Source: Bacillota bacterium (GTDB lineage: Bacteria > Bacillota > Clostridia > Lachnospirales > CAG-274). From it: a stretch of 50,603 bases of DNA. This document shows, piece by piece, positions 1 through 50,603 of the stretch. A program made the translations under genes and the position numbers. The stretch covers positions 1-50,603 of the forward strand of contig JAFUAF010000049.1 in NCBI GenBank assembly GCA_017460805.1, given 5' to 3'. The stretch's first letter is position 1. The number at the start of each line of letters is the position of its first letter. The notes below the pieces were generated by a model. That model worked only from the letters and a program-made list of their open reading frames with translations. It searched no databases and was not told where the DNA came from.

Positions 1-24
1 CTTGCTTGCTTGCTTGCTTGCTTG
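1..24. repeat. tetranucleotide repeat (CTTG)x6
   Basis: Six perfect tandem copies of CTTG begin at the first base of the window, so the tract may extend further left. The unit length is not a multiple of three, so slippage inside a gene would shift the frame; no gene is visible at this edge. Bases 25-183 are AT-rich and hold no recognisable gene. Confidence 0.9.
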
Positions 25-183
25 AGAATACACTGTTTTTCATAACTTGTCAACCCCTTTTTTGAAATTTTTTGTATTTATTTCAAAAACATTTCCGAAA
101 TATTACTTATGTTACGATTTTAACACACAAACCTCAAAAAGTCAATAAATCAAAAAAATTTTTTTGTGCAGGCAAATATAAAA

Positions 184-225
184 ATCCCCCACACAGCAGA
201 CAATACCGCCTGCTGTGTGGGGGAT
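184..225 (-). terminator. intrinsic terminator of the Rpn-type gene
   Basis: Perfect 15-bp inverted repeat (184-198 with 211-225) around a 12-nt loop. Read on the minus strand it is followed by a T-rich tract, and it lies about 20 bp after the stop codon of the gene ending at 245. Confidence 0.9.
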
Positions 226-244
226 AGGGTTGCTTAAATGCCGA

Positions 245-1063
245 TTAAACAGGCACAGCCTTGATTTTCTTGCTTAATTCAATAACTTCTTCAATAGGTA
301 GTTCCATAATATCGGCTATCTCCTCTAAAGGATATTTGCCTAACTTTATCATACGGATTGCACCTTGTATTGCTCTTTCGTGTGCGCCTACGCTTGCACC
401 TTTGTTGAATAAATCTTCCATACTCATTGCCATAATCGCTCGACCTCCTTCGTCTTGTTTTAAAAACCTTGCTCTTTCGGCTAAATTAGGATTGTGCATT
501 TTATCGGGATCGCTGCACATAAAATCCTGCATAAGCCGACCTAATTCTGTATCGTTGTTATTCTTGCCGTTTACATAAAGTATGTGCGCCGTATCGTTGA
601 ATAATCTTAATTTTTTACCCTTGACATAGCGTTCCACTTCATAAATCGGCTCATCTTCATCAAAAATATCTGTTTCGGTAATGAAAATAACATAAGTTTC
701 GGGCAAATCCTTATATTCCATACCCTTATTTATTGCGGCGGAGTCAAGCATACTGCTGTGAAACCTTGCTCTTTTGGGAATTGCACCGTCTGCTGCCCTT
801 TGTATCTCAATGTCATATATCTTGTTGTCGCTGTCCTTTGCAACAATATCGAGTTCGGCACTTCGACCTCTTATGTTTTTGTACTGCTTTTGAACAGACA
901 TTTCTATAACTTCCAAGTCTTTTTCAAGAATTATCTTTAAAACAAACTCAACATCTTTTTTATTTTCATCAAAAAAAGCGTTAAAAAATATATCGTCTAT
1001 CAGTCTGTATTCATCAATTTGTTTGGATTTTTCTTCGTCAATAAATATGTTTGTGTTACTCAA
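245..1063 (-). CDS. Rpn-family PD-(D/E)XK nuclease / putative transposase
   Basis: A 272-aa protein of the Rpn/PDDEXK_2 type, known as 'recombination-promoting nuclease/putative transposase'. The N-terminus has the family opening LIDDIFFNAFF. The catalytic core is visible as D72 in SAELDIVAKD and E86-x-Q88 in YDIEIQ, matching the D...ExQ variant of the PD-(D/E)XK fold. The C-terminal 50 residues hold the usual small helical motif (RMIKLGKYPLEEIADIMELP) of this family. The start is supported by GAGGAGG upstream and a promoter at 1088-1117. Family members cleave DNA and stimulate RecA-independent recombination in E. coli; activity here is inferred. It is monocistronic, with its own promoter and terminator, beside a mobilization module but probably not part of it. 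Confidence 0.88.
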   Translation of the reverse strand: MSNTNIFIDEEKSKQIDEYRLIDDIFFNAFFDENKKDVEFVLKIILEKDLEVIEMSVQKQYKNIRGRSAELDIVAKDSDNKIYDIEIQRAADGAIPKRARFHSSMLDSAAINKGMEYKDLPETYVIFITETDIFDEDEPIYEVERYVKGKKLRLFNDTAHILYVNGKNNNDTELGRLMQDFMCSDPDKMHNPNLAERARFLKQDEGGRAIMAMSMEDLFNKGASVGAHERAIQGAIRMIKLGKYPLEEIADIMELPIEEVIELSKKIKAVPV

Positions 1064-1087
1064 AATACAGCCTCCTCTCTTATGTTT

Positions 1088-1117
1088 ATTATAACATAGG
1101 TATTACATATCTTGCAA
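1088..1117 (-). promoter_or_regulatory. promoter of the Rpn-type gene
   Basis: On the minus strand, -35 TTGCAA (1112-1117), an 18-bp spacer and -10 TATAAT (1088-1093) precede GAGGAGG and the start codon at 1063. Confidence 0.75.
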
Positions 1118-1130
1118 CAAAAATTTTAAA

Positions 1131-1148
1131 GCTGCCCCGAAAGGCAGC
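1131..1148 (-). terminator. terminator after the mobilization operon / tnpV relic
   Basis: Inverted repeat GCTGCC (1131-1136) / GGCAGC (1143-1148). On the minus strand it is followed by a T/A-rich run, just after the end of the tnpV relic. Confidence 0.6.
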
Positions 1149-1156
1149 CATAAATT

Positions 1157-1305
1157 TTATATATAGATATAATCGTGATATATTATCTCTCTAACCCTGT
1201 TTTTACATTGTTTCTCATACCGACCCACAACATCAAGTGTTCCCATAAGCCGCTTATCATCAATTTTTGGTATGTGCCGCTTTTATTATTCATTTTTTTG
1301 CCCAT
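1157..1305 (-). pseudogene. frameshifted tnpV fragment fused to a resolvase-type start
   Basis: Two minus-strand frames together recover pieces of a TnpV-type protein. From the ATG at 1305 (second ATG at 1293) one frame reads YQKLMISGLWEHLM, which matches YEELVMDGLWAHLV in the intact TnpV at 49786-50232. A second frame then gives CKNRVREIIYHDYIYI before a stop at 1157, matching IKNRVHEIIYNELIYA. The middle of the family is missing and a frameshift separates the halves. The second ATG opens with codons for MNN, as in the resolvase at 24482-25096, and the DNA upstream resembles that resolvase's leader. The locus therefore looks like a recombination joint between a resolvase 5' end and a tnpV 3' end. 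Its ribosome site is degraded (AAATGGGC against AAAGGGGC in the intact copies), so it is probably not translated efficiently. Confidence 0.75.
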
Positions 1306-1405
1306 TTCTGCCCGAAGTTTCGGGCTTATCTTGTAGTATTTCTATTTTACCGTATAGAAACACATACAAATCATAAAAATGTTTTAAGCCCAAATTTAAG
1401 GGGCA
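1294..1405 (-). repeat. res-like resolvase leader, copy A
   Basis: About 110 bp resembling the DNA upstream of the resolvases at 22691-23308 and 24482-25096. Shared elements are the GCCCGAA/TTCGGGC palindrome (1310-1325), a TAAAAT-centred imperfect palindrome with TTTCTA/TAGAAA arms, and a distal block matching the AATTTAGGC block of copy C. No resolvase gene follows; the leader runs into the tnpV relic. Confidence 0.55.
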
Positions 1406-1416
1406 AACAGGCAAAA

Positions 1417-3003
1417 TTATCGTGACACATCATAAGTATAGGTTTGTTTTGGTGTAGGAATTTCCTCTGCAACATCTTCATCAACAGTACCCATACTTAC
1501 AAGATTATCCAGAAGTGTCTTTAATTTTTGGAGTTCAGCCGAACATTCCTCATTTTGTTTTTCCAACTCGGCTACCTTTTCGTTATTTTCTACTATTTCG
1601 GCATTGAGATAGGCAGCTCTCGGCATCGTTCCGTCGGACGATTTTGATTTATTTATCAATTCCACAGCAGCTTTATGATCCTCAACATCTTTTTTGTGGT
1701 CAAGCATAAAAATTTCTTTGTCGGTAGGACGGGTAAAGGAAGTGTATTCTTCATAAGTGGGTTTTGTACGCCAATATCTTCTTATAGCATATACAATTTT
1801 CCTGTTTTCCGCACTTTTTGTATTCAGCTTGATTATGGTATTTTTATTGTTTGTCAGCTTTATTTCAAGGTTTGCAATCCTCGTTTTCAATTCGTCAACA
1901 CTTTCAATGCCGTTTTCCGATAACAAATTCAGCATACGAATTTGAATATCAACATTATGCGCCGCAGCATATTTGTTGTACTCGCTGTTTTCTTCCAAGT
2001 GTTCTATTTTTGTTTCGCTTTCCTGCTTTAAAAGCACGTTATACAAATCACGGTTGACAAAATACAATTCAAGCATTTCTTCCGTGTACTCATAACCGAG
2101 CGACTTTGTACGGATAAATCTCTCTGCGTTGGGGATACGCATAGCAAGGTATTTTCCTTGTTTTATTTCTATATCCGCATTTTTCAGCCGTTGCAGAAAA
2201 TCATCATAGTTGTCAGCCTTTTTCAGCGCCGTGTCAATTTCAAATTTCAATCGCTTGCGGTTTGAAAAGCGACAGGTTTTATTTCCGAAAACGCTCTTGC
2301 TGTGGTTCGGTACATCAATACCTTGTATACGTTTTCTTATGCCGCTTTCAAAATACGCCGTACCAAGCGTGTCCGTTCTCATAAACCGTTCATCGCCAAC
2401 ACCTTTGAAAGATAAATAGTTATCCTGCCGCACTTCATAGCCGAATTTCTGCATCAGCCTAATGAAATCATCGTAATCAGTAGCTTTTTCTACAAGCCTG
2501 TCAATAACGTGTTTCATATACTGCCGCTGGGTTTTAAATTCTTCCGTAATTATCGACAAGCCGTTTTCTTTGCATAAATCATCACTTGTACGCCGCAGTT
2601 CCGCAAGATTTTTCTTGTTTGCATACAGCTTTTTGTGAGTGCTGAAATTTACGGCGTTGACGATTATATGAACGTGTATGTGTTCGCAATCGTTATGCAC
2701 AGCAAGAACGTATTGGTGATTAGGATACATTCGCCGCATAAGTTCCTGTCCGATCTCAAACGCCTGTTCGGAAGTTATATTATCTTCGGGATCGAATGAC
2801 TGTACAATGTGGTGTGCTTTGATATTTCCGTTTCCGCTGCCCAGTTTGTAAATCATTTCAAAATCGTCTGCCGCAAACATAGGTGTGCAGTAATGACCGA
2901 GAACAAAACGCTGCTCATCGGTCTTATTCTTGTCGGTTATGTAATTTATTCCATATTGCAAGTGTTCTGTTGTCTTTATCGGCAATATCTTTGAATATGC
3001 CAT
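1417..3003 (-). CDS. MobP/MobA-type relaxase
   Basis: A 528-aa conjugative relaxase that nicks oriT and stays covalently bound to the transferred strand. The three-histidine metal-binding motif is clear: H103-NDCE-H108-I-H110-V-H112. Y21 in INYITD is the likely nucleophile (inference from position). After the roughly 160-residue catalytic domain there are two copies of a 'YDDF...L...ERF.RT..LG..Y' module (about residues 177-225 and 262-310), then a coiled-coil C-terminus. The start has a GAGAGGGGG ribosome site and lies 80 bp inside mobC, so translation is probably coupled. With mobC and the rep-like gene it forms a mobilization and replication operon. No mating-pore genes are visible nearby, so transfer would need a helper element. 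Confidence 0.92.
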   Translation of the reverse strand: MAYSKILPIKTTEHLQYGINYITDKNKTDEQRFVLGHYCTPMFAADDFEMIYKLGSGNGNIKAHHIVQSFDPEDNITSEQAFEIGQELMRRMYPNHQYVLAVHNDCEHIHVHIIVNAVNFSTHKKLYANKKNLAELRRTSDDLCKENGLSIITEEFKTQRQYMKHVIDRLVEKATDYDDFIRLMQKFGYEVRQDNYLSFKGVGDERFMRTDTLGTAYFESGIRKRIQGIDVPNHSKSVFGNKTCRFSNRKRLKFEIDTALKKADNYDDFLQRLKNADIEIKQGKYLAMRIPNAERFIRTKSLGYEYTEEMLELYFVNRDLYNVLLKQESETKIEHLEENSEYNKYAAAHNVDIQIRMLNLLSENGIESVDELKTRIANLEIKLTNNKNTIIKLNTKSAENRKIVYAIRRYWRTKPTYEEYTSFTRPTDKEIFMLDHKKDVEDHKAAVELINKSKSSDGTMPRAAYLNAEIVENNEKVAELEKQNEECSAELQKLKTLLDNLVSMGTVDEDVAEEIPTPKQTYTYDVSR

Positions 3004-3349
3004 CTAATGCCCCCTCTCGTACCTCTTGAAATATTTTCGTGACTTTATGCGTGACATTAAGCATTTCATTTATTTTGCCTGTCATATCGTCGATAACACC
3101 GCAATCAACGCCGTTTTGCTTGCATACCTTTTCAATCTGTCGCAGGTTGACTAAAATATGATTTAGTTCGTTGATAATATTGAAAAGTGGCATTAAATCA
3201 ATTTTCACGGTAACAGGACGCTTAATTGCCGCCATAACCATTTCTATATAGCTTTTATAGCCGCATTGTGCCATTTTCTTTTGCAGCATTTCTTTTTCAT
3301 CGGGGCGCAGCCTTAACGATATACGCTCACTTCTTTGTCTGTTTGCCAT
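2924..3349 (-). CDS. mobC: MobC-type relaxosome accessory protein
   Basis: A 141-aa protein starting at the ATG at 3349, which has AGGAGG eight bases upstream; an ATG 24 bases earlier lacks a ribosome site. The N-terminal SERISLRLRPDEKEML is a ribbon-helix-helix segment typical of relaxosome DNA-binding proteins. The following helices with NELNHILVNLRQIEKV match the MobC family. In the family, this protein melts and positions oriT DNA for the relaxase. The gene overlaps the upstream unknown gene by 23 bp and the relaxase by 80 bp, which points to one translationally coupled unit. Confidence 0.85.
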   Translation of the reverse strand: MANRQRSERISLRLRPDEKEMLQKKMAQCGYKSYIEMVMAAIKRPVTVKIDLMPLFNIINELNHILVNLRQIEKVCKQNGVDCGVIDDMTGKINEMLNVTHKVTKIFQEVREGALDGIFKDIADKDNRTLAIWNKLHNRQE

Positions 3350-3821
3350 AGCGTTCCTCCTGTCTGTCAACAAGTTCTTTGTATCTTGCCAATGTTTCGC
3401 TTAATGACTGTCTTGCAGGCTCTTTCGGCTCTTGTAAGTCGGAAAACAAATCATCGTCCCACTCATCAATGGTGATCGCTAAACTTTTTCTTTTGCTTAT
3501 CAATTTTTCGTAATTCTTGCCGCCGTTTTTCAAGTCATCACACAACTTGTTTATAAAAATCTTTACATCGTTGAGATTACATCCGAAACCCGCATAATCT
3601 TTTACCCGTTCTTCGTCATTCACAAGCCTTGTGTATGTTTCAGCCGAATACTTTTTGCCCGTTTTCATAAACCACCTGTTTGCAATTCTGTTTTTGTATT
3701 TCGGGAAATAAAGTTCAAAACTCAAAATGTGCAATAAAAAAACAGCTTGTGTTTCGATTTTGTCAAAACTTTCAAGCTGCTCTTTAAGTTCGGGAATTAT
3801 TAAATTGTCAATATCAAACAT
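3327..3821 (-). CDS. uncharacterised mobilization-operon protein
   Basis: A 164-aa protein without a recognised family. I chose the ATG at 3821 because GGAGG (3830-3834) sits eight bases upstream; a GTG at 3830 would overlap that ribosome site. The sequence is soluble and mixed-charge, with a helical N-terminus (LIIPELKEQLESF), a central KKYSAETYTRLVNDEERVKDYAG segment and a lysine-rich tail. It overlaps the rep-like gene by 8 bp and mobC by 23 bp. This fixed position suggests a role in replication or relaxosome control, but nothing in the sequence names a function. Confidence 0.75.
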   Translation of the reverse strand: MFDIDNLIIPELKEQLESFDKIETQAVFLLHILSFELYFPKYKNRIANRWFMKTGKKYSAETYTRLVNDEERVKDYAGFGCNLNDVKIFINKLCDDLKNGGKNYEKLISKRKSLAITIDEWDDDLFSDLQEPKEPARQSLSETLARYKELVDRQEERYGKQTKK

Positions 3822-4767
3822 TGTCTGCACCTCCGTATAAATCGTGTCTTACTTCTGCACCGTAGTAGTTATTCTGGGTGGTTTTTGCATTATATATCGC
3901 CGCAATCAGATACGCACGAATATTTTTAACCTTTGTTGTATTTCGAGATAAAGCGAAAAGCAAATAGTCAATATCGCCGTGATTGATTTTAAGAAAACGG
4001 CTTTTGACTATTTCCGCAGGAATTAAAGTGCCGTTTATCTTAACGGGTTTGTTGTTAATAGCTACCGTTTCGGTCATCAACTCAACGATCTCGTCAATTT
4101 CCTGCAAGTCCGTACTGCTTGACGAATATGCAAAACTGTCATAATCAATATTCTGTTTAATCAACTCTTTGTATTTTTCGTAATCTTTTTGCGAAACATC
4201 AATCGGTCTATCCACCTCATACGCAGTATGATTGATAGATTGATTTTTATATATTTTATTTTTTGATAATTTATTATTGTTTATTTTATTATCGTCGGGC
4301 ATTTCTTGTTTTTCTTCGTCTACCTCTTGATTTTCAAGAACAAGGGAAGAAATCGGCGCAGCGTTATCCGTAATATCTGCATCGCAAGTTTTGACCTCAT
4401 CGGCAGGGCGATCCTGCTCTGTATTATCTGTTTCCACAGTTTTTTGCTGCACATCTTCCGTATTATCCAAGAATATTGCCTTGCCGCAGATATAATATTC
4501 CCAATCCGCAACACGTCCGTCCTTGTAAATGCGCTTGCGTATCAAATAGCCTGCTGTTTCAAGTTTTTTCAGCGCAGAATAGATTTTTGTCTTGCCGCAG
4601 GGCAGAATAGAAGATAAACCTCTGCCGTTGAAGTCCCAGTTATCGGGCAGCGACAACATCGTTATCAGCAAACCACGCTCCGCAATATCCAAGTTCACAT
4701 CACGCAGGCAAGAATTGTCAACGATAGTATAGTCTTTTATCTCTCCGACTTTCATAATTTTTGGCAT
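3814..4767 (-). CDS. replication-initiator-like protein (RepA N-terminal winged helix + DUF6017-like)
   Basis: A 317-aa protein. Residues 1-100 form a winged-helix DNA-binding domain of the RepA-N / helix-turn-helix type (SILPCGKTKIYSALKKLETA is the recognition helix region). An acidic, low-complexity linker (about 105-180) follows. The C-terminal 135 residues (NIDYDSFAYSS ... IRAYLIAAIYNAKTTQNNYY) resemble the DUF6017 domain usual in such proteins. The family lies at the head of mobilization modules in Clostridia and is thought to start element replication. Three 25-bp-spaced repeats and a terminator-like hairpin lie directly upstream, as expected for iteron binding and copy control. Ribosome site GAGAGGAG supports the start. 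Confidence 0.8.
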   Translation of the reverse strand: MPKIMKVGEIKDYTIVDNSCLRDVNLDIAERGLLITMLSLPDNWDFNGRGLSSILPCGKTKIYSALKKLETAGYLIRKRIYKDGRVADWEYYICGKAIFLDNTEDVQQKTVETDNTEQDRPADEVKTCDADITDNAAPISSLVLENQEVDEEKQEMPDDNKINNNKLSKNKIYKNQSINHTAYEVDRPIDVSQKDYEKYKELIKQNIDYDSFAYSSSSTDLQEIDEIVELMTETVAINNKPVKINGTLIPAEIVKSRFLKINHGDIDYLLFALSRNTTKVKNIRAYLIAAIYNAKTTQNNYYGAEVRHDLYGGADNV

Positions 4768-4793
4768 ATAAATTCTCCTCTCTGAAATGAAAA

Positions 4794-4836
4794 AAGGACT
4801 AATCAGAAAACTTCTGCCGTTTCCTTATCAGTCCTT
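4794..4836 (-). promoter_or_regulatory. attenuator-like hairpin in the rep leader (or oriT hairpin)
   Basis: Imperfect inverted repeat of 18 bp with three mismatches (4794-4811 / 4819-4836) and a 7-nt loop. On the minus strand it is followed by six T residues, which is the form of an intrinsic terminator. It lies between the likely promoter region and the ribosome site of the rep-like gene, so it could attenuate the operon. A hairpin here could equally be part of oriT. Confidence 0.6.
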
Positions 4837-4892
4837 GTCATAGTTTGTTATTAAATTTTTTGTCATACGGTTATCACCAATAACTTGTCATA
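4835..4892. repeat. three iteron-like direct repeats TTGTCATA, period 25 bp
   Basis: TTGTCATA occurs at 4835-4842, 4860-4867 and 4885-4892, with exactly 25 bp between successive starts. The repeats lie upstream of the rep-like gene and the third ends about 140 bp before the divergent SLOG gene. Even spacing puts the copies on a similar helical face, as for Rep-binding iterons. On the minus strand the TATGACA copies could also serve as promoter boxes. Confidence 0.65.
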
Positions 4893-5031
4893 TTTTCTCA
4901 TAATATTTTCTATGTATGGTGTAATTTTGGTGTCAAACCAATTCCAACACCTCTGCAAAGCCCTGTTTTTAAGCCTTTCCGCAGTTCTCACAGAAAAGGT
5001 ATACAAAAATAGAGAAGTCGGGGGTGGTAAA

Positions 5032-5508
5032 ATGCTTGATGTCTATACGGTCTCTTTCTTTGGGCACAGATATATTGATAACTTTCGCCTTGCCGAAGAA
5101 AAGGTTGAAAAGCTGATATACAAGCTGTTTCAAGAGCATAGTTATATAGAGTTTTTAGTCGGGCGTGACGGGGATTTTGATCAAATCGCCACTTCCGCCG
5201 TACTGAAAGCAAAGCACAGTTACGCAGAAAATAGGTGCGATATAACGTGGGTAATGCCGTATGAAAAGGCTGAATACATCAAAAACGCGGAAGATTTTGA
5301 AAAATATTATGATTATGTTGAGGTCTGCCGCGAAAGTGAAAAGGTGCATTACAAACAGGCCATACAAGTGCGCAACAGATGTATGGTGGACAGGTCGGAT
5401 TTGACGGTGTTTTGGGTGGAACGTGAAAAAGGCGGCGCATATCTGACAATGAAATATGCGGAAGATAAACAGGCAAATATGGTAAACCTTGCAGCAAATA
5501 TTTTTTAA
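5032..5508 (+). CDS. SLOG-domain protein (DUF1273/YpsA-like)
   Basis: A 158-aa protein. I start it at the ATG at 5032, preceded by a GGGGGTGG purine run; the frame is open further upstream but that part overlaps the iterons and looks non-coding. It opens with YTVSFFGHR, the SLOG-type strand and phosphate-binding loop, followed by FLVGRDGDFDQIATSAV and near the end LTVFWVEREKGGAYLTMKYA. These are the nucleotide- or nucleotide-sugar-binding positions of the Rossmann-like DUF1273 family. Such proteins bind nucleotide-derived ligands, and SLOG domains recur in phage defence and mobile elements; the ligand here is unknown. It is divergent from the rep/mob operon. Confidence 0.8.
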   Translation: MLDVYTVSFFGHRYIDNFRLAEEKVEKLIYKLFQEHSYIEFLVGRDGDFDQIATSAVLKAKHSYAENRCDITWVMPYEKAEYIKNAEDFEKYYDYVEVCRESEKVHYKQAIQVRNRCMVDRSDLTVFWVEREKGGAYLTMKYAEDKQANMVNLAANIF

Positions 5509-5635
5509 ATATTGCCTATATGTTTTTTATCGGGAAGTTGTACAAATTTTATCAAGATTCATCCGATTTTGCTTAGAAGCATTCTGGAGGTTGATTTTTT
5601 GGTGCGTTATGTTATAATAATTATAATATATCCAA

Positions 5636-5734
5636 ATGAAAAGTACCTTCCCCGACGAACGGGAAAAGATGCTTGAAAGGTGCATACAGTTTTTATATGT
5701 GCTTGAAAGAAACGGCTTTATAAGACGGATATAA
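5636..5734 (+). CDS. possible 32-aa small protein
   Basis: An ATG frame encoding a compact, charged peptide (starts MKSTFPDEREKML, ends LYVLERNGFIRRI). It looks helical and protein-like, but it lacks a ribosome site and sits directly after TATAAT-rich DNA. It could be a leaderless small gene or the tail of a lost gene of the adjacent module. Confidence 0.25.
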   Translation: MKSTFPDEREKMLERCIQFLYVLERNGFIRRI

Positions 5735-5778
5735 ATATTTGCATACAAAAGTTATTGCCCACAATGGGTTGTTTATAT

Positions 5779-5808
5779 ACGGGCAGTGCGGTAAAACGTG
5801 CCGCCCGT
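5779..5808 (+). terminator. intrinsic terminator
   Basis: ACGGG/CCCGT arms with an inner GCGG/CCGC stem, followed by TTATTTTGTT on the plus strand. It probably ends transcription from the SLOG gene. Bases 5809-5917 hold no gene. Confidence 0.65.
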
Positions 5809-5917
5809 TATTTTGTTGAATAAACAATAAAATTTACAAAATGTTCACAATATTCATAAAATGTTTATAGAAATTCGCAATTATGACTAATCTGCGTCAC
5901 ACTTTTGTTGCACTTGC

Positions 5918-5928
5918 TATGGTATAAT
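5918..5928 (+). promoter_or_regulatory. extended -10 promoter
   Basis: TATGGTATAAT is a full extended -10 element (TRTGnTATAAT). No good -35 is present. It points toward the substrate-binding-protein gene about 390 bp downstream. Confidence 0.5.
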
Positions 5929-6017
5929 AGATATGTAGAAGTATCTCAACAATGTTTTTTTTTAAATTTCCGCAAAGAAAAACAGTAAAGAAAAATGATA
6001 ATTTTAAGGGGAAAGGG

Positions 6018-6046
6018 TTGACAAGATAATGCTCGGTATGTATAAT
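6018..6046 (+). promoter_or_regulatory. consensus promoter of the polyamine-binding lipoprotein gene
   Basis: TTGACA (6018-6023), a 17-bp spacer and TATAAT (6041-6046), with a TG extension of the -10. Transcription would start near 6053 and leave a leader of about 265 nt before the ATG at 6318. Confidence 0.8.
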
Positions 6047-6096
6047 CAGACAGACAGCATTACTGCGCCTGTTTTTAATTTCATAATCGGGATAAT

Positions 6097-6140
6097 AAAG
6101 CGTACTCTTTGGGATAAGTGTTTCCCATTGGGTGCGCTTT
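6097..6140 (+). promoter_or_regulatory. leader hairpin, possible attenuator
   Basis: A 9-bp stem (AAAGCGTAC with GTGCGCTTT, one G-U pair) encloses an inner GGGA/TCCC stem and is followed by further T residues. It lies about 50 nt into the predicted leader and well before the coding start, as expected for a transcription attenuator. It matches no riboswitch family I recognise. Confidence 0.5.
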
Positions 6141-6317
6141 TTATGCTATAAAATAAACAAAATCAGGCAATTCGAAAATATAGCTTCAATTTCGCTACCT
6201 TATTTATATCACAAAAGCGGAGAAAAAATCAGTTGTTATAAAGAAAAATTTGTTGAAAAAACAGCAGGATTCAAGTTTTTTGAATCGGTTGCAGAGACAA
6301 CAAATAAGGAGAACGGT

Positions 6318-7409
6318 ATGAGAAAAATAATATATATTTGCATGATCGGAATAATCGCGTTAAGTTTTACTGCTTGTGCAGGCAATACAAACAGTGAGAT
6401 GTCACCGGAAGAATGTGCTCAAAAATACGGTTCAAATGTATTAAAAATATGTAACTGGGGGGAATATGTAGGCGAAAATGTCATTTCGGACTTTGAAAAA
6501 AAGTTTGGGGCAAAGGTTATATATGAATACTGTTATTCCAACGAAATGATGTATACAAAGCTTGCATCAGGTGAAAGCTATGATATTGCTGTGCCATCGG
6601 AATATATGATAGAGAGACTTATAACGGAGGATATGCTTCAGAAACTTGATAAAAGCCTTATCCCAAATGAAAAAAATTTGCTTGACAATTTAAAGGACCC
6701 CGATTACGATCCGGGAAATATTTATTCAATACCATATTTTTGGGGAAATTTTGGTATTGTTTACAACAAAAACAATGTTCCGAAAGATGATATAGAAGAA
6801 AAGGGATACGAAATACTGCGTGACCGCAGATACAAAGGGAGAATATACATTTATGACTTGGAAAGAGACGCTTTTGCCATAGCATTTAAGGAACTGGGAT
6901 ACTCGATAAATACAGAAAGCGAAAAAGAGATCAATGATGCATACAATTGGCTTTTGGATGTAAATAATACCATGGATCCCGCTTATGTTACGGACGAAGT
7001 AATTGATGCCATGGCAAACGGTGAAAAAGATATTGCGTTGATGTGGGGCGGTGATGCAGCTTATGTGTTGAGTCAAAATAAAGATATGTGCTTTTGTATA
7101 CCAAAACAGGGAACAGTTTTGTTTTTTGATGCTATGGTTATTCCTAAAAATGCCGAAAATCCGAAACTGGCCCATGAATTTATAAATTATATTCTGACCT
7201 ATGATGCTTCCATGGATAATTCTTTGACGGTCGGTTATGCATCGCCAAACAAGAAAGTTTTTGATGAGCTGAGCGGCGAAGGCGGAAAGTATTACGGCAA
7301 TGAAGCGTATATTCCGCGGCAGGGATATTACAAAGACGAAGTAAAGCATGATAATGAGGTTTTAAGAAAAAAACTTTCGGATCTATGGATAAAAGTTAAA
7401 TCTTCATAA
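6318..7409 (+). CDS. spermidine/putrescine-type substrate-binding lipoprotein (PotD-like)
   Basis: A 363-aa exported lipoprotein. The start is the ATG at 6318, six bases after AAGGAG; an upstream in-frame ATG would lie in the leader. The signal peptide MRKIIYICMIGIIALSFTAC ends in a lipobox with C20. The mature protein begins with LKICNWGEYVGENVISDFEK, the hallmark of PotD/PotF binding proteins, and later has YDIAVPSEYMIERL, IPYFWGNFGIVYNK and DIALMWGGDAAYV, the ligand-cleft strands of the family. It should capture spermidine or putrescine outside the membrane for an ABC importer. No potABC genes are next to it, so the permease must be elsewhere or the protein is a stand-alone sensor. The long structured leader suggests regulation. 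Confidence 0.88.
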   Translation: MRKIIYICMIGIIALSFTACAGNTNSEMSPEECAQKYGSNVLKICNWGEYVGENVISDFEKKFGAKVIYEYCYSNEMMYTKLASGESYDIAVPSEYMIERLITEDMLQKLDKSLIPNEKNLLDNLKDPDYDPGNIYSIPYFWGNFGIVYNKNNVPKDDIEEKGYEILRDRRYKGRIYIYDLERDAFAIAFKELGYSINTESEKEINDAYNWLLDVNNTMDPAYVTDEVIDAMANGEKDIALMWGGDAAYVLSQNKDMCFCIPKQGTVLFFDAMVIPKNAENPKLAHEFINYILTYDASMDNSLTVGYASPNKKVFDELSGEGGKYYGNEAYIPRQGYYKDEVKHDNEVLRKKLSDLWIKVKSS

Positions 7410-7510
7410 TTTATCAAAGAGGAAAAAGAAAACGGAAGAATAGATAAAATGGCAGAGAAATACATATATCGGTATACAGAAGAAAAGACGGACAAAGAAC
7501 AGGATAAGGC

Positions 7511-7526
7511 TGCCTGAAAGCAGGCA
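7511..7526 (+). terminator. weak hairpin after the PotD-like gene
   Basis: TGCCTG/CAGGCA stem with a 4-nt loop, followed by a moderately T-rich stretch. A 22-codon frame starting MAEKYIYRYTEEK (7449-7517) ends inside the hairpin; without a clear ribosome site I do not call it a gene. Confidence 0.45.
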
Positions 7527-7580
7527 AAGCATTTCTTATTTAACATAAAGAAAATAAGTGAACATAAAAAAGGAAAATAT

Positions 7581-7783
7581 ATGAAGAAAAGTTTTTTACA
7601 AAAAGCCTCTGCATTGGCTTTGGCGGTGGCTTTTGCATCCGGCTGTGTGCCTTTGCAGCCGTTTTCGCAGATGTTTGTGCGGAATGTTTCGGCGGCAACG
7701 GCAGTCCCGTACATCAGCAGAAACTGGGACGGTTCAAAGGTCGTGACGGTGACAAATACCGCCGACTGTAAACATTACATACG
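7581..7783 (+). pseudogene. 5' stump of a secreted surface-protein gene, cut by the recombinase element
   Basis: The frame opens with a convincing lipoprotein-like signal (MKKSFLQKASALALAVAFAS, then GC) and a mature start, AVPYISRNWDGSKVVTVTNT. This resembles the beginning of large secreted repeat proteins of Ruminococcus-like bacteria. Soon after TADCKHY, around 7775-7785, the sequence stops resembling a surface protein and becomes short random codons that end at 7925. The break lies about 100 bp from the 3' end of the large serine recombinase, so the simplest reading is integration into this gene. The 3' remainder is not in the window. The exact junction cannot be fixed without an uninterrupted relative. 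Confidence 0.65.
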
Positions 7784-7829
7784 GACACACATTTGTGACT
7801 GCTATAAACTCGCTAAAAAAGCCATTTAC

Positions 7830-7875
7830 AAGGTTTGGTTTGATATTGCAAGGAAGCATTTTCAAACCAAACCTT
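7830..7875 (+). terminator. strong terminator between the stump and the recombinase
   Basis: Perfect 14-bp inverted repeat (7830-7843 / 7862-7875) with an 18-nt loop. A T-run follows on the plus strand, and the opposite side can also form the stem. It would block read-through in both directions at the element edge. Confidence 0.85.
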
Positions 7876-7881
7876 ATTTTT

Positions 7882-9531
7882 TTAATACTTGTAAAGGCTT
7901 CTGCTATCCTTTAACGGTTCTGTGATAAACTTATAATAAATTTGTATTTCTCTCGGCTTATAGTCTTGATAAGCGTCTACCGTTATATACTCAATCAATT
8001 CAAGGCACATTTCCCTTGTAAGCGTTTCCACATCAAAATACTTCTTCAGACGTAATATAAATTCATCAACATCCTTTTCATTTTTTGACATTTTTGACAG
8101 CTTGACTTCAAGGTCGGCAATGGTGGCTATATGTTCCTTTTTCTCCGCTTCATATTTTTCCAATAAATTTACACATACTTCTTCGGGTATTTTTCCCAAG
8201 ACCTTATCTTCATATACTGCTTGCATAAGTTTTGAGAGTTCTTCCAAGCGATATTTGCTTTCGGTTAGTTTTTTGCTATCGTATGCAGTTTTTTCGGCGG
8301 TCTGCTGTTCCTTTTGTTTAAGAAAAGACTCTCGCACACCTTTTTCATCGTCTATAACAAGTTGTGCCATTGAACGAATATCCAAAAGGATAAGTTCTTC
8401 AATATCTCCAATCTTGATATAATGACTTGTACACACGTTTTTCCCGAAAGTTTTATAGTAACTGCAATTAAAATTGTGGCGATAATATATATGCGGGTCA
8501 CATCTCCTATGGCGTGTGTTATTATAGCAAACACGCATTTTTGCGCCGCAATCAACACAATACATTAATCCGCTCAACGGAGAAACTTCGCCATTTTTTT
8601 GCCTTTTCCCTGTGCTGACTGATTTTTCAACTTCGCGTACTTTATCCCATAATTCTTGAGAAATAATTGGCTCGTGTGTGTTTTCGATAACAACCATATC
8701 TTCGGGATCGTTTTTAACTATCTTATGATTTTTATATGATACGGTCGTAGTTCTTAACTGCACAAGATGTCCAAGATATATAGGATTTGCTATAAGTCTT
8801 CTCAATCCCTCTGCGCACCACAAATGTTTTGTTCTGCGTGGATTAGGTTTGCCTATCTTTTTGTAATAGTAATCAGATGGAATAGGTACCTTCTCATCAT
8901 TTAAAATATCGCAAATATGTCTTGGACTTACCCCTTTAGCCCTTAACTCAAATATTCTTTTGACAATAGCTGCGGCTTCGGGGTCTATGACGGGCAAATG
9001 ATTAGGATCATCGCCTTTGACATAACCAAACGGAGGACAAGAACATCTGTACTTTCCTGCTTTTGCGTTGGCTTCAATTACCGCTTTTAACTTTTTGCTT
9101 GTGGAAGAAGCGTGCCACTCGTTAAAAAGATTTATTATCGGCATCATTTCCATAGCCATACTGTCCTTGCTTGCCGTATCCACATTATCATTTAAAGCAA
9201 TAAAGCGGATATTGTGCATAGGGAAAATATAATCAATGTATCTGCCGACCTCGATATAGTTTCTTCCGAAACGGCTCAAATCTTTAACGATAATAAGATT
9301 TATCTTTCCTGTCTGCGCATCGTCAAGTAAACGCTGTACACCCGGTCTTTCAAAACTTGTGCCCGAAAATCCATCGTCAACGTATGTGTCAACTAAGTTC
9401 CAACCTTGCTCTTTTACATATTTTGTGAGTATAAGTTTCTGATTTTCTATCGACAGGGACTCGCCTGCTCTCATATCTTCCTGTGATAAACGAACATAGA
9501 TCCCTGCATTATATATTGTCTGCTTTGCCAT
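7882..9531 (-). CDS. large serine recombinase (TnpX/TndX type)
   Basis: A 549-aa site-specific recombinase that would excise and insert the element through a serine-DNA intermediate. The resolvase-type catalytic domain (about 8-150) has YVRLSQED with nucleophile S16, then SIENQKLIL, DDGFSGTSFERPG and IIVKDLSRFGRNYIE. The 'Recombinase' domain (about 190-300) contains FGYVKGDDPNHLPVIDPEAA and the RRLIANPIYLGHL helix. A zinc ribbon starts at YCVDCGAKM, and a long coiled-coil (about 400-500) precedes the C-terminus. Length and order match Tn4451 TnpX and Tn5397 TndX relatives, which use a GA core dinucleotide. The start is supported by AAAGGAG and a promoter upstream. Its 3' end lies about 100 bp from the broken host gene. 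Confidence 0.93.
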   Translation of the reverse strand: MAKQTIYNAGIYVRLSQEDMRAGESLSIENQKLILTKYVKEQGWNLVDTYVDDGFSGTSFERPGVQRLLDDAQTGKINLIIVKDLSRFGRNYIEVGRYIDYIFPMHNIRFIALNDNVDTASKDSMAMEMMPIINLFNEWHASSTSKKLKAVIEANAKAGKYRCSCPPFGYVKGDDPNHLPVIDPEAAAIVKRIFELRAKGVSPRHICDILNDEKVPIPSDYYYKKIGKPNPRRTKHLWCAEGLRRLIANPIYLGHLVQLRTTTVSYKNHKIVKNDPEDMVVIENTHEPIISQELWDKVREVEKSVSTGKRQKNGEVSPLSGLMYCVDCGAKMRVCYNNTRHRRCDPHIYYRHNFNCSYYKTFGKNVCTSHYIKIGDIEELILLDIRSMAQLVIDDEKGVRESFLKQKEQQTAEKTAYDSKKLTESKYRLEELSKLMQAVYEDKVLGKIPEEVCVNLLEKYEAEKKEHIATIADLEVKLSKMSKNEKDVDEFILRLKKYFDVETLTREMCLELIEYITVDAYQDYKPREIQIYYKFITEPLKDSRSLYKY

Positions 9532-9564
9532 AATTTTTATCTCCTTTCGTTTTAAAACAAAGCA

Positions 9565-9611
9565 GCCAATATCGACAATTTCATTATAAACGATTTTGCC
9601 GATATTGACAA
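9565..9611 (-). promoter_or_regulatory. recombinase promoter bracketed by 14-bp direct repeats
   Basis: On the minus strand, -35 TTGTCA (9606-9611), a 17-bp spacer and -10 TATAAT (9583-9588). Two near-identical 14-mers of form GCC(A/G)ATAT(C/T)GACAA, at 9565-9578 and 9598-9611 on the plus strand, flank the -10. The distal one overlaps the -35. They look like operator or recombinase-binding repeats. Confidence 0.65.
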
Positions 9612-9629
9612 GGCTTTGAAATAAATTTT

Positions 9630-9818
9630 TTATCCTGCGTTCAACATTTCCGACATCGCTTTTTTATAAGCTATATCATACAGAGTTTTGTTCAGGTCTT
9701 TCGTCCCGACAAAATGACTTTTCACAATAAACTTCTTGCCGTTTATGTAATATTCCGCTGTTCTTGTCGGGCAATCTTTGAATTTTTCGTTTAATTCTGT
9801 AAGTGTTGTTTTGGTCAT
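9630..9818 (-). CDS. TnpW-like small element protein
   Basis: A 62-aa protein starting at the ATG at 9818, preceded by GGAGG; an upstream ATG adds 27 residues without a ribosome site. The core RTAEYYINGKKFIVKSHF resembles the strand pattern of transposon-encoded TnpW-type proteins (G-T-Y-x-V-x-x-HF). Position directly upstream of a TnpX-type recombinase supports this. Function in the family is unknown. The match is weak because the protein is so short. Confidence 0.55.
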   Translation of the reverse strand: MTKTTLTELNEKFKDCPTRTAEYYINGKKFIVKSHFVGTKDLNKTLYDIAYKKAMSEMLNAG

Positions 9819-10140
9819 TAAATCCCTCCTAATTATTTTTTGTTTGTTTTGTTTTCGTATCTCTCGGAAATAATGCGGCACAAAAGTATTCATCAGCAAA
9901 TACCATATCCCCCTTGCCGATATTTCCCGAAATAATTTTACAAGTATATTTTATCTCTCGCCCCCTTAAAAGTCATTGTTTGGGTTTTGCATAGAAATTG
10001 CGTAATTTTTCCGAAAAAAAATTCTCTGCATATTAACCCCTCCATATATACGTCAAAAAAGGGGCATTTTGCGGAGTGTTTTTCCGAAAATTTATTGAAA
10101 AAATTAGATTATCCGTAAAAAATAAGCCGAAAATAAAAGT
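9819..10140. other. gene-free AT-rich spacer
   Basis: No coding frame with a ribosome site on either strand. It contains a partial third copy (GCCGATATTTCCC near 9916) of the 14-bp motif at the recombinase promoter. The rest is AT-rich, with A-runs near 10010-10025. Confidence 0.6.
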
Positions 10141-10206
10141 GCCGCCCCTGTGCGCCGACCCACATAGCCTGTGCGGGCTATGTAAGTCGGCTGGGCGGCG
10201 TTTTTT
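10141..10206 (+). terminator. very strong orphan terminator hairpin
   Basis: Three stacked stems: GCCGCCC/GGGCGGC, GCCGAC/GTCGGC and ACATAGCC/GGCTATGT, 21 pairs in total, followed by six T residues. The opposite strand also has a T-rich exit. No plus-strand gene precedes it, so either an unannotated transcript ends here or it insulates the element edge. Confidence 0.8.
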
Positions 10207-10446
10207 GTTTAATTTTAATGCTAAATTATGGGGCGAAAAAATATATAGGGCTTGATTTTTATGACAGTATTCCACGAAGAATTGTAATAACTTGTTTTTC
10301 CAAAACTGTGCATTGAAAAATTGCTTTATTGATAAAAAATAAATGACAAAAAAGTGAAAAAAATCCCTTACGAAAATATTTTTACAAAACCGTAAGAAAT
10401 GCCGATTTTTAAAGGTCTGATCTCAAAGTTTGGAACCATAGCGAAC

Positions 10447-10592
10447 GGCTTGCCGTTTGGGATTTTTGCTACGTTAAAAACGTAATTGGCAAAAATTGAC
10501 CCCAAAAGGCAAGCCTTGCGCCGATTCTTAGATTTTCAATCTAAAACTTGATTGGGACACACTCCCAAACCCCGATGTTTTCCTGCGGAAAA
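10447..10592. repeat. cluster of four consecutive inverted repeats
   Basis: A long imperfect hairpin (10447-10515; GGCTTGCC/GGCAAGCC ends, with inner TTTGGG, ATTTTTGC and ACGTT pairs) is followed by TTAGATT/AATCTAA (10528-10544), TTGGGA/TCCCAA (10552-10568) and TTTTCC/GGAAAA (10578-10592). There is no gene. This could be an element end or a structured transcript. Confidence 0.65.
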
Positions 10593-10820
10593 ATTTTGTT
10601 GAAAATCTCATTTACTGTATAGCAAGTATGGACATAAGCAACCAAAAACACCATTCCGAAGAATGTCATTTTGAGTTTTATGTCCTGTCGAAACGGCGAA
10701 TATCATTTCTTGCGAAACTGCCGTTTTGTTTTGGGGAAGTTTCTCCAAGCCGCTCTCTTTCATTCGAGAAAAATAAATTACTAAAATACGGCTTAAACAT
10801 ATTTGTTGATTCATAAAAAA
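10593..10820. other. gene-free spacer before the surface operon terminator
   Basis: Frames of 60-90 codons exist on both strands but have no ribosome sites or recognisable motifs. I see nothing else here. Confidence 0.5.
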
Positions 10821-10852
10821 ACTGCTCTGGACAGAAGCAAAGCCAGAGCAGT
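10821..10852 (-). terminator. terminator of the surface operon
   Basis: Perfect 10-bp arms (10821-10830 / 10843-10852), followed on the minus strand by seven T residues. It lies about 50 bp after the LRR-dockerin stop codon. Confidence 0.9.
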
Positions 10853-10900
10853 AAAACATATCAACGATGTTGCACGCCATCTCTGATATGATTTTTATTA

Positions 10901-13900
10901 TTATTTCTTTTCTGCGGGTAATTCAAACGTACTTATAAGTGTTTTTTGAAGTATGAATGCTGCATCACTTGCTGTTACATAAGTATCATCATCAACATCA
11001 ACATATTTCAGCCAATCATCGGTTTTCTTTTCTATTGGTAATTCAAATGTGCTTATCAATGTTTTTTGAAGAACAAATGCCGCATCGCTTGCTGTAATAT
11101 TGTTATCACAATCTACATCAGCAATCAAAAACTTTTGTTCATTTATCGGCTCTGTTATATCTTCGTCATCATCAAATGATAAATCCTGTATTTCTGCAAA
11201 TTTAGCAATAAGATTTATATCTTCTTTTGCAGTAAATTCATACACAATAGAATTTGTCAAGAATTCATCGTTCAAGTACCAACCTAAGAAAATATATTCA
11301 TCATCAGGCTCTGCTGTCAAAGATACATTATCGCCTTTTACATATTGTGACAAACCATATACTTTACCATTCTCACATTCAACATTAACATTAATATATC
11401 CGCTTTCATTTGCGCTTATTATTTCGTTGACTTTATAATTGTTACTATCGGTTTTGATTACTTCATCATTCGCAGTATCAATAGATAATACCTGATTATT
11501 GTCAATTGGTATATTATAAAATAACTTGCGTTCTTGAGCAACTCCCTCATCATTATAGTTTTCAACAACTACATTCAAACTACCATAATCATAGGCATCA
11601 ATAACAAAATGTACATTCAAATCTTTATAAAGAATCACAGCTTTTAAATCTCCCTTTTTTGTTATTTCTATATCAGACGAATTACATACTGTTTCATCAT
11701 CAGTTACACTTCCGAGTATAGTATTATTTTCGTCATAGACAGTTATATTTACGGGACACTCAAAACCATATATTTTTTTTGCAGCCTGTACCGTATAACC
11801 TTCTGGGGCAGGAGAATTTGTTAAATAGGCTGTAAATGCACTTATCATATCGTTTCTTGCAGTCCTAAGTACATTATACATTTCTTTTGCTTTAGTAGAT
11901 GAAATTCTTGGAGGATTATCCAACGCATTTCCCATATTCATTATTGATTCAATTGTGGATTTTGAGGAATATAAGTCATTAGTATCAATTTTTTTGAGTT
12001 TACTGTATACGTTTCTGGTATCATTTATTGCAGTAACCACTTCCGCTAAATCCTTATTCTGTAATTCTGGTAAATAATTTGTGATAAGTTTTTCGCATTT
12101 ACTCTTTATGTATTTATTTATGCCCAAATTGTCGCTTAAAAAATCTATTGTCTGATAGATTGCGGAATCGACCGCATTAACGTCCATAGCTTTAAGTTCA
12201 TATAAATAATTCTGCATAATACTTTGAACTTTTTCGGGCTTATTAACAAACCCACCTTGTCCATCAGTCAAACCGATTTTCTTATCTTTTATAGTTACAG
12301 AACCAAATTTCGCAATAAAACCTACTACAGAAAGCTGAACTTCATAATTATCATAATCGTAAGTTAAGGTTGTAGCTTCCATATTTTTAGAAATTGTTTT
12401 TGCAACATTGTAATCAAATTTAATAACACCCTGATCATCGGTTTTGGAAATGTCTATATTTCCAAGCCCTATTTGAGTTTGAGTTTGTTGACTAATGTAG
12501 TCATATATCGCCCGAACTACACATTCTTTTTGTTTGTCATTCCAACCCGGATAAAATGATATTTCATATTCACTTTCGATATATGATCTCATTTTACTAA
12601 AAATAGCATCATCTTCATTTTTTGTGACATCAGCCATATTGGTCAACCTGCCGCGGATGTATTCTTCATATTGCGCAACAGCTTGTTTATAATTTGATAT
12701 GCTGTGTTTAACTGATTCCTCGTTGGTGATATTGGATACTGTACCATCATTCCAAACATAGCCCAAGAAGGTTGGAGTTGCTACATCATAATTGAATTTT
12801 TTGTCAGTATCAACATTTATTGTCCCTTTTGATGTCATATAATTATCATTGGCATTAAATACAACATCAAATATCAGTTGTTTTGATGATAACTTTGTCG
12901 GGTATACAGAAAACTCAATACTCTCTCCACCATTCACAGGAATATCATTAAGATTAAAGTTTCTTTCTTTATCATTGATATCCGAACTAAAAGTTAAGCC
13001 TGCCGGTAAAGATATTTTTATTGTAGGACTTGAAAGCTTACAGTTATTCAATTCTTCTTCTGTATATTCGTGACCGATCACCATATAATTTGATACATTT
13101 ACTTTAACAGGAATCTCCGATTTACTAAATTGATTGTTATAATAACTTAAGTTATCATCATAATCAATATTCAATTTAATATGTGGTTTTTCCGTATCTT
13201 CAACGTAGCTATATCCTGTTTCATAGCATTTTACTCTTACAAGACAGTAAGCTGTATCTCCGTTAGGCAACTTCGCCGTAACAATGGTTTCGCCGTTTTT
13301 TAACAAAGTTGTTTTTACTCTTGCGCGGTAATTATAGCCATCGCCGTTTAATAAGCTAATAACAAAACCGGTATGTTTTATTGGCTCTAATTCCAATACA
13401 GAGCCATCTTCGCATGTAAACTCCACTTGGTTTATCATATTTTCGTCTTTGAGTTTGACATTTAATTCAAGCTCATAAATACCATTTTGCGGCTCGATTA
13501 AAAAATAACTTTTTGTTAAATCATAAGTTTTACTTTCAAAACAAATATCGCCTATATCATCGGGAAGATTTGTTTCATCATATATGTATGCATCTGTAAT
13601 ACAAGAAATACTATTCTTTTTTGCGTATTGTTCAGCATAAGAACCTGACGAACAATATATTGTTAACTTATTACATTCTGCAAAGCTATCTTTTCCAATA
13701 GATGAAACACTGTCAGGAATTGTTATATTTGCCAAATTAGTACAGCCACTAAACGTGGCGTCCTTAATATATGTAACCTGTCCAATAAAATTTACATCCA
13801 TTAGTTTTTTTGAATTCTGCCACCCATAGTTTAATCCATTTTGAGAAAGATTCAGAGTTTCGACATTACAACATCCATCAAATGCATCGGATTCAATATA

Positions 13901-16846
13901 TGCAACATTATCAGGAATGGTTATGTTTATCAAACTGCTACAATCCTTAAAAGCGGAGGAACTAATCTTTGTAATGCTATTAGGAATAAGTATACTTGTT
14001 AAACTATTGCAACATTCAAATGCTGAACTTCCTATATTCATAACACTATCGGGTATAGTAATATTAGTCAAATTATTACATCCCTCGAAAGCTGAAATAC
14101 CGATACCCGTAACACTATCAGGAATTATTATATTTTTTAGCTCGCTACAATCTTTAAATGTGTCGTAATTTATACGAGTAACACCATTAGGTATGATTAC
14201 ACTTGTTAAGCTACTACAACCACTAAATGCTTTACTTCCAATACTTGTAACACTATCAGGTATAGATAAATTTTTCAAATTACTACAACCGCTAAAGGCT
14301 GAATCTTTGATTTCTGTAATATTTCCAATGAAATTTACTGTCTTTAAATTTTTGTGGTTTGCCCATCCATAATTAAGTCCAGCTTGCGATATGTTTAACG
14401 TTTCTATATTGTCACATCCATTAAATGTACTAAAACCGATGTTTGTAATACTATCGGGAATGGTTAAACTTTTTAAATTACTACAACCGCTAAAAGCACC
14501 ACCATCATATACCCCTCCGTATTGAATATCAGTAACACTATCGGGAATAATAATGTTGCTTAAGGCAGTACAATCTCTAAATGTGCCTCCTTCAATCTTT
14601 GTAATGCTATTAGGAATTTTTATACTTGTTAAGTTGCTACAATTGCTAAATGCCGAGCTACCAATATTTGTAACACTATTGGGAATCGTTATATTTGTTA
14701 AACTGCTACAATTGCTAAACGCCGAGCCCCCAATGCTTGTAATACTATTAGGAATGGTTACATTTTTTAAACCGGTACAACCACTAAATGTACCGTATGA
14801 AATATTTGTGAGGCTATGTGGAATTATTATACTTGTGATACCTACACATCCGCCAAATGCAGAATTCCCGATATTTACAACACTATTCGGAATTTTTATG
14901 TTTGTTAAACTGCTACAACCCTGAAACGCACAACTCTCAATATTATCAACCGTATCAGGTATTTTTATATCTATCAGGTTTATGCAACCAGCAAATGTAC
15001 TACTTTTTATAACAGTAATTTTTCCGATAAAATTTACTGTCCTTAAATTTTTCATATTAGCCCATCCATAGTTAAGACCAACTTGAGAAATGTTTAATGT
15101 TTCTATGTTATCACATCTATAAAAAGCCCTGTTTTTAATGCTTGCTACACTATCTGGAATGGTTATGTTTTTTAGACTGCTACAGTCCTCAAATGCATAT
15201 TCACCAATACTTGTAACACCGTCAGGAATAGAAATGCTTATTAAACTGCTACATCCTTTAAAAGCATATTTATCAATACTTGTAACACACTTTGGCAAGT
15301 TTACACTTATTAAATTACTACATCCTTCAAATAACCTCCATGTATTAAATGTCTCAACTTTTTCGGGTATTGTTATGCTTGTTAAACTACTACAGTTTTC
15401 AAAAACTCCGCTATCAATACTCGTTACACTATCAGGAATAATAACGTTAATCAAATTGCTGCAATTTTCAAATGCATATCCACCTATATTTGTAACGCTA
15501 TCAGGAATGGTTATGTTAATCAAATTGTTACAATTTTCAAATGCATATCCACCTATATTTGTAACGCTATCAGGAATAGTTATATTTATCAAATTGCTGC
15601 AATTACTAAATGCTAAATTTCCTATACTTGTAACACCATTAGGTATTGTAACACTTGTTAAACTGCTACAACCATCGAATGTACTATTTCCTATAATTGT
15701 AATACTGTTTGGAATAGTTACATTTACCAAACTGCTGCAACCTCTAAACAAATTATCGGTTTCAATATTTATAACACTATCTGGAATAGTCATACTTGTT
15801 AAGCTGCTGCAACCAGAAAAAACAGAACCTTTAGCTCCTGACATATTGTAGCCCACAGAAGATTCAGTACCACCCATATTTGTTACACTGTCGGGAATAA
15901 TAATACTTGATAAACTGTTGCAACCCGAAAATGCTGCATATTCAATATTAGTGATACTGTTTGGAATAGTTACACTGGACAAACTGCTGCAACCTGAAAA
16001 TGTAGCATATTCAATATTGGTTACACGCTCTGGAATTGATATATTCGTCAAACTACTGCAATCCGAAAATGCAGCTCTTCCAATACTTGAAACTTGACTC
16101 GGAATCTTTATATCCGATAAATTATTGCAATTTCGAAAAGCATACATACCGATTCCGATAATATTATCAGGAATTACTATAGTTGTTAAATTGGTAGAAT
16201 TTTCGAAAGCACAGTTTCCAATACTCCTGACAACATTGGGAATTGTAAATTCTTTTTGTGTTTTTCCCGAAGGATAACACTCCAAAAAGAATAAACTTTT
16301 GCTGTAAAGTACGCCGTCAATAGAAGTGTAGGCAGTATTATTTTCGTCTACATTTATTGCAACCAAATTGTTGCAACGTGTAAATTCTGTGTCGCCAATA
16401 CTTGTAATACTGTCTGGTATTGTTACACTTATTAAGTCATTGCAATCATCAAACACATATAATCCTATACTTCTGACTTTAACATTATTTATCTCATTAG
16501 GTATAACCACATTTGTAACCGATTTATCACAATCAACTATCTCCCCGTAACTTTCTCTAAAATAGATATTTCCACCCTCAACTGGATAGACTATATCTGT
16601 ATCATTATGCGACATCACAATTATTTCCGAATTATCATCTGAAATATCATATGAATCAGTATTCTCATAACTATCTTCGTTATTATCATATTTTAATGTC
16701 ATACCATATTGTATTGAAGATGAACTCTCAACAACATCGTCATGATTCGGTTCACCATTGAAAGTCAAGGGCGTTTCTGCCCAAGAAACATTAACACTTG
16801 AAAATGCCATAATACAAGCTAAAACAAAACTAATCTTTTTTCTCAT
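10901..16846 (-). CDS. giant secreted BspA-type leucine-rich-repeat protein with dockerin
   Basis: A 1,981-aa exported protein. The start is the ATG at 16846, with AAGGGG upstream and a 4-bp ATGA overlap with the preceding gene. The signal peptide is MRKKISFVLACIMAFSSVNV. From about residue 114 to 1070 runs an LRR_5/BspA array of roughly 40 units of about 23 residues (AF..CSSL..ITIPDSVT.IG). Three non-LRR inserts built on ETLNIS..GLNYGW interrupt it. An end cap (IYCSSGSYAEQYAKK) closes the array. A long unassigned middle follows, then a Listeria-Bacteroides-type repeat (about 1812-1885, FLGWYLNDEF). Last is a type I dockerin with two calcium loops, DVDCDNNITASDAAFVLQK and DVDDDTYVTASDAAFILQK. 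The dockerin should plug into a cohesin on the cell surface, and LRR arrays of this kind often bind hosts or glycans. It is the last gene of the MBOAT operon. Confidence 0.93.
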   Translation of the reverse strand: MRKKISFVLACIMAFSSVNVSWAETPLTFNGEPNHDDVVESSSSIQYGMTLKYDNNEDSYENTDSYDISDDNSEIIVMSHNDTDIVYPVEGGNIYFRESYGEIVDCDKSVTNVVIPNEINNVKVRSIGLYVFDDCNDLISVTIPDSITSIGDTEFTRCNNLVAINVDENNTAYTSIDGVLYSKSLFFLECYPSGKTQKEFTIPNVVRSIGNCAFENSTNLTTIVIPDNIIGIGMYAFRNCNNLSDIKIPSQVSSIGRAAFSDCSSLTNISIPERVTNIEYATFSGCSSLSSVTIPNSITNIEYAAFSGCNSLSSIIIPDSVTNMGGTESSVGYNMSGAKGSVFSGCSSLTSMTIPDSVINIETDNLFRGCSSLVNVTIPNSITIIGNSTFDGCSSLTSVTIPNGVTSIGNLAFSNCSNLINITIPDSVTNIGGYAFENCNNLINITIPDSVTNIGGYAFENCSNLINVIIPDSVTSIDSGVFENCSSLTSITIPEKVETFNTWRLFEGCSNLISVNLPKCVTSIDKYAFKGCSSLISISIPDGVTSIGEYAFEDCSSLKNITIPDSVASIKNRAFYRCDNIETLNISQVGLNYGWANMKNLRTVNFIGKITVIKSSTFAGCINLIDIKIPDTVDNIESCAFQGCSSLTNIKIPNSVVNIGNSAFGGCVGITSIIIPHSLTNISYGTFSGCTGLKNVTIPNSITSIGGSAFSNCSSLTNITIPNSVTNIGSSAFSNCSNLTSIKIPNSITKIEGGTFRDCTALSNIIIPDSVTDIQYGGVYDGGAFSGCSNLKSLTIPDSITNIGFSTFNGCDNIETLNISQAGLNYGWANHKNLKTVNFIGNITEIKDSAFSGCSNLKNLSIPDSVTSIGSKAFSGCSSLTSVIIPNGVTRINYDTFKDCSELKNIIIPDSVTGIGISAFEGCNNLTNITIPDSVMNIGSSAFECCNSLTSILIPNSITKISSSAFKDCSSLINITIPDNVAYIESDAFDGCCNVETLNLSQNGLNYGWQNSKKLMDVNFIGQVTYIKDATFSGCTNLANITIPDSVSSIGKDSFAECNKLTIYCSSGSYAEQYAKKNSISCITDAYIYDETNLPDDIGDICFESKTYDLTKSYFLIEPQNGIYELELNVKLKDENMINQVEFTCEDGSVLELEPIKHTGFVISLLNGDGYNYRARVKTTLLKNGETIVTAKLPNGDTAYCLVRVKCYETGYSYVEDTEKPHIKLNIDYDDNLSYYNNQFSKSEIPVKVNVSNYMVIGHEYTEEELNNCKLSSPTIKISLPAGLTFSSDINDKERNFNLNDIPVNGGESIEFSVYPTKLSSKQLIFDVVFNANDNYMTSKGTINVDTDKKFNYDVATPTFLGYVWNDGTVSNITNEESVKHSISNYKQAVAQYEEYIRGRLTNMADVTKNEDDAIFSKMRSYIESEYEISFYPGWNDKQKECVVRAIYDYISQQTQTQIGLGNIDISKTDDQGVIKFDYNVAKTISKNMEATTLTYDYDNYEVQLSVVGFIAKFGSVTIKDKKIGLTDGQGGFVNKPEKVQSIMQNYLYELKAMDVNAVDSAIYQTIDFLSDNLGINKYIKSKCEKLITNYLPELQNKDLAEVVTAINDTRNVYSKLKKIDTNDLYSSKSTIESIMNMGNALDNPPRISSTKAKEMYNVLRTARNDMISAFTAYLTNSPAPEGYTVQAAKKIYGFECPVNITVYDENNTILGSVTDDETVCNSSDIEITKKGDLKAVILYKDLNVHFVIDAYDYGSLNVVVENYNDEGVAQERKLFYNIPIDNNQVLSIDTANDEVIKTDSNNYKVNEIISANESGYINVNVECENGKVYGLSQYVKGDNVSLTAEPDDEYIFLGWYLNDEFLTNSIVYEFTAKEDINLIAKFAEIQDLSFDDDEDITEPINEQKFLIADVDCDNNITASDAAFVLQKTLISTFELPIEKKTDDWLKYVDVDDDTYVTASDAAFILQKTLISTFELPAEKK
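15449..15586. repeat. recent 69-bp tandem duplication inside the LRR array
   Basis: Two adjacent 69-bp copies (15449-15517 and 15518-15586) differ at about four positions. Each encodes one 23-residue LRR unit of the form NLINITIPDSVTNIGGYAFE. Neighbouring repeats are much more diverged, so this pair is recent. Confidence 0.85.
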
Positions 16847-17538
16847 TTTACATTCCCCTTTCTTAATGCGTAATACATCCAAAATACATTTTTTACTCTT
16901 GCAACATTGTAAATTTTTGCACGATGAAAAAATAAAAGAACGCAAATTCCTAAAAATACCGTAATAATTATACTCCATCTATTAAATATTTTATAATATA
17001 CAACACATATAAAATAAATAAAAAGATGTGATAATGAGCCGACAAACATTCCTCTTGAAAAGCCAAAAATAGATTGTGTTCTGTCATTTCGTATCGTTTT
17101 ACCCGTACCCTTTATATAATTATTACAGTAATCATACAAAAATCGAATTTCATCATGTGATAAATCCTTAAAATTAAAGGTCTTTATTGTTAAATCCTTT
17201 TTCAAAAATTTCAACAATTCTTTTCGCTCTGTATTGGTACATTTTTTGTCATTAAAGTAGCTCTCAAAAATATCTTCGCCAAACAGCTTTGTATAATCTT
17301 GTAAAAATCTTCCTAACTCATGTAATACAGTCCCAACATAATAGCCTAAAATAATAAATAAAAAAATAGTAAGCCATATATAGTTTTCAATCTTAATATT
17401 TATTATTTCAATAAACTCAAAAATATTTTTATCTGTAGTAATAAAATATGACATTATCCAAAGAACGATATTAATTGCACCAGTTCCAAAGATGCCCATA
17501 AAATTATACATTCCGATATGTTCAAAAGTAGAATCCAT
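16843..17538 (-). CDS. multi-pass membrane protein, unknown
   Basis: A 231-aa protein with about four membrane segments: around residues 10-33 and 52-72 near the N-terminus, and 165-185 and 190-207 near the C-terminus. A charged cytoplasmic-type loop (about 75-160) lies between the pairs and includes HELGRFLQDYTKLFGEDIFES. It does not match a family I can name. Its stop overlaps the start of the LRR-dockerin gene (ATGA), so the two are translationally coupled, and a role in export or anchoring of that protein is a reasonable guess. A ribosome site (AGGGGTGAT) supports the start. Confidence 0.75.
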   Translation of the reverse strand: MDSTFEHIGMYNFMGIFGTGAINIVLWIMSYFITTDKNIFEFIEIINIKIENYIWLTIFLFIILGYYVGTVLHELGRFLQDYTKLFGEDIFESYFNDKKCTNTERKELLKFLKKDLTIKTFNFKDLSHDEIRFLYDYCNNYIKGTGKTIRNDRTQSIFGFSRGMFVGSLSHLFIYFICVVYYKIFNRWSIIITVFLGICVLLFFHRAKIYNVARVKNVFWMYYALRKGNVK

Positions 17539-17614
17539 AAAATCACCCCTGTTCTCATTTGTAAAGAAGACATTTTCTATATACCACTAACAAAAATTAA
17601 AAGTTTTATGATTA

Positions 17615-18316
17615 TTATTCTAACGCAATACCCCAATAGGACACTGTATTGTTTTCAAAATAAAAATATGTGTAAGAATTGCCCGAATCGTATCTATATG
17701 TATTGCCCTCGATAGAAGTCGGTTCTCCCAGCGTGTTTTTTACATCGGAAACGGTTTTCCCTATTCCCAATGTATTATTGTATAAAATCGAAGTACTATC
17801 GACCTCTATCTCATTTATAAGGTCTTTCCCTGCATTAGGATAAGTGTAAATTGAAATGCCGTCATATGTATACACTTTATCAAGCCCGTCATAATTGCAA
17901 CTTGGTGCTTCGCTATAATCAAGCGGCGTTCCCAGACCGACCGCATTTATATCGCTATCCAGATATATTTCCTTGCCGCTATATTTTACCGAAAGTGTAT
18001 CTTTTGCAGTATTTTCGGCAGGTTGTGTCGGTGCTGCGGGTATGGTGCTTGCAGCCGTTGTGGTAGTGGTTTCCACTTTAGTTTCCGCTTGCTGTTCGGT
18101 CACGACCTCCGTTATTCTCTTTGGTTCTATTTCGGATATTTCTTCTGTCTTGGTTTCCTGCACAGTCTCCGTTTTAGTCTCTTGTGCCGCTTCCGTTGTA
18201 ATCTCATTTGATGCCGCACTTTGATTCGAAACCGATGCTTCTTCACCGCCGCCGCAGGCTGTAAGTGCGATAGCTATCAATAATAATGTCTGCAATTTTA
18301 AAATGTTATGTTTCAT
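17615..18316 (-). CDS. secreted lipoprotein of the acyltransferase operon
   Basis: A 233-aa lipoprotein. The signal peptide MKHNILKLQTLLLIAIALTA is followed by C21 and a glycine run. Residues 25-115 are a Thr/Glu/Ala-rich spacer with repeated ETKTE and QETKTE units, probably spanning the wall. The C-terminal 120 residues form a small domain (ISIYTYPNAGKDLINEIEVD ... GIGKTVSDVKNTLGEPTSIE) whose 'G.s..dV...LG.Pt' pattern recalls SmpA/OmlA-type folds; that is a resemblance only. The start has GGAGGAGG and overlaps the upstream gene by 11 bp. Its place after the AlgX-like gene suggests an accessory role in polymer acylation. Confidence 0.8.
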   Translation of the reverse strand: MKHNILKLQTLLLIAIALTACGGGEEASVSNQSAASNEITTEAAQETKTETVQETKTEEISEIEPKRITEVVTEQQAETKVETTTTTAASTIPAAPTQPAENTAKDTLSVKYSGKEIYLDSDINAVGLGTPLDYSEAPSCNYDGLDKVYTYDGISIYTYPNAGKDLINEIEVDSTSILYNNTLGIGKTVSDVKNTLGEPTSIEGNTYRYDSGNSYTYFYFENNTVSYWGIALE

Positions 18317-19658
18317 TTGTTAATCCTCCTCCGATATATATATATATTTCTGTTTCGTTTATGCTGGCTGTGGTACTTATATACAAAGAAAAACCATTCC
18401 CGTCCGAATAATCATATTTTTTCTTTTCTTTTTCGTAACAAGGGAATGCCTCATATGCTTTGCCGTTGACTTTTACATATATCCTTGTGTTTTCCGAAAG
18501 TGTTTTGTTTATTACTCCGTATATGTGACATTCGTTTTCCGAATACTCCACCGTAAAGTCATAATCTTCTTTATCAAGTTGTGCATTGCTGTTCGGTATA
18601 CTTGTTTCTTCAGCGGTCAAATGCGGTGCCTGGGCAAGCAGTTCGTCAAGATTTCTTTCAACTATCTCCAAAACAGTATAATCAAAGTGTTTCTGTGTAA
18701 GCCTGTCAAGATCATACGGAACAGCACGCCTTAACTCTGCTTCCGAAAAGTTATCGGCAGCAAAGGGGAGTATACTTCTTCCGAACGAGTCCCTGAACAT
18801 CAACAGACTGCCGTTATTTGTATGTTCGTTCTTTGTACTTATCACCATATCATCCACGGATTTAAAACGCTTTGTATAACTGTATTCAAAGCCACTGTAA
18901 TTATACTGTTCATCCTTTTCTTCTCCCAAAGGATAAAGCATTTTATAAAGGTCGCCATTCCAATCGCTTGTGATAGTCGGGGTTTCATAGTCCTTAGAAG
19001 GTAGCCCGAATTTATCCGTTAAAGCTTTAATAACAAATAATGCCCCTTTGTTGTTCCAATGCGAATCAAGCCTGTGATACAAAACTTCATTCCCTGACTC
19101 AAATAATGCCGACAAATCCATATATTCCACCGATGATAAAATAGAGTTTTCCAGTAAACTTTTGTTATTGGGTATCCCGCTTTTTACATAATAATAAGGC
19201 AAAAAACGATCGTATAAGGATGCCTTGTTGGGAGCGATTATAAACAAAAATCTACTGTTATGTTTAGCCGCATATTCGTTTATAAGCTCAAGTTCTCGTT
19301 TTATACAGCCTATTTCCCGTTTTGACATTGTGTTTTTGGAAGTAAGATCATCTATATCTTCCGCAAAAAACAGCCAGCCGTCTTTTCCGGAAACCACTTT
19401 TTCACTGCCAGACATTTTAAAAACCTTTGCTTTTATTATGCTGTCGGCGGTAACAAGCCTATCTCTGAATGCAAAATTGTCTTCAAGATAGCTGTCAAGT
19501 TCTTTGCCGAAACTCTCACTTATTTTTTCGGGTAATTCAGAAAGTTCTCTGTTCTCGGCATTTACGGGCTTGTAATATTTCATGAAGCCTACAGGAATGC
19601 TTAATGCAGCAATAACGCCCGATATATATAATATTTTCAACACCTTTGTAAACTGCAT
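18306..19658 (-). CDS. AlgX/DHHW-type SGNH-like partner of MBOAT
   Basis: A 450-aa membrane-anchored extracytoplasmic protein. One N-terminal membrane segment (about 7-25) is followed by an AlgX/AlgJ-like SGNH-hydrolase domain. D198-S-H200-W201 is the DxHW signature that gives the DHHW family its name, and D290-S291 (MFRDSFG) supplies the nucleophile region. KDGWLFFAEDIDDL is also typical. In alginate and other exopolysaccharide systems such proteins take acetyl from the MBOAT partner and place it on the exported polymer. A C-terminal beta domain (about 365-450) is extra. It is 12 bp downstream of the MBOAT gene, a standard pairing. AGAAGGAA supports the start. Confidence 0.88.
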   Translation of the reverse strand: MQFTKVLKILYISGVIAALSIPVGFMKYYKPVNAENRELSELPEKISESFGKELDSYLEDNFAFRDRLVTADSIIKAKVFKMSGSEKVVSGKDGWLFFAEDIDDLTSKNTMSKREIGCIKRELELINEYAAKHNSRFLFIIAPNKASLYDRFLPYYYVKSGIPNNKSLLENSILSSVEYMDLSALFESGNEVLYHRLDSHWNNKGALFVIKALTDKFGLPSKDYETPTITSDWNGDLYKMLYPLGEEKDEQYNYSGFEYSYTKRFKSVDDMVISTKNEHTNNGSLLMFRDSFGRSILPFAADNFSEAELRRAVPYDLDRLTQKHFDYTVLEIVERNLDELLAQAPHLTAEETSIPNSNAQLDKEDYDFTVEYSENECHIYGVINKTLSENTRIYVKVNGKAYEAFPCYEKEKKKYDYSDGNGFSLYISTTASINETEIYIYIGGGLTNET

Positions 19659-19670
19659 ATTACATTCCTT

Positions 19671-21080
19671 CTAAAATCTAAAATAAATAAACGGGTTGTA
19701 GGTAGAAGCCGCCAAAGCAATAATACAAAGCCCCAAAAGCAGCACCGAAAGCAAGTATTCCGTAAATTCAAAGAACTTTGTCGAATTACCGCTCGTTTTC
19801 TTGATAATTGTATCTTTCAGTTTTATGTGCAGTCCTAAGCTGAAAATTAAAGAAAAAATAAAGACTGCAATATTTACTGGGTTCAAAAGTTCGATCGCAA
19901 GACTTAAATTTGCATCTTGTCCTTGTATAAACATCAAGCATAAATAATTTATCGCATAGTTTATATTATCCGCCCTAAAAAAAACAAAAGTAAGTATAAT
20001 AACAAGACTTGTATATATCCGCACAACAGCTTTCGGTATTTTTTTAATATCAAAAATATTTTCCGCACAAACAAAAATACCGTGCAGCAGTCCCCATATT
20101 ATGAATGTAAAATTTGCACCGTGCCATAATCCTGTAAATGCAAAAACCGTCATTAAATTCAATAGTTTTCTTCCTGTTGTACATCTGTTTCCGCCGAGAG
20201 GAATATATAAATATTCCCTGAACCAAGTCGAAAGGGATATATGCCACCTTCTCCAAAAATCTTTCATTCCGAACGAGGTAAAAGGCAAGTTAAAATTCGG
20301 TGGAAAATCAAAGCCAAAAATTCTTCCCATGCCTATCGCCATATTGCTGTAGCCACTGAAATCAAAGTATATCTGCATAGTGTAAGCGACCGCACCTATC
20401 CAGCAAAGCAGAGAGAATAAACTGTTCTTATCATATGCAAAAACGGTATCGGCAACACTGCCTATTGGATTTGCAAGTAGCAGTTTTGCCGATAAACCGA
20501 ATATGAATTGACGAAGTCCCGATGCGGTTCGGTCTGTTGTATGTTTACGGTATGAAAGTTGTTTTTCTATATCTTTATACCTTACTATCGGTCCCGCAAT
20601 AAGCTGCGGAAAGAATGAAATATACAAAAACATTTTAAAGATATTCTTTTGTACTTTTATCTCATTTCTGTAAACATCTATTACATAGCTAAGTGCTTGA
20701 AAAGTAAAAAATGATATACCTATTGGCAAAGAAATCTCGGGAATGGAAATTCCTAAACGAAATAGCTTGTTAAATATCCCGACAGAAAAGTCGAGATATT
20801 TAAAGGTAAACAACATTCCCAAATTCACAGCAACAACTGCTGCAATTAATATTTTTTTGACCGATTTTGTTTTAATTTTTGTAAGTATCAATGCCGATAC
20901 ATAATTAATAACTACGGATGCGATCATTATTGCTGCTGCTTTAGGCTCGCCATAGGCATAAAACAACAAACTGAACACTATAAGAACGGCATTTTTTAAT
21001 TTTATTCCCGGCAGTGCAAAATAGCAAAGCAATACTGATGGAAAAAACAAAAATAAAAATGCGACACTGCTGAATACCAT
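19671..21080 (-). CDS. MBOAT-family O-acyltransferase (AlgI/DltB-like)
   Basis: A 469-aa polytopic membrane protein of the AlgI/DltB branch, which passes acyl groups across the membrane for O-acylation of exported glycans or wall polymers. The N-terminal pattern MVFSSVAFLFLFFPSVLLCY and FSLLFYAYGEP are family signatures. The conserved region MKDFWRRWHISLSTWFREYL contains H280, and the catalytic histidine H320 lies in TGLWHGANFTFIIWGLLHG. Length is typical. The adjacent AlgX-like gene supplies the extracellular transferase. The donor (acetyl or other) and the acceptor polymer cannot be read from the sequence. Confidence 0.93.
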   Translation of the reverse strand: MVFSSVAFLFLFFPSVLLCYFALPGIKLKNAVLIVFSLLFYAYGEPKAAAIMIASVVINYVSALILTKIKTKSVKKILIAAVVAVNLGMLFTFKYLDFSVGIFNKLFRLGISIPEISLPIGISFFTFQALSYVIDVYRNEIKVQKNIFKMFLYISFFPQLIAGPIVRYKDIEKQLSYRKHTTDRTASGLRQFIFGLSAKLLLANPIGSVADTVFAYDKNSLFSLLCWIGAVAYTMQIYFDFSGYSNMAIGMGRIFGFDFPPNFNLPFTSFGMKDFWRRWHISLSTWFREYLYIPLGGNRCTTGRKLLNLMTVFAFTGLWHGANFTFIIWGLLHGIFVCAENIFDIKKIPKAVVRIYTSLVIILTFVFFRADNINYAINYLCLMFIQGQDANLSLAIELLNPVNIAVFIFSLIFSLGLHIKLKDTIIKKTSGNSTKFFEFTEYLLSVLLLGLCIIALAASTYNPFIYFRF

Positions 21081-21092
21081 ACGATTACCTGC

Positions 21093-22439
21093 TTATTTAA
21101 ATTCGGGATATTCGTACTTGTCAAAAGTATAATTCAAACTTTTTAAATACGCATCCGTCACATTATAATGTTTGTTGCAGGCATCAATATTTGTCCATAC
21201 TCCGTCTATTTTTACCTGATTCCAATAGTGAAGTCCCGTTCCCGTTCCTGTTCCTCGTACAACTCTCGTTTCGTATCCTGCTCTTTTCATAAGAATGTCC
21301 ATGCAAGCGGCATAGTTATAACAAGCACCTCTGCCACTGCTGAAAGCATTTCTCGCCATAGATGTCCAATCGAGCTGTTCCATGAATTTGTACCTTATAT
21401 GCGTTGATACATAGCTGTATATTGCATAAGGAGTCTTATCTGTTGTGTTTAAAATATTGTCGGCAGTATTTATAAGTTCCAAACATTGCGGCGATAACTT
21501 TGTCCCAACACCGTTTATATCATAGTAATAATCGCCCATTATTTTATTTGTGAGCATTACTCCGTCATTGTAAAGAAAATAATTCTTGCCACCATATACC
21601 TGAACACCTGTCTGCATAATACCATCAATAAACAGATATTTTACTCCGTCCACATCAACAACGCCTTCTTCGGGATACCCAAAAGAATTATTGTAATACT
21701 TTACCCCGTCAACAGTGTACCAGCCTGTTGTATAATAGCCCTCGGCATTAAAGTTATACATTTTACCATCTATCGAAGTTTGGGTAGAATATATAGCTTT
21801 TCCATCTTTAAAATAGTAGGTCTTGTTTTCGTCTTCCACAAAACCGTAGTAAGGAAAGCCAAAATCATTATAGCCTTTTACAGTACCGTATTCATCCTTA
21901 TAAATGCCCCTGTTAAGCGTTCCTTCCTCATCAAAGGAATACATCAGACCGTTTATGTAGTTTTCTCCTGTTACAGGTGTATCATTGTGGTAATAACGGG
22001 TATACATCGAATTCCAGCCTTCTTTTTCTGTGTATGATATTTGTTCCGCATCATTACTTATTAATAACTCTTTATTATCGTAGTCCCACGTTACTGATAA
22101 TCCAAGCTGATCTAATAAATTTGCGGGAATGTACAATGTATCGTTTTCAATTACGGCAGTGCTTTCATATAACTCGTCATTTACATAAATTTGATTTGAG
22201 TACATAGCGATAACGACCTTATTCTCTGCATCTTCAAAAACTGCAGATTTTGTTTCATTATCCCAGTTACATTCAAAACCTATGGTATCAAATGTTTTTC
22301 GTGCCTCCAACATCAGTTCGCCTTTATATGTGATTGTAAATGTGTTTATATCTGTTATTTCATTATCGTACTTGACTGCACCGTAAGCTGTAATGGTAAA
22401 TAGCGGTAAGAGCAACAACGTTGCAATATATTTTTTCAT
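21093..22439 (-). CDS. secreted transglutaminase-like protein with stalk and wall-binding-type repeats
   Basis: A 448-aa exported protein starting at the ATG at 22439, with AGGGGG upstream; an in-frame ATG 75 bases earlier has none. The signal peptide is MKKYIATLLLLPLFTITAYG. Residues 25-130 form a copper-amine-oxidase N-terminal-type stalk domain (DTLYIPANLLDQLGLSVTWD). About residues 145-310 are aromatic, glycine-rich repeats like choline- or wall-binding modules (YYTTGWYTVDGVKYYNN). The C-terminal transglutaminase core has the catalytic triad C373 (GACYNYA), H404 (LHYWNQV) and D419 (NIDAC). It may cross-link or hydrolyse amide bonds in wall or surface proteins. It is the first gene of the acyltransferase/LRR-dockerin operon. 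Confidence 0.88.
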   Translation of the reverse strand: MKKYIATLLLLPLFTITAYGAVKYDNEITDINTFTITYKGELMLEARKTFDTIGFECNWDNETKSAVFEDAENKVVIAMYSNQIYVNDELYESTAVIENDTLYIPANLLDQLGLSVTWDYDNKELLISNDAEQISYTEKEGWNSMYTRYYHNDTPVTGENYINGLMYSFDEEGTLNRGIYKDEYGTVKGYNDFGFPYYGFVEDENKTYYFKDGKAIYSTQTSIDGKMYNFNAEGYYTTGWYTVDGVKYYNNSFGYPEEGVVDVDGVKYLFIDGIMQTGVQVYGGKNYFLYNDGVMLTNKIMGDYYYDINGVGTKLSPQCLELINTADNILNTTDKTPYAIYSYVSTHIRYKFMEQLDWTSMARNAFSSGRGACYNYAACMDILMKRAGYETRVVRGTGTGTGLHYWNQVKIDGVWTNIDACNKHYNVTDAYLKSLNYTFDKYEYPEFK

Positions 22440-22523
22440 ATAATATCGCCCCCTGCGTTTTGAGGATTCACTGTTCCAATTATTTTGCAAATTACTCCGA
22501 ATTCTTTTCGTCATTTCTGTGAT

Positions 22524-22661
22524 ATGGTATAGATTTTCGGAGTCGTATTTTTAAAAAAATTATGCTGTTTATATTGACAATTTGGTCAAAATTTCTTATA
22601 ATATGTATATATTAGTTGTTCGGATTTTACAATAAAAATATTCTGCCAAATGGTATACATT
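22524..22661 (+). repeat. resolvase 3' flank, copy 1, with an embedded promoter
   Basis: About 140 bp resembling 24318-24461. It is bounded by two near-identical sites, ATGGTATAGATT (22524-22535) and ATGGTATACATT (22650-22661). Between them, on the plus strand, is a consensus promoter: TTGACA (22574-22579), a 17-bp spacer and TATAAT (22597-22602). TTGAC and GTCAA form a small palindrome over the -35. The promoter faces the 3' end of the resolvase and away from the surface operon. Confidence 0.6.
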
Positions 22662-22690
22662 AATGCAATTTCTGTATAAATCTTCCAAAA

Positions 22691-23308
22691 TCAAAACACT
22701 TTACCGCTTTTCCTCAATTCGCTCAACATTCTATAAAAAGTATGTTCCTTACAACCGATAAGCTGAATTGCTTGATCTTTTGTCAATTCACGATGTCTGT
22801 ATCTTATGAATATATCAATATAATTTTCGGGAATGAATTTTGTAGGTCTGCCGAACTGCACACCTCTTGCCTTTGCTGCTGCAATACCTTCCGCCTGTCT
22901 TTGTTTAATATTCAAGCGCTCGTTTTCAGCCACATACGATAATAGCTGGAGAACAATGTCCGAGATAAGCGTTCCTATCAAGTCCTTATGCTGGCGAGTA
23001 TCCAAGAGACCGCCCATATCCAAAACCACAATATCCGCGCCTATCTCCTGTGTTATATACTGCCATTGCTTTATAACATCCTTGTAACTCCTACCAAGCC
23101 TGTCAATGCTTTTAATAACTAAAATATCGCCCTTTTTAAGCCGTTTCAACATTCGCTTGTAATTCTCCCTGTCAAAATCTCGACCGCTGACCTTATCCGT
23201 AAAAATCAGCTTTGGTGGTACACCGTACTCCGTTAAGGCTATTATCTGCCTATCCTCGTTTTGTTGCGAACAGCTTACTCTTGCGTAGCCCACGAATCGT
23301 TTATCCAT
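22691..23308 (-). CDS. small serine recombinase (resolvase/invertase), copy 1
   Basis: A 205-aa protein of the Tn3-resolvase/Hin-invertase family. The catalytic domain spans about 4-140: YARVSCSQQNEDRQ with nucleophile S12, then EYGVP, VSGRDFDRENY, IKSIDRLGR and LIGTLISDIVLQLL. The long E-helix ends in ERLNIKQRQAEGIAAAKARG. The C-terminal 50 residues hold a helix-turn-helix (LTKDQAIQLIGCKEHTFYRM). AAAGGGG precedes the start. It is a close paralog of the proteins at 24482-25096 and 35611-36210. The gene sits between a res-like leader and a promoter-bearing 3' flank. Whether it resolves cointegrates or inverts DNA cannot be told from the protein alone. Confidence 0.92.
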   Translation of the reverse strand: MDKRFVGYARVSCSQQNEDRQIIALTEYGVPPKLIFTDKVSGRDFDRENYKRMLKRLKKGDILVIKSIDRLGRSYKDVIKQWQYITQEIGADIVVLDMGGLLDTRQHKDLIGTLISDIVLQLLSYVAENERLNIKQRQAEGIAAAKARGVQFGRPTKFIPENYIDIFIRYRHRELTKDQAIQLIGCKEHTFYRMLSELRKSGKVF

Positions 23309-23317
23309 ATTTTTTTA

Positions 23318-23437
23318 CCCCTTTCGCCCCGATATTTCGGGTTATTCTGATACCATACCCATTTTACAATATAAAAGTACACCCAACGGCAAAAAAACTT
23401 CTTGGGCGCAGAAATTTGAGGCGAAAATAAGCAATCC
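23318..23437 (-). repeat. res-like resolvase leader, copy B
   Basis: About 120 bp upstream of resolvase copy 1 with three imperfect palindromes in series: CCCGA/TCGGG (23328-23341), a TATTGTAAAAT-centred site (about 23355-23385), and a distal block with GCAGAAATTTGAGGC (about 23405-23435). Three subsites directly upstream of the gene is the layout of Tn3-family res sites. Copies A and C share all three blocks. Confidence 0.55.
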
Positions 23438-23501
23438 TACATATTCAAATTGCGTAACAAGTAGTATTTATACTTCGGGATTGTATAGGAAAAATAATTT
23501 T

Positions 23502-23908
23502 ACCGAAGCTTGCTTCGGTCACAATGGGTGGTTCGAAGGAGGGCAACGCCCACCTCGCAAGCTCCGAAGTGAATGCATTTGGCTTTCACTTCGGGGAGCT
23601 TGCCATACCGACGACACAAATTTCACTTGTAAAAAAGCGGCAGACCACCTACGCGCTATGCTGCAACTGCAATTTCGAGCTTGTGTCGGCGGTATGTGAA
23701 ATGGGCGGAAGAAAAAGCTATTTTGTACGGAAGAATGTCGCAAGACAAAAATATCATTTTTGCGGAATACTTCAACGCCCATTTCCAAAACGGCTGGAAT
23801 AGAGAAAATATTTCTCCGAAAAATTCTCTGCCGCAAAAATATAAAAGTCCGATTAGCAGAAATCCGCAGCCACCCCGGCTGCAGACTTTTCTGCGTCCAA
23901 AATCGGAC
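23502..23908 (-). ncRNA. chain of abutting stem-loops, candidate structured RNA
   Basis: A series of stems with little unpaired DNA: 23502-23519 (ACCGAAGC/GCTTCGGT), 23526-23554 (GGGTGG/CCCACC), 23557-23603 (17 bp with a 2-nt bulge), 23604-23696 (15 of 16 pairs), 23698-23785 (GAAATGGGCG plus GAAG) and 23847-23908 (three stacked stems of 8, 7 and 6 bp). Frames on both strands translate into Cys/Arg/Ser-rich strings without motifs. A minus-strand promoter at 24000-24028 points into the region, and a hairpin followed by a T-rich run ends it near 23495. A mobile palindromic repeat is the main alternative to an RNA. Confidence 0.4.
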
Positions 23909-23999
23909 AAACAAAAAAGCACCTGCAATTACTATAAAAATATAGTTCTCACAAGTGCAATTTCTCCTTGTAACATATTTAATTGTATGATATAATTCC

Positions 24000-24028
24000 A
24001 TTATAAATGGATATTGTAAAAATGTCGA
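24000..24028 (-). promoter_or_regulatory. promoter facing the stem-loop chain
   Basis: On the minus strand, -35 TCGACA (24023-24028), a 17-bp spacer and -10 TATAAT (24000-24005). The predicted start is near 23993, with an RNA of about 500 nt running to 23495. The surrounding sequence GCAGCCTAATATCGACA repeats the motif at the large-recombinase promoter. Confidence 0.55.
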
Positions 24029-24061
24029 TATTAGGCTGCTTCTACGGCGTGTCTATTTGGA

Positions 24062-24160
24062 ATGTCGACTACGATGGACGTATACACTGAATTTACTGCC
24101 GAAAAGAAACAAACAGAATTACAACAGATTGAAAAAAATCTTTCGTTTAATCTAATTTAA
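24062..24160 (+). pseudogene. C-terminal tail of a tyrosine integrase
   Basis: A 32-codon frame starting MSTTMDVYTEFTAEKKQ and ending in a stop at 24160. The STTMDVYTEFTAEKK segment is the tail seen in Tn916-type and phage tyrosine integrases, directly after the catalytic tyrosine helix. The frame upstream meets a stop at 24032-24034 and lacks the rest of the domain, so only the tail survives. TGACACC repeats just after the stop also fit integrase 3' flanks. This marks the edge of a lost element. Confidence 0.65.
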
Positions 24161-24245
24161 TCTGACACCCATTTGACACCAAATTTATAAATTTTATGAA
24201 ATTTTATGCTAATTTATTATAAAAATCTTATCTCAAATATCTTCC

Positions 24246-24282
24246 TAAAAGCCTTTGAGACACCCTATTTCAGAGGCTTTTA
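24246..24282 (+). terminator. terminator after the integrase remnant
   Basis: TAAAAGCCT / AGGCTTTTA arms (24246-24254 and 24274-24282) around a 19-nt loop. The arms themselves supply A- and T-runs, so it can act in both directions. Confidence 0.7.
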
Positions 24283-24317
24283 CACATTTCTTTAGGTCAA
24301 ATGGAAAATCTCACTTG

Positions 24318-24461
24318 AAAAGTATAGATTTTCGGAGTGGGGTTTTTACAAAAAAATAAGGTCTTTTATATTGACCTTTTCACAAAATTCTTTTATAATG
24401 TATATGTAATAGTTGTGCGGTTTCAACATAAAAATCTTTCTATCAAAACGTATACCTTTTT
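24318..24461 (+). repeat. resolvase 3' flank, copy 2, with an embedded promoter
   Basis: Similar to 22524-22661 over its length. It is bounded by AAAAGTATAGATTTT (24318-24332) and AAAACGTATACCTTTTT (24445-24461). Between them lies TTGACC (24371-24376), a 17-bp spacer and TATAAT (24394-24399) on the plus strand. The shared core TATAGATTTTCGGAGT supports common origin. Confidence 0.6.
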
Positions 24462-24481
24462 ACAGAAATTTGTGTATTTTA

Positions 24482-25096
24482 TCAAGGCACTTTCTTACTT
24501 TTACGCAATTCACTCAACATTCGGTAAAAGGTACATTCGCCGCATCCGATAAGCTGCTTTGCTTCATCAAAGGTTATATATCGGCAGCGATAATGCTTGA
24601 ATATATCAATATAATTATCTGCGTAAAACTGCTTTTTCCTGCCTAAATGCACACCTCTTAACCTTGCCGCCGCTATGCCTTCCGCCTGTCGCTGACGAAT
24701 ATTTTCTCTTTCATTCTGCGATACGAACGAGAGAAGTTGAAGCACTATATCCGAGATAAGCGTTCCTATCAAATCCTTTTGAGAAGTCGTATCAAGCAGT
24801 GGGATGTCAAGCACAACAATATCTGCACCTATCTCTTTGACAATAAGTCTCCATTGTTCGATTATTTCTTCATAATTTCTGCCAAGCCTGTCAATGCTTT
24901 TAATAACAAGAATACTGCCTTTTTTCAGTTTTTTAAGCATACGCTTGTAGTTTGTACGTTCAAAGTCCTTGCCGCTTTGGTGGTCGGTGTAGATAGCTGA
25001 TTTTGGTACACCGTATTCCGTCAAGGCTATTATCTGCCTGTCCTCGTTTTGCTGTGCCGTTGATACACGGGCATAGCCGATATAAATATTATTCAT
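24482..25096 (-). CDS. small serine recombinase (resolvase/invertase), copy 2
   Basis: A 204-aa paralog of the protein at 22691-23308, with nucleophile S12 in YARVSTAQQNEDRQ and the same IKSIDRLGR, LIGTLISDIVLQLLS and RQRQAEGIAAAR segments. The C-terminal helix-turn-helix differs more (FDEAKQLIGCGECTFYRM), so the two enzymes may prefer different sites. AAAGGGG supports the start. Both flanks resemble those of copy 1, so the whole cassette of about 900 bp was duplicated. The pair is separated by the stem-loop chain and the integrase remnant. Confidence 0.92.
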   Translation of the reverse strand: MNNIYIGYARVSTAQQNEDRQIIALTEYGVPKSAIYTDHQSGKDFERTNYKRMLKKLKKGSILVIKSIDRLGRNYEEIIEQWRLIVKEIGADIVVLDIPLLDTTSQKDLIGTLISDIVLQLLSFVSQNERENIRQRQAEGIAAARLRGVHLGRKKQFYADNYIDIFKHYRCRYITFDEAKQLIGCGECTFYRMLSELRKSKKVP

Positions 25097-25103
25097 ATTT
25101 TTT

Positions 25104-25215
25104 GCCCCTTTCTCCCCGATATTTCGGGATATTTTTATATCGTAACCATTTTACAATACAGTTACGCATAAAAAGGAACAAAACTTTTTTACGCCGAGAA
25201 TTTAGGCAAAAAACA
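25104..25215 (-). repeat. res-like resolvase leader, copy C
   Basis: Contains CCCGATATTTCGGG (25115-25128), then a site with perfect CGTAAC/GTTACG arms around TGTATTGTAAAATG (about 25138-25166), then a distal ACGCCGAGAATTTAGGC block. Order and spacing match copies A and B. Confidence 0.55.
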
Positions 25216-25256
25216 AGCCTATAAGACATAACAACATTTGCACTGTCTTATAGGCT
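25216..25256 (-). terminator. terminator of the short LRR gene
   Basis: Perfect 13-bp arms (25216-25228 / 25244-25256), followed on the minus strand by TGTTTTTTG. A second stem, GGGACAGG/CCTGTCCC (25295-25320), lies between it and the stop codon but lacks a T-run. Confidence 0.85.
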
Positions 25257-25333
25257 CAAAAATAATTGTAAAGCGGAAAACTAACCGACTTAATGGGACA
25301 GGTGCTTGAACCCCTGTCCCAATCAGAAATTCA

Positions 25334-26179
25334 TCAATCTGTGAAAAAAGTGAAAACCGCAGGAGATGTAACGCTTTCTCCCGATTTTGAATCATAAGTA
25401 TAGGCGGCAGTCGTAAGCCCGTATCCGGTTATGATATCGTTTTCATGAAGTTCCGTATCAATCCCAAGCCTTGGTCGGTAGTCGTAGATAAAGATTAATT
25501 GCTCATCGGAGTCATCCAAACTTATTACATAGTTGTCTACACCCGAGCCGTCTTCATCCCAAAGCTGAATTATTTTCCCGGTAAATTTAACGGGGTCGGC
25601 ACGGTAAGTTTCGATATCGGCTGCGTAATCATCATAGTTGATATCTTTTACCGCAGCGATAAAAGTATCCCTATCGGTTGGAGCACCTGCTTTGAACGAA
25701 CCCGTATATACCACTTCACCGTTATGGTTATAAAAAGTACCGTCGCCGTTAAATTGGTAAGAAGTAAAATTACCCTCATACTCAAGAGTATTGCGGATAC
25801 TTGTAACACTATCGGGAATTGTAACAGAAGTCAAATTACTCTCCTCCAGTAAATAGTAAAAAGCATAATTTCCGATACTTGTAACCCCGTTTTCTATGAT
25901 AACCGATTTTATCGATGAGGATACTAAAGGAGATTCCAAAATATTATAATCCGCCATATCCCCCGTTCCCGATATTGTCAGCACACCGGTATCGGTATCA
26001 AAAGTATATGTTACATTCTCACCGCATTTTACGGGTTCCGATGTTTCTGCACAGACCGTTTCCGCACCTATTCCCAAAACATTTGCTTTATCAACAACCG
26101 CAGGCGCAAATGTCAGCAGCACAGCGCCAAGCAATGCCGCCACCGTATGCACCGCATACTTTGTTATATTTTTTTGCAT
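25334..26179 (-). CDS. secreted short LRR protein with OB-fold-like C-terminus
   Basis: A 281-aa exported protein. A twin hydrophobic N-terminus (about 8-30) is the signal. Residues 48-75 (VTYTFDTDTGVLTISGTGDM) are the usual opening of BspA-type proteins. Only about two LRR_5 units follow (VIIENGVTSIGNYAFY, VTIPDSVTSI), far fewer than in the large paralog at 10901-16846. From about residue 185 a different domain follows (ADIETYRADPVKFTGKIIQ ... ENDIITGYGLTT), whose 'P.kf.GkiiQ' strand pattern resembles OB-fold domains of secreted Firmicutes proteins. It is monocistronic. The low LRR number suggests deletion within an ancestral array or a chimera. Confidence 0.8.
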   Translation of the reverse strand: MQKNITKYAVHTVAALLGAVLLTFAPAVVDKANVLGIGAETVCAETSEPVKCGENVTYTFDTDTGVLTISGTGDMADYNILESPLVSSSIKSVIIENGVTSIGNYAFYYLLEESNLTSVTIPDSVTSIRNTLEYEGNFTSYQFNGDGTFYNHNGEVVYTGSFKAGAPTDRDTFIAAVKDINYDDYAADIETYRADPVKFTGKIIQLWDEDGSGVDNYVISLDDSDEQLIFIYDYRPRLGIDTELHENDIITGYGLTTAAYTYDSKSGESVTSPAVFTFFTD

Positions 26180-26205
26180 ATTGTTATTCTTCTTTCATTC
26201 TTGTT

Positions 26206-26240
26206 GGTATAGTATACCATATAAACAACTTAAATATCAA
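26206..26240 (-). promoter_or_regulatory. promoter with a palindromic operator
   Basis: On the minus strand, -35 TTGATA (26235-26240), an 18-bp spacer and -10 TATACT (26211-26216). The -10 sits inside a perfect 13-bp palindrome, GGTATAGTATACC (26206-26218), well placed for repressor binding. Confidence 0.65.
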
Positions 26241-26295
26241 CAATATGTTTGTTTATTATATCGCATTTTTTAGCGATTTGTCAACAAAAAATCAG

Positions 26296-26323
26296 CTTTC
26301 CGGCTGTGACTTTCCGGCTGTGA
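26296..26323. repeat. 14-bp tandem duplication
   Basis: CTTTCCGGCTGTGA occurs twice in direct succession (26296-26309 and 26310-26323) in the intergenic region between divergent genes. Confidence 0.85.
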
Positions 26324-26365
26324 CCCGAATCGGAAATATCCAAATAATGATTTTATAACAAGCCC

Positions 26366-26394
26366 TTGCCAATGTCGGAAAAATGGTTTATACT
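26366..26394 (+). promoter_or_regulatory. promoter of the DUF6765 operon
   Basis: TTGCCA (26366-26371), a 17-bp spacer and TATACT (26389-26394). The upstream in-frame ATG at 26383 lies inside this promoter, which excludes it as a start. Confidence 0.75.
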
Positions 26395-26457
26395 TATAAA
26401 TTAGATATGGAAAAAGAAACGGAACATAAACGAATAACCGAAAGAAGGAAAGCTCAA

Positions 26458-27021
26458 ATGATAACGGAAAACGATCTTTATCAGATAAAATACAGGCGTA
26501 TGGCGCATAATATGTCTGTCAGCGGTGCTGCGGTAATAGCTTTCGGCGCATGGAGCATACTGCGCTCCATACTGTATTTTATTTTTCATCATATAGATTT
26601 TATAACCGTGTTTGACAAGGAATCGGCGAAAATGCTTGAAACGCTGGGAAATCATATATACGGTGCGTTAAATGCAGCGATATTGCTGTTTTTTGTGGCT
26701 TTTCTGGTGATAGACCTGCTACTTCGGTACTATGTGGGACGCTCCGCAATAACCGATGCCAAAGCAAGTAAAAAGAAAACCGTACTCTACATAATTCTGG
26801 CGTTGATCATGGGTTTCGGGCTTGTAACGGATTCTGTTTCGGATATAGTTTCACATTTTTCGGATGATATATCTGAAAAAATTGTATATGAAGTTATGAC
26901 ATCGGCGGTGATCGACCTTACATCCGGGTTTGCTTTTCTGGAACTTGCTCTTTCTTCGATAGCGGCGCGAATGTACCGCAAAAAACTCAAAGCCGAGGGG
27001 AAAATGATACATACCGATTAA
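26458..27021 (+). CDS. four-pass membrane protein, unknown
   Basis: A 187-aa protein from the ATG at 26458 (AGAAGGAAAG upstream). An ATG at 26407 is also possible but would be nearly leaderless. Four hydrophobic segments are visible: about residues 22-42, 70-90, 107-128 and 150-168. Charged loops lie between them, and a lysine-rich tail ends the protein. There is no recognised family. It is followed 14 bp later by the DUF6765-type gene and then a DUF308-like membrane gene, so the three form one operon and perhaps one membrane-associated unit. Confidence 0.75.
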   Translation: MITENDLYQIKYRRMAHNMSVSGAAVIAFGAWSILRSILYFIFHHIDFITVFDKESAKMLETLGNHIYGALNAAILLFFVAFLVIDLLLRYYVGRSAITDAKASKKKTVLYIILALIMGFGLVTDSVSDIVSHFSDDISEKIVYEVMTSAVIDLTSGFAFLELALSSIAARMYRKKLKAEGKMIHTD

Positions 27022-27035
27022 GCGGAGAATAAGTT

Positions 27036-28142
27036 ATGCAAAAAGATTTTCACTATTATGCTACATACTGCGCAGCATTTTTGGCGGGGTTTTCTCACGA
27101 AGAAAGTCTTGATATATGTTACAGCGCACAGTTTGTCGATGAATGTTCGGCAACACTTCTGAAAAAAATAAATGCGCCTTTGAATGCTGCGACCACACAG
27201 CTTCAAATGGAATTGATGAACGCAAGAACCGATATTGTAGGACGGCAGAATATCACAAGAATATGGTCATCATTTCATTTTCTGCCGCGCGACCTTAATG
27301 CAAAGGTAAAAGGCGGAAAGCTGTACCGCGACAAGTACAGGCTTATCTGCGGGCCGAACGGTGAGCTTTTAAGGGAAACGGTAAAACTTGCCAAAGGCAA
27401 AAATTTGCAGGCTGTGGGTATAGCTATGCACATTTTGGCGGATACCTGGGCGCACCGCAGCTTTGCAGGCACGCCGACACTTGTTATCAACGATACCGGC
27501 AAGGATTTTTATGAGATTATTGAAGAAAACGGAAACCCGATAAGAAAGCGGATATATTTTTACGAAAATGTAAAAGCGGGCGATGATCTTGAAGCGGGGA
27601 AATATATCAGAACGGTATATCACACCGATGAAAATTCAGTAATGAATCTCGGACACGGACGGGCGGGACATCTGCCCGACTACAGCTTTATGCGCTATAT
27701 ATATCTGCCTGCGTGGGGAGCTTATAAAGAAGAGTTCAAGGACAACCCCGCAGAGTATTACAATGCTTTTACACAAATGATATATGCTATGCGTTATCTG
27801 CGCGGAGAGGAAACGGATTTTTTACTTAATACTTATTCCGACGATATTTCCGCTTCATACGAAACGGAAATAATGTCTATACTCACACGCCGACAGCTTG
27901 ATTCCTGCAATGACTGGAAGGCCTTTGGAGAAAAACTGTCGGGAAAGGAAGTTATCCCCTTTGATGTGAGAGCATACCAAAAAGAATATACAAGTGCAGA
28001 AAGTGATAAAAAAGATATGACCGATGCAGGCAGATTTTTTGCTGCTGCGCAGCGGCAAAAAAGCATGGTGACTGACAAGATATTTGCATCGGGCAATCTG
28101 CTGGCAGGATTCAGCAAAATGAAAAGGAGTGAAAACGCATGA
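27036..28142 (+). CDS. DUF6765-family protein, possible metal-dependent hydrolase
   Basis: A 368-aa soluble protein. The opening MQKDFHYYATYCAAFLAGFS, the central GIAMHILADTWAHRSFAGTP and the later NLGHGRAGHLPDYSF match the DUF6765 family. The regularly placed histidines (H6, the H-x6-AH pair and GHGRAGH) and the all-helical character recall zinc-dependent phospholipase C / S1-P1 nucleases, where His and Asp residues hold three zinc ions. This functional link is inference. No signal peptide is visible, so it would act in the cytoplasm, unlike secreted phospholipase C. It overlaps the next gene by 4 bp (ATGA). Confidence 0.78.
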   Translation: MQKDFHYYATYCAAFLAGFSHEESLDICYSAQFVDECSATLLKKINAPLNAATTQLQMELMNARTDIVGRQNITRIWSSFHFLPRDLNAKVKGGKLYRDKYRLICGPNGELLRETVKLAKGKNLQAVGIAMHILADTWAHRSFAGTPTLVINDTGKDFYEIIEENGNPIRKRIYFYENVKAGDDLEAGKYIRTVYHTDENSVMNLGHGRAGHLPDYSFMRYIYLPAWGAYKEEFKDNPAEYYNAFTQMIYAMRYLRGEETDFLLNTYSDDISASYETEIMSILTRRQLDSCNDWKAFGEKLSGKEVIPFDVRAYQKEYTSAESDKKDMTDAGRFFAAAQRQKSMVTDKIFASGNLLAGFSKMKRSENA

Positions 28143-28672
28143 CAGCGATAAAACGTATAAATACTTTTATTCTTGGCGTGTTCAAAATGCTTTTTGCTTT
28201 TTTATTCGTTCTCGATCCCGAAGGCGGTGTGGATGTTATACTATGGGTACTGGCATTTTCTCTTTTGCTTTACGGAATAAAAATGTTTGTATATTATCTT
28301 TCGCTTGCACGGCATATGAACGGCGGACTTACCGTGTTATACCGTGCGGCGGTGATTTTTGATCTTGGGCTGTTTGCCTTGAAAATGCTGAATTTTCCCG
28401 TTATGTATCTGATGATATATCTTGCGATACTTCACGGTTTTGACGGTACAGCGGCTGTTCTTAAAGCACTTGAATCAAAACGCCTTGAAGCCCCGTCGTG
28501 GAAACTTGCTTTTTTTTACGGAGTATTGAATGTTTTTATAGCGTTTTTGTGCCTGCTGTTCCATAGATCGGTAAATACAGCGGTTCTCATATATGCTTTT
28601 GGTCTGCTGTATTCGGGAATAATAAATGTTGTTCAGTCAATACGCAAGACTGCAAGTATTTATGTACAATAA
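28139..28672 (+). CDS. DUF308/HdeD-like membrane protein
   Basis: A 177-aa protein with about six short membrane helices in pairs, the arrangement of DUF308 (HdeD-like) proteins: 'G...lfaFlfvldPegg' near the start and 'YGVLNVFIAFLCLLF' in the second half. The function of the family is unsettled; E. coli HdeD is linked to acid tolerance. Translational coupling to the DUF6765-type gene through an ATGA overlap implies equal expression. A short spacer to the subtilase promoter follows. Confidence 0.7.
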   Translation: MTAIKRINTFILGVFKMLFAFLFVLDPEGGVDVILWVLAFSLLLYGIKMFVYYLSLARHMNGGLTVLYRAAVIFDLGLFALKMLNFPVMYLMIYLAILHGFDGTAAVLKALESKRLEAPSWKLAFFYGVLNVFIAFLCLLFHRSVNTAVLIYAFGLLYSGIINVVQSIRKTASIYVQ

Positions 28673-28709
28673 CTTGCTTGCGACAACGCCTGAAACAACA
28701 CAGCACTGC

Positions 28710-28736
28710 TTGACTTTTTTTCGCATTTGTTATAAT
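28710..28736 (+). promoter_or_regulatory. promoter of the subtilase gene
   Basis: TTGACT (28710-28715) and TATAAT (28731-28736) with a 15-bp spacer, slightly short. The -10 region is extended by further TATA repeats that would also fit a 17-bp spacer. Confidence 0.6.
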
Positions 28737-28770
28737 ATAAATATATAAATATCGGAAAGGCGGAGTGAAT

Positions 28771-31700
28771 ATGAAATTCAAAAGAATGATATCGGGTGCT
28801 TTGGCTTTGCTGCTCGTTGTCAATACAACGGCATTTGCGGCAGAAAGCACCCAAAATGAAACGGTAAAATTTATAGTAGAGCTTAAAGAGACCTCTGTTT
28901 TAGAGGAATTTGAAAGCGGAAACCTGACGGCATTTACCGCAGATACTGCTGCGGAAAAGAAAGCCGAAAGGCTGATGCGCACTCAATCAACAGTTCAGAA
29001 CGAAATTGAGGAAAATATCGACAAAGACGCACAAAAAGGTTTTAACTATACACACGTTTTAAACGGCTTTTCAATGGAAGGCACTGCGGAAGATATGGCA
29101 AAAATAGCCGAACTTCCCGAGGTAAAGGCCGTTTATCCCGTACAGACTTACGAGGCACCGCCCGATGTCGAAAGTGACGATATAACCAACTGCTGTTCGG
29201 AAATGAATATAGAATATTTGCGCAATAACGGCATCAGCGGACAGGGGCAGGTCATTGCGGTAATAGACGGCGGCTTTGACGCCCGTCACGAAATGTTCTC
29301 GGGCGATATCGAGGGCGCAAAATATTCAAAAACCGATATGGCAAATCTGATCGCAAATAACGACCTGTCGTGCGAAAACGGCAGAAGTATCACCGCAAAC
29401 AGAGTGTATGTAAGCGAAAAGATACCATTTGCCTTTAACTATGCAAATAAAAGTGCGGATGTTAATAACGGCAGCGTTCACGGCACACACGTTGCGGGCA
29501 TAGCGGCAGGCAACAACGGCAAGGATATTGACGGCACAAGACTTACGGGTGCGGCACCCGATGCACAGCTGCTGTTTATGGCAGTTCAAGAGGAAAATAA
29601 GGAAAATCTTGACGATGATGCTATTTTGGCTGCTTTCGATGATGCGGCTAAACTTGGCGCAGATGTTGTTAACTGCAGTTTCGCTTATCCGTTTATTACC
29701 GAAAGCGAGCTGCATAGCAAAGCTGTTGAAAGCCTGCAAAAAGCAGGCATAAACTTGTCCGTATCCGCAGGCAATATGGGCAGAGGAATATGTAAGACAC
29801 CCGGCGATTATAATAACTATTATTACGGCACAGATGCCGAAAATATAGATTACGGCTCTATCGGTTTACCTAATTTCCCTGCTACTACAACGATTGCAGC
29901 GGCGGAGGCGGAAATATACAGAAATATTTATAACTGTATGTATGTTGACGGCAATGAGATTGCTTTTCAAGAGCAAAACCCGAAATATTTGTTTTCGGAA
30001 AAATTTTGCGATAAGGAATATGAATTTGTATACTGTAACTACGGTACTGCGGAAGATACGGAAGATATTGACATAAACGGGAAAATAGCCGTTATCGACA
30101 GAGGCAAACCTATTATCGAGACGGCAGCAAACCTTGCTTCAAAGGGTGCTGTCGGTGTTGTATTAATAAACTATGATGAGACTGTAAATATTAATGCCGA
30201 TCCCGACTATTTAAACGGACTTCCCTATGCTTGTATATCAAACAGTGACAGAGACAAATTGCTCAATGCCCAAAACAAACATATTAGGACAGGCCAAAAA
30301 GCCGAGATGGATGCTAATCCCGTTAAGGGTATGTGCCTTTTCACAAGCTGGGGCAATATGCGAAATATGGAATTAAAACCCGAAATAACGGCTCCGGGCG
30401 GAGAGATATATTCCTCCGTACCAGATGATCAGTATAAAAATAAGGACGGAACATCTATGGCTGCTCCGCACGCTGCGGGCTCATTTGCGCTTGTAAGACA
30501 GGCAATATTGAACGATAAGAACAAATACGGGATAACAGATGACACAAATATTGGTTCGCTTGCCGAAAAGCTGCTTATGTCCGGCGGAAGCATTATATAC
30601 CGTGACGGAATACCCGCCTCTCCAAGGCAGCAGGGCGCAGGTATGGTAAACCTTGAAAGTGCGGTAAAGACCAATGTTATACTCTCTACCGACAGTGAAC
30701 TTGACAATTTCAAACCCAAACTCAGTCTTGGGGAAACAGGGGAAAACTTTACACTTGCTTTCAATGCCGAAAACATAAGCTCGGAGCCTGTGGAATACGA
30801 TAACTGCCGCCTTGTCGTAATTACCGATGACGCGGATGAAGACGGCAAAATAACAGATATGCGCAGCCTTTCATTTACATCTGATATGCCCGAAAAACTG
30901 ACAGTAAACGCTAATTCCACGCAAAAAATAAGTGTGAATGTCACGCTTGACAAAAACGAGCTTAACGAAAACTTAAAAGTATTCAAAAACGGCTTTTATA
31001 TTGACGGCTTTGTTATTTTATCTTCAAACAATGCCGATATACCCGAATTAAGCCTGCCGTTTACAGGATTTTACGGCGGTTGGGATACTCAAAGCCCTCT
31101 TGATAAAGGCTATTATAACGATCCTCTGTATAATGGAAATAAGCTGACAACAAACTATACTGACAGCAAAAACGCAAAAACAAATGCAGTCTTAGGCACC
31201 AACGTTTTCTGGTCGAAGGATATCTACGGTGATACATACGATGAATTCAATTCGGAAGAATTTGCCGGCATATCTCCCAATAATGACAATTATTTTGATG
31301 CTCTCGGCATTGAATTTATGCCTGCAAGAAAAATAGGCAGCTACGGGTTTACATTATATAACTACAGCGATGGCAGTTCCGAGAAGATCCCCCTTGAGGA
31401 AGAAAAGGGCGACAATTTACCCAAATGGTATGATATCGGCCACAATTTCAAACTTACGGATATCGAAGACGGAGAATACACCGTCACAATAACGGCGACA
31501 AATTACGGCAGTGACAAAAAGTTTGAATCAGACCCGCTTAAATTTTATGTTGACACGCAGAAACCCGAAATAACCGAATGTGAACTGTATGAGGAGGACG
31601 GAAAAACACTTCTCAAACTCGGTGCAAAAGATGACCGTCATTTAATGGGCTTTACCGTGACAGGAAACCTTGACGGCGGCGAAGAGGACTGTTTGACGCT

Positions 31701-31989
31701 TGCAATAAACGGCTCGGAAGAGGCCGAAACAACATTCGATGTTACGGATATGGATCCCGGCAGCCTTAAAATAGCAGCGTACGATTACGCATACAACTGC
31801 GAAAAATATTTGTATGGCGACATAAACGGCGACGGAACAATAAATGATATTGATGCTGCACTCTTGTTAAAGCATATAAGCGGTATTTTAACATTAACAC
31901 CCGAACAGTCAGCAAGAGCAGATGTTCACAAGGATGATAGTATTGATATGCTTGATGTTATAGCTATCCAAAATAACAAAACCGAATAA
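28771..31989 (+). CDS. secreted S8 subtilisin-like protease with PA insert and dockerin
   Basis: A 1,072-aa exported protease. The ATG at 28771 has GGCGGAG upstream; a GTG two codons earlier is less well placed. The signal is MKFKRMISGALALLLVVNTT, followed by an I9-type propeptide (about 30-130). The catalytic triad is D166 (AVIDGGFD), H237 (VHGTHVAG) and S562 (DGTSMAAP). A PA domain (GKIAVIDRGKPIIETAANLA) is inserted before the serine, as in C5a-peptidase/lactocepin types. Fn3-like domains follow. The last 60 residues are a dockerin: a clear first calcium loop (GDINGDGTINDIDAALLLK) and a degenerate second (DVHKDDSIDMLDVIAIQNN). It would cleave proteins at the cell surface while docked to a cohesin scaffold. 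Confidence 0.93.
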   Translation: MKFKRMISGALALLLVVNTTAFAAESTQNETVKFIVELKETSVLEEFESGNLTAFTADTAAEKKAERLMRTQSTVQNEIEENIDKDAQKGFNYTHVLNGFSMEGTAEDMAKIAELPEVKAVYPVQTYEAPPDVESDDITNCCSEMNIEYLRNNGISGQGQVIAVIDGGFDARHEMFSGDIEGAKYSKTDMANLIANNDLSCENGRSITANRVYVSEKIPFAFNYANKSADVNNGSVHGTHVAGIAAGNNGKDIDGTRLTGAAPDAQLLFMAVQEENKENLDDDAILAAFDDAAKLGADVVNCSFAYPFITESELHSKAVESLQKAGINLSVSAGNMGRGICKTPGDYNNYYYGTDAENIDYGSIGLPNFPATTTIAAAEAEIYRNIYNCMYVDGNEIAFQEQNPKYLFSEKFCDKEYEFVYCNYGTAEDTEDIDINGKIAVIDRGKPIIETAANLASKGAVGVVLINYDETVNINADPDYLNGLPYACISNSDRDKLLNAQNKHIRTGQKAEMDANPVKGMCLFTSWGNMRNMELKPEITAPGGEIYSSVPDDQYKNKDGTSMAAPHAAGSFALVRQAILNDKNKYGITDDTNIGSLAEKLLMSGGSIIYRDGIPASPRQQGAGMVNLESAVKTNVILSTDSELDNFKPKLSLGETGENFTLAFNAENISSEPVEYDNCRLVVITDDADEDGKITDMRSLSFTSDMPEKLTVNANSTQKISVNVTLDKNELNENLKVFKNGFYIDGFVILSSNNADIPELSLPFTGFYGGWDTQSPLDKGYYNDPLYNGNKLTTNYTDSKNAKTNAVLGTNVFWSKDIYGDTYDEFNSEEFAGISPNNDNYFDALGIEFMPARKIGSYGFTLYNYSDGSSEKIPLEEEKGDNLPKWYDIGHNFKLTDIEDGEYTVTITATNYGSDKKFESDPLKFYVDTQKPEITECELYEEDGKTLLKLGAKDDRHLMGFTVTGNLDGGEEDCLTLAINGSEEAETTFDVTDMDPGSLKIAAYDYAYNCEKYLYGDINGDGTINDIDAALLLKHISGILTLTPEQSARADVHKDDSIDMLDVIAIQNNKTE

Positions 31990-32017
31990 TTGTTTAATAC
32001 CCCCCTTAAATAAAAAG

Positions 32018-32050
32018 CGGCACGGAGAAGTATTACATTTCTCTGTGCCG
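32018..32050 (+). terminator. terminator of the subtilase gene
   Basis: CGGCACGGAGAA/TTTCTCTGTGCCG stem with one G-T pair, followed by TATTTT. Its sequence nearly matches the terminator at 35571-35605. Its right arm overlaps the beginning of the GNAT gene fragment. Confidence 0.85.
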
Positions 32051-32119
32051 TATTTTCGATATTCATTCTTAACAAAAAGGCGTTTTATTTCGCATCTGCT
32101 GTCATTATGCTTATGATAA
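32043..32119 (-). pseudogene. 77-bp fragment of a GNAT acetyltransferase gene
   Basis: This segment matches 34067-34143 in the intact GNAT gene at about seven in eight positions or better, and most differences are transitions. Read on the minus strand it encodes YHKHNDSRCEIKRLFVKNEY, against YHKHSDSRCEMKRLFVKNEY in the intact protein. Nothing else of the gene remains. It lies between the subtilase terminator and the MATE start. An in-frame ATG for the MATE gene at 32107 falls in this relic and should not be used. Confidence 0.8.
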
Positions 32120-32133
32120 AGACGAGGTATAAC

Positions 32134-33867
32134 ATGATAATTAATTTTGGAGCAAAAAAAACATTTATCTCATCAAAATATTTTTCTTTACTGTTAAGCG
32201 GTACCGTATTAATGATGTTGACCGCTGTTATGGGTGTGGTCGACACTTTAATTGCAGGCATTATGCTTGGCGAATATGCCGTTGACGGTGTTTGTCTTGT
32301 TCTGCCGCTCTACTCTTTTGCAAGTTTTATTGCCGTGATTTTTTCATACGGTGTCCCGATTTTGTATGCAGGAAAAATGGGTGCTTACAAAAAAGAGGAG
32401 GCTGATAAATGCTTTGGTGTAGGTTTGACAATGGTATCTGCGATCGGTATTTTGATGTTCCTTTTGTTTTCGATCGGCGGAGATGCTTATCTGAAAATAT
32501 ATCATTCCGATGCCCGGGTATACTCGTGTGCAGCGGAATATCTCTATTGGGTGAAATATGTGGCACTTATATTACCGCTAAATGAGCTGTTTGACGGAAT
32601 ACTTTTTGCGGACGGCGACGAAAAACTAAGCCTTACGGCTAATTTGATACAAGGCATAACGAAAATTTTCCTGTCGGTCGTATTATGTCGGAATATCGGT
32701 GTAAAAGGGTTGGCTATCGCCTCTTTTATCAGCCTTATGGTTTCAATACTGATATCATGCATCCATTTCTTCTCTCCCGGCAATACTCTGAAACCGAATA
32801 TAGCTTTTTCGCCGCAAATTGCTTGGGATATTTTAAAATACAGCATTGTTGACGGAAGTACGCATCTGTTCGTTTCGCTTTTCAATATTTCAATCAACTT
32901 TTTTGTAATAAAAAGTTTTGGTTTTGAAATGCTTATCCTTGTATCTGTCATTACTTTGCTGAAAGAAGGACAAATCTTATTTGAAGGAATAGGCGAAGCG
33001 ATCACTCCGCTTATAAGTACATATATCGGTGAAGAAAACTACCCCGGAATCAAAGAAGTTTGGAACTTAGCTCAAAAAAGTCTTTTGGCAGAAAGTCTTT
33101 TAATGATGGCATTTGCTGTGATCGGCGCACCGTTTATAGTGAGTTTGCTTGGTATCCAAAATCAAACAACTGCCGTATATGCCATATGGGGGCTTCGCAT
33201 ACTTTCGCTGACTTTAGTTTTTACCTGCAGATTGTTTCTTGATTCGTCTTATTTTATTCTTGTAGATAAAATTTCGCTTGGTATTTTTGATTCTTTCCTT
33301 CGCGATCTGTTTCCTGCTTTTCCGCTTGCAGTGTTAGGCGGCAAGATCGGCGGCATTTACGGTATGTTTATAGGTTTAATGGCAGCGCCGCCAATCGGAT
33401 ATCTGCTTTCAGTATTATACATAAAATACAAATACGGTAGTGAAAACTATCCTCTTTTCCTTGCCGATATGGAAAAACGAAAGAATGTAAAACTATTTGA
33501 ATTTGAAGTCTTACCCGATAAAATTGTAAATACCAGAGATGAAATAGGCAAAGCTTTGGAAGCAAACTCCTGTAATGCTCGTCAGATCGATCAAGTGATG
33601 CTGCTTTTTGAAGAGTTATTTATGCTGATTTACGACAACAATCCCGGTAAAACACTTTTTGCCGAATGTATGGTAGAGATCGGGACAACTATCCGTTTAA
33701 TAACAAAGGACAACGGAAAAATTATTGATTTAACAGATACCGATCAAAATATTACATCATTTCGCTCATATATATTATCCAACTTGCTTGAAGCTCATAC
33801 CGTCAAGCGTGTTCATTTTTTGACATTAAGCTATAACCGCAATATTTTTGAAATTAAGCAGATGTAA
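32134..33867 (+). CDS. MATE-family transporter with C-terminal regulatory-like extension
   Basis: A 577-aa protein starting at the ATG at 32134, six bases after GAGG. The first 450 residues are a 12-segment MATE antiporter (ISSKYFSLLLSGTVLMMLTA, MGVVDTLIAGIMLGEYAVDG, then the second half from about 230), which would export organic cations or metabolites using a sodium or proton gradient. The last 120 residues (about 455-577) are soluble. They begin TRDEIGKALEANSCNARQID and contain QVMLLFEELFMLIYDN, like the N-box helix of anti-sigma-type (HATPase/RsbW-like) kinases, then a short beta region. Typical MATE proteins end near residue 450, so this is a fusion. Ligand and signal are unknown. It converges with the GNAT gene 13 bp away. 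Confidence 0.85.
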   Translation: MIINFGAKKTFISSKYFSLLLSGTVLMMLTAVMGVVDTLIAGIMLGEYAVDGVCLVLPLYSFASFIAVIFSYGVPILYAGKMGAYKKEEADKCFGVGLTMVSAIGILMFLLFSIGGDAYLKIYHSDARVYSCAAEYLYWVKYVALILPLNELFDGILFADGDEKLSLTANLIQGITKIFLSVVLCRNIGVKGLAIASFISLMVSILISCIHFFSPGNTLKPNIAFSPQIAWDILKYSIVDGSTHLFVSLFNISINFFVIKSFGFEMLILVSVITLLKEGQILFEGIGEAITPLISTYIGEENYPGIKEVWNLAQKSLLAESLLMMAFAVIGAPFIVSLLGIQNQTTAVYAIWGLRILSLTLVFTCRLFLDSSYFILVDKISLGIFDSFLRDLFPAFPLAVLGGKIGGIYGMFIGLMAAPPIGYLLSVLYIKYKYGSENYPLFLADMEKRKNVKLFEFEVLPDKIVNTRDEIGKALEANSCNARQIDQVMLLFEELFMLIYDNNPGKTLFAECMVEIGTTIRLITKDNGKIIDLTDTDQNITSFRSYILSNLLEAHTVKRVHFLTLSYNRNIFEIKQM

Positions 33868-33880
33868 AAATGTTAAAATA

Positions 33881-34339
33881 TTATAATATCTTTCTCATAT
33901 AAATAACATCGGGCATGGGATTATTGTAGTAAGACTCGGTTTCTTCAAAGCCAAGTTTTTTGTATAAGCATATCGCACTTTTCAGCGGTTCTATCGTATC
34001 AAGCACCATTTCGGTATATCCATCTTTTTTTGCTTCTTTTATTATTTCTTCCGCAAGAAGTTTACCTGCGCCGCATTTTCGATATTCGTTCTTAACAAAA
34101 AGACGTTTCATTTCGCACCTGCTGTCACTATGCTTATGATAAGCAACACAGCCTGCGATCTCGCCTTTGTCGGTCTGCGCACACAGCAATCTTCCATTCG
34201 GAGGAAGATATTTTGATTTTAGGTCATAAAACTCCGCTGCCACATTTTGAAACGATAAGTCCCTGCCGAGTTCCGTCAAATATTCTTTCAAAAGTTGTCC
34301 TATCTCGTCTGTATGAAGTTCGCCGTCAATTACTTTCAT
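33881..34339 (-). CDS. GNAT-family N-acetyltransferase
   Basis: A 152-aa single-domain acetyltransferase. The acetyl-CoA-binding motif A is MKRLFVKNEYRKCGAGKLLA, close to the consensus V.P..RG.G.G..L, and motif B is VLDTIEPLKSAICLYKKLGF. The substrate (amine, antibiotic or protein N-terminus) cannot be inferred. It is monocistronic with its own promoter (34383-34411). A 77-bp copy of its middle lies at 32043-32119, on the far side of the MATE gene, showing that a second copy or a duplication once existed. Confidence 0.9.
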   Translation of the reverse strand: MKVIDGELHTDEIGQLLKEYLTELGRDLSFQNVAAEFYDLKSKYLPPNGRLLCAQTDKGEIAGCVAYHKHSDSRCEMKRLFVKNEYRKCGAGKLLAEEIIKEAKKDGYTEMVLDTIEPLKSAICLYKKLGFEETESYYNNPMPDVIYMRKIL

Positions 34340-34382
34340 ATCCGTTTTCTCTCTTTTTTCGCGCTTTTTTCGTGATTATTGT

Positions 34383-34411
34383 ATTATATCACAAAAATTC
34401 GCAGCATACAA
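34383..34411 (-). promoter_or_regulatory. promoter of the GNAT gene
   Basis: On the minus strand, TTGTAT (34406-34411), a 17-bp spacer and TATAAT (34383-34388). Confidence 0.7.
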
Positions 34412-34440
34412 ATGTTTTATTCTCAAAATAAAAATAAAAA

Positions 34441-34478
34441 GAACCGTTACGCAGGTTAAACTTACTGCGAAACGGTTC
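34441..34478 (-). terminator. terminator of the SCP2-like gene
   Basis: GAACCGTT/AACGGTTC arms with an inner GCAG/CTGC stem, followed on the minus strand by TTTTTATTTTT. It lies just after the stop at 34497. Confidence 0.9.
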
Positions 34479-34496
34479 GTAAAAAAGGGGGCTGTT

Positions 34497-34889
34497 TTAT
34501 TTGACGGTTTTCTTACGGGAAACCTTTGGTGCTGTTTTATTAGCAGGTGCCGCAGCTTTAGGCTCTGCCTTTTTCCTTGCTTTCGGGATAGATGCAAGAG
34601 CAGGCTTTAATACAGCGATCTTGCTGTCATTTCCGTAAAAAGGAAGTGCATCGGCGGTTTTATTTTCAAGTGCGGCAATAAGTTCTTTGGAATCAATATT
34701 TACGCAAATATCGTTATCCTTATAGTCATAAGGCTGCACATTTATCTTTCCGTCTGCTATTTCCGCATAGAAAGCACCGCTGCCGTCACCCAACACATTG
34801 AACTGCACGGCAATGTGTTCGGAAATATCCTTGACCTTTGCCTTTGAAAGTCTTTCGCTTGCTTTTGTAAACATATCTTCGTAAGTCAT
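34497..34889 (-). CDS. SCP2-like sterol/lipid-carrier-fold protein with basic tail
   Basis: A 130-aa protein. Residues 1-95 fit the SCP2 fold (ISEHIAVQFNVLGDGSGAFY, GKINVQPYDYKDNDICVNI, then the LIAALENKTADALPFYG helix), a small hydrophobic-ligand carrier. The last 35 residues are rich in Lys, Ala and Pro (KARKKAEPKAAAPANKTAPK), a tail that could bind nucleic acid or acidic polymers. The ligand in bacteria is generally unknown. It is monocistronic with a consensus promoter and terminator, and AAAGGATG lies before the start. Confidence 0.8.
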   Translation of the reverse strand: MTYEDMFTKASERLSKAKVKDISEHIAVQFNVLGDGSGAFYAEIADGKINVQPYDYKDNDICVNIDSKELIAALENKTADALPFYGNDSKIAVLKPALASIPKARKKAEPKAAAPANKTAPKVSRKKTVK

Positions 34890-34935
34890 AAAAACACATC
34901 CTTTCGTTTTTATATATCGCTATTATATTATCAAT

Positions 34936-34964
34936 ATAATACACCCAACTACAATTATTGTCAA
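34936..34964 (-). promoter_or_regulatory. promoter of the SCP2-like gene
   Basis: On the minus strand, TTGACA (34959-34964), a 17-bp spacer and TATTAT (34936-34941). Confidence 0.8.
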
Positions 34965-35021
34965 GTTTTGCGAAATTTTTTTGAATTCCTGTTTTTCCTG
35001 CTATTTTAGCATATCTCGTTA

Positions 35022-35050
35022 TTGGCACCATATACCGTATGTGTTATAAT
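35022..35050 (+). promoter_or_regulatory. promoter of the unknown gene at 35082
   Basis: TTGGCA (35022-35027), a 17-bp spacer and TATAAT (35045-35050) with a TG-type extension. Confidence 0.8.
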
Positions 35051-35081
35051 ATCCTTAACAAAAACAAGGGAGGGTTCAATA

Positions 35082-35567
35082 ATGGACAGCAACACAGCTA
35101 TTGCACTGGAAATAATAGAGGAACACCGCAGGAGACTTATTGACTATATCAATGCAACTATTGACAGCCTTGAAAATATACTTGTCGGAACCAGCGGCAA
35201 GGAAGGCTTTACGCATCCGCTTGAACTCAGCCAAAATCCTAAAGTATTTATAGGCACAAAGCCAAGAAAAATGCACATTGGTGATAATATTATCGACGTC
35301 ACCCACTGGAAGGATATTGTAGAATATCTGTTGAAAGACTGCTGCAAAACAAAAAATGAAGCCATGAAGAAATTATGCGGCACTCTTGCGGGGCATAAAC
35401 GACTTATCCTTTCCGCAGAACCCGAAAAGCTCGACAAACCGATGAAAATAGCCGATAACATATACTTTGAATCTTATTTCGGCACGGAATATCTGCTCAC
35501 AATGCTTTTTAAAATACTGGACTTATCCGAATATGATTATCATGCTGTTACGGTGGAACTCAAATAA
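35082..35567 (+). CDS. uncharacterised soluble protein
   Basis: A 161-aa protein from the ATG at 35082, preceded by AAGGGAGGG. A longer frame begins at 35022 but that lies within the promoter. The N-terminus is a helix (ALEIIEEHRRRLIDYINATI). A central segment, FTHPLELSQNPKVFIGTKPR, leads to a helical part with KDCCKTKNEAMKKLCGTLAG and an acidic C-terminus. It shows no signal peptide, membrane segment or catalytic motif I can name. It is monocistronic and shares a bidirectional terminator with the convergent resolvase. Confidence 0.75.
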   Translation: MDSNTAIALEIIEEHRRRLIDYINATIDSLENILVGTSGKEGFTHPLELSQNPKVFIGTKPRKMHIGDNIIDVTHWKDIVEYLLKDCCKTKNEAMKKLCGTLAGHKRLILSAEPEKLDKPMKIADNIYFESYFGTEYLLTMLFKILDLSEYDYHAVTVELK

Positions 35568-35570
35568 AAA

Positions 35571-35605
35571 ACGGCACGGAGAAACATCACATTTCTCCGT
35601 GCCGT
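35571..35605. terminator. bidirectional terminator
   Basis: ACGGCACGGAGAAA/TTTCTCCGTGCCGT stem with a 7-nt loop, flanked by an A-run on the left and TAATTTTT on the right. It can therefore end both the plus-strand unknown gene and the minus-strand resolvase. It is nearly identical to 32018-32050. Confidence 0.9.
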
Positions 35606-35610
35606 AATTT

Positions 35611-36210
35611 TTATGCAGGTATCTTATTTAACTCACGTTTTATGCGGTAGTATGTACTCGGACAGCAGCCTATCTCAAACATTGCTTCTTTTTGCGTTAT
35701 TTCCTTGTTTTTGACCTTTTCAAATATCGGGGCATATTTATTTACATCATAGGTCTGAGGCCTGCCGAAACGCACACCGCGCTCTTTCGCTGCCGCTATG
35801 CCCTCGGCCTGCCTTTGGCGTATATTGATACGCTCATTTTCGGCTACATAACTGAGAAGCTGAAGCACGATGTCCGAGATCAGCGTACCGATCAGGTCTT
35901 TATTTAAACTTGTGTTTAGAATCGGCATATCCAGCACGATTATATCCGCGCCCTTATCCTTTGTTATAAGCTGCCATTGCTTTATTATATCCTTATAGTT
36001 TCTTCCGAGACGGTCAATGCTTTTTATCACAATGCAGTCTCCTTTATGTATGCGCTTTAATAAACGCTTGTAATTCGGGCGGTTAAAGTCCTTTCCGCTT
36101 TGTTTGTCCGTCAGTATATTTTCGGGCAGTACGCCGTATTCTTTCAGTGCAATAAGCTGTCTGTCCGTGTTCTGTTCTCTTGTTGATACTCTTATGTAGC
36201 CAAAAATCAA
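35611..36210 (-). CDS. small serine recombinase (resolvase/invertase), copy 3
   Basis: A 199-aa protein related to the two at 22.7 and 24.5 kb, with nucleophile S9 in GYIRVSTREQNTDRQ, and IKSIDRLGR, LIGTLISDIVLQLLS and RQRQAEGIAAAKERG. The C-terminal helix-turn-helix is ITQKEAMFEIGCCPSTYYRI. The start is a TTG codon at 36210, with AAAGGATG upstream. Its leader (36211-36320) lacks the CCCGA/TCGGG palindrome of copies A to C, so it belongs to a different cassette type. It lies directly after the giant element protein and may be the resolution function of that element. Confidence 0.9.
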   Translation of the reverse strand: MIFGYIRVSTREQNTDRQLIALKEYGVLPENILTDKQSGKDFNRPNYKRLLKRIHKGDCIVIKSIDRLGRNYKDIIKQWQLITKDKGADIIVLDMPILNTSLNKDLIGTLISDIVLQLLSYVAENERINIRQRQAEGIAAAKERGVRFGRPQTYDVNKYAPIFEKVKNKEITQKEAMFEIGCCPSTYYRIKRELNKIPA

Positions 36211-36324
36211 CCGTTATCACATCCTTTCATAATTTTATTGACTATCTTTTCGGTTTTTGATAAAATATCCGTAAAGTCCTCAAAAATAAACGGTAAAGGA
36301 GGCTCTTGAATATTTTACATACTT

Positions 36325-36354
36325 AAATATCCCGCCGAAAATGACGGGATATTT
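36325..36354 (-). terminator. terminator of the giant polyvalent gene
   Basis: Perfect 10-bp arms (AAATATCCCG / CGGGATATTT), followed on the minus strand by a short T-rich stretch, 14 bp after the stop codon. Confidence 0.85.
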
Positions 36355-36367
36355 TTATGCTTACAGA

Positions 36368-39300
36368 TCAGCGGGAATATTTATCGCTTCTGCCGGGGCT
36401 CGATTTATCGTGTGAATGTTCGTCACTTCCGCTTGGCGGTGTATCTTCCCCGTCATCGGCAAATATCCTGTTCAATTCCTCCAGACGCTGTTCTTTTATT
36501 TTCAGTTCTTCAAGCTGAGGGAACGGCTTGTCAACCACTTTCTTTGCTTCTTCAAGTGCCGTTTCCGTTTCCGCAAGCCTTAGCTTATGTCTTTCAAGTT
36601 CTTCGGGCAGCTTTTTCAAGGCGTTTTCAATTCTTGTAATGTTGCCGAAAGCGTCAGCCCCCACTTTAAGTGTATGCGATACAGCACCCTTTAAAGTGAG
36701 TTCGTAGCTATTCTCCCTTGCGTTGAAAGTCACTGACATATCAAAGCCCTTGTATGTACCCACATCCTTGTTATGTTCGCCGAATTTAAGGCTTCGGCAG
36801 GCTTTCAGCAAGGCTTCCGCCGCTTCTTTCTTGTCGGAATAGGTAATGCCCGTTACCGTCATTTCCTTAAATTCTTCGGATTCGTGTGCCTGTACAAGTG
36901 CTATATCCTTTGCTATACCCTCGATCTGTGCTGTATGGAACTTTATCTTCTGCGGATATTCTTTTGCTATGTTGTTCTGCTGTTTACGCTTTGTTTCCTT
37001 ATATCCGCTGTATATCATGCGAAGTCTGCCGACCTCTATATCAAGATCCATTTTTTCTTTTATTCGCTCGTCACCCGATGCAATAGCCTTTATCTGTGCA
37101 TAGCTCAGTACCGCTTCATCCACATCTTCCGCACTTCTTGCGGGAGACTTGCTCGTCATTATCTGAGATATAAAGCGCTGTTTATTTTCAACAAGCTGGT
37201 AGAGATAACTGTCAAATGTATTCTTTGTAACATAGGTGAATATCTTGACTTTCTTATTCCTGTTTCCTCGTCTTATGATACGCCCCTCTCGCTGATTGAG
37301 ATCCGAAGGTCGCCACGGTGTATCAAGGTGATGCGCCGCTATAAGTCTTTCCTGTGCATTTGTACCCGTGCCCATTTTTGAAGTGGAACCGAGAAGTATT
37401 CGTATTTCTCCGCTGTTGACTTTTTCAAACATTTTCTGTTTTTGATCGTCAGTTTTACAGTCATGGATAAATGCTATTTCTTCTTTCGGCACACCCATAT
37501 TTACAAGTTTCTGTTTAATATCATCGTAAACATTAAACTCTCCGTCATAATGCGGCGTTGAAAGGTCGCAGAATATCATCTGCGTACTGCGGTCGGGTTT
37601 TGTTTCATCCCAGATATTGAATACATTGTTTATACACTGATTGACCTTGCTTTCAGTATCATCGGGCAGCAAGGGGTTGGCAAGCCGCTGATCGAGTGCC
37701 AGCTTGCGGCCTTCGTTTGTTATCTTCAACATATTGTCAATGGTGGGATCAACATGTCCCTGTCGTACTGCCTTTGCTCTTTCCGCAAGTGCATCTATCA
37801 TTTCTATCTGAAAATCACTTGCTTCGGTCGCTACGGTTATATATTCCGCTTCGGGTACGGGCAGTTTAAGCATATCGGGTGTTTGAATATCCGCCGTTTC
37901 CTTAAACAACTTCATAAGTTCGGGGATATTGAAGAACTTTGAAAATCTTGTTTTCATTCTGTAACCCTTGCCTTCCGGGGCAAGTTCAAGTGCCTGTGTG
38001 GTCGAACCAAAACTTGAAGCCCAAGCATCAAAGTTATCAAGGCCAAGTTCTTTCAGCTTTTCACGCTGCAAGAAAGTCTGCATAATATAAAGTTCCACCA
38101 TTGAATTGCTCAAAGGTGTTCCCGTTGCAAATATGCAACCTTTTGAATCTGTAAGTTCATCAAGGTATCTGCATTTCATAAATACATCCGATGCACGCTT
38201 TGAGGGATTGGAACTGTTTATACCCGCAACATTGGACATTTTTGTATTGAAATTGAGATTTTTGAACAGATGTGCTTCATCAATGTACATTCTGTCAACG
38301 CCCAGTTCTTCAAAAAAGACAACGGAATCTTTGTTTTTACCGTCATACAGCTTTTCAAGTCTGTCCTGCAATGCTTTCTTTTTGCTTTCAAGCTGCTTTA
38401 TACTGAAACCGTTGTCACCCTCGTTATCGCTCATTCTTTCGATAGCCGCAACAATATCGTTGATCTCGTCCTGCAAATATCTTTCCTGTCTTTCGGGCGA
38501 GATCGGTATTTTTTCAAGCTGATTATGGGATATAATAACAGCATCATACGAGCCTGTCGCTATTCGTGAACAGAAACGCTCTCTGTTGGCTTTTGAAAAA
38601 TCACCCTCTGCGGGCAAAAGAATATTTGCGTTTGGATAAAGTTTCATAAAATCACTTGCAACCTGCTTGACTATATGTTTCGGAACAACGATAAGGCTTT
38701 TGTGACAAAGTCCCAGACGCTTGCTTTCCATAGCAGAAGCTATCATCTGATAGGTCTTGCCTGCACCTACGCAATGTGCAAGCAGAGTGTTGCCGCCGTA
38801 TATCGTCCTTGCGATGCCGTTTAACTGGTGTTTGCCGAGTTTTATATCCGAGTTCATTCCAACAAGGTTAAGGTGACTTCCGTCATATTCTCTCGGTCTT
38901 ACCGAATTAAATTTTTCGTTGTAAATTTGGCAGATGTCCTGTGTCCTTTCATAATCATCAAACAGCCACTCCGCAAATGCCGCCTTTATTTCTTCCTGTT
39001 TCTGCTGTGCGAGCAGTGTTTCCTTTTCGTTGAGTACGCTCTTTTTCTTGCCGAATTCATCTTCAACAACATCCATTACCTTTACGGGTTTAAGATTAAG
39101 TGTATCCTCTAATATCTTGTAAGCATTTACACGGCTTGTACCGTAAGTTTGGCTTGCCTGCACCGTATAAGCGGCGTTATAATTGCTCTTATTGCTGATG
39201 CCGTATGTTGAAGTTTCCGCATCATAAGCAACGGTAACGGTCGAATTGTCTCCACCCCTGCTTGCAAATGGATTTCTGTCACTTTCTCTCCACACATAAT

Positions 39301-42300
39301 CAGATCTGTTGGAATGCGGCGTATCAAGAAGCTGATACATAAATTCCTCATAATAGTGAACAGGCACCCAAGTAGAACCAAGCTGTACGGTTATTTCTTC
39401 GGGTTTTAATTCTTCCGGCTGCACCGACTGGAGAAACTCTACATTTACGGCGTATTCCTCATTTTCAACTGCTTTTAATTTAGCTATTTCAAGTTTTTTA
39501 CGAACATTGCCCGATAAGTATTCATCGGCATTTTCATAATTGCCTGTTTCGGGGTTCTTGAAAATTACGCCCTTTAGATCTTCGACAATATCCTCAACGG
39601 TCTTTGAACATAACCGGGACATAAATTCAAGATCGACATGTGCCTTTTCGGATATGCTGACCGCAAGTGCTTCAACGGCAGTATCAACGCTTTCTATGGG
39701 GACATAATGCTCAATGGTACGCTTTGTGAATATATCCGCCTTGCTGATAAGTTCGCCCTTTTCATTGACATTTTCAAGGGATGCAAGCAGTTCGGCAGTA
39801 TCGTCAAGCCTGAATGCCGCACGGTTCAGCTTATTGGTTATAAGACCGTATTTATCGGTAAATTTGTCATACTCCGTATTCAGCTTTGACTGTAACTTAT
39901 GCAGTGTTTCATCGGAGCAGCCCTCACGCTGTGCAGTTATAAGTTCCTGCAATACACCGCTTAAATGCACAAGTGCCTTGACACGTTCCGCCTTTTTCCC
40001 GTCAAAATCCTGTTTTTCCATTATATCGTTGTCACGGAAATAAATCTCATCATCAATGACCGCATAGCAGAAATTACGGTAGTTTTCAACAATAATATCG
40101 TTTTCTTCCCGAACCGACATCAGATCTTCCGATATGTCATAGCTGTTTTGTCTGTATTCGCCCTGAATATTTTTGACGATATAGTCCAGATCTTCGGATA
40201 AACTTCTGTAATCACGGGGTTTGCAGGTCAAGTCAAAACCATATTGGCTTGAAACAACACCGAGGTCGCCCGCTATCATTTCGGGGTGTTCGGCAAAATA
40301 GCTGTTTATATAAATTTTGTTGCCGTAATCCACAGCTTTTTGAGTGTATAGATCCTCGTCGATCTCCTTGACTTTTACCCAACTCGGCACATTTTCATCT
40401 TTGCTTAAATCGAGAGGTTCTTCACGCTTCTGCAAAAAGATAATATCTGAAACAACTTTTGCATTGGCATTGGAAAACACATTGTTGGGAAGTCTAATAG
40501 CACCGATAAGCTCGGCTCTTTCCGCTAAATATCTTCTCACGGTATCATCGCGCTTATCAAGTGTACCCTTTGATGTGATAAAAGCAACTATGCCGCCGGG
40601 GTGAACTTTATCCAAAGCCTTTTTAAAGAAATAATCGTGTATAAGGTTTCCTCGTCTGAATTCCGTATCCGACAGCTTGTAATTGCCAAACGGAACATTG
40701 CCGACTGCCACATCAAAAACATTGCTTGTAAAACCTGTTTTTTCAAAGCCTTTTATCTGAATGTTGGAATTGGAATATAACTGCTTTGCAATGCGTCCGG
40801 ATACAGAATCCAGCTCAACACCGTAAAGTTTTGAATCTTCCATACTTTCGGGCAGCATACCGAAAAATGCACCCACACCCATAGACGGTTCAAGAATACG
40901 GCCACCGGCAAAGCCGAGATTTTCAAGGCCCTTGTATACGGTCTCTATAACTTCGGGCGGTGTGTAGTGCGAATTTAATACCGATGCCGATGCGGAAGCA
41001 TATTCATCCTCGGTCAGAAGTTCTTTTAATTCCTTGTATTCCTCTGTCCAGTTTTCACGAAAAGGCTCAAAAGCCATTGAAATGCCGCCCCAGCCGACAT
41101 ACTTTGCAAGAACTTCCTGCTGTTCGGGTGTGGCCTGTGCGCCGCTTTCTTCTAATTCCTTTAATAAACGGATAGCCGCAACATTGTTTTTGAAACGCTC
41201 TTTCGGACCCGCAACATTGAAGTTATAATCGGTTATCTTGTAATTCTGACCCTTGTTTGCAAAAGAAAAAGACCCCGTTTCTTCCTGCGGTATAGCACCG
41301 AGTTCGGAGTCTGTAAGATCATCAAAATATTCTATTGTTTCCCTTGTAGATTCTGTCTGCTGCACATATAAATCAAAAGCCTGTTCTACAATATCCTCAT
41401 CACCAAGAATATCATTAAATGCCTTTTTTATCTTGTTTTCTTTTATTTGGTCTCCCTGCCAGCCGTGCATACGGTTCTCATTAAATGCCTTGACTATATC
41501 GACAAGGTTATCCGTGCCGACAATATCTTCAAGTTTCTGCTTAAAATCAGCCATTGAATGGTTGGGAGTGTCGGGAATATCGGTAATTTCCATATTCCTT
41601 TCCTCCTTCACAGGCATGTGGTTTTCCCATTCTATCGCAGAAATACCGTAGAGAGTACCGTCCATTGAAGTTTCCAGTATGTCATTTGATCTCTCAACAT
41701 AATCGGCAGTATTGTTTCTGTGAAGCTCATACACGCTGAAATTGTCTATAAGCTCCTTTGCCTTATCGGAAGTTACGGGCAGTATGCCGTTCCAAGTATA
41801 GCCGTATTTATTTCTGTCCTCGATAGTTACAGACGGATCAGGCATATTTTTGAGTATTTCTTCGGAAAGAACATAGATTTCTCCGTCCTGTTCCTCTTTG
41901 GCAAGTTCTGTATTCAAGGACTTCTCCCATTCTTCCGCTTCTATGCCGTACATAAAGCTGTCAGATATTTCATCGGCAGTTTCCATCAAATGTTCTGTAT
42001 TATCATCACCAAGTTGATAAATGCTGTGATCGTGTTCAAACAGTTCTTTTGCTCTATCGGATGAAAGCGGCAGCATACCGTTCCAAGTATAGCCGTACTC
42101 ATTTCTGTCCCCGACCATCATTGTAGGATCGGGCATGTTGTTGAGTATAAAATCCGATAAGATATATTCTTCGTCTGCGGTGTTTTCTGTCGCGTCAAGA
42201 TAGTTTTTTAAATCTTCCGTATCAACGGTATATCTGATGTTTCTGTCCTGTAAGATAGTTTCCACAAAATCTGCGTTTTCAAAATCGACCTCAAGGGACT

Positions 42301-45300
42301 TATAAAGCTCCGACCACTTGACATCATAGCCGTTGTTTTCCAGATGTGCCTTTAACTCTGTTATCTGTTCGGCATCGGCTTCTATGTTTATCTTTACAAG
42401 AGGAAGTTCGTCCGAGGTTTCAATATTTTCCGCCGCATTTTCGGGTTCTTTTTCAACCTTCGGCGAATCAAGCTCAAATACTTCTTCTATAAGAACGGTA
42501 TAGCCTGCTTCACGCAGTTCTTTGCAGAAATCGTCTTTTGCAAAATCGGGGAAACCGCACATATCATCGTTATTTTTTCGGGTGAGTGTCAGACCGAGTG
42601 TTTCGGCGGCATTTCGGGCATTTATACCATAAAACTCCCAAAAGTCACCGACTTTACGCATTGTTATAGATCCTCTGTCCATGGGCTTGTCAATGCCGTT
42701 TATTTTCAGTATTTCCTCATTAAAAGCATCTTCAAGCGGAAATTCACCCTCAACCTGTTCGATCTTCTTTGTTTTCGTATTTAACACAGCAAATCCGAGA
42801 TAATCATCGTCAAGATATTCTTTGCCCGCCTTAACTGCCTCGCCAAGTGTGGCATATTCAAGTTTATCATCAATTCCTCCGTCAAGGCCTGCATTGGTTA
42901 TTACCTGATATATTTTCTTGAACTCTATGCCTTTGCTTTTCAGCACATCCGTTACGGTTTTTACTGCATCTTCAGCGTCCGAATTATAGGCATCAACTTC
43001 GTATGTGCCTAAATCATTGATAACACCGCATACTGGTATGCCGTTATGATATATCTCTGCAACAAGGTCATAGCCGCCGTTTGCAATTTTCCATTCTCCG
43101 TCGGGAGATTCAATTACAGTATCATCACCCGAAAAGAAACGGTCAACTATATCTTTCAGCCCCATCTGCTTTTCAACGAAAAATTCGGGTATGTCCGCAA
43201 AACCTATATCATCCACAAAGTGAGCTGTTTCGTTACCGTTTTCGTTTAAAACAACAACATCGCTGACGGAAAGTGAATGACCTGTGAAATCATCTGGTCT
43301 TTCCTTGTTAAATATATAAAACAGCTTTTCCAGCTTATCATCTGTTGTATAATTATCCTTGCTTTCAAGTTTTCCCTCATACACAAGGTCATACCGGCTC
43401 ACATCGGGTTCAATGCCCCTGTTGTAAAGCGAACCATAAGGCTCAAAGCGTATACCTCTGTTTTCGGGTGTGTTTTTCATCTGGTATATCTTATATTCTG
43501 TCGTGCTGTTTTCGATAAAATCTTCGGGATATACGGGCTCAAAGGGTTTACCCGCAAAAGTAAGGGGATATTCTTCTTCATAACCCGATAAGGTGGAGTC
43601 CATAAGGTTTGTAAGTTCGATAAAATCATCCGTATCAAAGGCTTCTCCATCATCCAAAATTTCTTCCTGCGATTCCGTCCATACATTTTCGCTTGAAAGC
43701 AGACTGTATATCGCATTGTTTCTTGTAAGATATAAAAGCGAATCGTCATCATTGTTGTAATTGCCGAATTTATCTATGTTTTCGGTCTTGCCGAGAAAGA
43801 TGCCGTCATGCTTATCCATAATGACAGACATACCTTTATATATGCTTTTCTCCGTCATACTGAGTTCAACAACATCCATATCTTCTGGATAAAAAGGCTT
43901 TATAAGGCGGCTTTCAAAAGTTTCCTTAAGGTCAATAAGCACTGTGCTTTTTATCTCGGTAAGTTCTTCAAAATCTTCTCTTGTAAATCTGCCGTCTGCT
44001 ATATATTTTTCGGGAGCGGGTTCAATGCCGCTGTTCTTTGATAAAAGCGTAAACATATTTTTGTTATCCGATATATGAATGATCGAATCATCGCTGTTAT
44101 CATATCTGCCCGCATCATCAATATTTTTGGTTTCACCCATAAACACCATATCGTTATATATCATTACGGAATATCCGTCATATACGCTGTAATTCAAAGA
44201 AGAAGGCTCAATAAAGTTTTCGTCTTTTTCCTGTACAATTTCTTCTTCAACAGGTTCAAACGGCTCACCGTCAAAGGTAGGCAGAGCAAGCTCTTTGAAT
44301 CGTGATAAAACACCGTTTCGGAGGGCTTCAAATTCTATAAAGTCCTCTTTTGTGAAAACTTCACCGTCCATAAGTTCGGCTTGTGTTTCTGTCCAACTGC
44401 AATGCTGCCTTAACAGCTTATAGATATTACTGTTGGAAGATACAAAAACAAGGGAATCATCGCTGTTGTCATAACCCTCGCCGGGGGTGTAGTTTTCTCT
44501 TTTGCCGAGATAGACATTATCGTCTATATCCTGCATAACCATCATACCTTTGTAATTGCTGTATACTGCATCATAGACACGCTGCATACTGTTTTCGGGT
44601 TCATCGGTGCTTACAATGGGTTCGCCCGCAAATGTTGGTATTTTTAAAACCTCATATTCTGCCGAAAGTTCTTTATGTAGCTCCTTAAACTCATCTACAT
44701 CGGCATAATTGATAATTTCTTCATCAACCATCTCATCAAGTGTTTTGTCATAATCGCAGTTAAATGAAAAAAGCCCGAACATATTATCAAATTCGGACAG
44801 CTCATATAGAGAATTATCACTGTTATCATATACACCATAGAAACCGTGGCTTGAATAGTTTTCCTCTTTACCGAGATAAACGCTGCCGCGAGGATCCATC
44901 ATTACTATCATATCCTTATATATGCTTTTGTTATAATCATATATAAGTTCTTTATCCTTTCCGAGTTTTGAAGCATCGGGAATATCTGCATCCTTTATCT
45001 CGGAGATTTTCATTTCGCTGTTAAAAATATAATCAAGTGCATCATCAACGGAAGAACCGAAATTTTGAACATAAACATTTTTTGTTATGTTGCCGTTCTT
45101 TATCATATCGGCACGCATTTGGAAGTTACCATCATCACCGCTTAATATACAACGGTTTACAAGATTGTTTTCCCTTGCGTTCTCGATAACGGAAGTATTG
45201 TCATCATCCTCAAAATAAATAACTTCCCCGATATTTAAGGCAAGTTTTAAATCGTCACGGCTATATGTTTCGGGTTCTATCTTCCGGCCTGCAAAAGACG

Positions 45301-48300
45301 GCGCATCTATACGCTGGTATTTTTTTGAAAGTTCCCTGACAAGTGAGGAAAAACTGACAAAATCTTCTTCCGAAAATTTGAATTTCTCAACAGCTTCTTC
45401 ACGACTTTCAGACCATACCGCACCTTTTTTAAATAAATCATACAGTTTTGACCCGTCCGAAAGAACCTCAAGTGAATTATCGGAATTGTCATACACACCG
45501 TAGAAACCCTCTGTTTTATAGTTTTCGGTTTTTCCGAGATAGAGCGTACCCTCAATATCATCACACATAATAAACATATCTTTGTATATGCTCGGTGCGT
45601 GAATATCAATTCTTACCGCATCTTTTCTTTCGGAGAAGTCTGGCATAATTCTTTCGCTTATACCGCTTACTATGAGATCATTATCTTCTATGTATTCCAT
45701 AGCTTCTTTTACGGAAGTACCCAAGTTTTGTATATTTATTTCTTCGCCCGCCCTTGAACCATCGGGAAATGTTCCGCGTAACTGATAATAACCGTTATCG
45801 CCTATCGCAACACGGCGGTTTTTATATAAAATCTTACCGTCCTCTCGCTTTTTATCATCATCTTTGATATTTACAACACGGTTTGTTCTCAATGCTTCGA
45901 TTATAGAATCTCTTGAATAATTAACGGTTTTATCAAAGAATACCTCACGCAGAAATTTGCCGTATCTGTCAACTATGACATGCGGACATTCCTCGGAAAA
46001 ACCCTCATTGTTGTTTTCCATTTCAAAAACAGTCTCACCGTTCTCTACAAAATGGTCAACAACGCTCCAAAGTCCGCTTACGCCGTAGTCATAATTGTGA
46101 AGAAGTATATCTTCCGTATATTCATTTATAAGATCTTCTTCAATATCTTCATCGGATATATCCGAAATATCCTCTGCCTGTTCGGGCTTTTCAAATTCGC
46201 CGTATTCCGCAAAGTTCACAAGTGCCGCACTGGTATCATTATCAAGCACATCAAAAAGAGGGATACCGTTTTCGTACTCATTTTCGGCCTGCATATAAAA
46301 CAGATCGCCCAGCCTTACAGTTTCGGAGTTTGAATATGCTTCAAGCAGCTTAAAGAAGTGATCGGTATCTGCCGCCATATCGTTTGCAGTATTTATGCTG
46401 TCCTTTGTTATTATCGCACTCACAAGCTCCGAGGAACTTTTTCTGTATATAAGTTTCAGTTCATCATCATTTCTGCCGCGGAATATTCTATGGGAAGTAT
46501 CCTTTTCCGTACTGTCTGCCGCATCGGTTACTGGTTCGCTTTCGGAAACATCTCCTACCTCGATCGGTTCTTCGTAAATCTCCGTTTTGGGTTCATCATA
46601 TTCATTTCCGAGATATTTCCCATCTCTCATAAGTTTATGCTTATTTATGTTTTGTGTCATTTCAAAAGCGGTGTTTCCGAGCTTTTCAACATAAGACACA
46701 CCGACGTCACCGGGATAAATGCCTTCAAAAGATGTAACGGTATATTCCTGACCTTTGTATAAATACCTGTCACCGAGCTTTATTTCCGTATTTTCCTTTT
46801 CGGGTTCGGGAATGACAAAAGAATCATCTTTGCCTACAAATATACCGTCATTTATAAGGCGTTCTTTCTTTATCGGCATGGTTTCATAAAATTCCTTGCC
46901 GCCAAGTGTGCGCTCAAACCTAACCGTAGCTAAAGGACTGCTGTCCGCTGCAATGACTGTTCCGACTTTTCTGTTTATAAAAAACACATCGCCCGGTTCT
47001 ATGTTACCGGTGGTCTTTTCTGTATCATATCCTTTTTCTTTGGAAGTTTCATTGTAATAATCTTCCCACATTTCATCGGATATATATGTTAAATCACCAA
47101 AAGACAGGTTTGCCAGTCTTACATTAAAATCCGTGTCGTTATCGAATATTTCTGCTTTCACAAGAATATCATCAACATATATTCTTATTTCACGGTCGAT
47201 AAGATCTGCATCGGCCTGAACGGTAAGTTCCTCGCCCGTGGGACTGTCAACCGTGGTATGGGCAAGTCCAATTTCTTTTAAATCGCTGAAATCGTGTGTT
47301 TCCGTTGTATCTTCCGTTGAAAATTCTTTGTCGATATATTCCGAGATCAATTCTTTTGCGGTCTTGTATGGATCAATTTTTTCTGCCTTATCCTTTTCGT
47401 TTTCGGCAAGCATTTCTTCGCCGATCTTCTCTGCGGTTGCAAGGTCAACTATGTTTTCGGCATTAAGCCTTTCTGCTATTTTTATACAAATTTCCTTATC
47501 CTCAACATAAGAAATAGGATATTCACGGTTGCCCGAATAGTCTATGCTGTCCTTATCTCTTAATCTGAACACGGAGTAAAGCATTTCTCCGCCTACGGGG
47601 TTTGCCGTGTAGCTCCATTTGCTGTATTTTTGCTGTACTGCTTCCTTTCGTACATTTTCAATTTCCTCTGTATCAAGTATACCGGCCACTTTCATACCGC
47701 TGTATTTTATGAAATACAAAGCATCATCGGCAAATACGCCCATTCCCTTTGATACAAGATCGGGACTATTGTTGCGGTAGCCGTTTAAATTTATAATGCC
47801 GTTTTCGTTCTTTGAAACATAACGGTTTTTTAATACCTGTCCATCTGTGTCCTTGAGTAATACAGCCTTGCCCGCATTTATCGCATCAACGATCTCTTTT
47901 TCGGAACAATTACCGATCATTATTTGCGAACGCAGTCTGTCGAGAACTTTCTCACCCATATTTATTGCAGTCAGATCATCGGTTATATTTTCATTATTCA
48001 GCTTATTTACAAGTTCGATGCAGGCTTCCTTGTCCTCGATATGTGTAACAACAAAATTATAAACTTCATCATTATCATCTGCATTTTCGTTTGAAATGTT
48101 ATAAATAGAGTAATGTTTTTCGCCGCTTTTGGGATCTGCCAATGTTTCGGTATAATGCCACATATCGGGCTTGTCGGCCTGCTGTGCTTTTTCCACAGCT
48201 TTTTCGTCAAGGTATTTATCCGTTTCTATAAGATATGCCGCAAGGTCGCCCATATCGTATACTCTTTTGGGATTGAAATCTATCTTCAAGCCCTCAAAAG

Positions 48301-50602
48301 TTTCGTTCTCATCGTTTAAGATATTGAAGAAATGATCCTCACGAACATCGCCGTTATAGGCAACCAAGACATCAATATCAGAGCCCTTATCCTCAATGCC
48401 GCGGCTTCTGCTGCCAGTTACCATAACATCGACAACATCAAGGTCAAGTTCATAGGCATCTACCAGAGTGTCTACGATATTTTTGAGGTGAAATTCAAGA
48501 CTTTCAAGAGAGGTCCTTTCTATCGGGTGGAATTTCTCGGCGGTCTTTGCCTTAAATTCATCGACTTTCGATTTTGCAAGTTCTTCGTACTTTTTATCCT
48601 CGGAATTTACAAGAAGTTCATTCCAGTCCTTGACCTCTGTTCCTATCTGTTCAAGCTGCTTGTACCTGTAATCATCTGTTATATCCAAAGGTAAAGTGCC
48701 GTATTTTTCTGCCATTTTCTCTTTGAAGTTTCTGCCGGCTTCGTCATTATCCGCGGCGATATAGGCATTTTCATAAGGAATCTTATATCTGTCAAGCATA
48801 GTGTTGACTACCTTATCCTTTAAACCGCCCATAGATACAAGCAATGCCGCATCTTTCGGGTTTAAGGCAAAATAACTTATCGCATCTATCGCCGATTCAA
48901 AGAAAATAGCTTTTTTCGGCTTTTCCTTGCCCGTTGTGCTGAAAGCAAAACCCGAACCGTCACGCTCGGTTATCCTCTTGAATTTTGCACCCGATGTTCC
49001 CGTCAGTTCTGCACCCGATACTTTTCCGTCTGCGCCCCTTATATTAAATACCGCATTGCCCCGCTCGTCTTGTGAGATCGCACCGAGTTCTATCATTTTT
49101 CGCACAAGACCTTCGCTTATACCTCTTGTTTTCGTTAGATATTCAACTACCTTTTCGGCATCATCTACAAGGGAATATAAATATACCTTATGCGGCTTTT
49201 CTTCTTCGGGAGCTTTTCCCTTTACCACGGCAGGGCTCGGAGATATTTCGTTATTACCTTTGAACTGCGAATATCCGTTGAAATTAAGCAAGTCACCGAC
49301 TGCCGTTTTGAAGTCCATACCGAGATAATTTATTGCAAAGTTAAGGGCATTGCCGTACATCTGCTGACTGTTCCAGTAGAATTTACTGCCGTTTATACGC
49401 ATACTGTCGTGTTCTTCAAGTGTATATTCATTTGAACCGACACGCTTTGTCTTTATGCCTTTGCTTGCAAGATAGTCAACGATATTTGTTTCCTTTGCAA
49501 TTCTTATCTGTTCATCATTGAAAAAGCCGCGAAGTTCCTTAACGACTGCATCGGCAATACTATCGGCTCTTTCTTTATCTTCGCCGCTGACTGTAAGAGT
49601 CGTGGTATCACCGTTTATCTTTCCGCTGTACTTTATTCCGTTTTCGGCAAGTTTATCGGCAATAGCAAGTGCTGTTTCAGTATCTTTCTTTATATAAGAT
49701 TTATTCTTTATAAAACGATAGGGGATAGTGCCGATTATATCCTCGGAATCAGAAAAGGCAGAAGATCGCTCTCCTGCCTTTTCGTTTATGCGTATATCAG
49801 CTCGTTGTATATTATCTCGTGGACTCTGTTCTTTATTCCGCTGCGTCTCGCCGCCCATTCCATGTGGTCTTTCTTCTTCAGTTCGGCGTTCACTCCCTCC
49901 GCTTCGCTCATCTGCTCCAGAAGTGTCTCCGACATTTCTTCCGCTTTCCTGTCCACCGATACCAGATGCGCCCACAGACCGTCCATCACCAGTTCTTCGT
50001 ACATCACGGGTCTGTTCTCTTTCAGATAATTCAAGCGGCGTTTCCCCCACATCCCCATTTCGTATTCCTCCTGCGGTTCGGGTGCTATTTGTGGTATGTA
50101 TGTCATCGTTTCCGTATCGAGCAGATATGTCATTCCCGCTTCTTCCTTCGTTTCGGGCAGCCATGCTTGTGCCTGTTCGCTGTATACTTCCGTGATTCCA
50201 TCTGTTATCCTTGTTTTCAAGTCTTTCTTCATAATGCTGTTCCTCCTTGTTTAAAGTCTTTTCATAGGCTTTTACCTGTGCTTCGATTTCACGCAGTATG
50301 GTGCTTGAAATGCCGTTCACCGCCTTACCGAGCATAATTATAAGGCTTCTTGTGTTGAAATCGCCTATATACTTATGATCTTCCGCATTGAAATCGGGGT
50401 CAAGACCGCATCTTTTTTCGATAGCGTATTTTGCACTTGCTTTGACAATTTCTCTGAACCTTAAAGAGATATTGTCACGGTCAAGTCCGTCAATCAGGCT
50501 GTCTTTGCGGTTTTGAAAAATATCGTTGATATATTTGTCGGCTGTATTTTTGAGTATCTCCTCAATTCGTGCCGAGATATATCCGTCAAGACTGCCTTTG
50601 CC
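36368..50602 (-). CDS. giant polyvalent protein of a conjugative element: primase-like, TOPRIM, nucleotidyltransferase, adenine methylase, SNF2 helicase (5' end outside window)
   Basis: An open frame of 4,744 codons that still lacks a start at the right edge; the ATG at 50335 is internal. In order, by nucleotide: a conserved N-terminal helical region; a low-complexity Gly/Arg/Ser linker (50230-49790); a DnaG/DUF3991-like segment (49530-49270); TOPRIM (48925-48690; FFESAIDAIS, AADNDEAG); a nucleotidyltransferase (48530-48190; VTGSRSRG, GSDIDVLV); five unnamed repeats (45600-43530); two YodL/LPD-like units (42170-41640; YGYTWNG); an N6-adenine methylase (41250-40440; RILEPSMGVGAFF, VGNVPFG); and an SNF2-type helicase (38860-37100; GAGKT, DEAH, GTPLSNS, QREGRIIRRG). 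Polyvalent proteins of this kind protect conjugative or phage DNA on entry to a new host. The TOPRIM-nucleotidyltransferase pair is unusual. No frame break is seen. Confidence 0.9.
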   Translation of the reverse strand, partial: GKGSLDGYISARIEEILKNTADKYINDIFQNRKDSLIDGLDRDNISLRFREIVKASAKYAIEKRCGLDPDFNAEDHKYIGDFNTRSLIIMLGKAVNGISSTILREIEAQVKAYEKTLNKEEQHYEERLENKDNRWNHGSIQRTGTSMAARNEGRSGNDISARYGNDDIHTTNSTRTAGGIRNGDVGETPLELSEREQTRDVRRTGDGRSVGASGIGGQESGRNVGDTSGADERSGGSERRTEEERPHGMGGETQRNKEQSPRDNIQRADIRINEKAGERSSAFSDSEDIIGTIPYRFIKNKSYIKKDTETALAIADKLAENGIKYSGKINGDTTTLTVSGEDKERADSIADAVVKELRGFFNDEQIRIAKETNIVDYLASKGIKTKRVGSNEYTLEEHDSMRINGSKFYWNSQQMYGNALNFAINYLGMDFKTAVGDLLNFNGYSQFKGNNEISPSPAVVKGKAPEEEKPHKVYLYSLVDDAEKVVEYLTKTRGISEGLVRKMIELGAISQDERGNAVFNIRGADGKVSGAELTGTSGAKFKRITERDGSGFAFSTTGKEKPKKAIFFESAIDAISYFALNPKDAALLVSMGGLKDKVVNTMLDRYKIPYENAYIAADNDEAGRNFKEKMAEKYGTLPLDITDDYRYKQLEQIGTEVKDWNELLVNSEDKKYEELAKSKVDEFKAKTAEKFHPIERTSLESLEFHLKNIVDTLVDAYELDLDVVDVMVTGSRSRGIEDKGSDIDVLVAYNGDVREDHFFNILNDENETFEGLKIDFNPKRVYDMGDLAAYLIETDKYLDEKAVEKAQQADKPDMWHYTETLADPKSGEKHYSIYNISNENADDNDEVYNFVVTHIEDKEACIELVNKLNNENITDDLTAINMGEKVLDRLRSQIMIGNCSEKEIVDAINAGKAVLLKDTDGQVLKNRYVSKNENGIINLNGYRNNSPDLVSKGMGVFADDALYFIKYSGMKVAGILDTEEIENVRKEAVQQKYSKWSYTANPVGGEMLYSVFRLRDKDSIDYSGNREYPISYVEDKEICIKIAERLNAENIVDLATAEKIGEEMLAENEKDKAEKIDPYKTAKELISEYIDKEFSTEDTTETHDFSDLKEIGLAHTTVDSPTGEELTVQADADLIDREIRIYVDDILVKAEIFDNDTDFNVRLANLSFGDLTYISDEMWEDYYNETSKEKGYDTEKTTGNIEPGDVFFINRKVGTVIAADSSPLATVRFERTLGGKEFYETMPIKKERLINDGIFVGKDDSFVIPEPEKENTEIKLGDRYLYKGQEYTVTSFEGIYPGDVGVSYVEKLGNTAFEMTQNINKHKLMRDGKYLGNEYDEPKTEIYEEPIEVGDVSESEPVTDAADSTEKDTSHRIFRGRNDDELKLIYRKSSSELVSAIITKDSINTANDMAADTDHFFKLLEAYSNSETVRLGDLFYMQAENEYENGIPLFDVLDNDTSAALVNFAEYGEFEKPEQAEDISDISDEDIEEDLINEYTEDILLHNYDYGVSGLWSVVDHFVENGETVFEMENNNEGFSEECPHVIVDRYGKFLREVFFDKTVNYSRDSIIEALRTNRVVNIKDDDKKREDGKILYKNRRVAIGDNGYYQLRGTFPDGSRAGEEINIQNLGTSVKEAMEYIEDNDLIVSGISERIMPDFSERKDAVRIDIHAPSIYKDMFIMCDDIEGTLYLGKTENYKTEGFYGVYDNSDNSLEVLSDGSKLYDLFKKGAVWSESREEAVEKFKFSEEDFVSFSSLVRELSKKYQRIDAPSFAGRKIEPETYSRDDLKLALNIGEVIYFEDDDNTSVIENARENNLVNRCILSGDDGNFQMRADMIKNGNITKNVYVQNFGSSVDDALDYIFNSEMKISEIKDADIPDASKLGKDKELIYDYNKSIYKDMIVMMDPRGSVYLGKEENYSSHGFYGVYDNSDNSLYELSEFDNMFGLFSFNCDYDKTLDEMVDEEIINYADVDEFKELHKELSAEYEVLKIPTFAGEPIVSTDEPENSMQRVYDAVYSNYKGMMVMQDIDDNVYLGKRENYTPGEGYDNSDDSLVFVSSNSNIYKLLRQHCSWTETQAELMDGEVFTKEDFIEFEALRNGVLSRFKELALPTFDGEPFEPVEEEIVQEKDENFIEPSSLNYSVYDGYSVMIYNDMVFMGETKNIDDAGRYDNSDDSIIHISDNKNMFTLLSKNSGIEPAPEKYIADGRFTREDFEELTEIKSTVLIDLKETFESRLIKPFYPEDMDVVELSMTEKSIYKGMSVIMDKHDGIFLGKTENIDKFGNYNNDDDSLLYLTRNNAIYSLLSSENVWTESQEEILDDGEAFDTDDFIELTNLMDSTLSGYEEEYPLTFAGKPFEPVYPEDFIENSTTEYKIYQMKNTPENRGIRFEPYGSLYNRGIEPDVSRYDLVYEGKLESKDNYTTDDKLEKLFYIFNKERPDDFTGHSLSVSDVVVLNENGNETAHFVDDIGFADIPEFFVEKQMGLKDIVDRFFSGDDTVIESPDGEWKIANGGYDLVAEIYHNGIPVCGVINDLGTYEVDAYNSDAEDAVKTVTDVLKSKGIEFKKIYQVITNAGLDGGIDDKLEYATLGEAVKAGKEYLDDDYLGFAVLNTKTKKIEQVEGEFPLEDAFNEEILKINGIDKPMDRGSITMRKVGDFWEFYGINARNAAETLGLTLTRKNNDDMCGFPDFAKDDFCKELREAGYTVLIEEVFELDSPKVEKEPENAAENIETSDELPLVKINIEADAEQITELKAHLENNGYDVKWSELYKSLEVDFENADFVETILQDRNIRYTVDTEDLKNYLDATENTADEEYILSDFILNNMPDPTMMVGDRNEYGYTWNGMLPLSSDRAKELFEHDHSIYQLGDDNTEHLMETADEISDSFMYGIEAEEWEKSLNTELAKEEQDGEIYVLSEEILKNMPDPSVTIEDRNKYGYTWNGILPVTSDKAKELIDNFSVYELHRNNTADYVERSNDILETSMDGTLYGISAIEWENHMPVKEERNMEITDIPDTPNHSMADFKQKLEDIVGTDNLVDIVKAFNENRMHGWQGDQIKENKIKKAFNDILGDEDIVEQAFDLYVQQTESTRETIEYFDDLTDSELGAIPQEETGSFSFANKGQNYKITDYNFNVAGPKERFKNNVAAIRLLKELEESGAQATPEQQEVLAKYVGWGGISMAFEPFRENWTEEYKELKELLTEDEYASASASVLNSHYTPPEVIETVYKGLENLGFAGGRILEPSMGVGAFFGMLPESMEDSKLYGVELDSVSGRIAKQLYSNSNIQIKGFEKTGFTSNVFDVAVGNVPFGNYKLSDTEFRRGNLIHDYFFKKALDKVHPGGIVAFITSKGTLDKRDDTVRRYLAERAELIGAIRLPNNVFSNANAKVVSDIIFLQKREEPLDLSKDENVPSWVKVKEIDEDLYTQKAVDYGNKIYINSYFAEHPEMIAGDLGVVSSQYGFDLTCKPRDYRSLSEDLDYIVKNIQGEYRQNSYDISEDLMSVREENDIIVENYRNFCYAVIDDEIYFRDNDIMEKQDFDGKKAERVKALVHLSGVLQELITAQREGCSDETLHKLQSKLNTEYDKFTDKYGLITNKLNRAAFRLDDTAELLASLENVNEKGELISKADIFTKRTIEHYVPIESVDTAVEALAVSISEKAHVDLEFMSRLCSKTVEDIVEDLKGVIFKNPETGNYENADEYLSGNVRKKLEIAKLKAVENEEYAVNVEFLQSVQPEELKPEEITVQLGSTWVPVHYYEEFMYQLLDTPHSNRSDYVWRESDRNPFASRGGDNSTVTVAYDAETSTYGISNKSNYNAAYTVQASQTYGTSRVNAYKILEDTLNLKPVKVMDVVEDEFGKKKSVLNEKETLLAQQKQEEIKAAFAEWLFDDYERTQDICQIYNEKFNSVRPREYDGSHLNLVGMNSDIKLGKHQLNGIARTIYGGNTLLAHCVGAGKTYQMIASAMESKRLGLCHKSLIVVPKHIVKQVASDFMKLYPNANILLPAEGDFSKANRERFCSRIATGSYDAVIISHNQLEKIPISPERQERYLQDEINDIVAAIERMSDNEGDNGFSIKQLESKKKALQDRLEKLYDGKNKDSVVFFEELGVDRMYIDEAHLFKNLNFNTKMSNVAGINSSNPSKRASDVFMKCRYLDELTDSKGCIFATGTPLSNSMVELYIMQTFLQREKLKELGLDNFDAWASSFGSTTQALELAPEGKGYRMKTRFSKFFNIPELMKLFKETADIQTPDMLKLPVPEAEYITVATEASDFQIEMIDALAERAKAVRQGHVDPTIDNMLKITNEGRKLALDQRLANPLLPDDTESKVNQCINNVFNIWDETKPDRSTQMIFCDLSTPHYDGEFNVYDDIKQKLVNMGVPKEEIAFIHDCKTDDQKQKMFEKVNSGEIRILLGSTSKMGTGTNAQERLIAAHHLDTPWRPSDLNQREGRIIRRGNRNKKVKIFTYVTKNTFDSYLYQLVENKQRFISQIMTSKSPARSAEDVDEAVLSYAQIKAIASGDERIKEKMDLDIEVGRLRMIYSGYKETKRKQQNNIAKEYPQKIKFHTAQIEGIAKDIALVQAHESEEFKEMTVTGITYSDKKEAAEALLKACRSLKFGEHNKDVGTYKGFDMSVTFNARENSYELTLKGAVSHTLKVGADAFGNITRIENALKKLPEELERHKLRLAETETALEEAKKVVDKPFPQLEELKIKEQRLEELNRIFADDGEDTPPSGSDEHSHDKSSPGRSDKYSR
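43530..45600 (-). repeat. five protein-level repeats (YDNSDDSL modules) in the giant gene
   Basis: Five modules start near 45595, 44930, 44560, 44190 and 43845. Each has 'YKGM.V..D.....LGK.EN', then 'YDNSDDSL', then a helical part ending in 'TFAGKPFEP'. Unit length is 115-123 residues, except that a second module (VQNFGSSVDDALDYI-like) is inserted between units 1 and 2 and precedes unit 1. The copies are diverged at the protein level, so the array is old. Confidence 0.85.
49786..50232 (-). CDS. tnpV: TnpV-family protein, nested out of frame in the giant gene
   Basis: A 148-aa frame on the same strand as the giant gene but shifted by one base. The ATG at 50232 has a perfect Shine-Dalgarno AAGGAGG nine bases upstream. 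The sequence has the TnpV family course: YIPQIAPEPQEEYEMGMWG, then KRRLNYLKENRPVMYEELV, DGLWAHLVSVDRKAEEMSE, MEWAARRSGIKNRVHEIIY and the ending NELIYA. A second possible start at residue 34 (MTYLLDTETM) also has a purine-rich lead. Over the same bases the giant frame reads only a Gly/Arg/Ser/Thr-rich linker, so TnpV looks like the constrained frame. TnpV is encoded by Tn4451-type elements and has no settled function. A decayed relative lies at 1157-1305. Confidence 0.75.
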   Translation of the reverse strand: MKKDLKTRITDGITEVYSEQAQAWLPETKEEAGMTYLLDTETMTYIPQIAPEPQEEYEMGMWGKRRLNYLKENRPVMYEELVMDGLWAHLVSVDRKAEEMSETLLEQMSEAEGVNAELKKKDHMEWAARRSGIKNRVHEIIYNELIYA

Positions 50603-50603
50603 A

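Follow-up and report, generated by a model that had tools for sequence, protein, structure and literature searches.

Does a tnpV gene that lies entirely within a far larger gene on the same strand form a true overprinted pair with it, so that the same bases encode two proteins? It is easy to write off long same-strand nesting in a cellular genome as annotation noise, and gene callers that forbid overlaps may lose either TnpV or the giant gene around it. Here, stand-alone relatives serve as natural controls for more than 100 divergent loci, so that selection can be read codon by codon in both frames. The nested loci also provide a direct route to testing TnpV, a common yet unexplained mobile-element protein, and suggest that a large multidomain protein can afford an overlap by siting it in a disordered linker.

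The nested gene and the giant

The window, which is the whole 50,603-base contig (C25), holds a relaxase (1417-3003), a large serine recombinase (7882-9531) and a resolvase (35611-36210). The tnpV gene (49786..50232, reverse strand) is an ORF of 148 codons encoding 148 amino acids. It is wholly contained, out of frame, in the open frame of a polyvalent-type giant gene (36368..50602, reverse strand; 4744 codons), the 5' end of which is lost at the contig end; position 1 of the TnpV codons is position 2 of the giant codons. The encoded protein scores 106.1 bits against the TnpV family PF14198 (curated cut-off 27), and AAGGAGG (50242..50248, reverse strand) stands 9 nt 5' of the ATG. The 447-bp same-strand overlap, the TnpV identity and the separate Shine-Dalgarno sequence claimed in an earlier note on this DNA are therefore all confirmed in the window. 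In the TnpV phase of the giant, open runs average 17 codons; the one here reaches 154 and the next longest 101, which exceeds what chance would give. With the TnpV protein of the window held fixed, no giant-frame stop is seen where 2.7 are expected, and 2.6% of 500 synonymous shuffles are stop-free; with the giant protein fixed, no TnpV-frame stop is seen where 3.7 are expected, and none of 500 shuffles is stop-free.

All of the giant's domains lie on the reverse strand. The end of a conserved N-terminal domain, termed UP (50267..50593; 113.9 bits, profile positions 140-248 of 249), precedes the nested tnpV and is followed by a predicted disordered linker (49685..50209; pLDDT <50) that almost equals the stretch shared with tnpV. 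Beyond the linker are DUF3991 (48932..49144; 52 bits, cut-off 24.5), Toprim_2 (48611..48898; 39.8 bits, cut-off 22.1), the nucleotidyltransferase NTP_transf_2 (48278..48451; 27 bits, cut-off 21), YodL (43181..43495; 98.1 bits, cut-off 24), MutS domain I (MutS_I; 42476..42670; 40 bits, cut-off 20.6) and SNF2-related plus Helicase_C domains (37265..38794; 34.7 and 33.2 bits, above their cut-offs). Eco57I falls below its cut-off (22.9 versus 25.3 bits). ArdcN is matched below its cut-off (19.3 versus 22.6 bits) in one of six UP domains scanned, with no match in the other five, and the N-terminus of the window giant is cut off. The giant thus unites a number of different conflict-related domains in a single chain, as polyvalent proteins do.

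The AlphaFold model of TnpV is a confident helical fold (mean pLDDT 90.4, pTM 0.62), and a structure search with it gave no convincing fold match in the PDB. In the model of the giant fragment (window:48899-50602), residues 132-306 have pLDDT <50, mostly near 28, and residues 133-306 form no helix or strand, from a shallow alignment of 14 rows. Because this model is poor overall (mean pLDDT 47.9) and is also low in stretches after the overlap, the case for linker disorder comes mainly from composition. Over the same bases, TnpV is thus predicted to be compact and helical and the giant to be disordered.

Recurrence and selection across relatives

A sample of 119 related giants was chosen by the UP domain before the overlap, not by the overlap itself, and a locus was called nested only where no stop interrupted the giant frame over tnpV. 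A complete nested tnpV is present in 104 of the 119, in one phase and at the same place, just after the N-terminal domain, in every case. The nested loci span six families and 39 genera (by taxon codes); in other orders of the class nesting is found at 24 of 26 loci, and it also occurs in Monoglobus and Cohnella plasmid records. Distances between UP domains correlate with those between TnpVs (r 0.88), which indicates that TnpV and the N-terminal domain are inherited together. Judged from these sequences, the arrangement is widely conserved and not a unique fusion, a point that the earlier note had missed.

Some loci depart from the pattern. L151, in the main giant group, lacks TnpV; L252 has its giant frame broken within an intact tnpV; and in Monoglobus an in-frame stop interrupts the giant close to the N terminus. 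A related subfamily (L030, L031, L036, L083, L085 and L086) shares a related N-terminal domain and an adjoining tnpV gene with the nested giants, but here tnpV lies directly upstream of the giant instead of within it, and these giants have another linker, in which the TnpV-phase frame is full of stops. The earlier note had named two arrangements that would speak against overprinting. The former, a TnpV frame filled with stops beside a conserved linker, was sought in the 119 giants and not found, the linker of L151 having given way to unrelated repeats instead of being conserved; nor did any of the 119 hold a recognisable but broken TnpV inside an open-frame giant. The latter, a stop between the halves of the giant, does exist in L041, where TnpV is broken as well; no other giant of the 119 combines a downstream tnpV with a closed giant frame. 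Overprinting of tnpV in the giant gene, the central proposal of that note, is otherwise borne out in the window and at the related loci.

Over the nested loci, synonymous shuffles predict 328 TnpV-frame stops with the giant protein fixed, and none is seen; they likewise predict 397 giant-frame stops against none seen, a difference that arises partly by construction because the nested call demanded an open giant frame. The count among the UP-picked giants and the cysteine and aromatic contexts are evidence free of this construction. At TnpV third positions, T is found in none of 1069 giant-stop contexts at nested loci versus 45.9% of 1204 in stand-alone genes, and in 1% of 114 versus 75% of 330 contexts that would give Cys in the giant. 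It is also rarer at nested than at stand-alone loci where it would give Tyr (34 versus 59%), Phe (37 versus 59%) or Trp (18 versus 33%), whereas harmless contexts exhibit no avoidance (Leu, 73 versus 64%; Pro-to-Ser, 54 versus 53%). The same pattern is seen in sets thinned to <60% identity (41 and 29 loci). Third-base choice in TnpV thus guards the giant against stops, cysteines and aromatics. Correspondingly, Phe, Tyr, Trp and Cys make up 2.6% of the linker versus 8.3% expected, being depleted in 104 of 104 loci, and 16 linker cysteines are found against 210 expected. The linker is rich in Gly, Arg, Ser, Asp and Glu over the 104 nested loci, in keeping with the linker composition that the earlier note described for the window; together with the low-confidence model, this supports the proposed use of the stretch as a linker with a disordered-type composition.

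In 33 independent pairs the TnpV-frame pN/pS is 0.33. TnpV-frame pS is 0.305, versus 0.447 in the flanking domain, and dS is lower in the overlap in 29 of the 33 pairs, in three of which the flank is saturated. At equal protein divergence, pS is slightly lower in nested than in stand-alone TnpV (0.376 versus 0.437; 0.569 versus 0.641), but no lower in the closest divergence class (0.202 versus 0.199). The giant-frame pN/pS within the overlap is 1.38, so there is little conservation of the exact linker sequence, and what is kept is an open frame and a composition. These sequence comparisons indicate purifying selection in both frames, with the giant constrained in openness and composition and not in exact sequence.

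A Shine-Dalgarno match of at least 5 nt precedes 96 of the 104 nested ATGs, against 30 expected, and this properly spaced signal and start codon suggest independent initiation of TnpV. The background rate of such matches is 4.3% of 1478 internal ATGs, or 13% and at most 22% when ATGs are chosen equally. The null model alone already yields 30 of 104.

Competing explanations

Since nesting is found in the window and in 104 of 119 giants, and since selection has left traces in both frames, the two genes are most likely an overprinted pair of long standing: TnpV would be started at an internal Shine-Dalgarno sequence and its gene read through as the flexible linker of the giant. Because nesting recurs at more than 100 related places, one DNA stretch likely codes for both a compact protein and a floppy linker. 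Translation of the giant alone, with the TnpV frame a passenger held open by the giant's composition, is highly improbable: the linker composition may itself deplete stops in other frames, and two antisense frames are likewise open there, but the lack of TnpV-frame stops with the giant protein fixed, the lower pN/pS in the TnpV frame, the stand-alone relatives matching the TnpV family and the recurrent Shine-Dalgarno match all argue against it. The reverse possibility, that TnpV alone is translated through the overlap and the giant is really two genes (an N-terminal protein and a downstream polyvalent protein) with an incidental open frame, is unlikely. The linker sequence is poorly conserved, and the incomplete PLSDB tables for Monoglobus and Cohnella list a TnpV gene and no giant CDS in the stretch. 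However, L041 alone among the UP-picked giants has a closed frame with a downstream tnpV, avoidance of T is seen in contexts that would yield Cys or aromatics but not in harmless ones, and of 84 stand-alone TnpVs the nine that share 60% identity or more with a nested one each have 4-9 giant-frame stops.

A frameshift at the end of the N-terminal domain, which would yield an N-domain-TnpV fusion besides the giant, could explain why at some loci (for example L129) the open TnpV frame reaches back tens of codons from its ATG and overlaps the end of that domain; in the window it is open for just six codons, and this together with the spaced Shine-Dalgarno and ATG at most loci makes a frameshift very unlikely. 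A recent local insertion of a Tn4451-type element, or its tnpV, into the window giant is scarcely credible. Although tnpV is known from such elements, and in ICEs of Streptococcus suis the snf2 genes are insertion targets of tnpV-carrying elements (passages of PMC9815147), phase and place are identical in all complete nested loci, with 24 more from other orders, and TnpV is inherited with the preceding domain.

In such an overprinted pair, ribosomes would initiate inside the giant gene at the Shine-Dalgarno sequence of tnpV and would also pass through tnpV in the giant frame to produce the disordered linker, so that a single mRNA may give both proteins. The linker might give the DNA-binding-like N-terminal domain freedom to move separately from the enzymatic portion. 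TnpV has been postulated to act in Tn4451 excision. This old postulate, and the location of some stand-alone relatives downstream of a large serine recombinase gene, suggest that TnpV may help the element's recombinase; given the lack of a convincing PDB match, its role is read from context and from the postulate. An origin of the giant by read-through of tnpV, proposed in the earlier note, stays a conjecture: nested and stand-alone states interconverted several times on an unrooted tree, and a codon-usage test for the older frame favours neither. We tentatively raise the possibility, itself doubtful, of an ancient class-wide gene-within-linker module of bacterial mobile elements, in which the disordered linker of polyvalent giants carries the overprinted gene of a folded recombination helper, TnpV, with the dose of TnpV coupled to giant translation, the stand-alone tnpV of resistance transposons such as Tn4451 being escapees.

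Comparison with known systems

A separate tnpV ORF is described for the mobilisable elements Tn4451/Tn4453 and for those of Tn6104 type (passages of PMC3158075). A Tn4451-type element combines tnpV with a TnpX-type large serine recombinase and a Mob gene in a small unit. The window protein belongs to the same family, and, as in those elements, a large serine recombinase ORF precedes tnpV in some stand-alone relatives: the ORF immediately 5' of tnpV encodes Recombinase, zinc-ribbon and DUF4368 domains in L069, and zinc-ribbon and DUF4368 domains in L231. The window tnpV, in contrast, lies wholly within another coding sequence, about 40 kb from the large serine recombinase. YodL, MutS-I, SWI2/SNF2, ArdC-N and Pol-beta NTase domains have been described in polyvalent proteins of conjugative elements (passages of Iyer et al. 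2017, PMC5512222), and a term search of the main text of that article returned no occurrence of TnpV, overlap or linker. The window giant is likewise multidomain, with YodL, MutS-I, SNF2/helicase, Toprim and NTase domains. Among overprinted viral genes, the polymerase spacer of hepatitis B virus is paired with the surface gene. The bases of this spacer in a large multidomain protein also encode a second protein in another frame (abstract of PMC9093120; passages of PMC8227390), and the nested loci resemble it in this respect. They differ in that the hepatitis B pair is viral, whereas the present pairs likely belong to bacterial mobile elements and recur across a class, and in that the inner protein here, TnpV, has free-standing relatives.

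The giant gene and its nested tnpV

The window, 50,603 bases long, spans an entire contig. Its giant gene is an open frame of 4744 codons on the minus strand, running from 36368 to the contig end, where its 5′ end is cut. A Pfam scan assigned DUF3991, Toprim, nucleotidyltransferase, YodL, MutS-I and SNF2/helicase domains to its product. Within it, in a different reading frame of the same strand, lies a tnpV gene of 148 residues (49786–50232), with AAGGAGG 9 nt upstream of its ATG. The next longest open runs of the giant in this out-of-frame phase are 45307–45609 (101 codons) and 43477–43752 (98 codons), both on the minus strand. Two antisense ORFs, 49728–50195 (155 amino acids) and 49819–50337 (172 amino acids), both on the plus strand, also cover the tnpV spot, so that four of the six frames are open there; they are probably a by-product of stop depletion. 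A resolvase-type ORF (35611–36210, minus strand) lies just after the giant, and the contig further encodes a relaxase (1417–3003, minus), a large serine recombinase (7882–9531, minus), a 2025-residue leucine-rich-repeat protein with a dockerin domain (10901–16978, minus) and a subtilase with a dockerin domain (28765–31989, plus).

The predicted structure of the window TnpV is helical (mean pLDDT 90). The model of the giant shows confident helices ahead of the overlap and neither helix nor strand in residues 133–306 (approximately the tnpV stretch; pLDDT mostly near 28), although this model is poor overall (mean pLDDT 47.9, 14 rows) and its later stretches are low too.

Recurrence of the nested arrangement

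The TnpV family (PF14198) is present in 4 of 6 genomes from the genus, 34 of 48 from the family and 151 of 295 from the order. The conserved N-terminal domain of the giant just before the nest (UP), searched as alignment A2, is present in 27 of 48 family and 132 of 295 order genomes (E of 1e-6 or better) and in 77 of 293 class genomes (E of 1e-20 or better). Giants were chosen for comparison by UP and not by the overlap, and the UP matches fetched were a part, mostly top-scoring. A complete nested tnpV was found in 104 of the 119 UP giants fetched and classified, where a locus counts as `nested' only when its giant frame is open; 14 lack one, and the remaining giant, L101, was left out as its tnpV is cut by a contig end. 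One place was listed twice (L031 and L112), giving 118 places behind the 119 giants, and the 104 nested loci have 103 distinct tnpV ends (those of L129 and L132 agree). The count of all TnpV loci, 189, comprises 103 nested, 84 stand-alone and two ambiguous (L236 and L041); eight of its nested loci carry a `noUP' tag set by a distance threshold, of which seven places do show UP and the eighth, L007, had been removed from the UP set as a duplicate by UP start.

The phase is identical in all 104 nested loci, which span six families and 39 genera (by codes), and the third frame averages 17 stops. The genome of the window itself holds five TnpV matches: the window, L001, L003 and L004 show the same-phase nesting, whereas L005 runs into a contig end and contains stops. 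Elsewhere in the class, 24 of 26 loci belonging to other orders show same-phase nesting (L274, the same place as L160, is outside this set); the others are L252, in which the giant frame stops within an intact tnpV, and L268, which runs into a contig end. Closure of the giant frame inside an intact tnpV (L252) or soon past it (L253 and L146) likely marks decaying giants. Nesting also occurs in a Monoglobus pectinilyticus record, whose giant has an in-frame stop close to the N-terminus, and on a Cohnella herbarum plasmid, the latter in Bacilli. For these two records (L244 and L245) the PLSDB gene tables give a TnpV gene but, in the stretch retrieved, no CDS for the giant that overlaps it; one partner of such a pair may be dropped by gene callers. 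Profile searches with alignment A1 returned two loci only from genome contigs and none from viral contigs, a protein search gave six matches, one of them the query itself, and a sequence search of the PDB gave none.

Several giants depart from the arrangement. In L151 (G181:C116), a main-group giant with UP, the linker, the stretch that elsewhere shares bases with tnpV, is replaced by acidic EDA/TKEP-like repeats without TnpV. Both frames are broken in L041, the only one of the 119 UP giants with a closed giant frame and a downstream tnpV. The giants of a related subfamily, whose linker frames are full of stops, either follow closely on a tnpV gene or show none; tnpV is directly upstream and not nested in L030, L031, L036, L083, L085 and L086.

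Constraint on the two frames

With the giant protein held fixed, shuffling over the 104 loci predicts 328 stops in the TnpV frame, and none is seen; no recognisable broken TnpV was found in open giants among the 119. Over 33 independent pairs, pN/pS in the overlap is 0.33 for the TnpV frame and 1.38 for the giant frame, and differences per codon position (0.121, 0.097 and 0.219) match the TnpV frame. A perfect Shine–Dalgarno match of at least 5 nt precedes the best ATG in 96 of 104 nested loci, compared with 30 when giant codons are redrawn; the frequency at internal ATGs of UP is 4.3% (n = 1478), or 13% (at most 22%) with an equal number of ATGs to choose from.

In the converse synonymous shuffle, which holds the TnpV protein constant, 397 giant-frame stops are expected across the 104 loci against none seen, a result that is partly by construction, given how nested loci are defined. 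The choice between C and T at the third base of TnpV codons, compared between nested and stand-alone genes, is free of this bias. Where T would create a giant stop, it occurs in 0 of 1069 nested codons versus 46% of 1204 stand-alone codons, and where it would create Cys in 1% of 114 versus 75% of 330. The corresponding values are 34 versus 59% for Tyr, 37 versus 59% for Phe and 18 versus 33% for Trp, whereas T is not avoided at harmless sites (Leu-for-Leu, 73 versus 64%; Pro-for-Ser, 54 versus 53%). The nested loci are related to each other; a repeat thinned to below 60% identity (41 nested, 29 stand-alone) gave 0 versus 52% for stops, 2 versus 84% for Cys, 32 versus 65% for aromatics and 63 versus 57% for Ser/Leu. 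Phe, Tyr, Trp and Cys together make up 2.6% of the linker against 8.3% expected, with a reduction in all 104 loci. These contrasts and the linker composition suggest that translation of the giant passes through the overlap and that its protein is kept hydrophilic there. A chance ORF, a recent fusion and a silent passenger frame were rejected on the basis of the shuffle, third-base and comparative tests.

In the same 33 pairs, TnpV has a lower pS (0.305) than the flanking domain (0.447), and dS lies below the flank in 29 pairs, in three of which the flank is saturated. When stand-alone TnpV of matching protein divergence is the reference, pS is lower by a small margin, and in the closest class not at all, which points to weak constraint on the exact linker sequence.

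History and proposed working

Of the 84 stand-alone TnpVs, nine share 60% identity or more with a nested one, and each of these has 4–9 giant-frame stops. One of the nine, L014 (90% identity), seems to be truncated and is possibly a remnant. UP and TnpV distances correlate (r = 0.88). A single nested clade was rejected on the unrooted TnpV tree, which needs eight switches between nested and stand-alone states, or at least five counting starred branches only. Because phase and place never vary, we infer one nesting followed by escapes, on unrooted data.

The giant mRNA would be read twice: ribosomes that begin at the giant start would continue across the linker, and those that begin at the nested Shine–Dalgarno sequence would make TnpV. 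The linker would tether the N-terminal ArdC-N-like domain to the enzymatic part of the giant; the ArdC-N likeness of UP is sub-threshold and was seen in one of six scanned. In the open-access literature covered on TnpV, polyvalent proteins and overlapping genes, no description of tnpV nested in a giant was found. In L069 and L231, stand-alone loci near a nested clade, tnpV follows an ORF with large-serine-recombinase domains (zinc-ribbon and DUF4368 in both, Recombinase also in L069). TnpV has been postulated to take part in Tn4451 excision, by homology with lambda Xis (PMC3158075). By analogy with this postulate, and given the preceding recombinase ORFs, TnpV may act in excision or with a recombinase. 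The domain make-up of the giant, in turn, matches that of the polyvalent proteins as described in PMC5512222.
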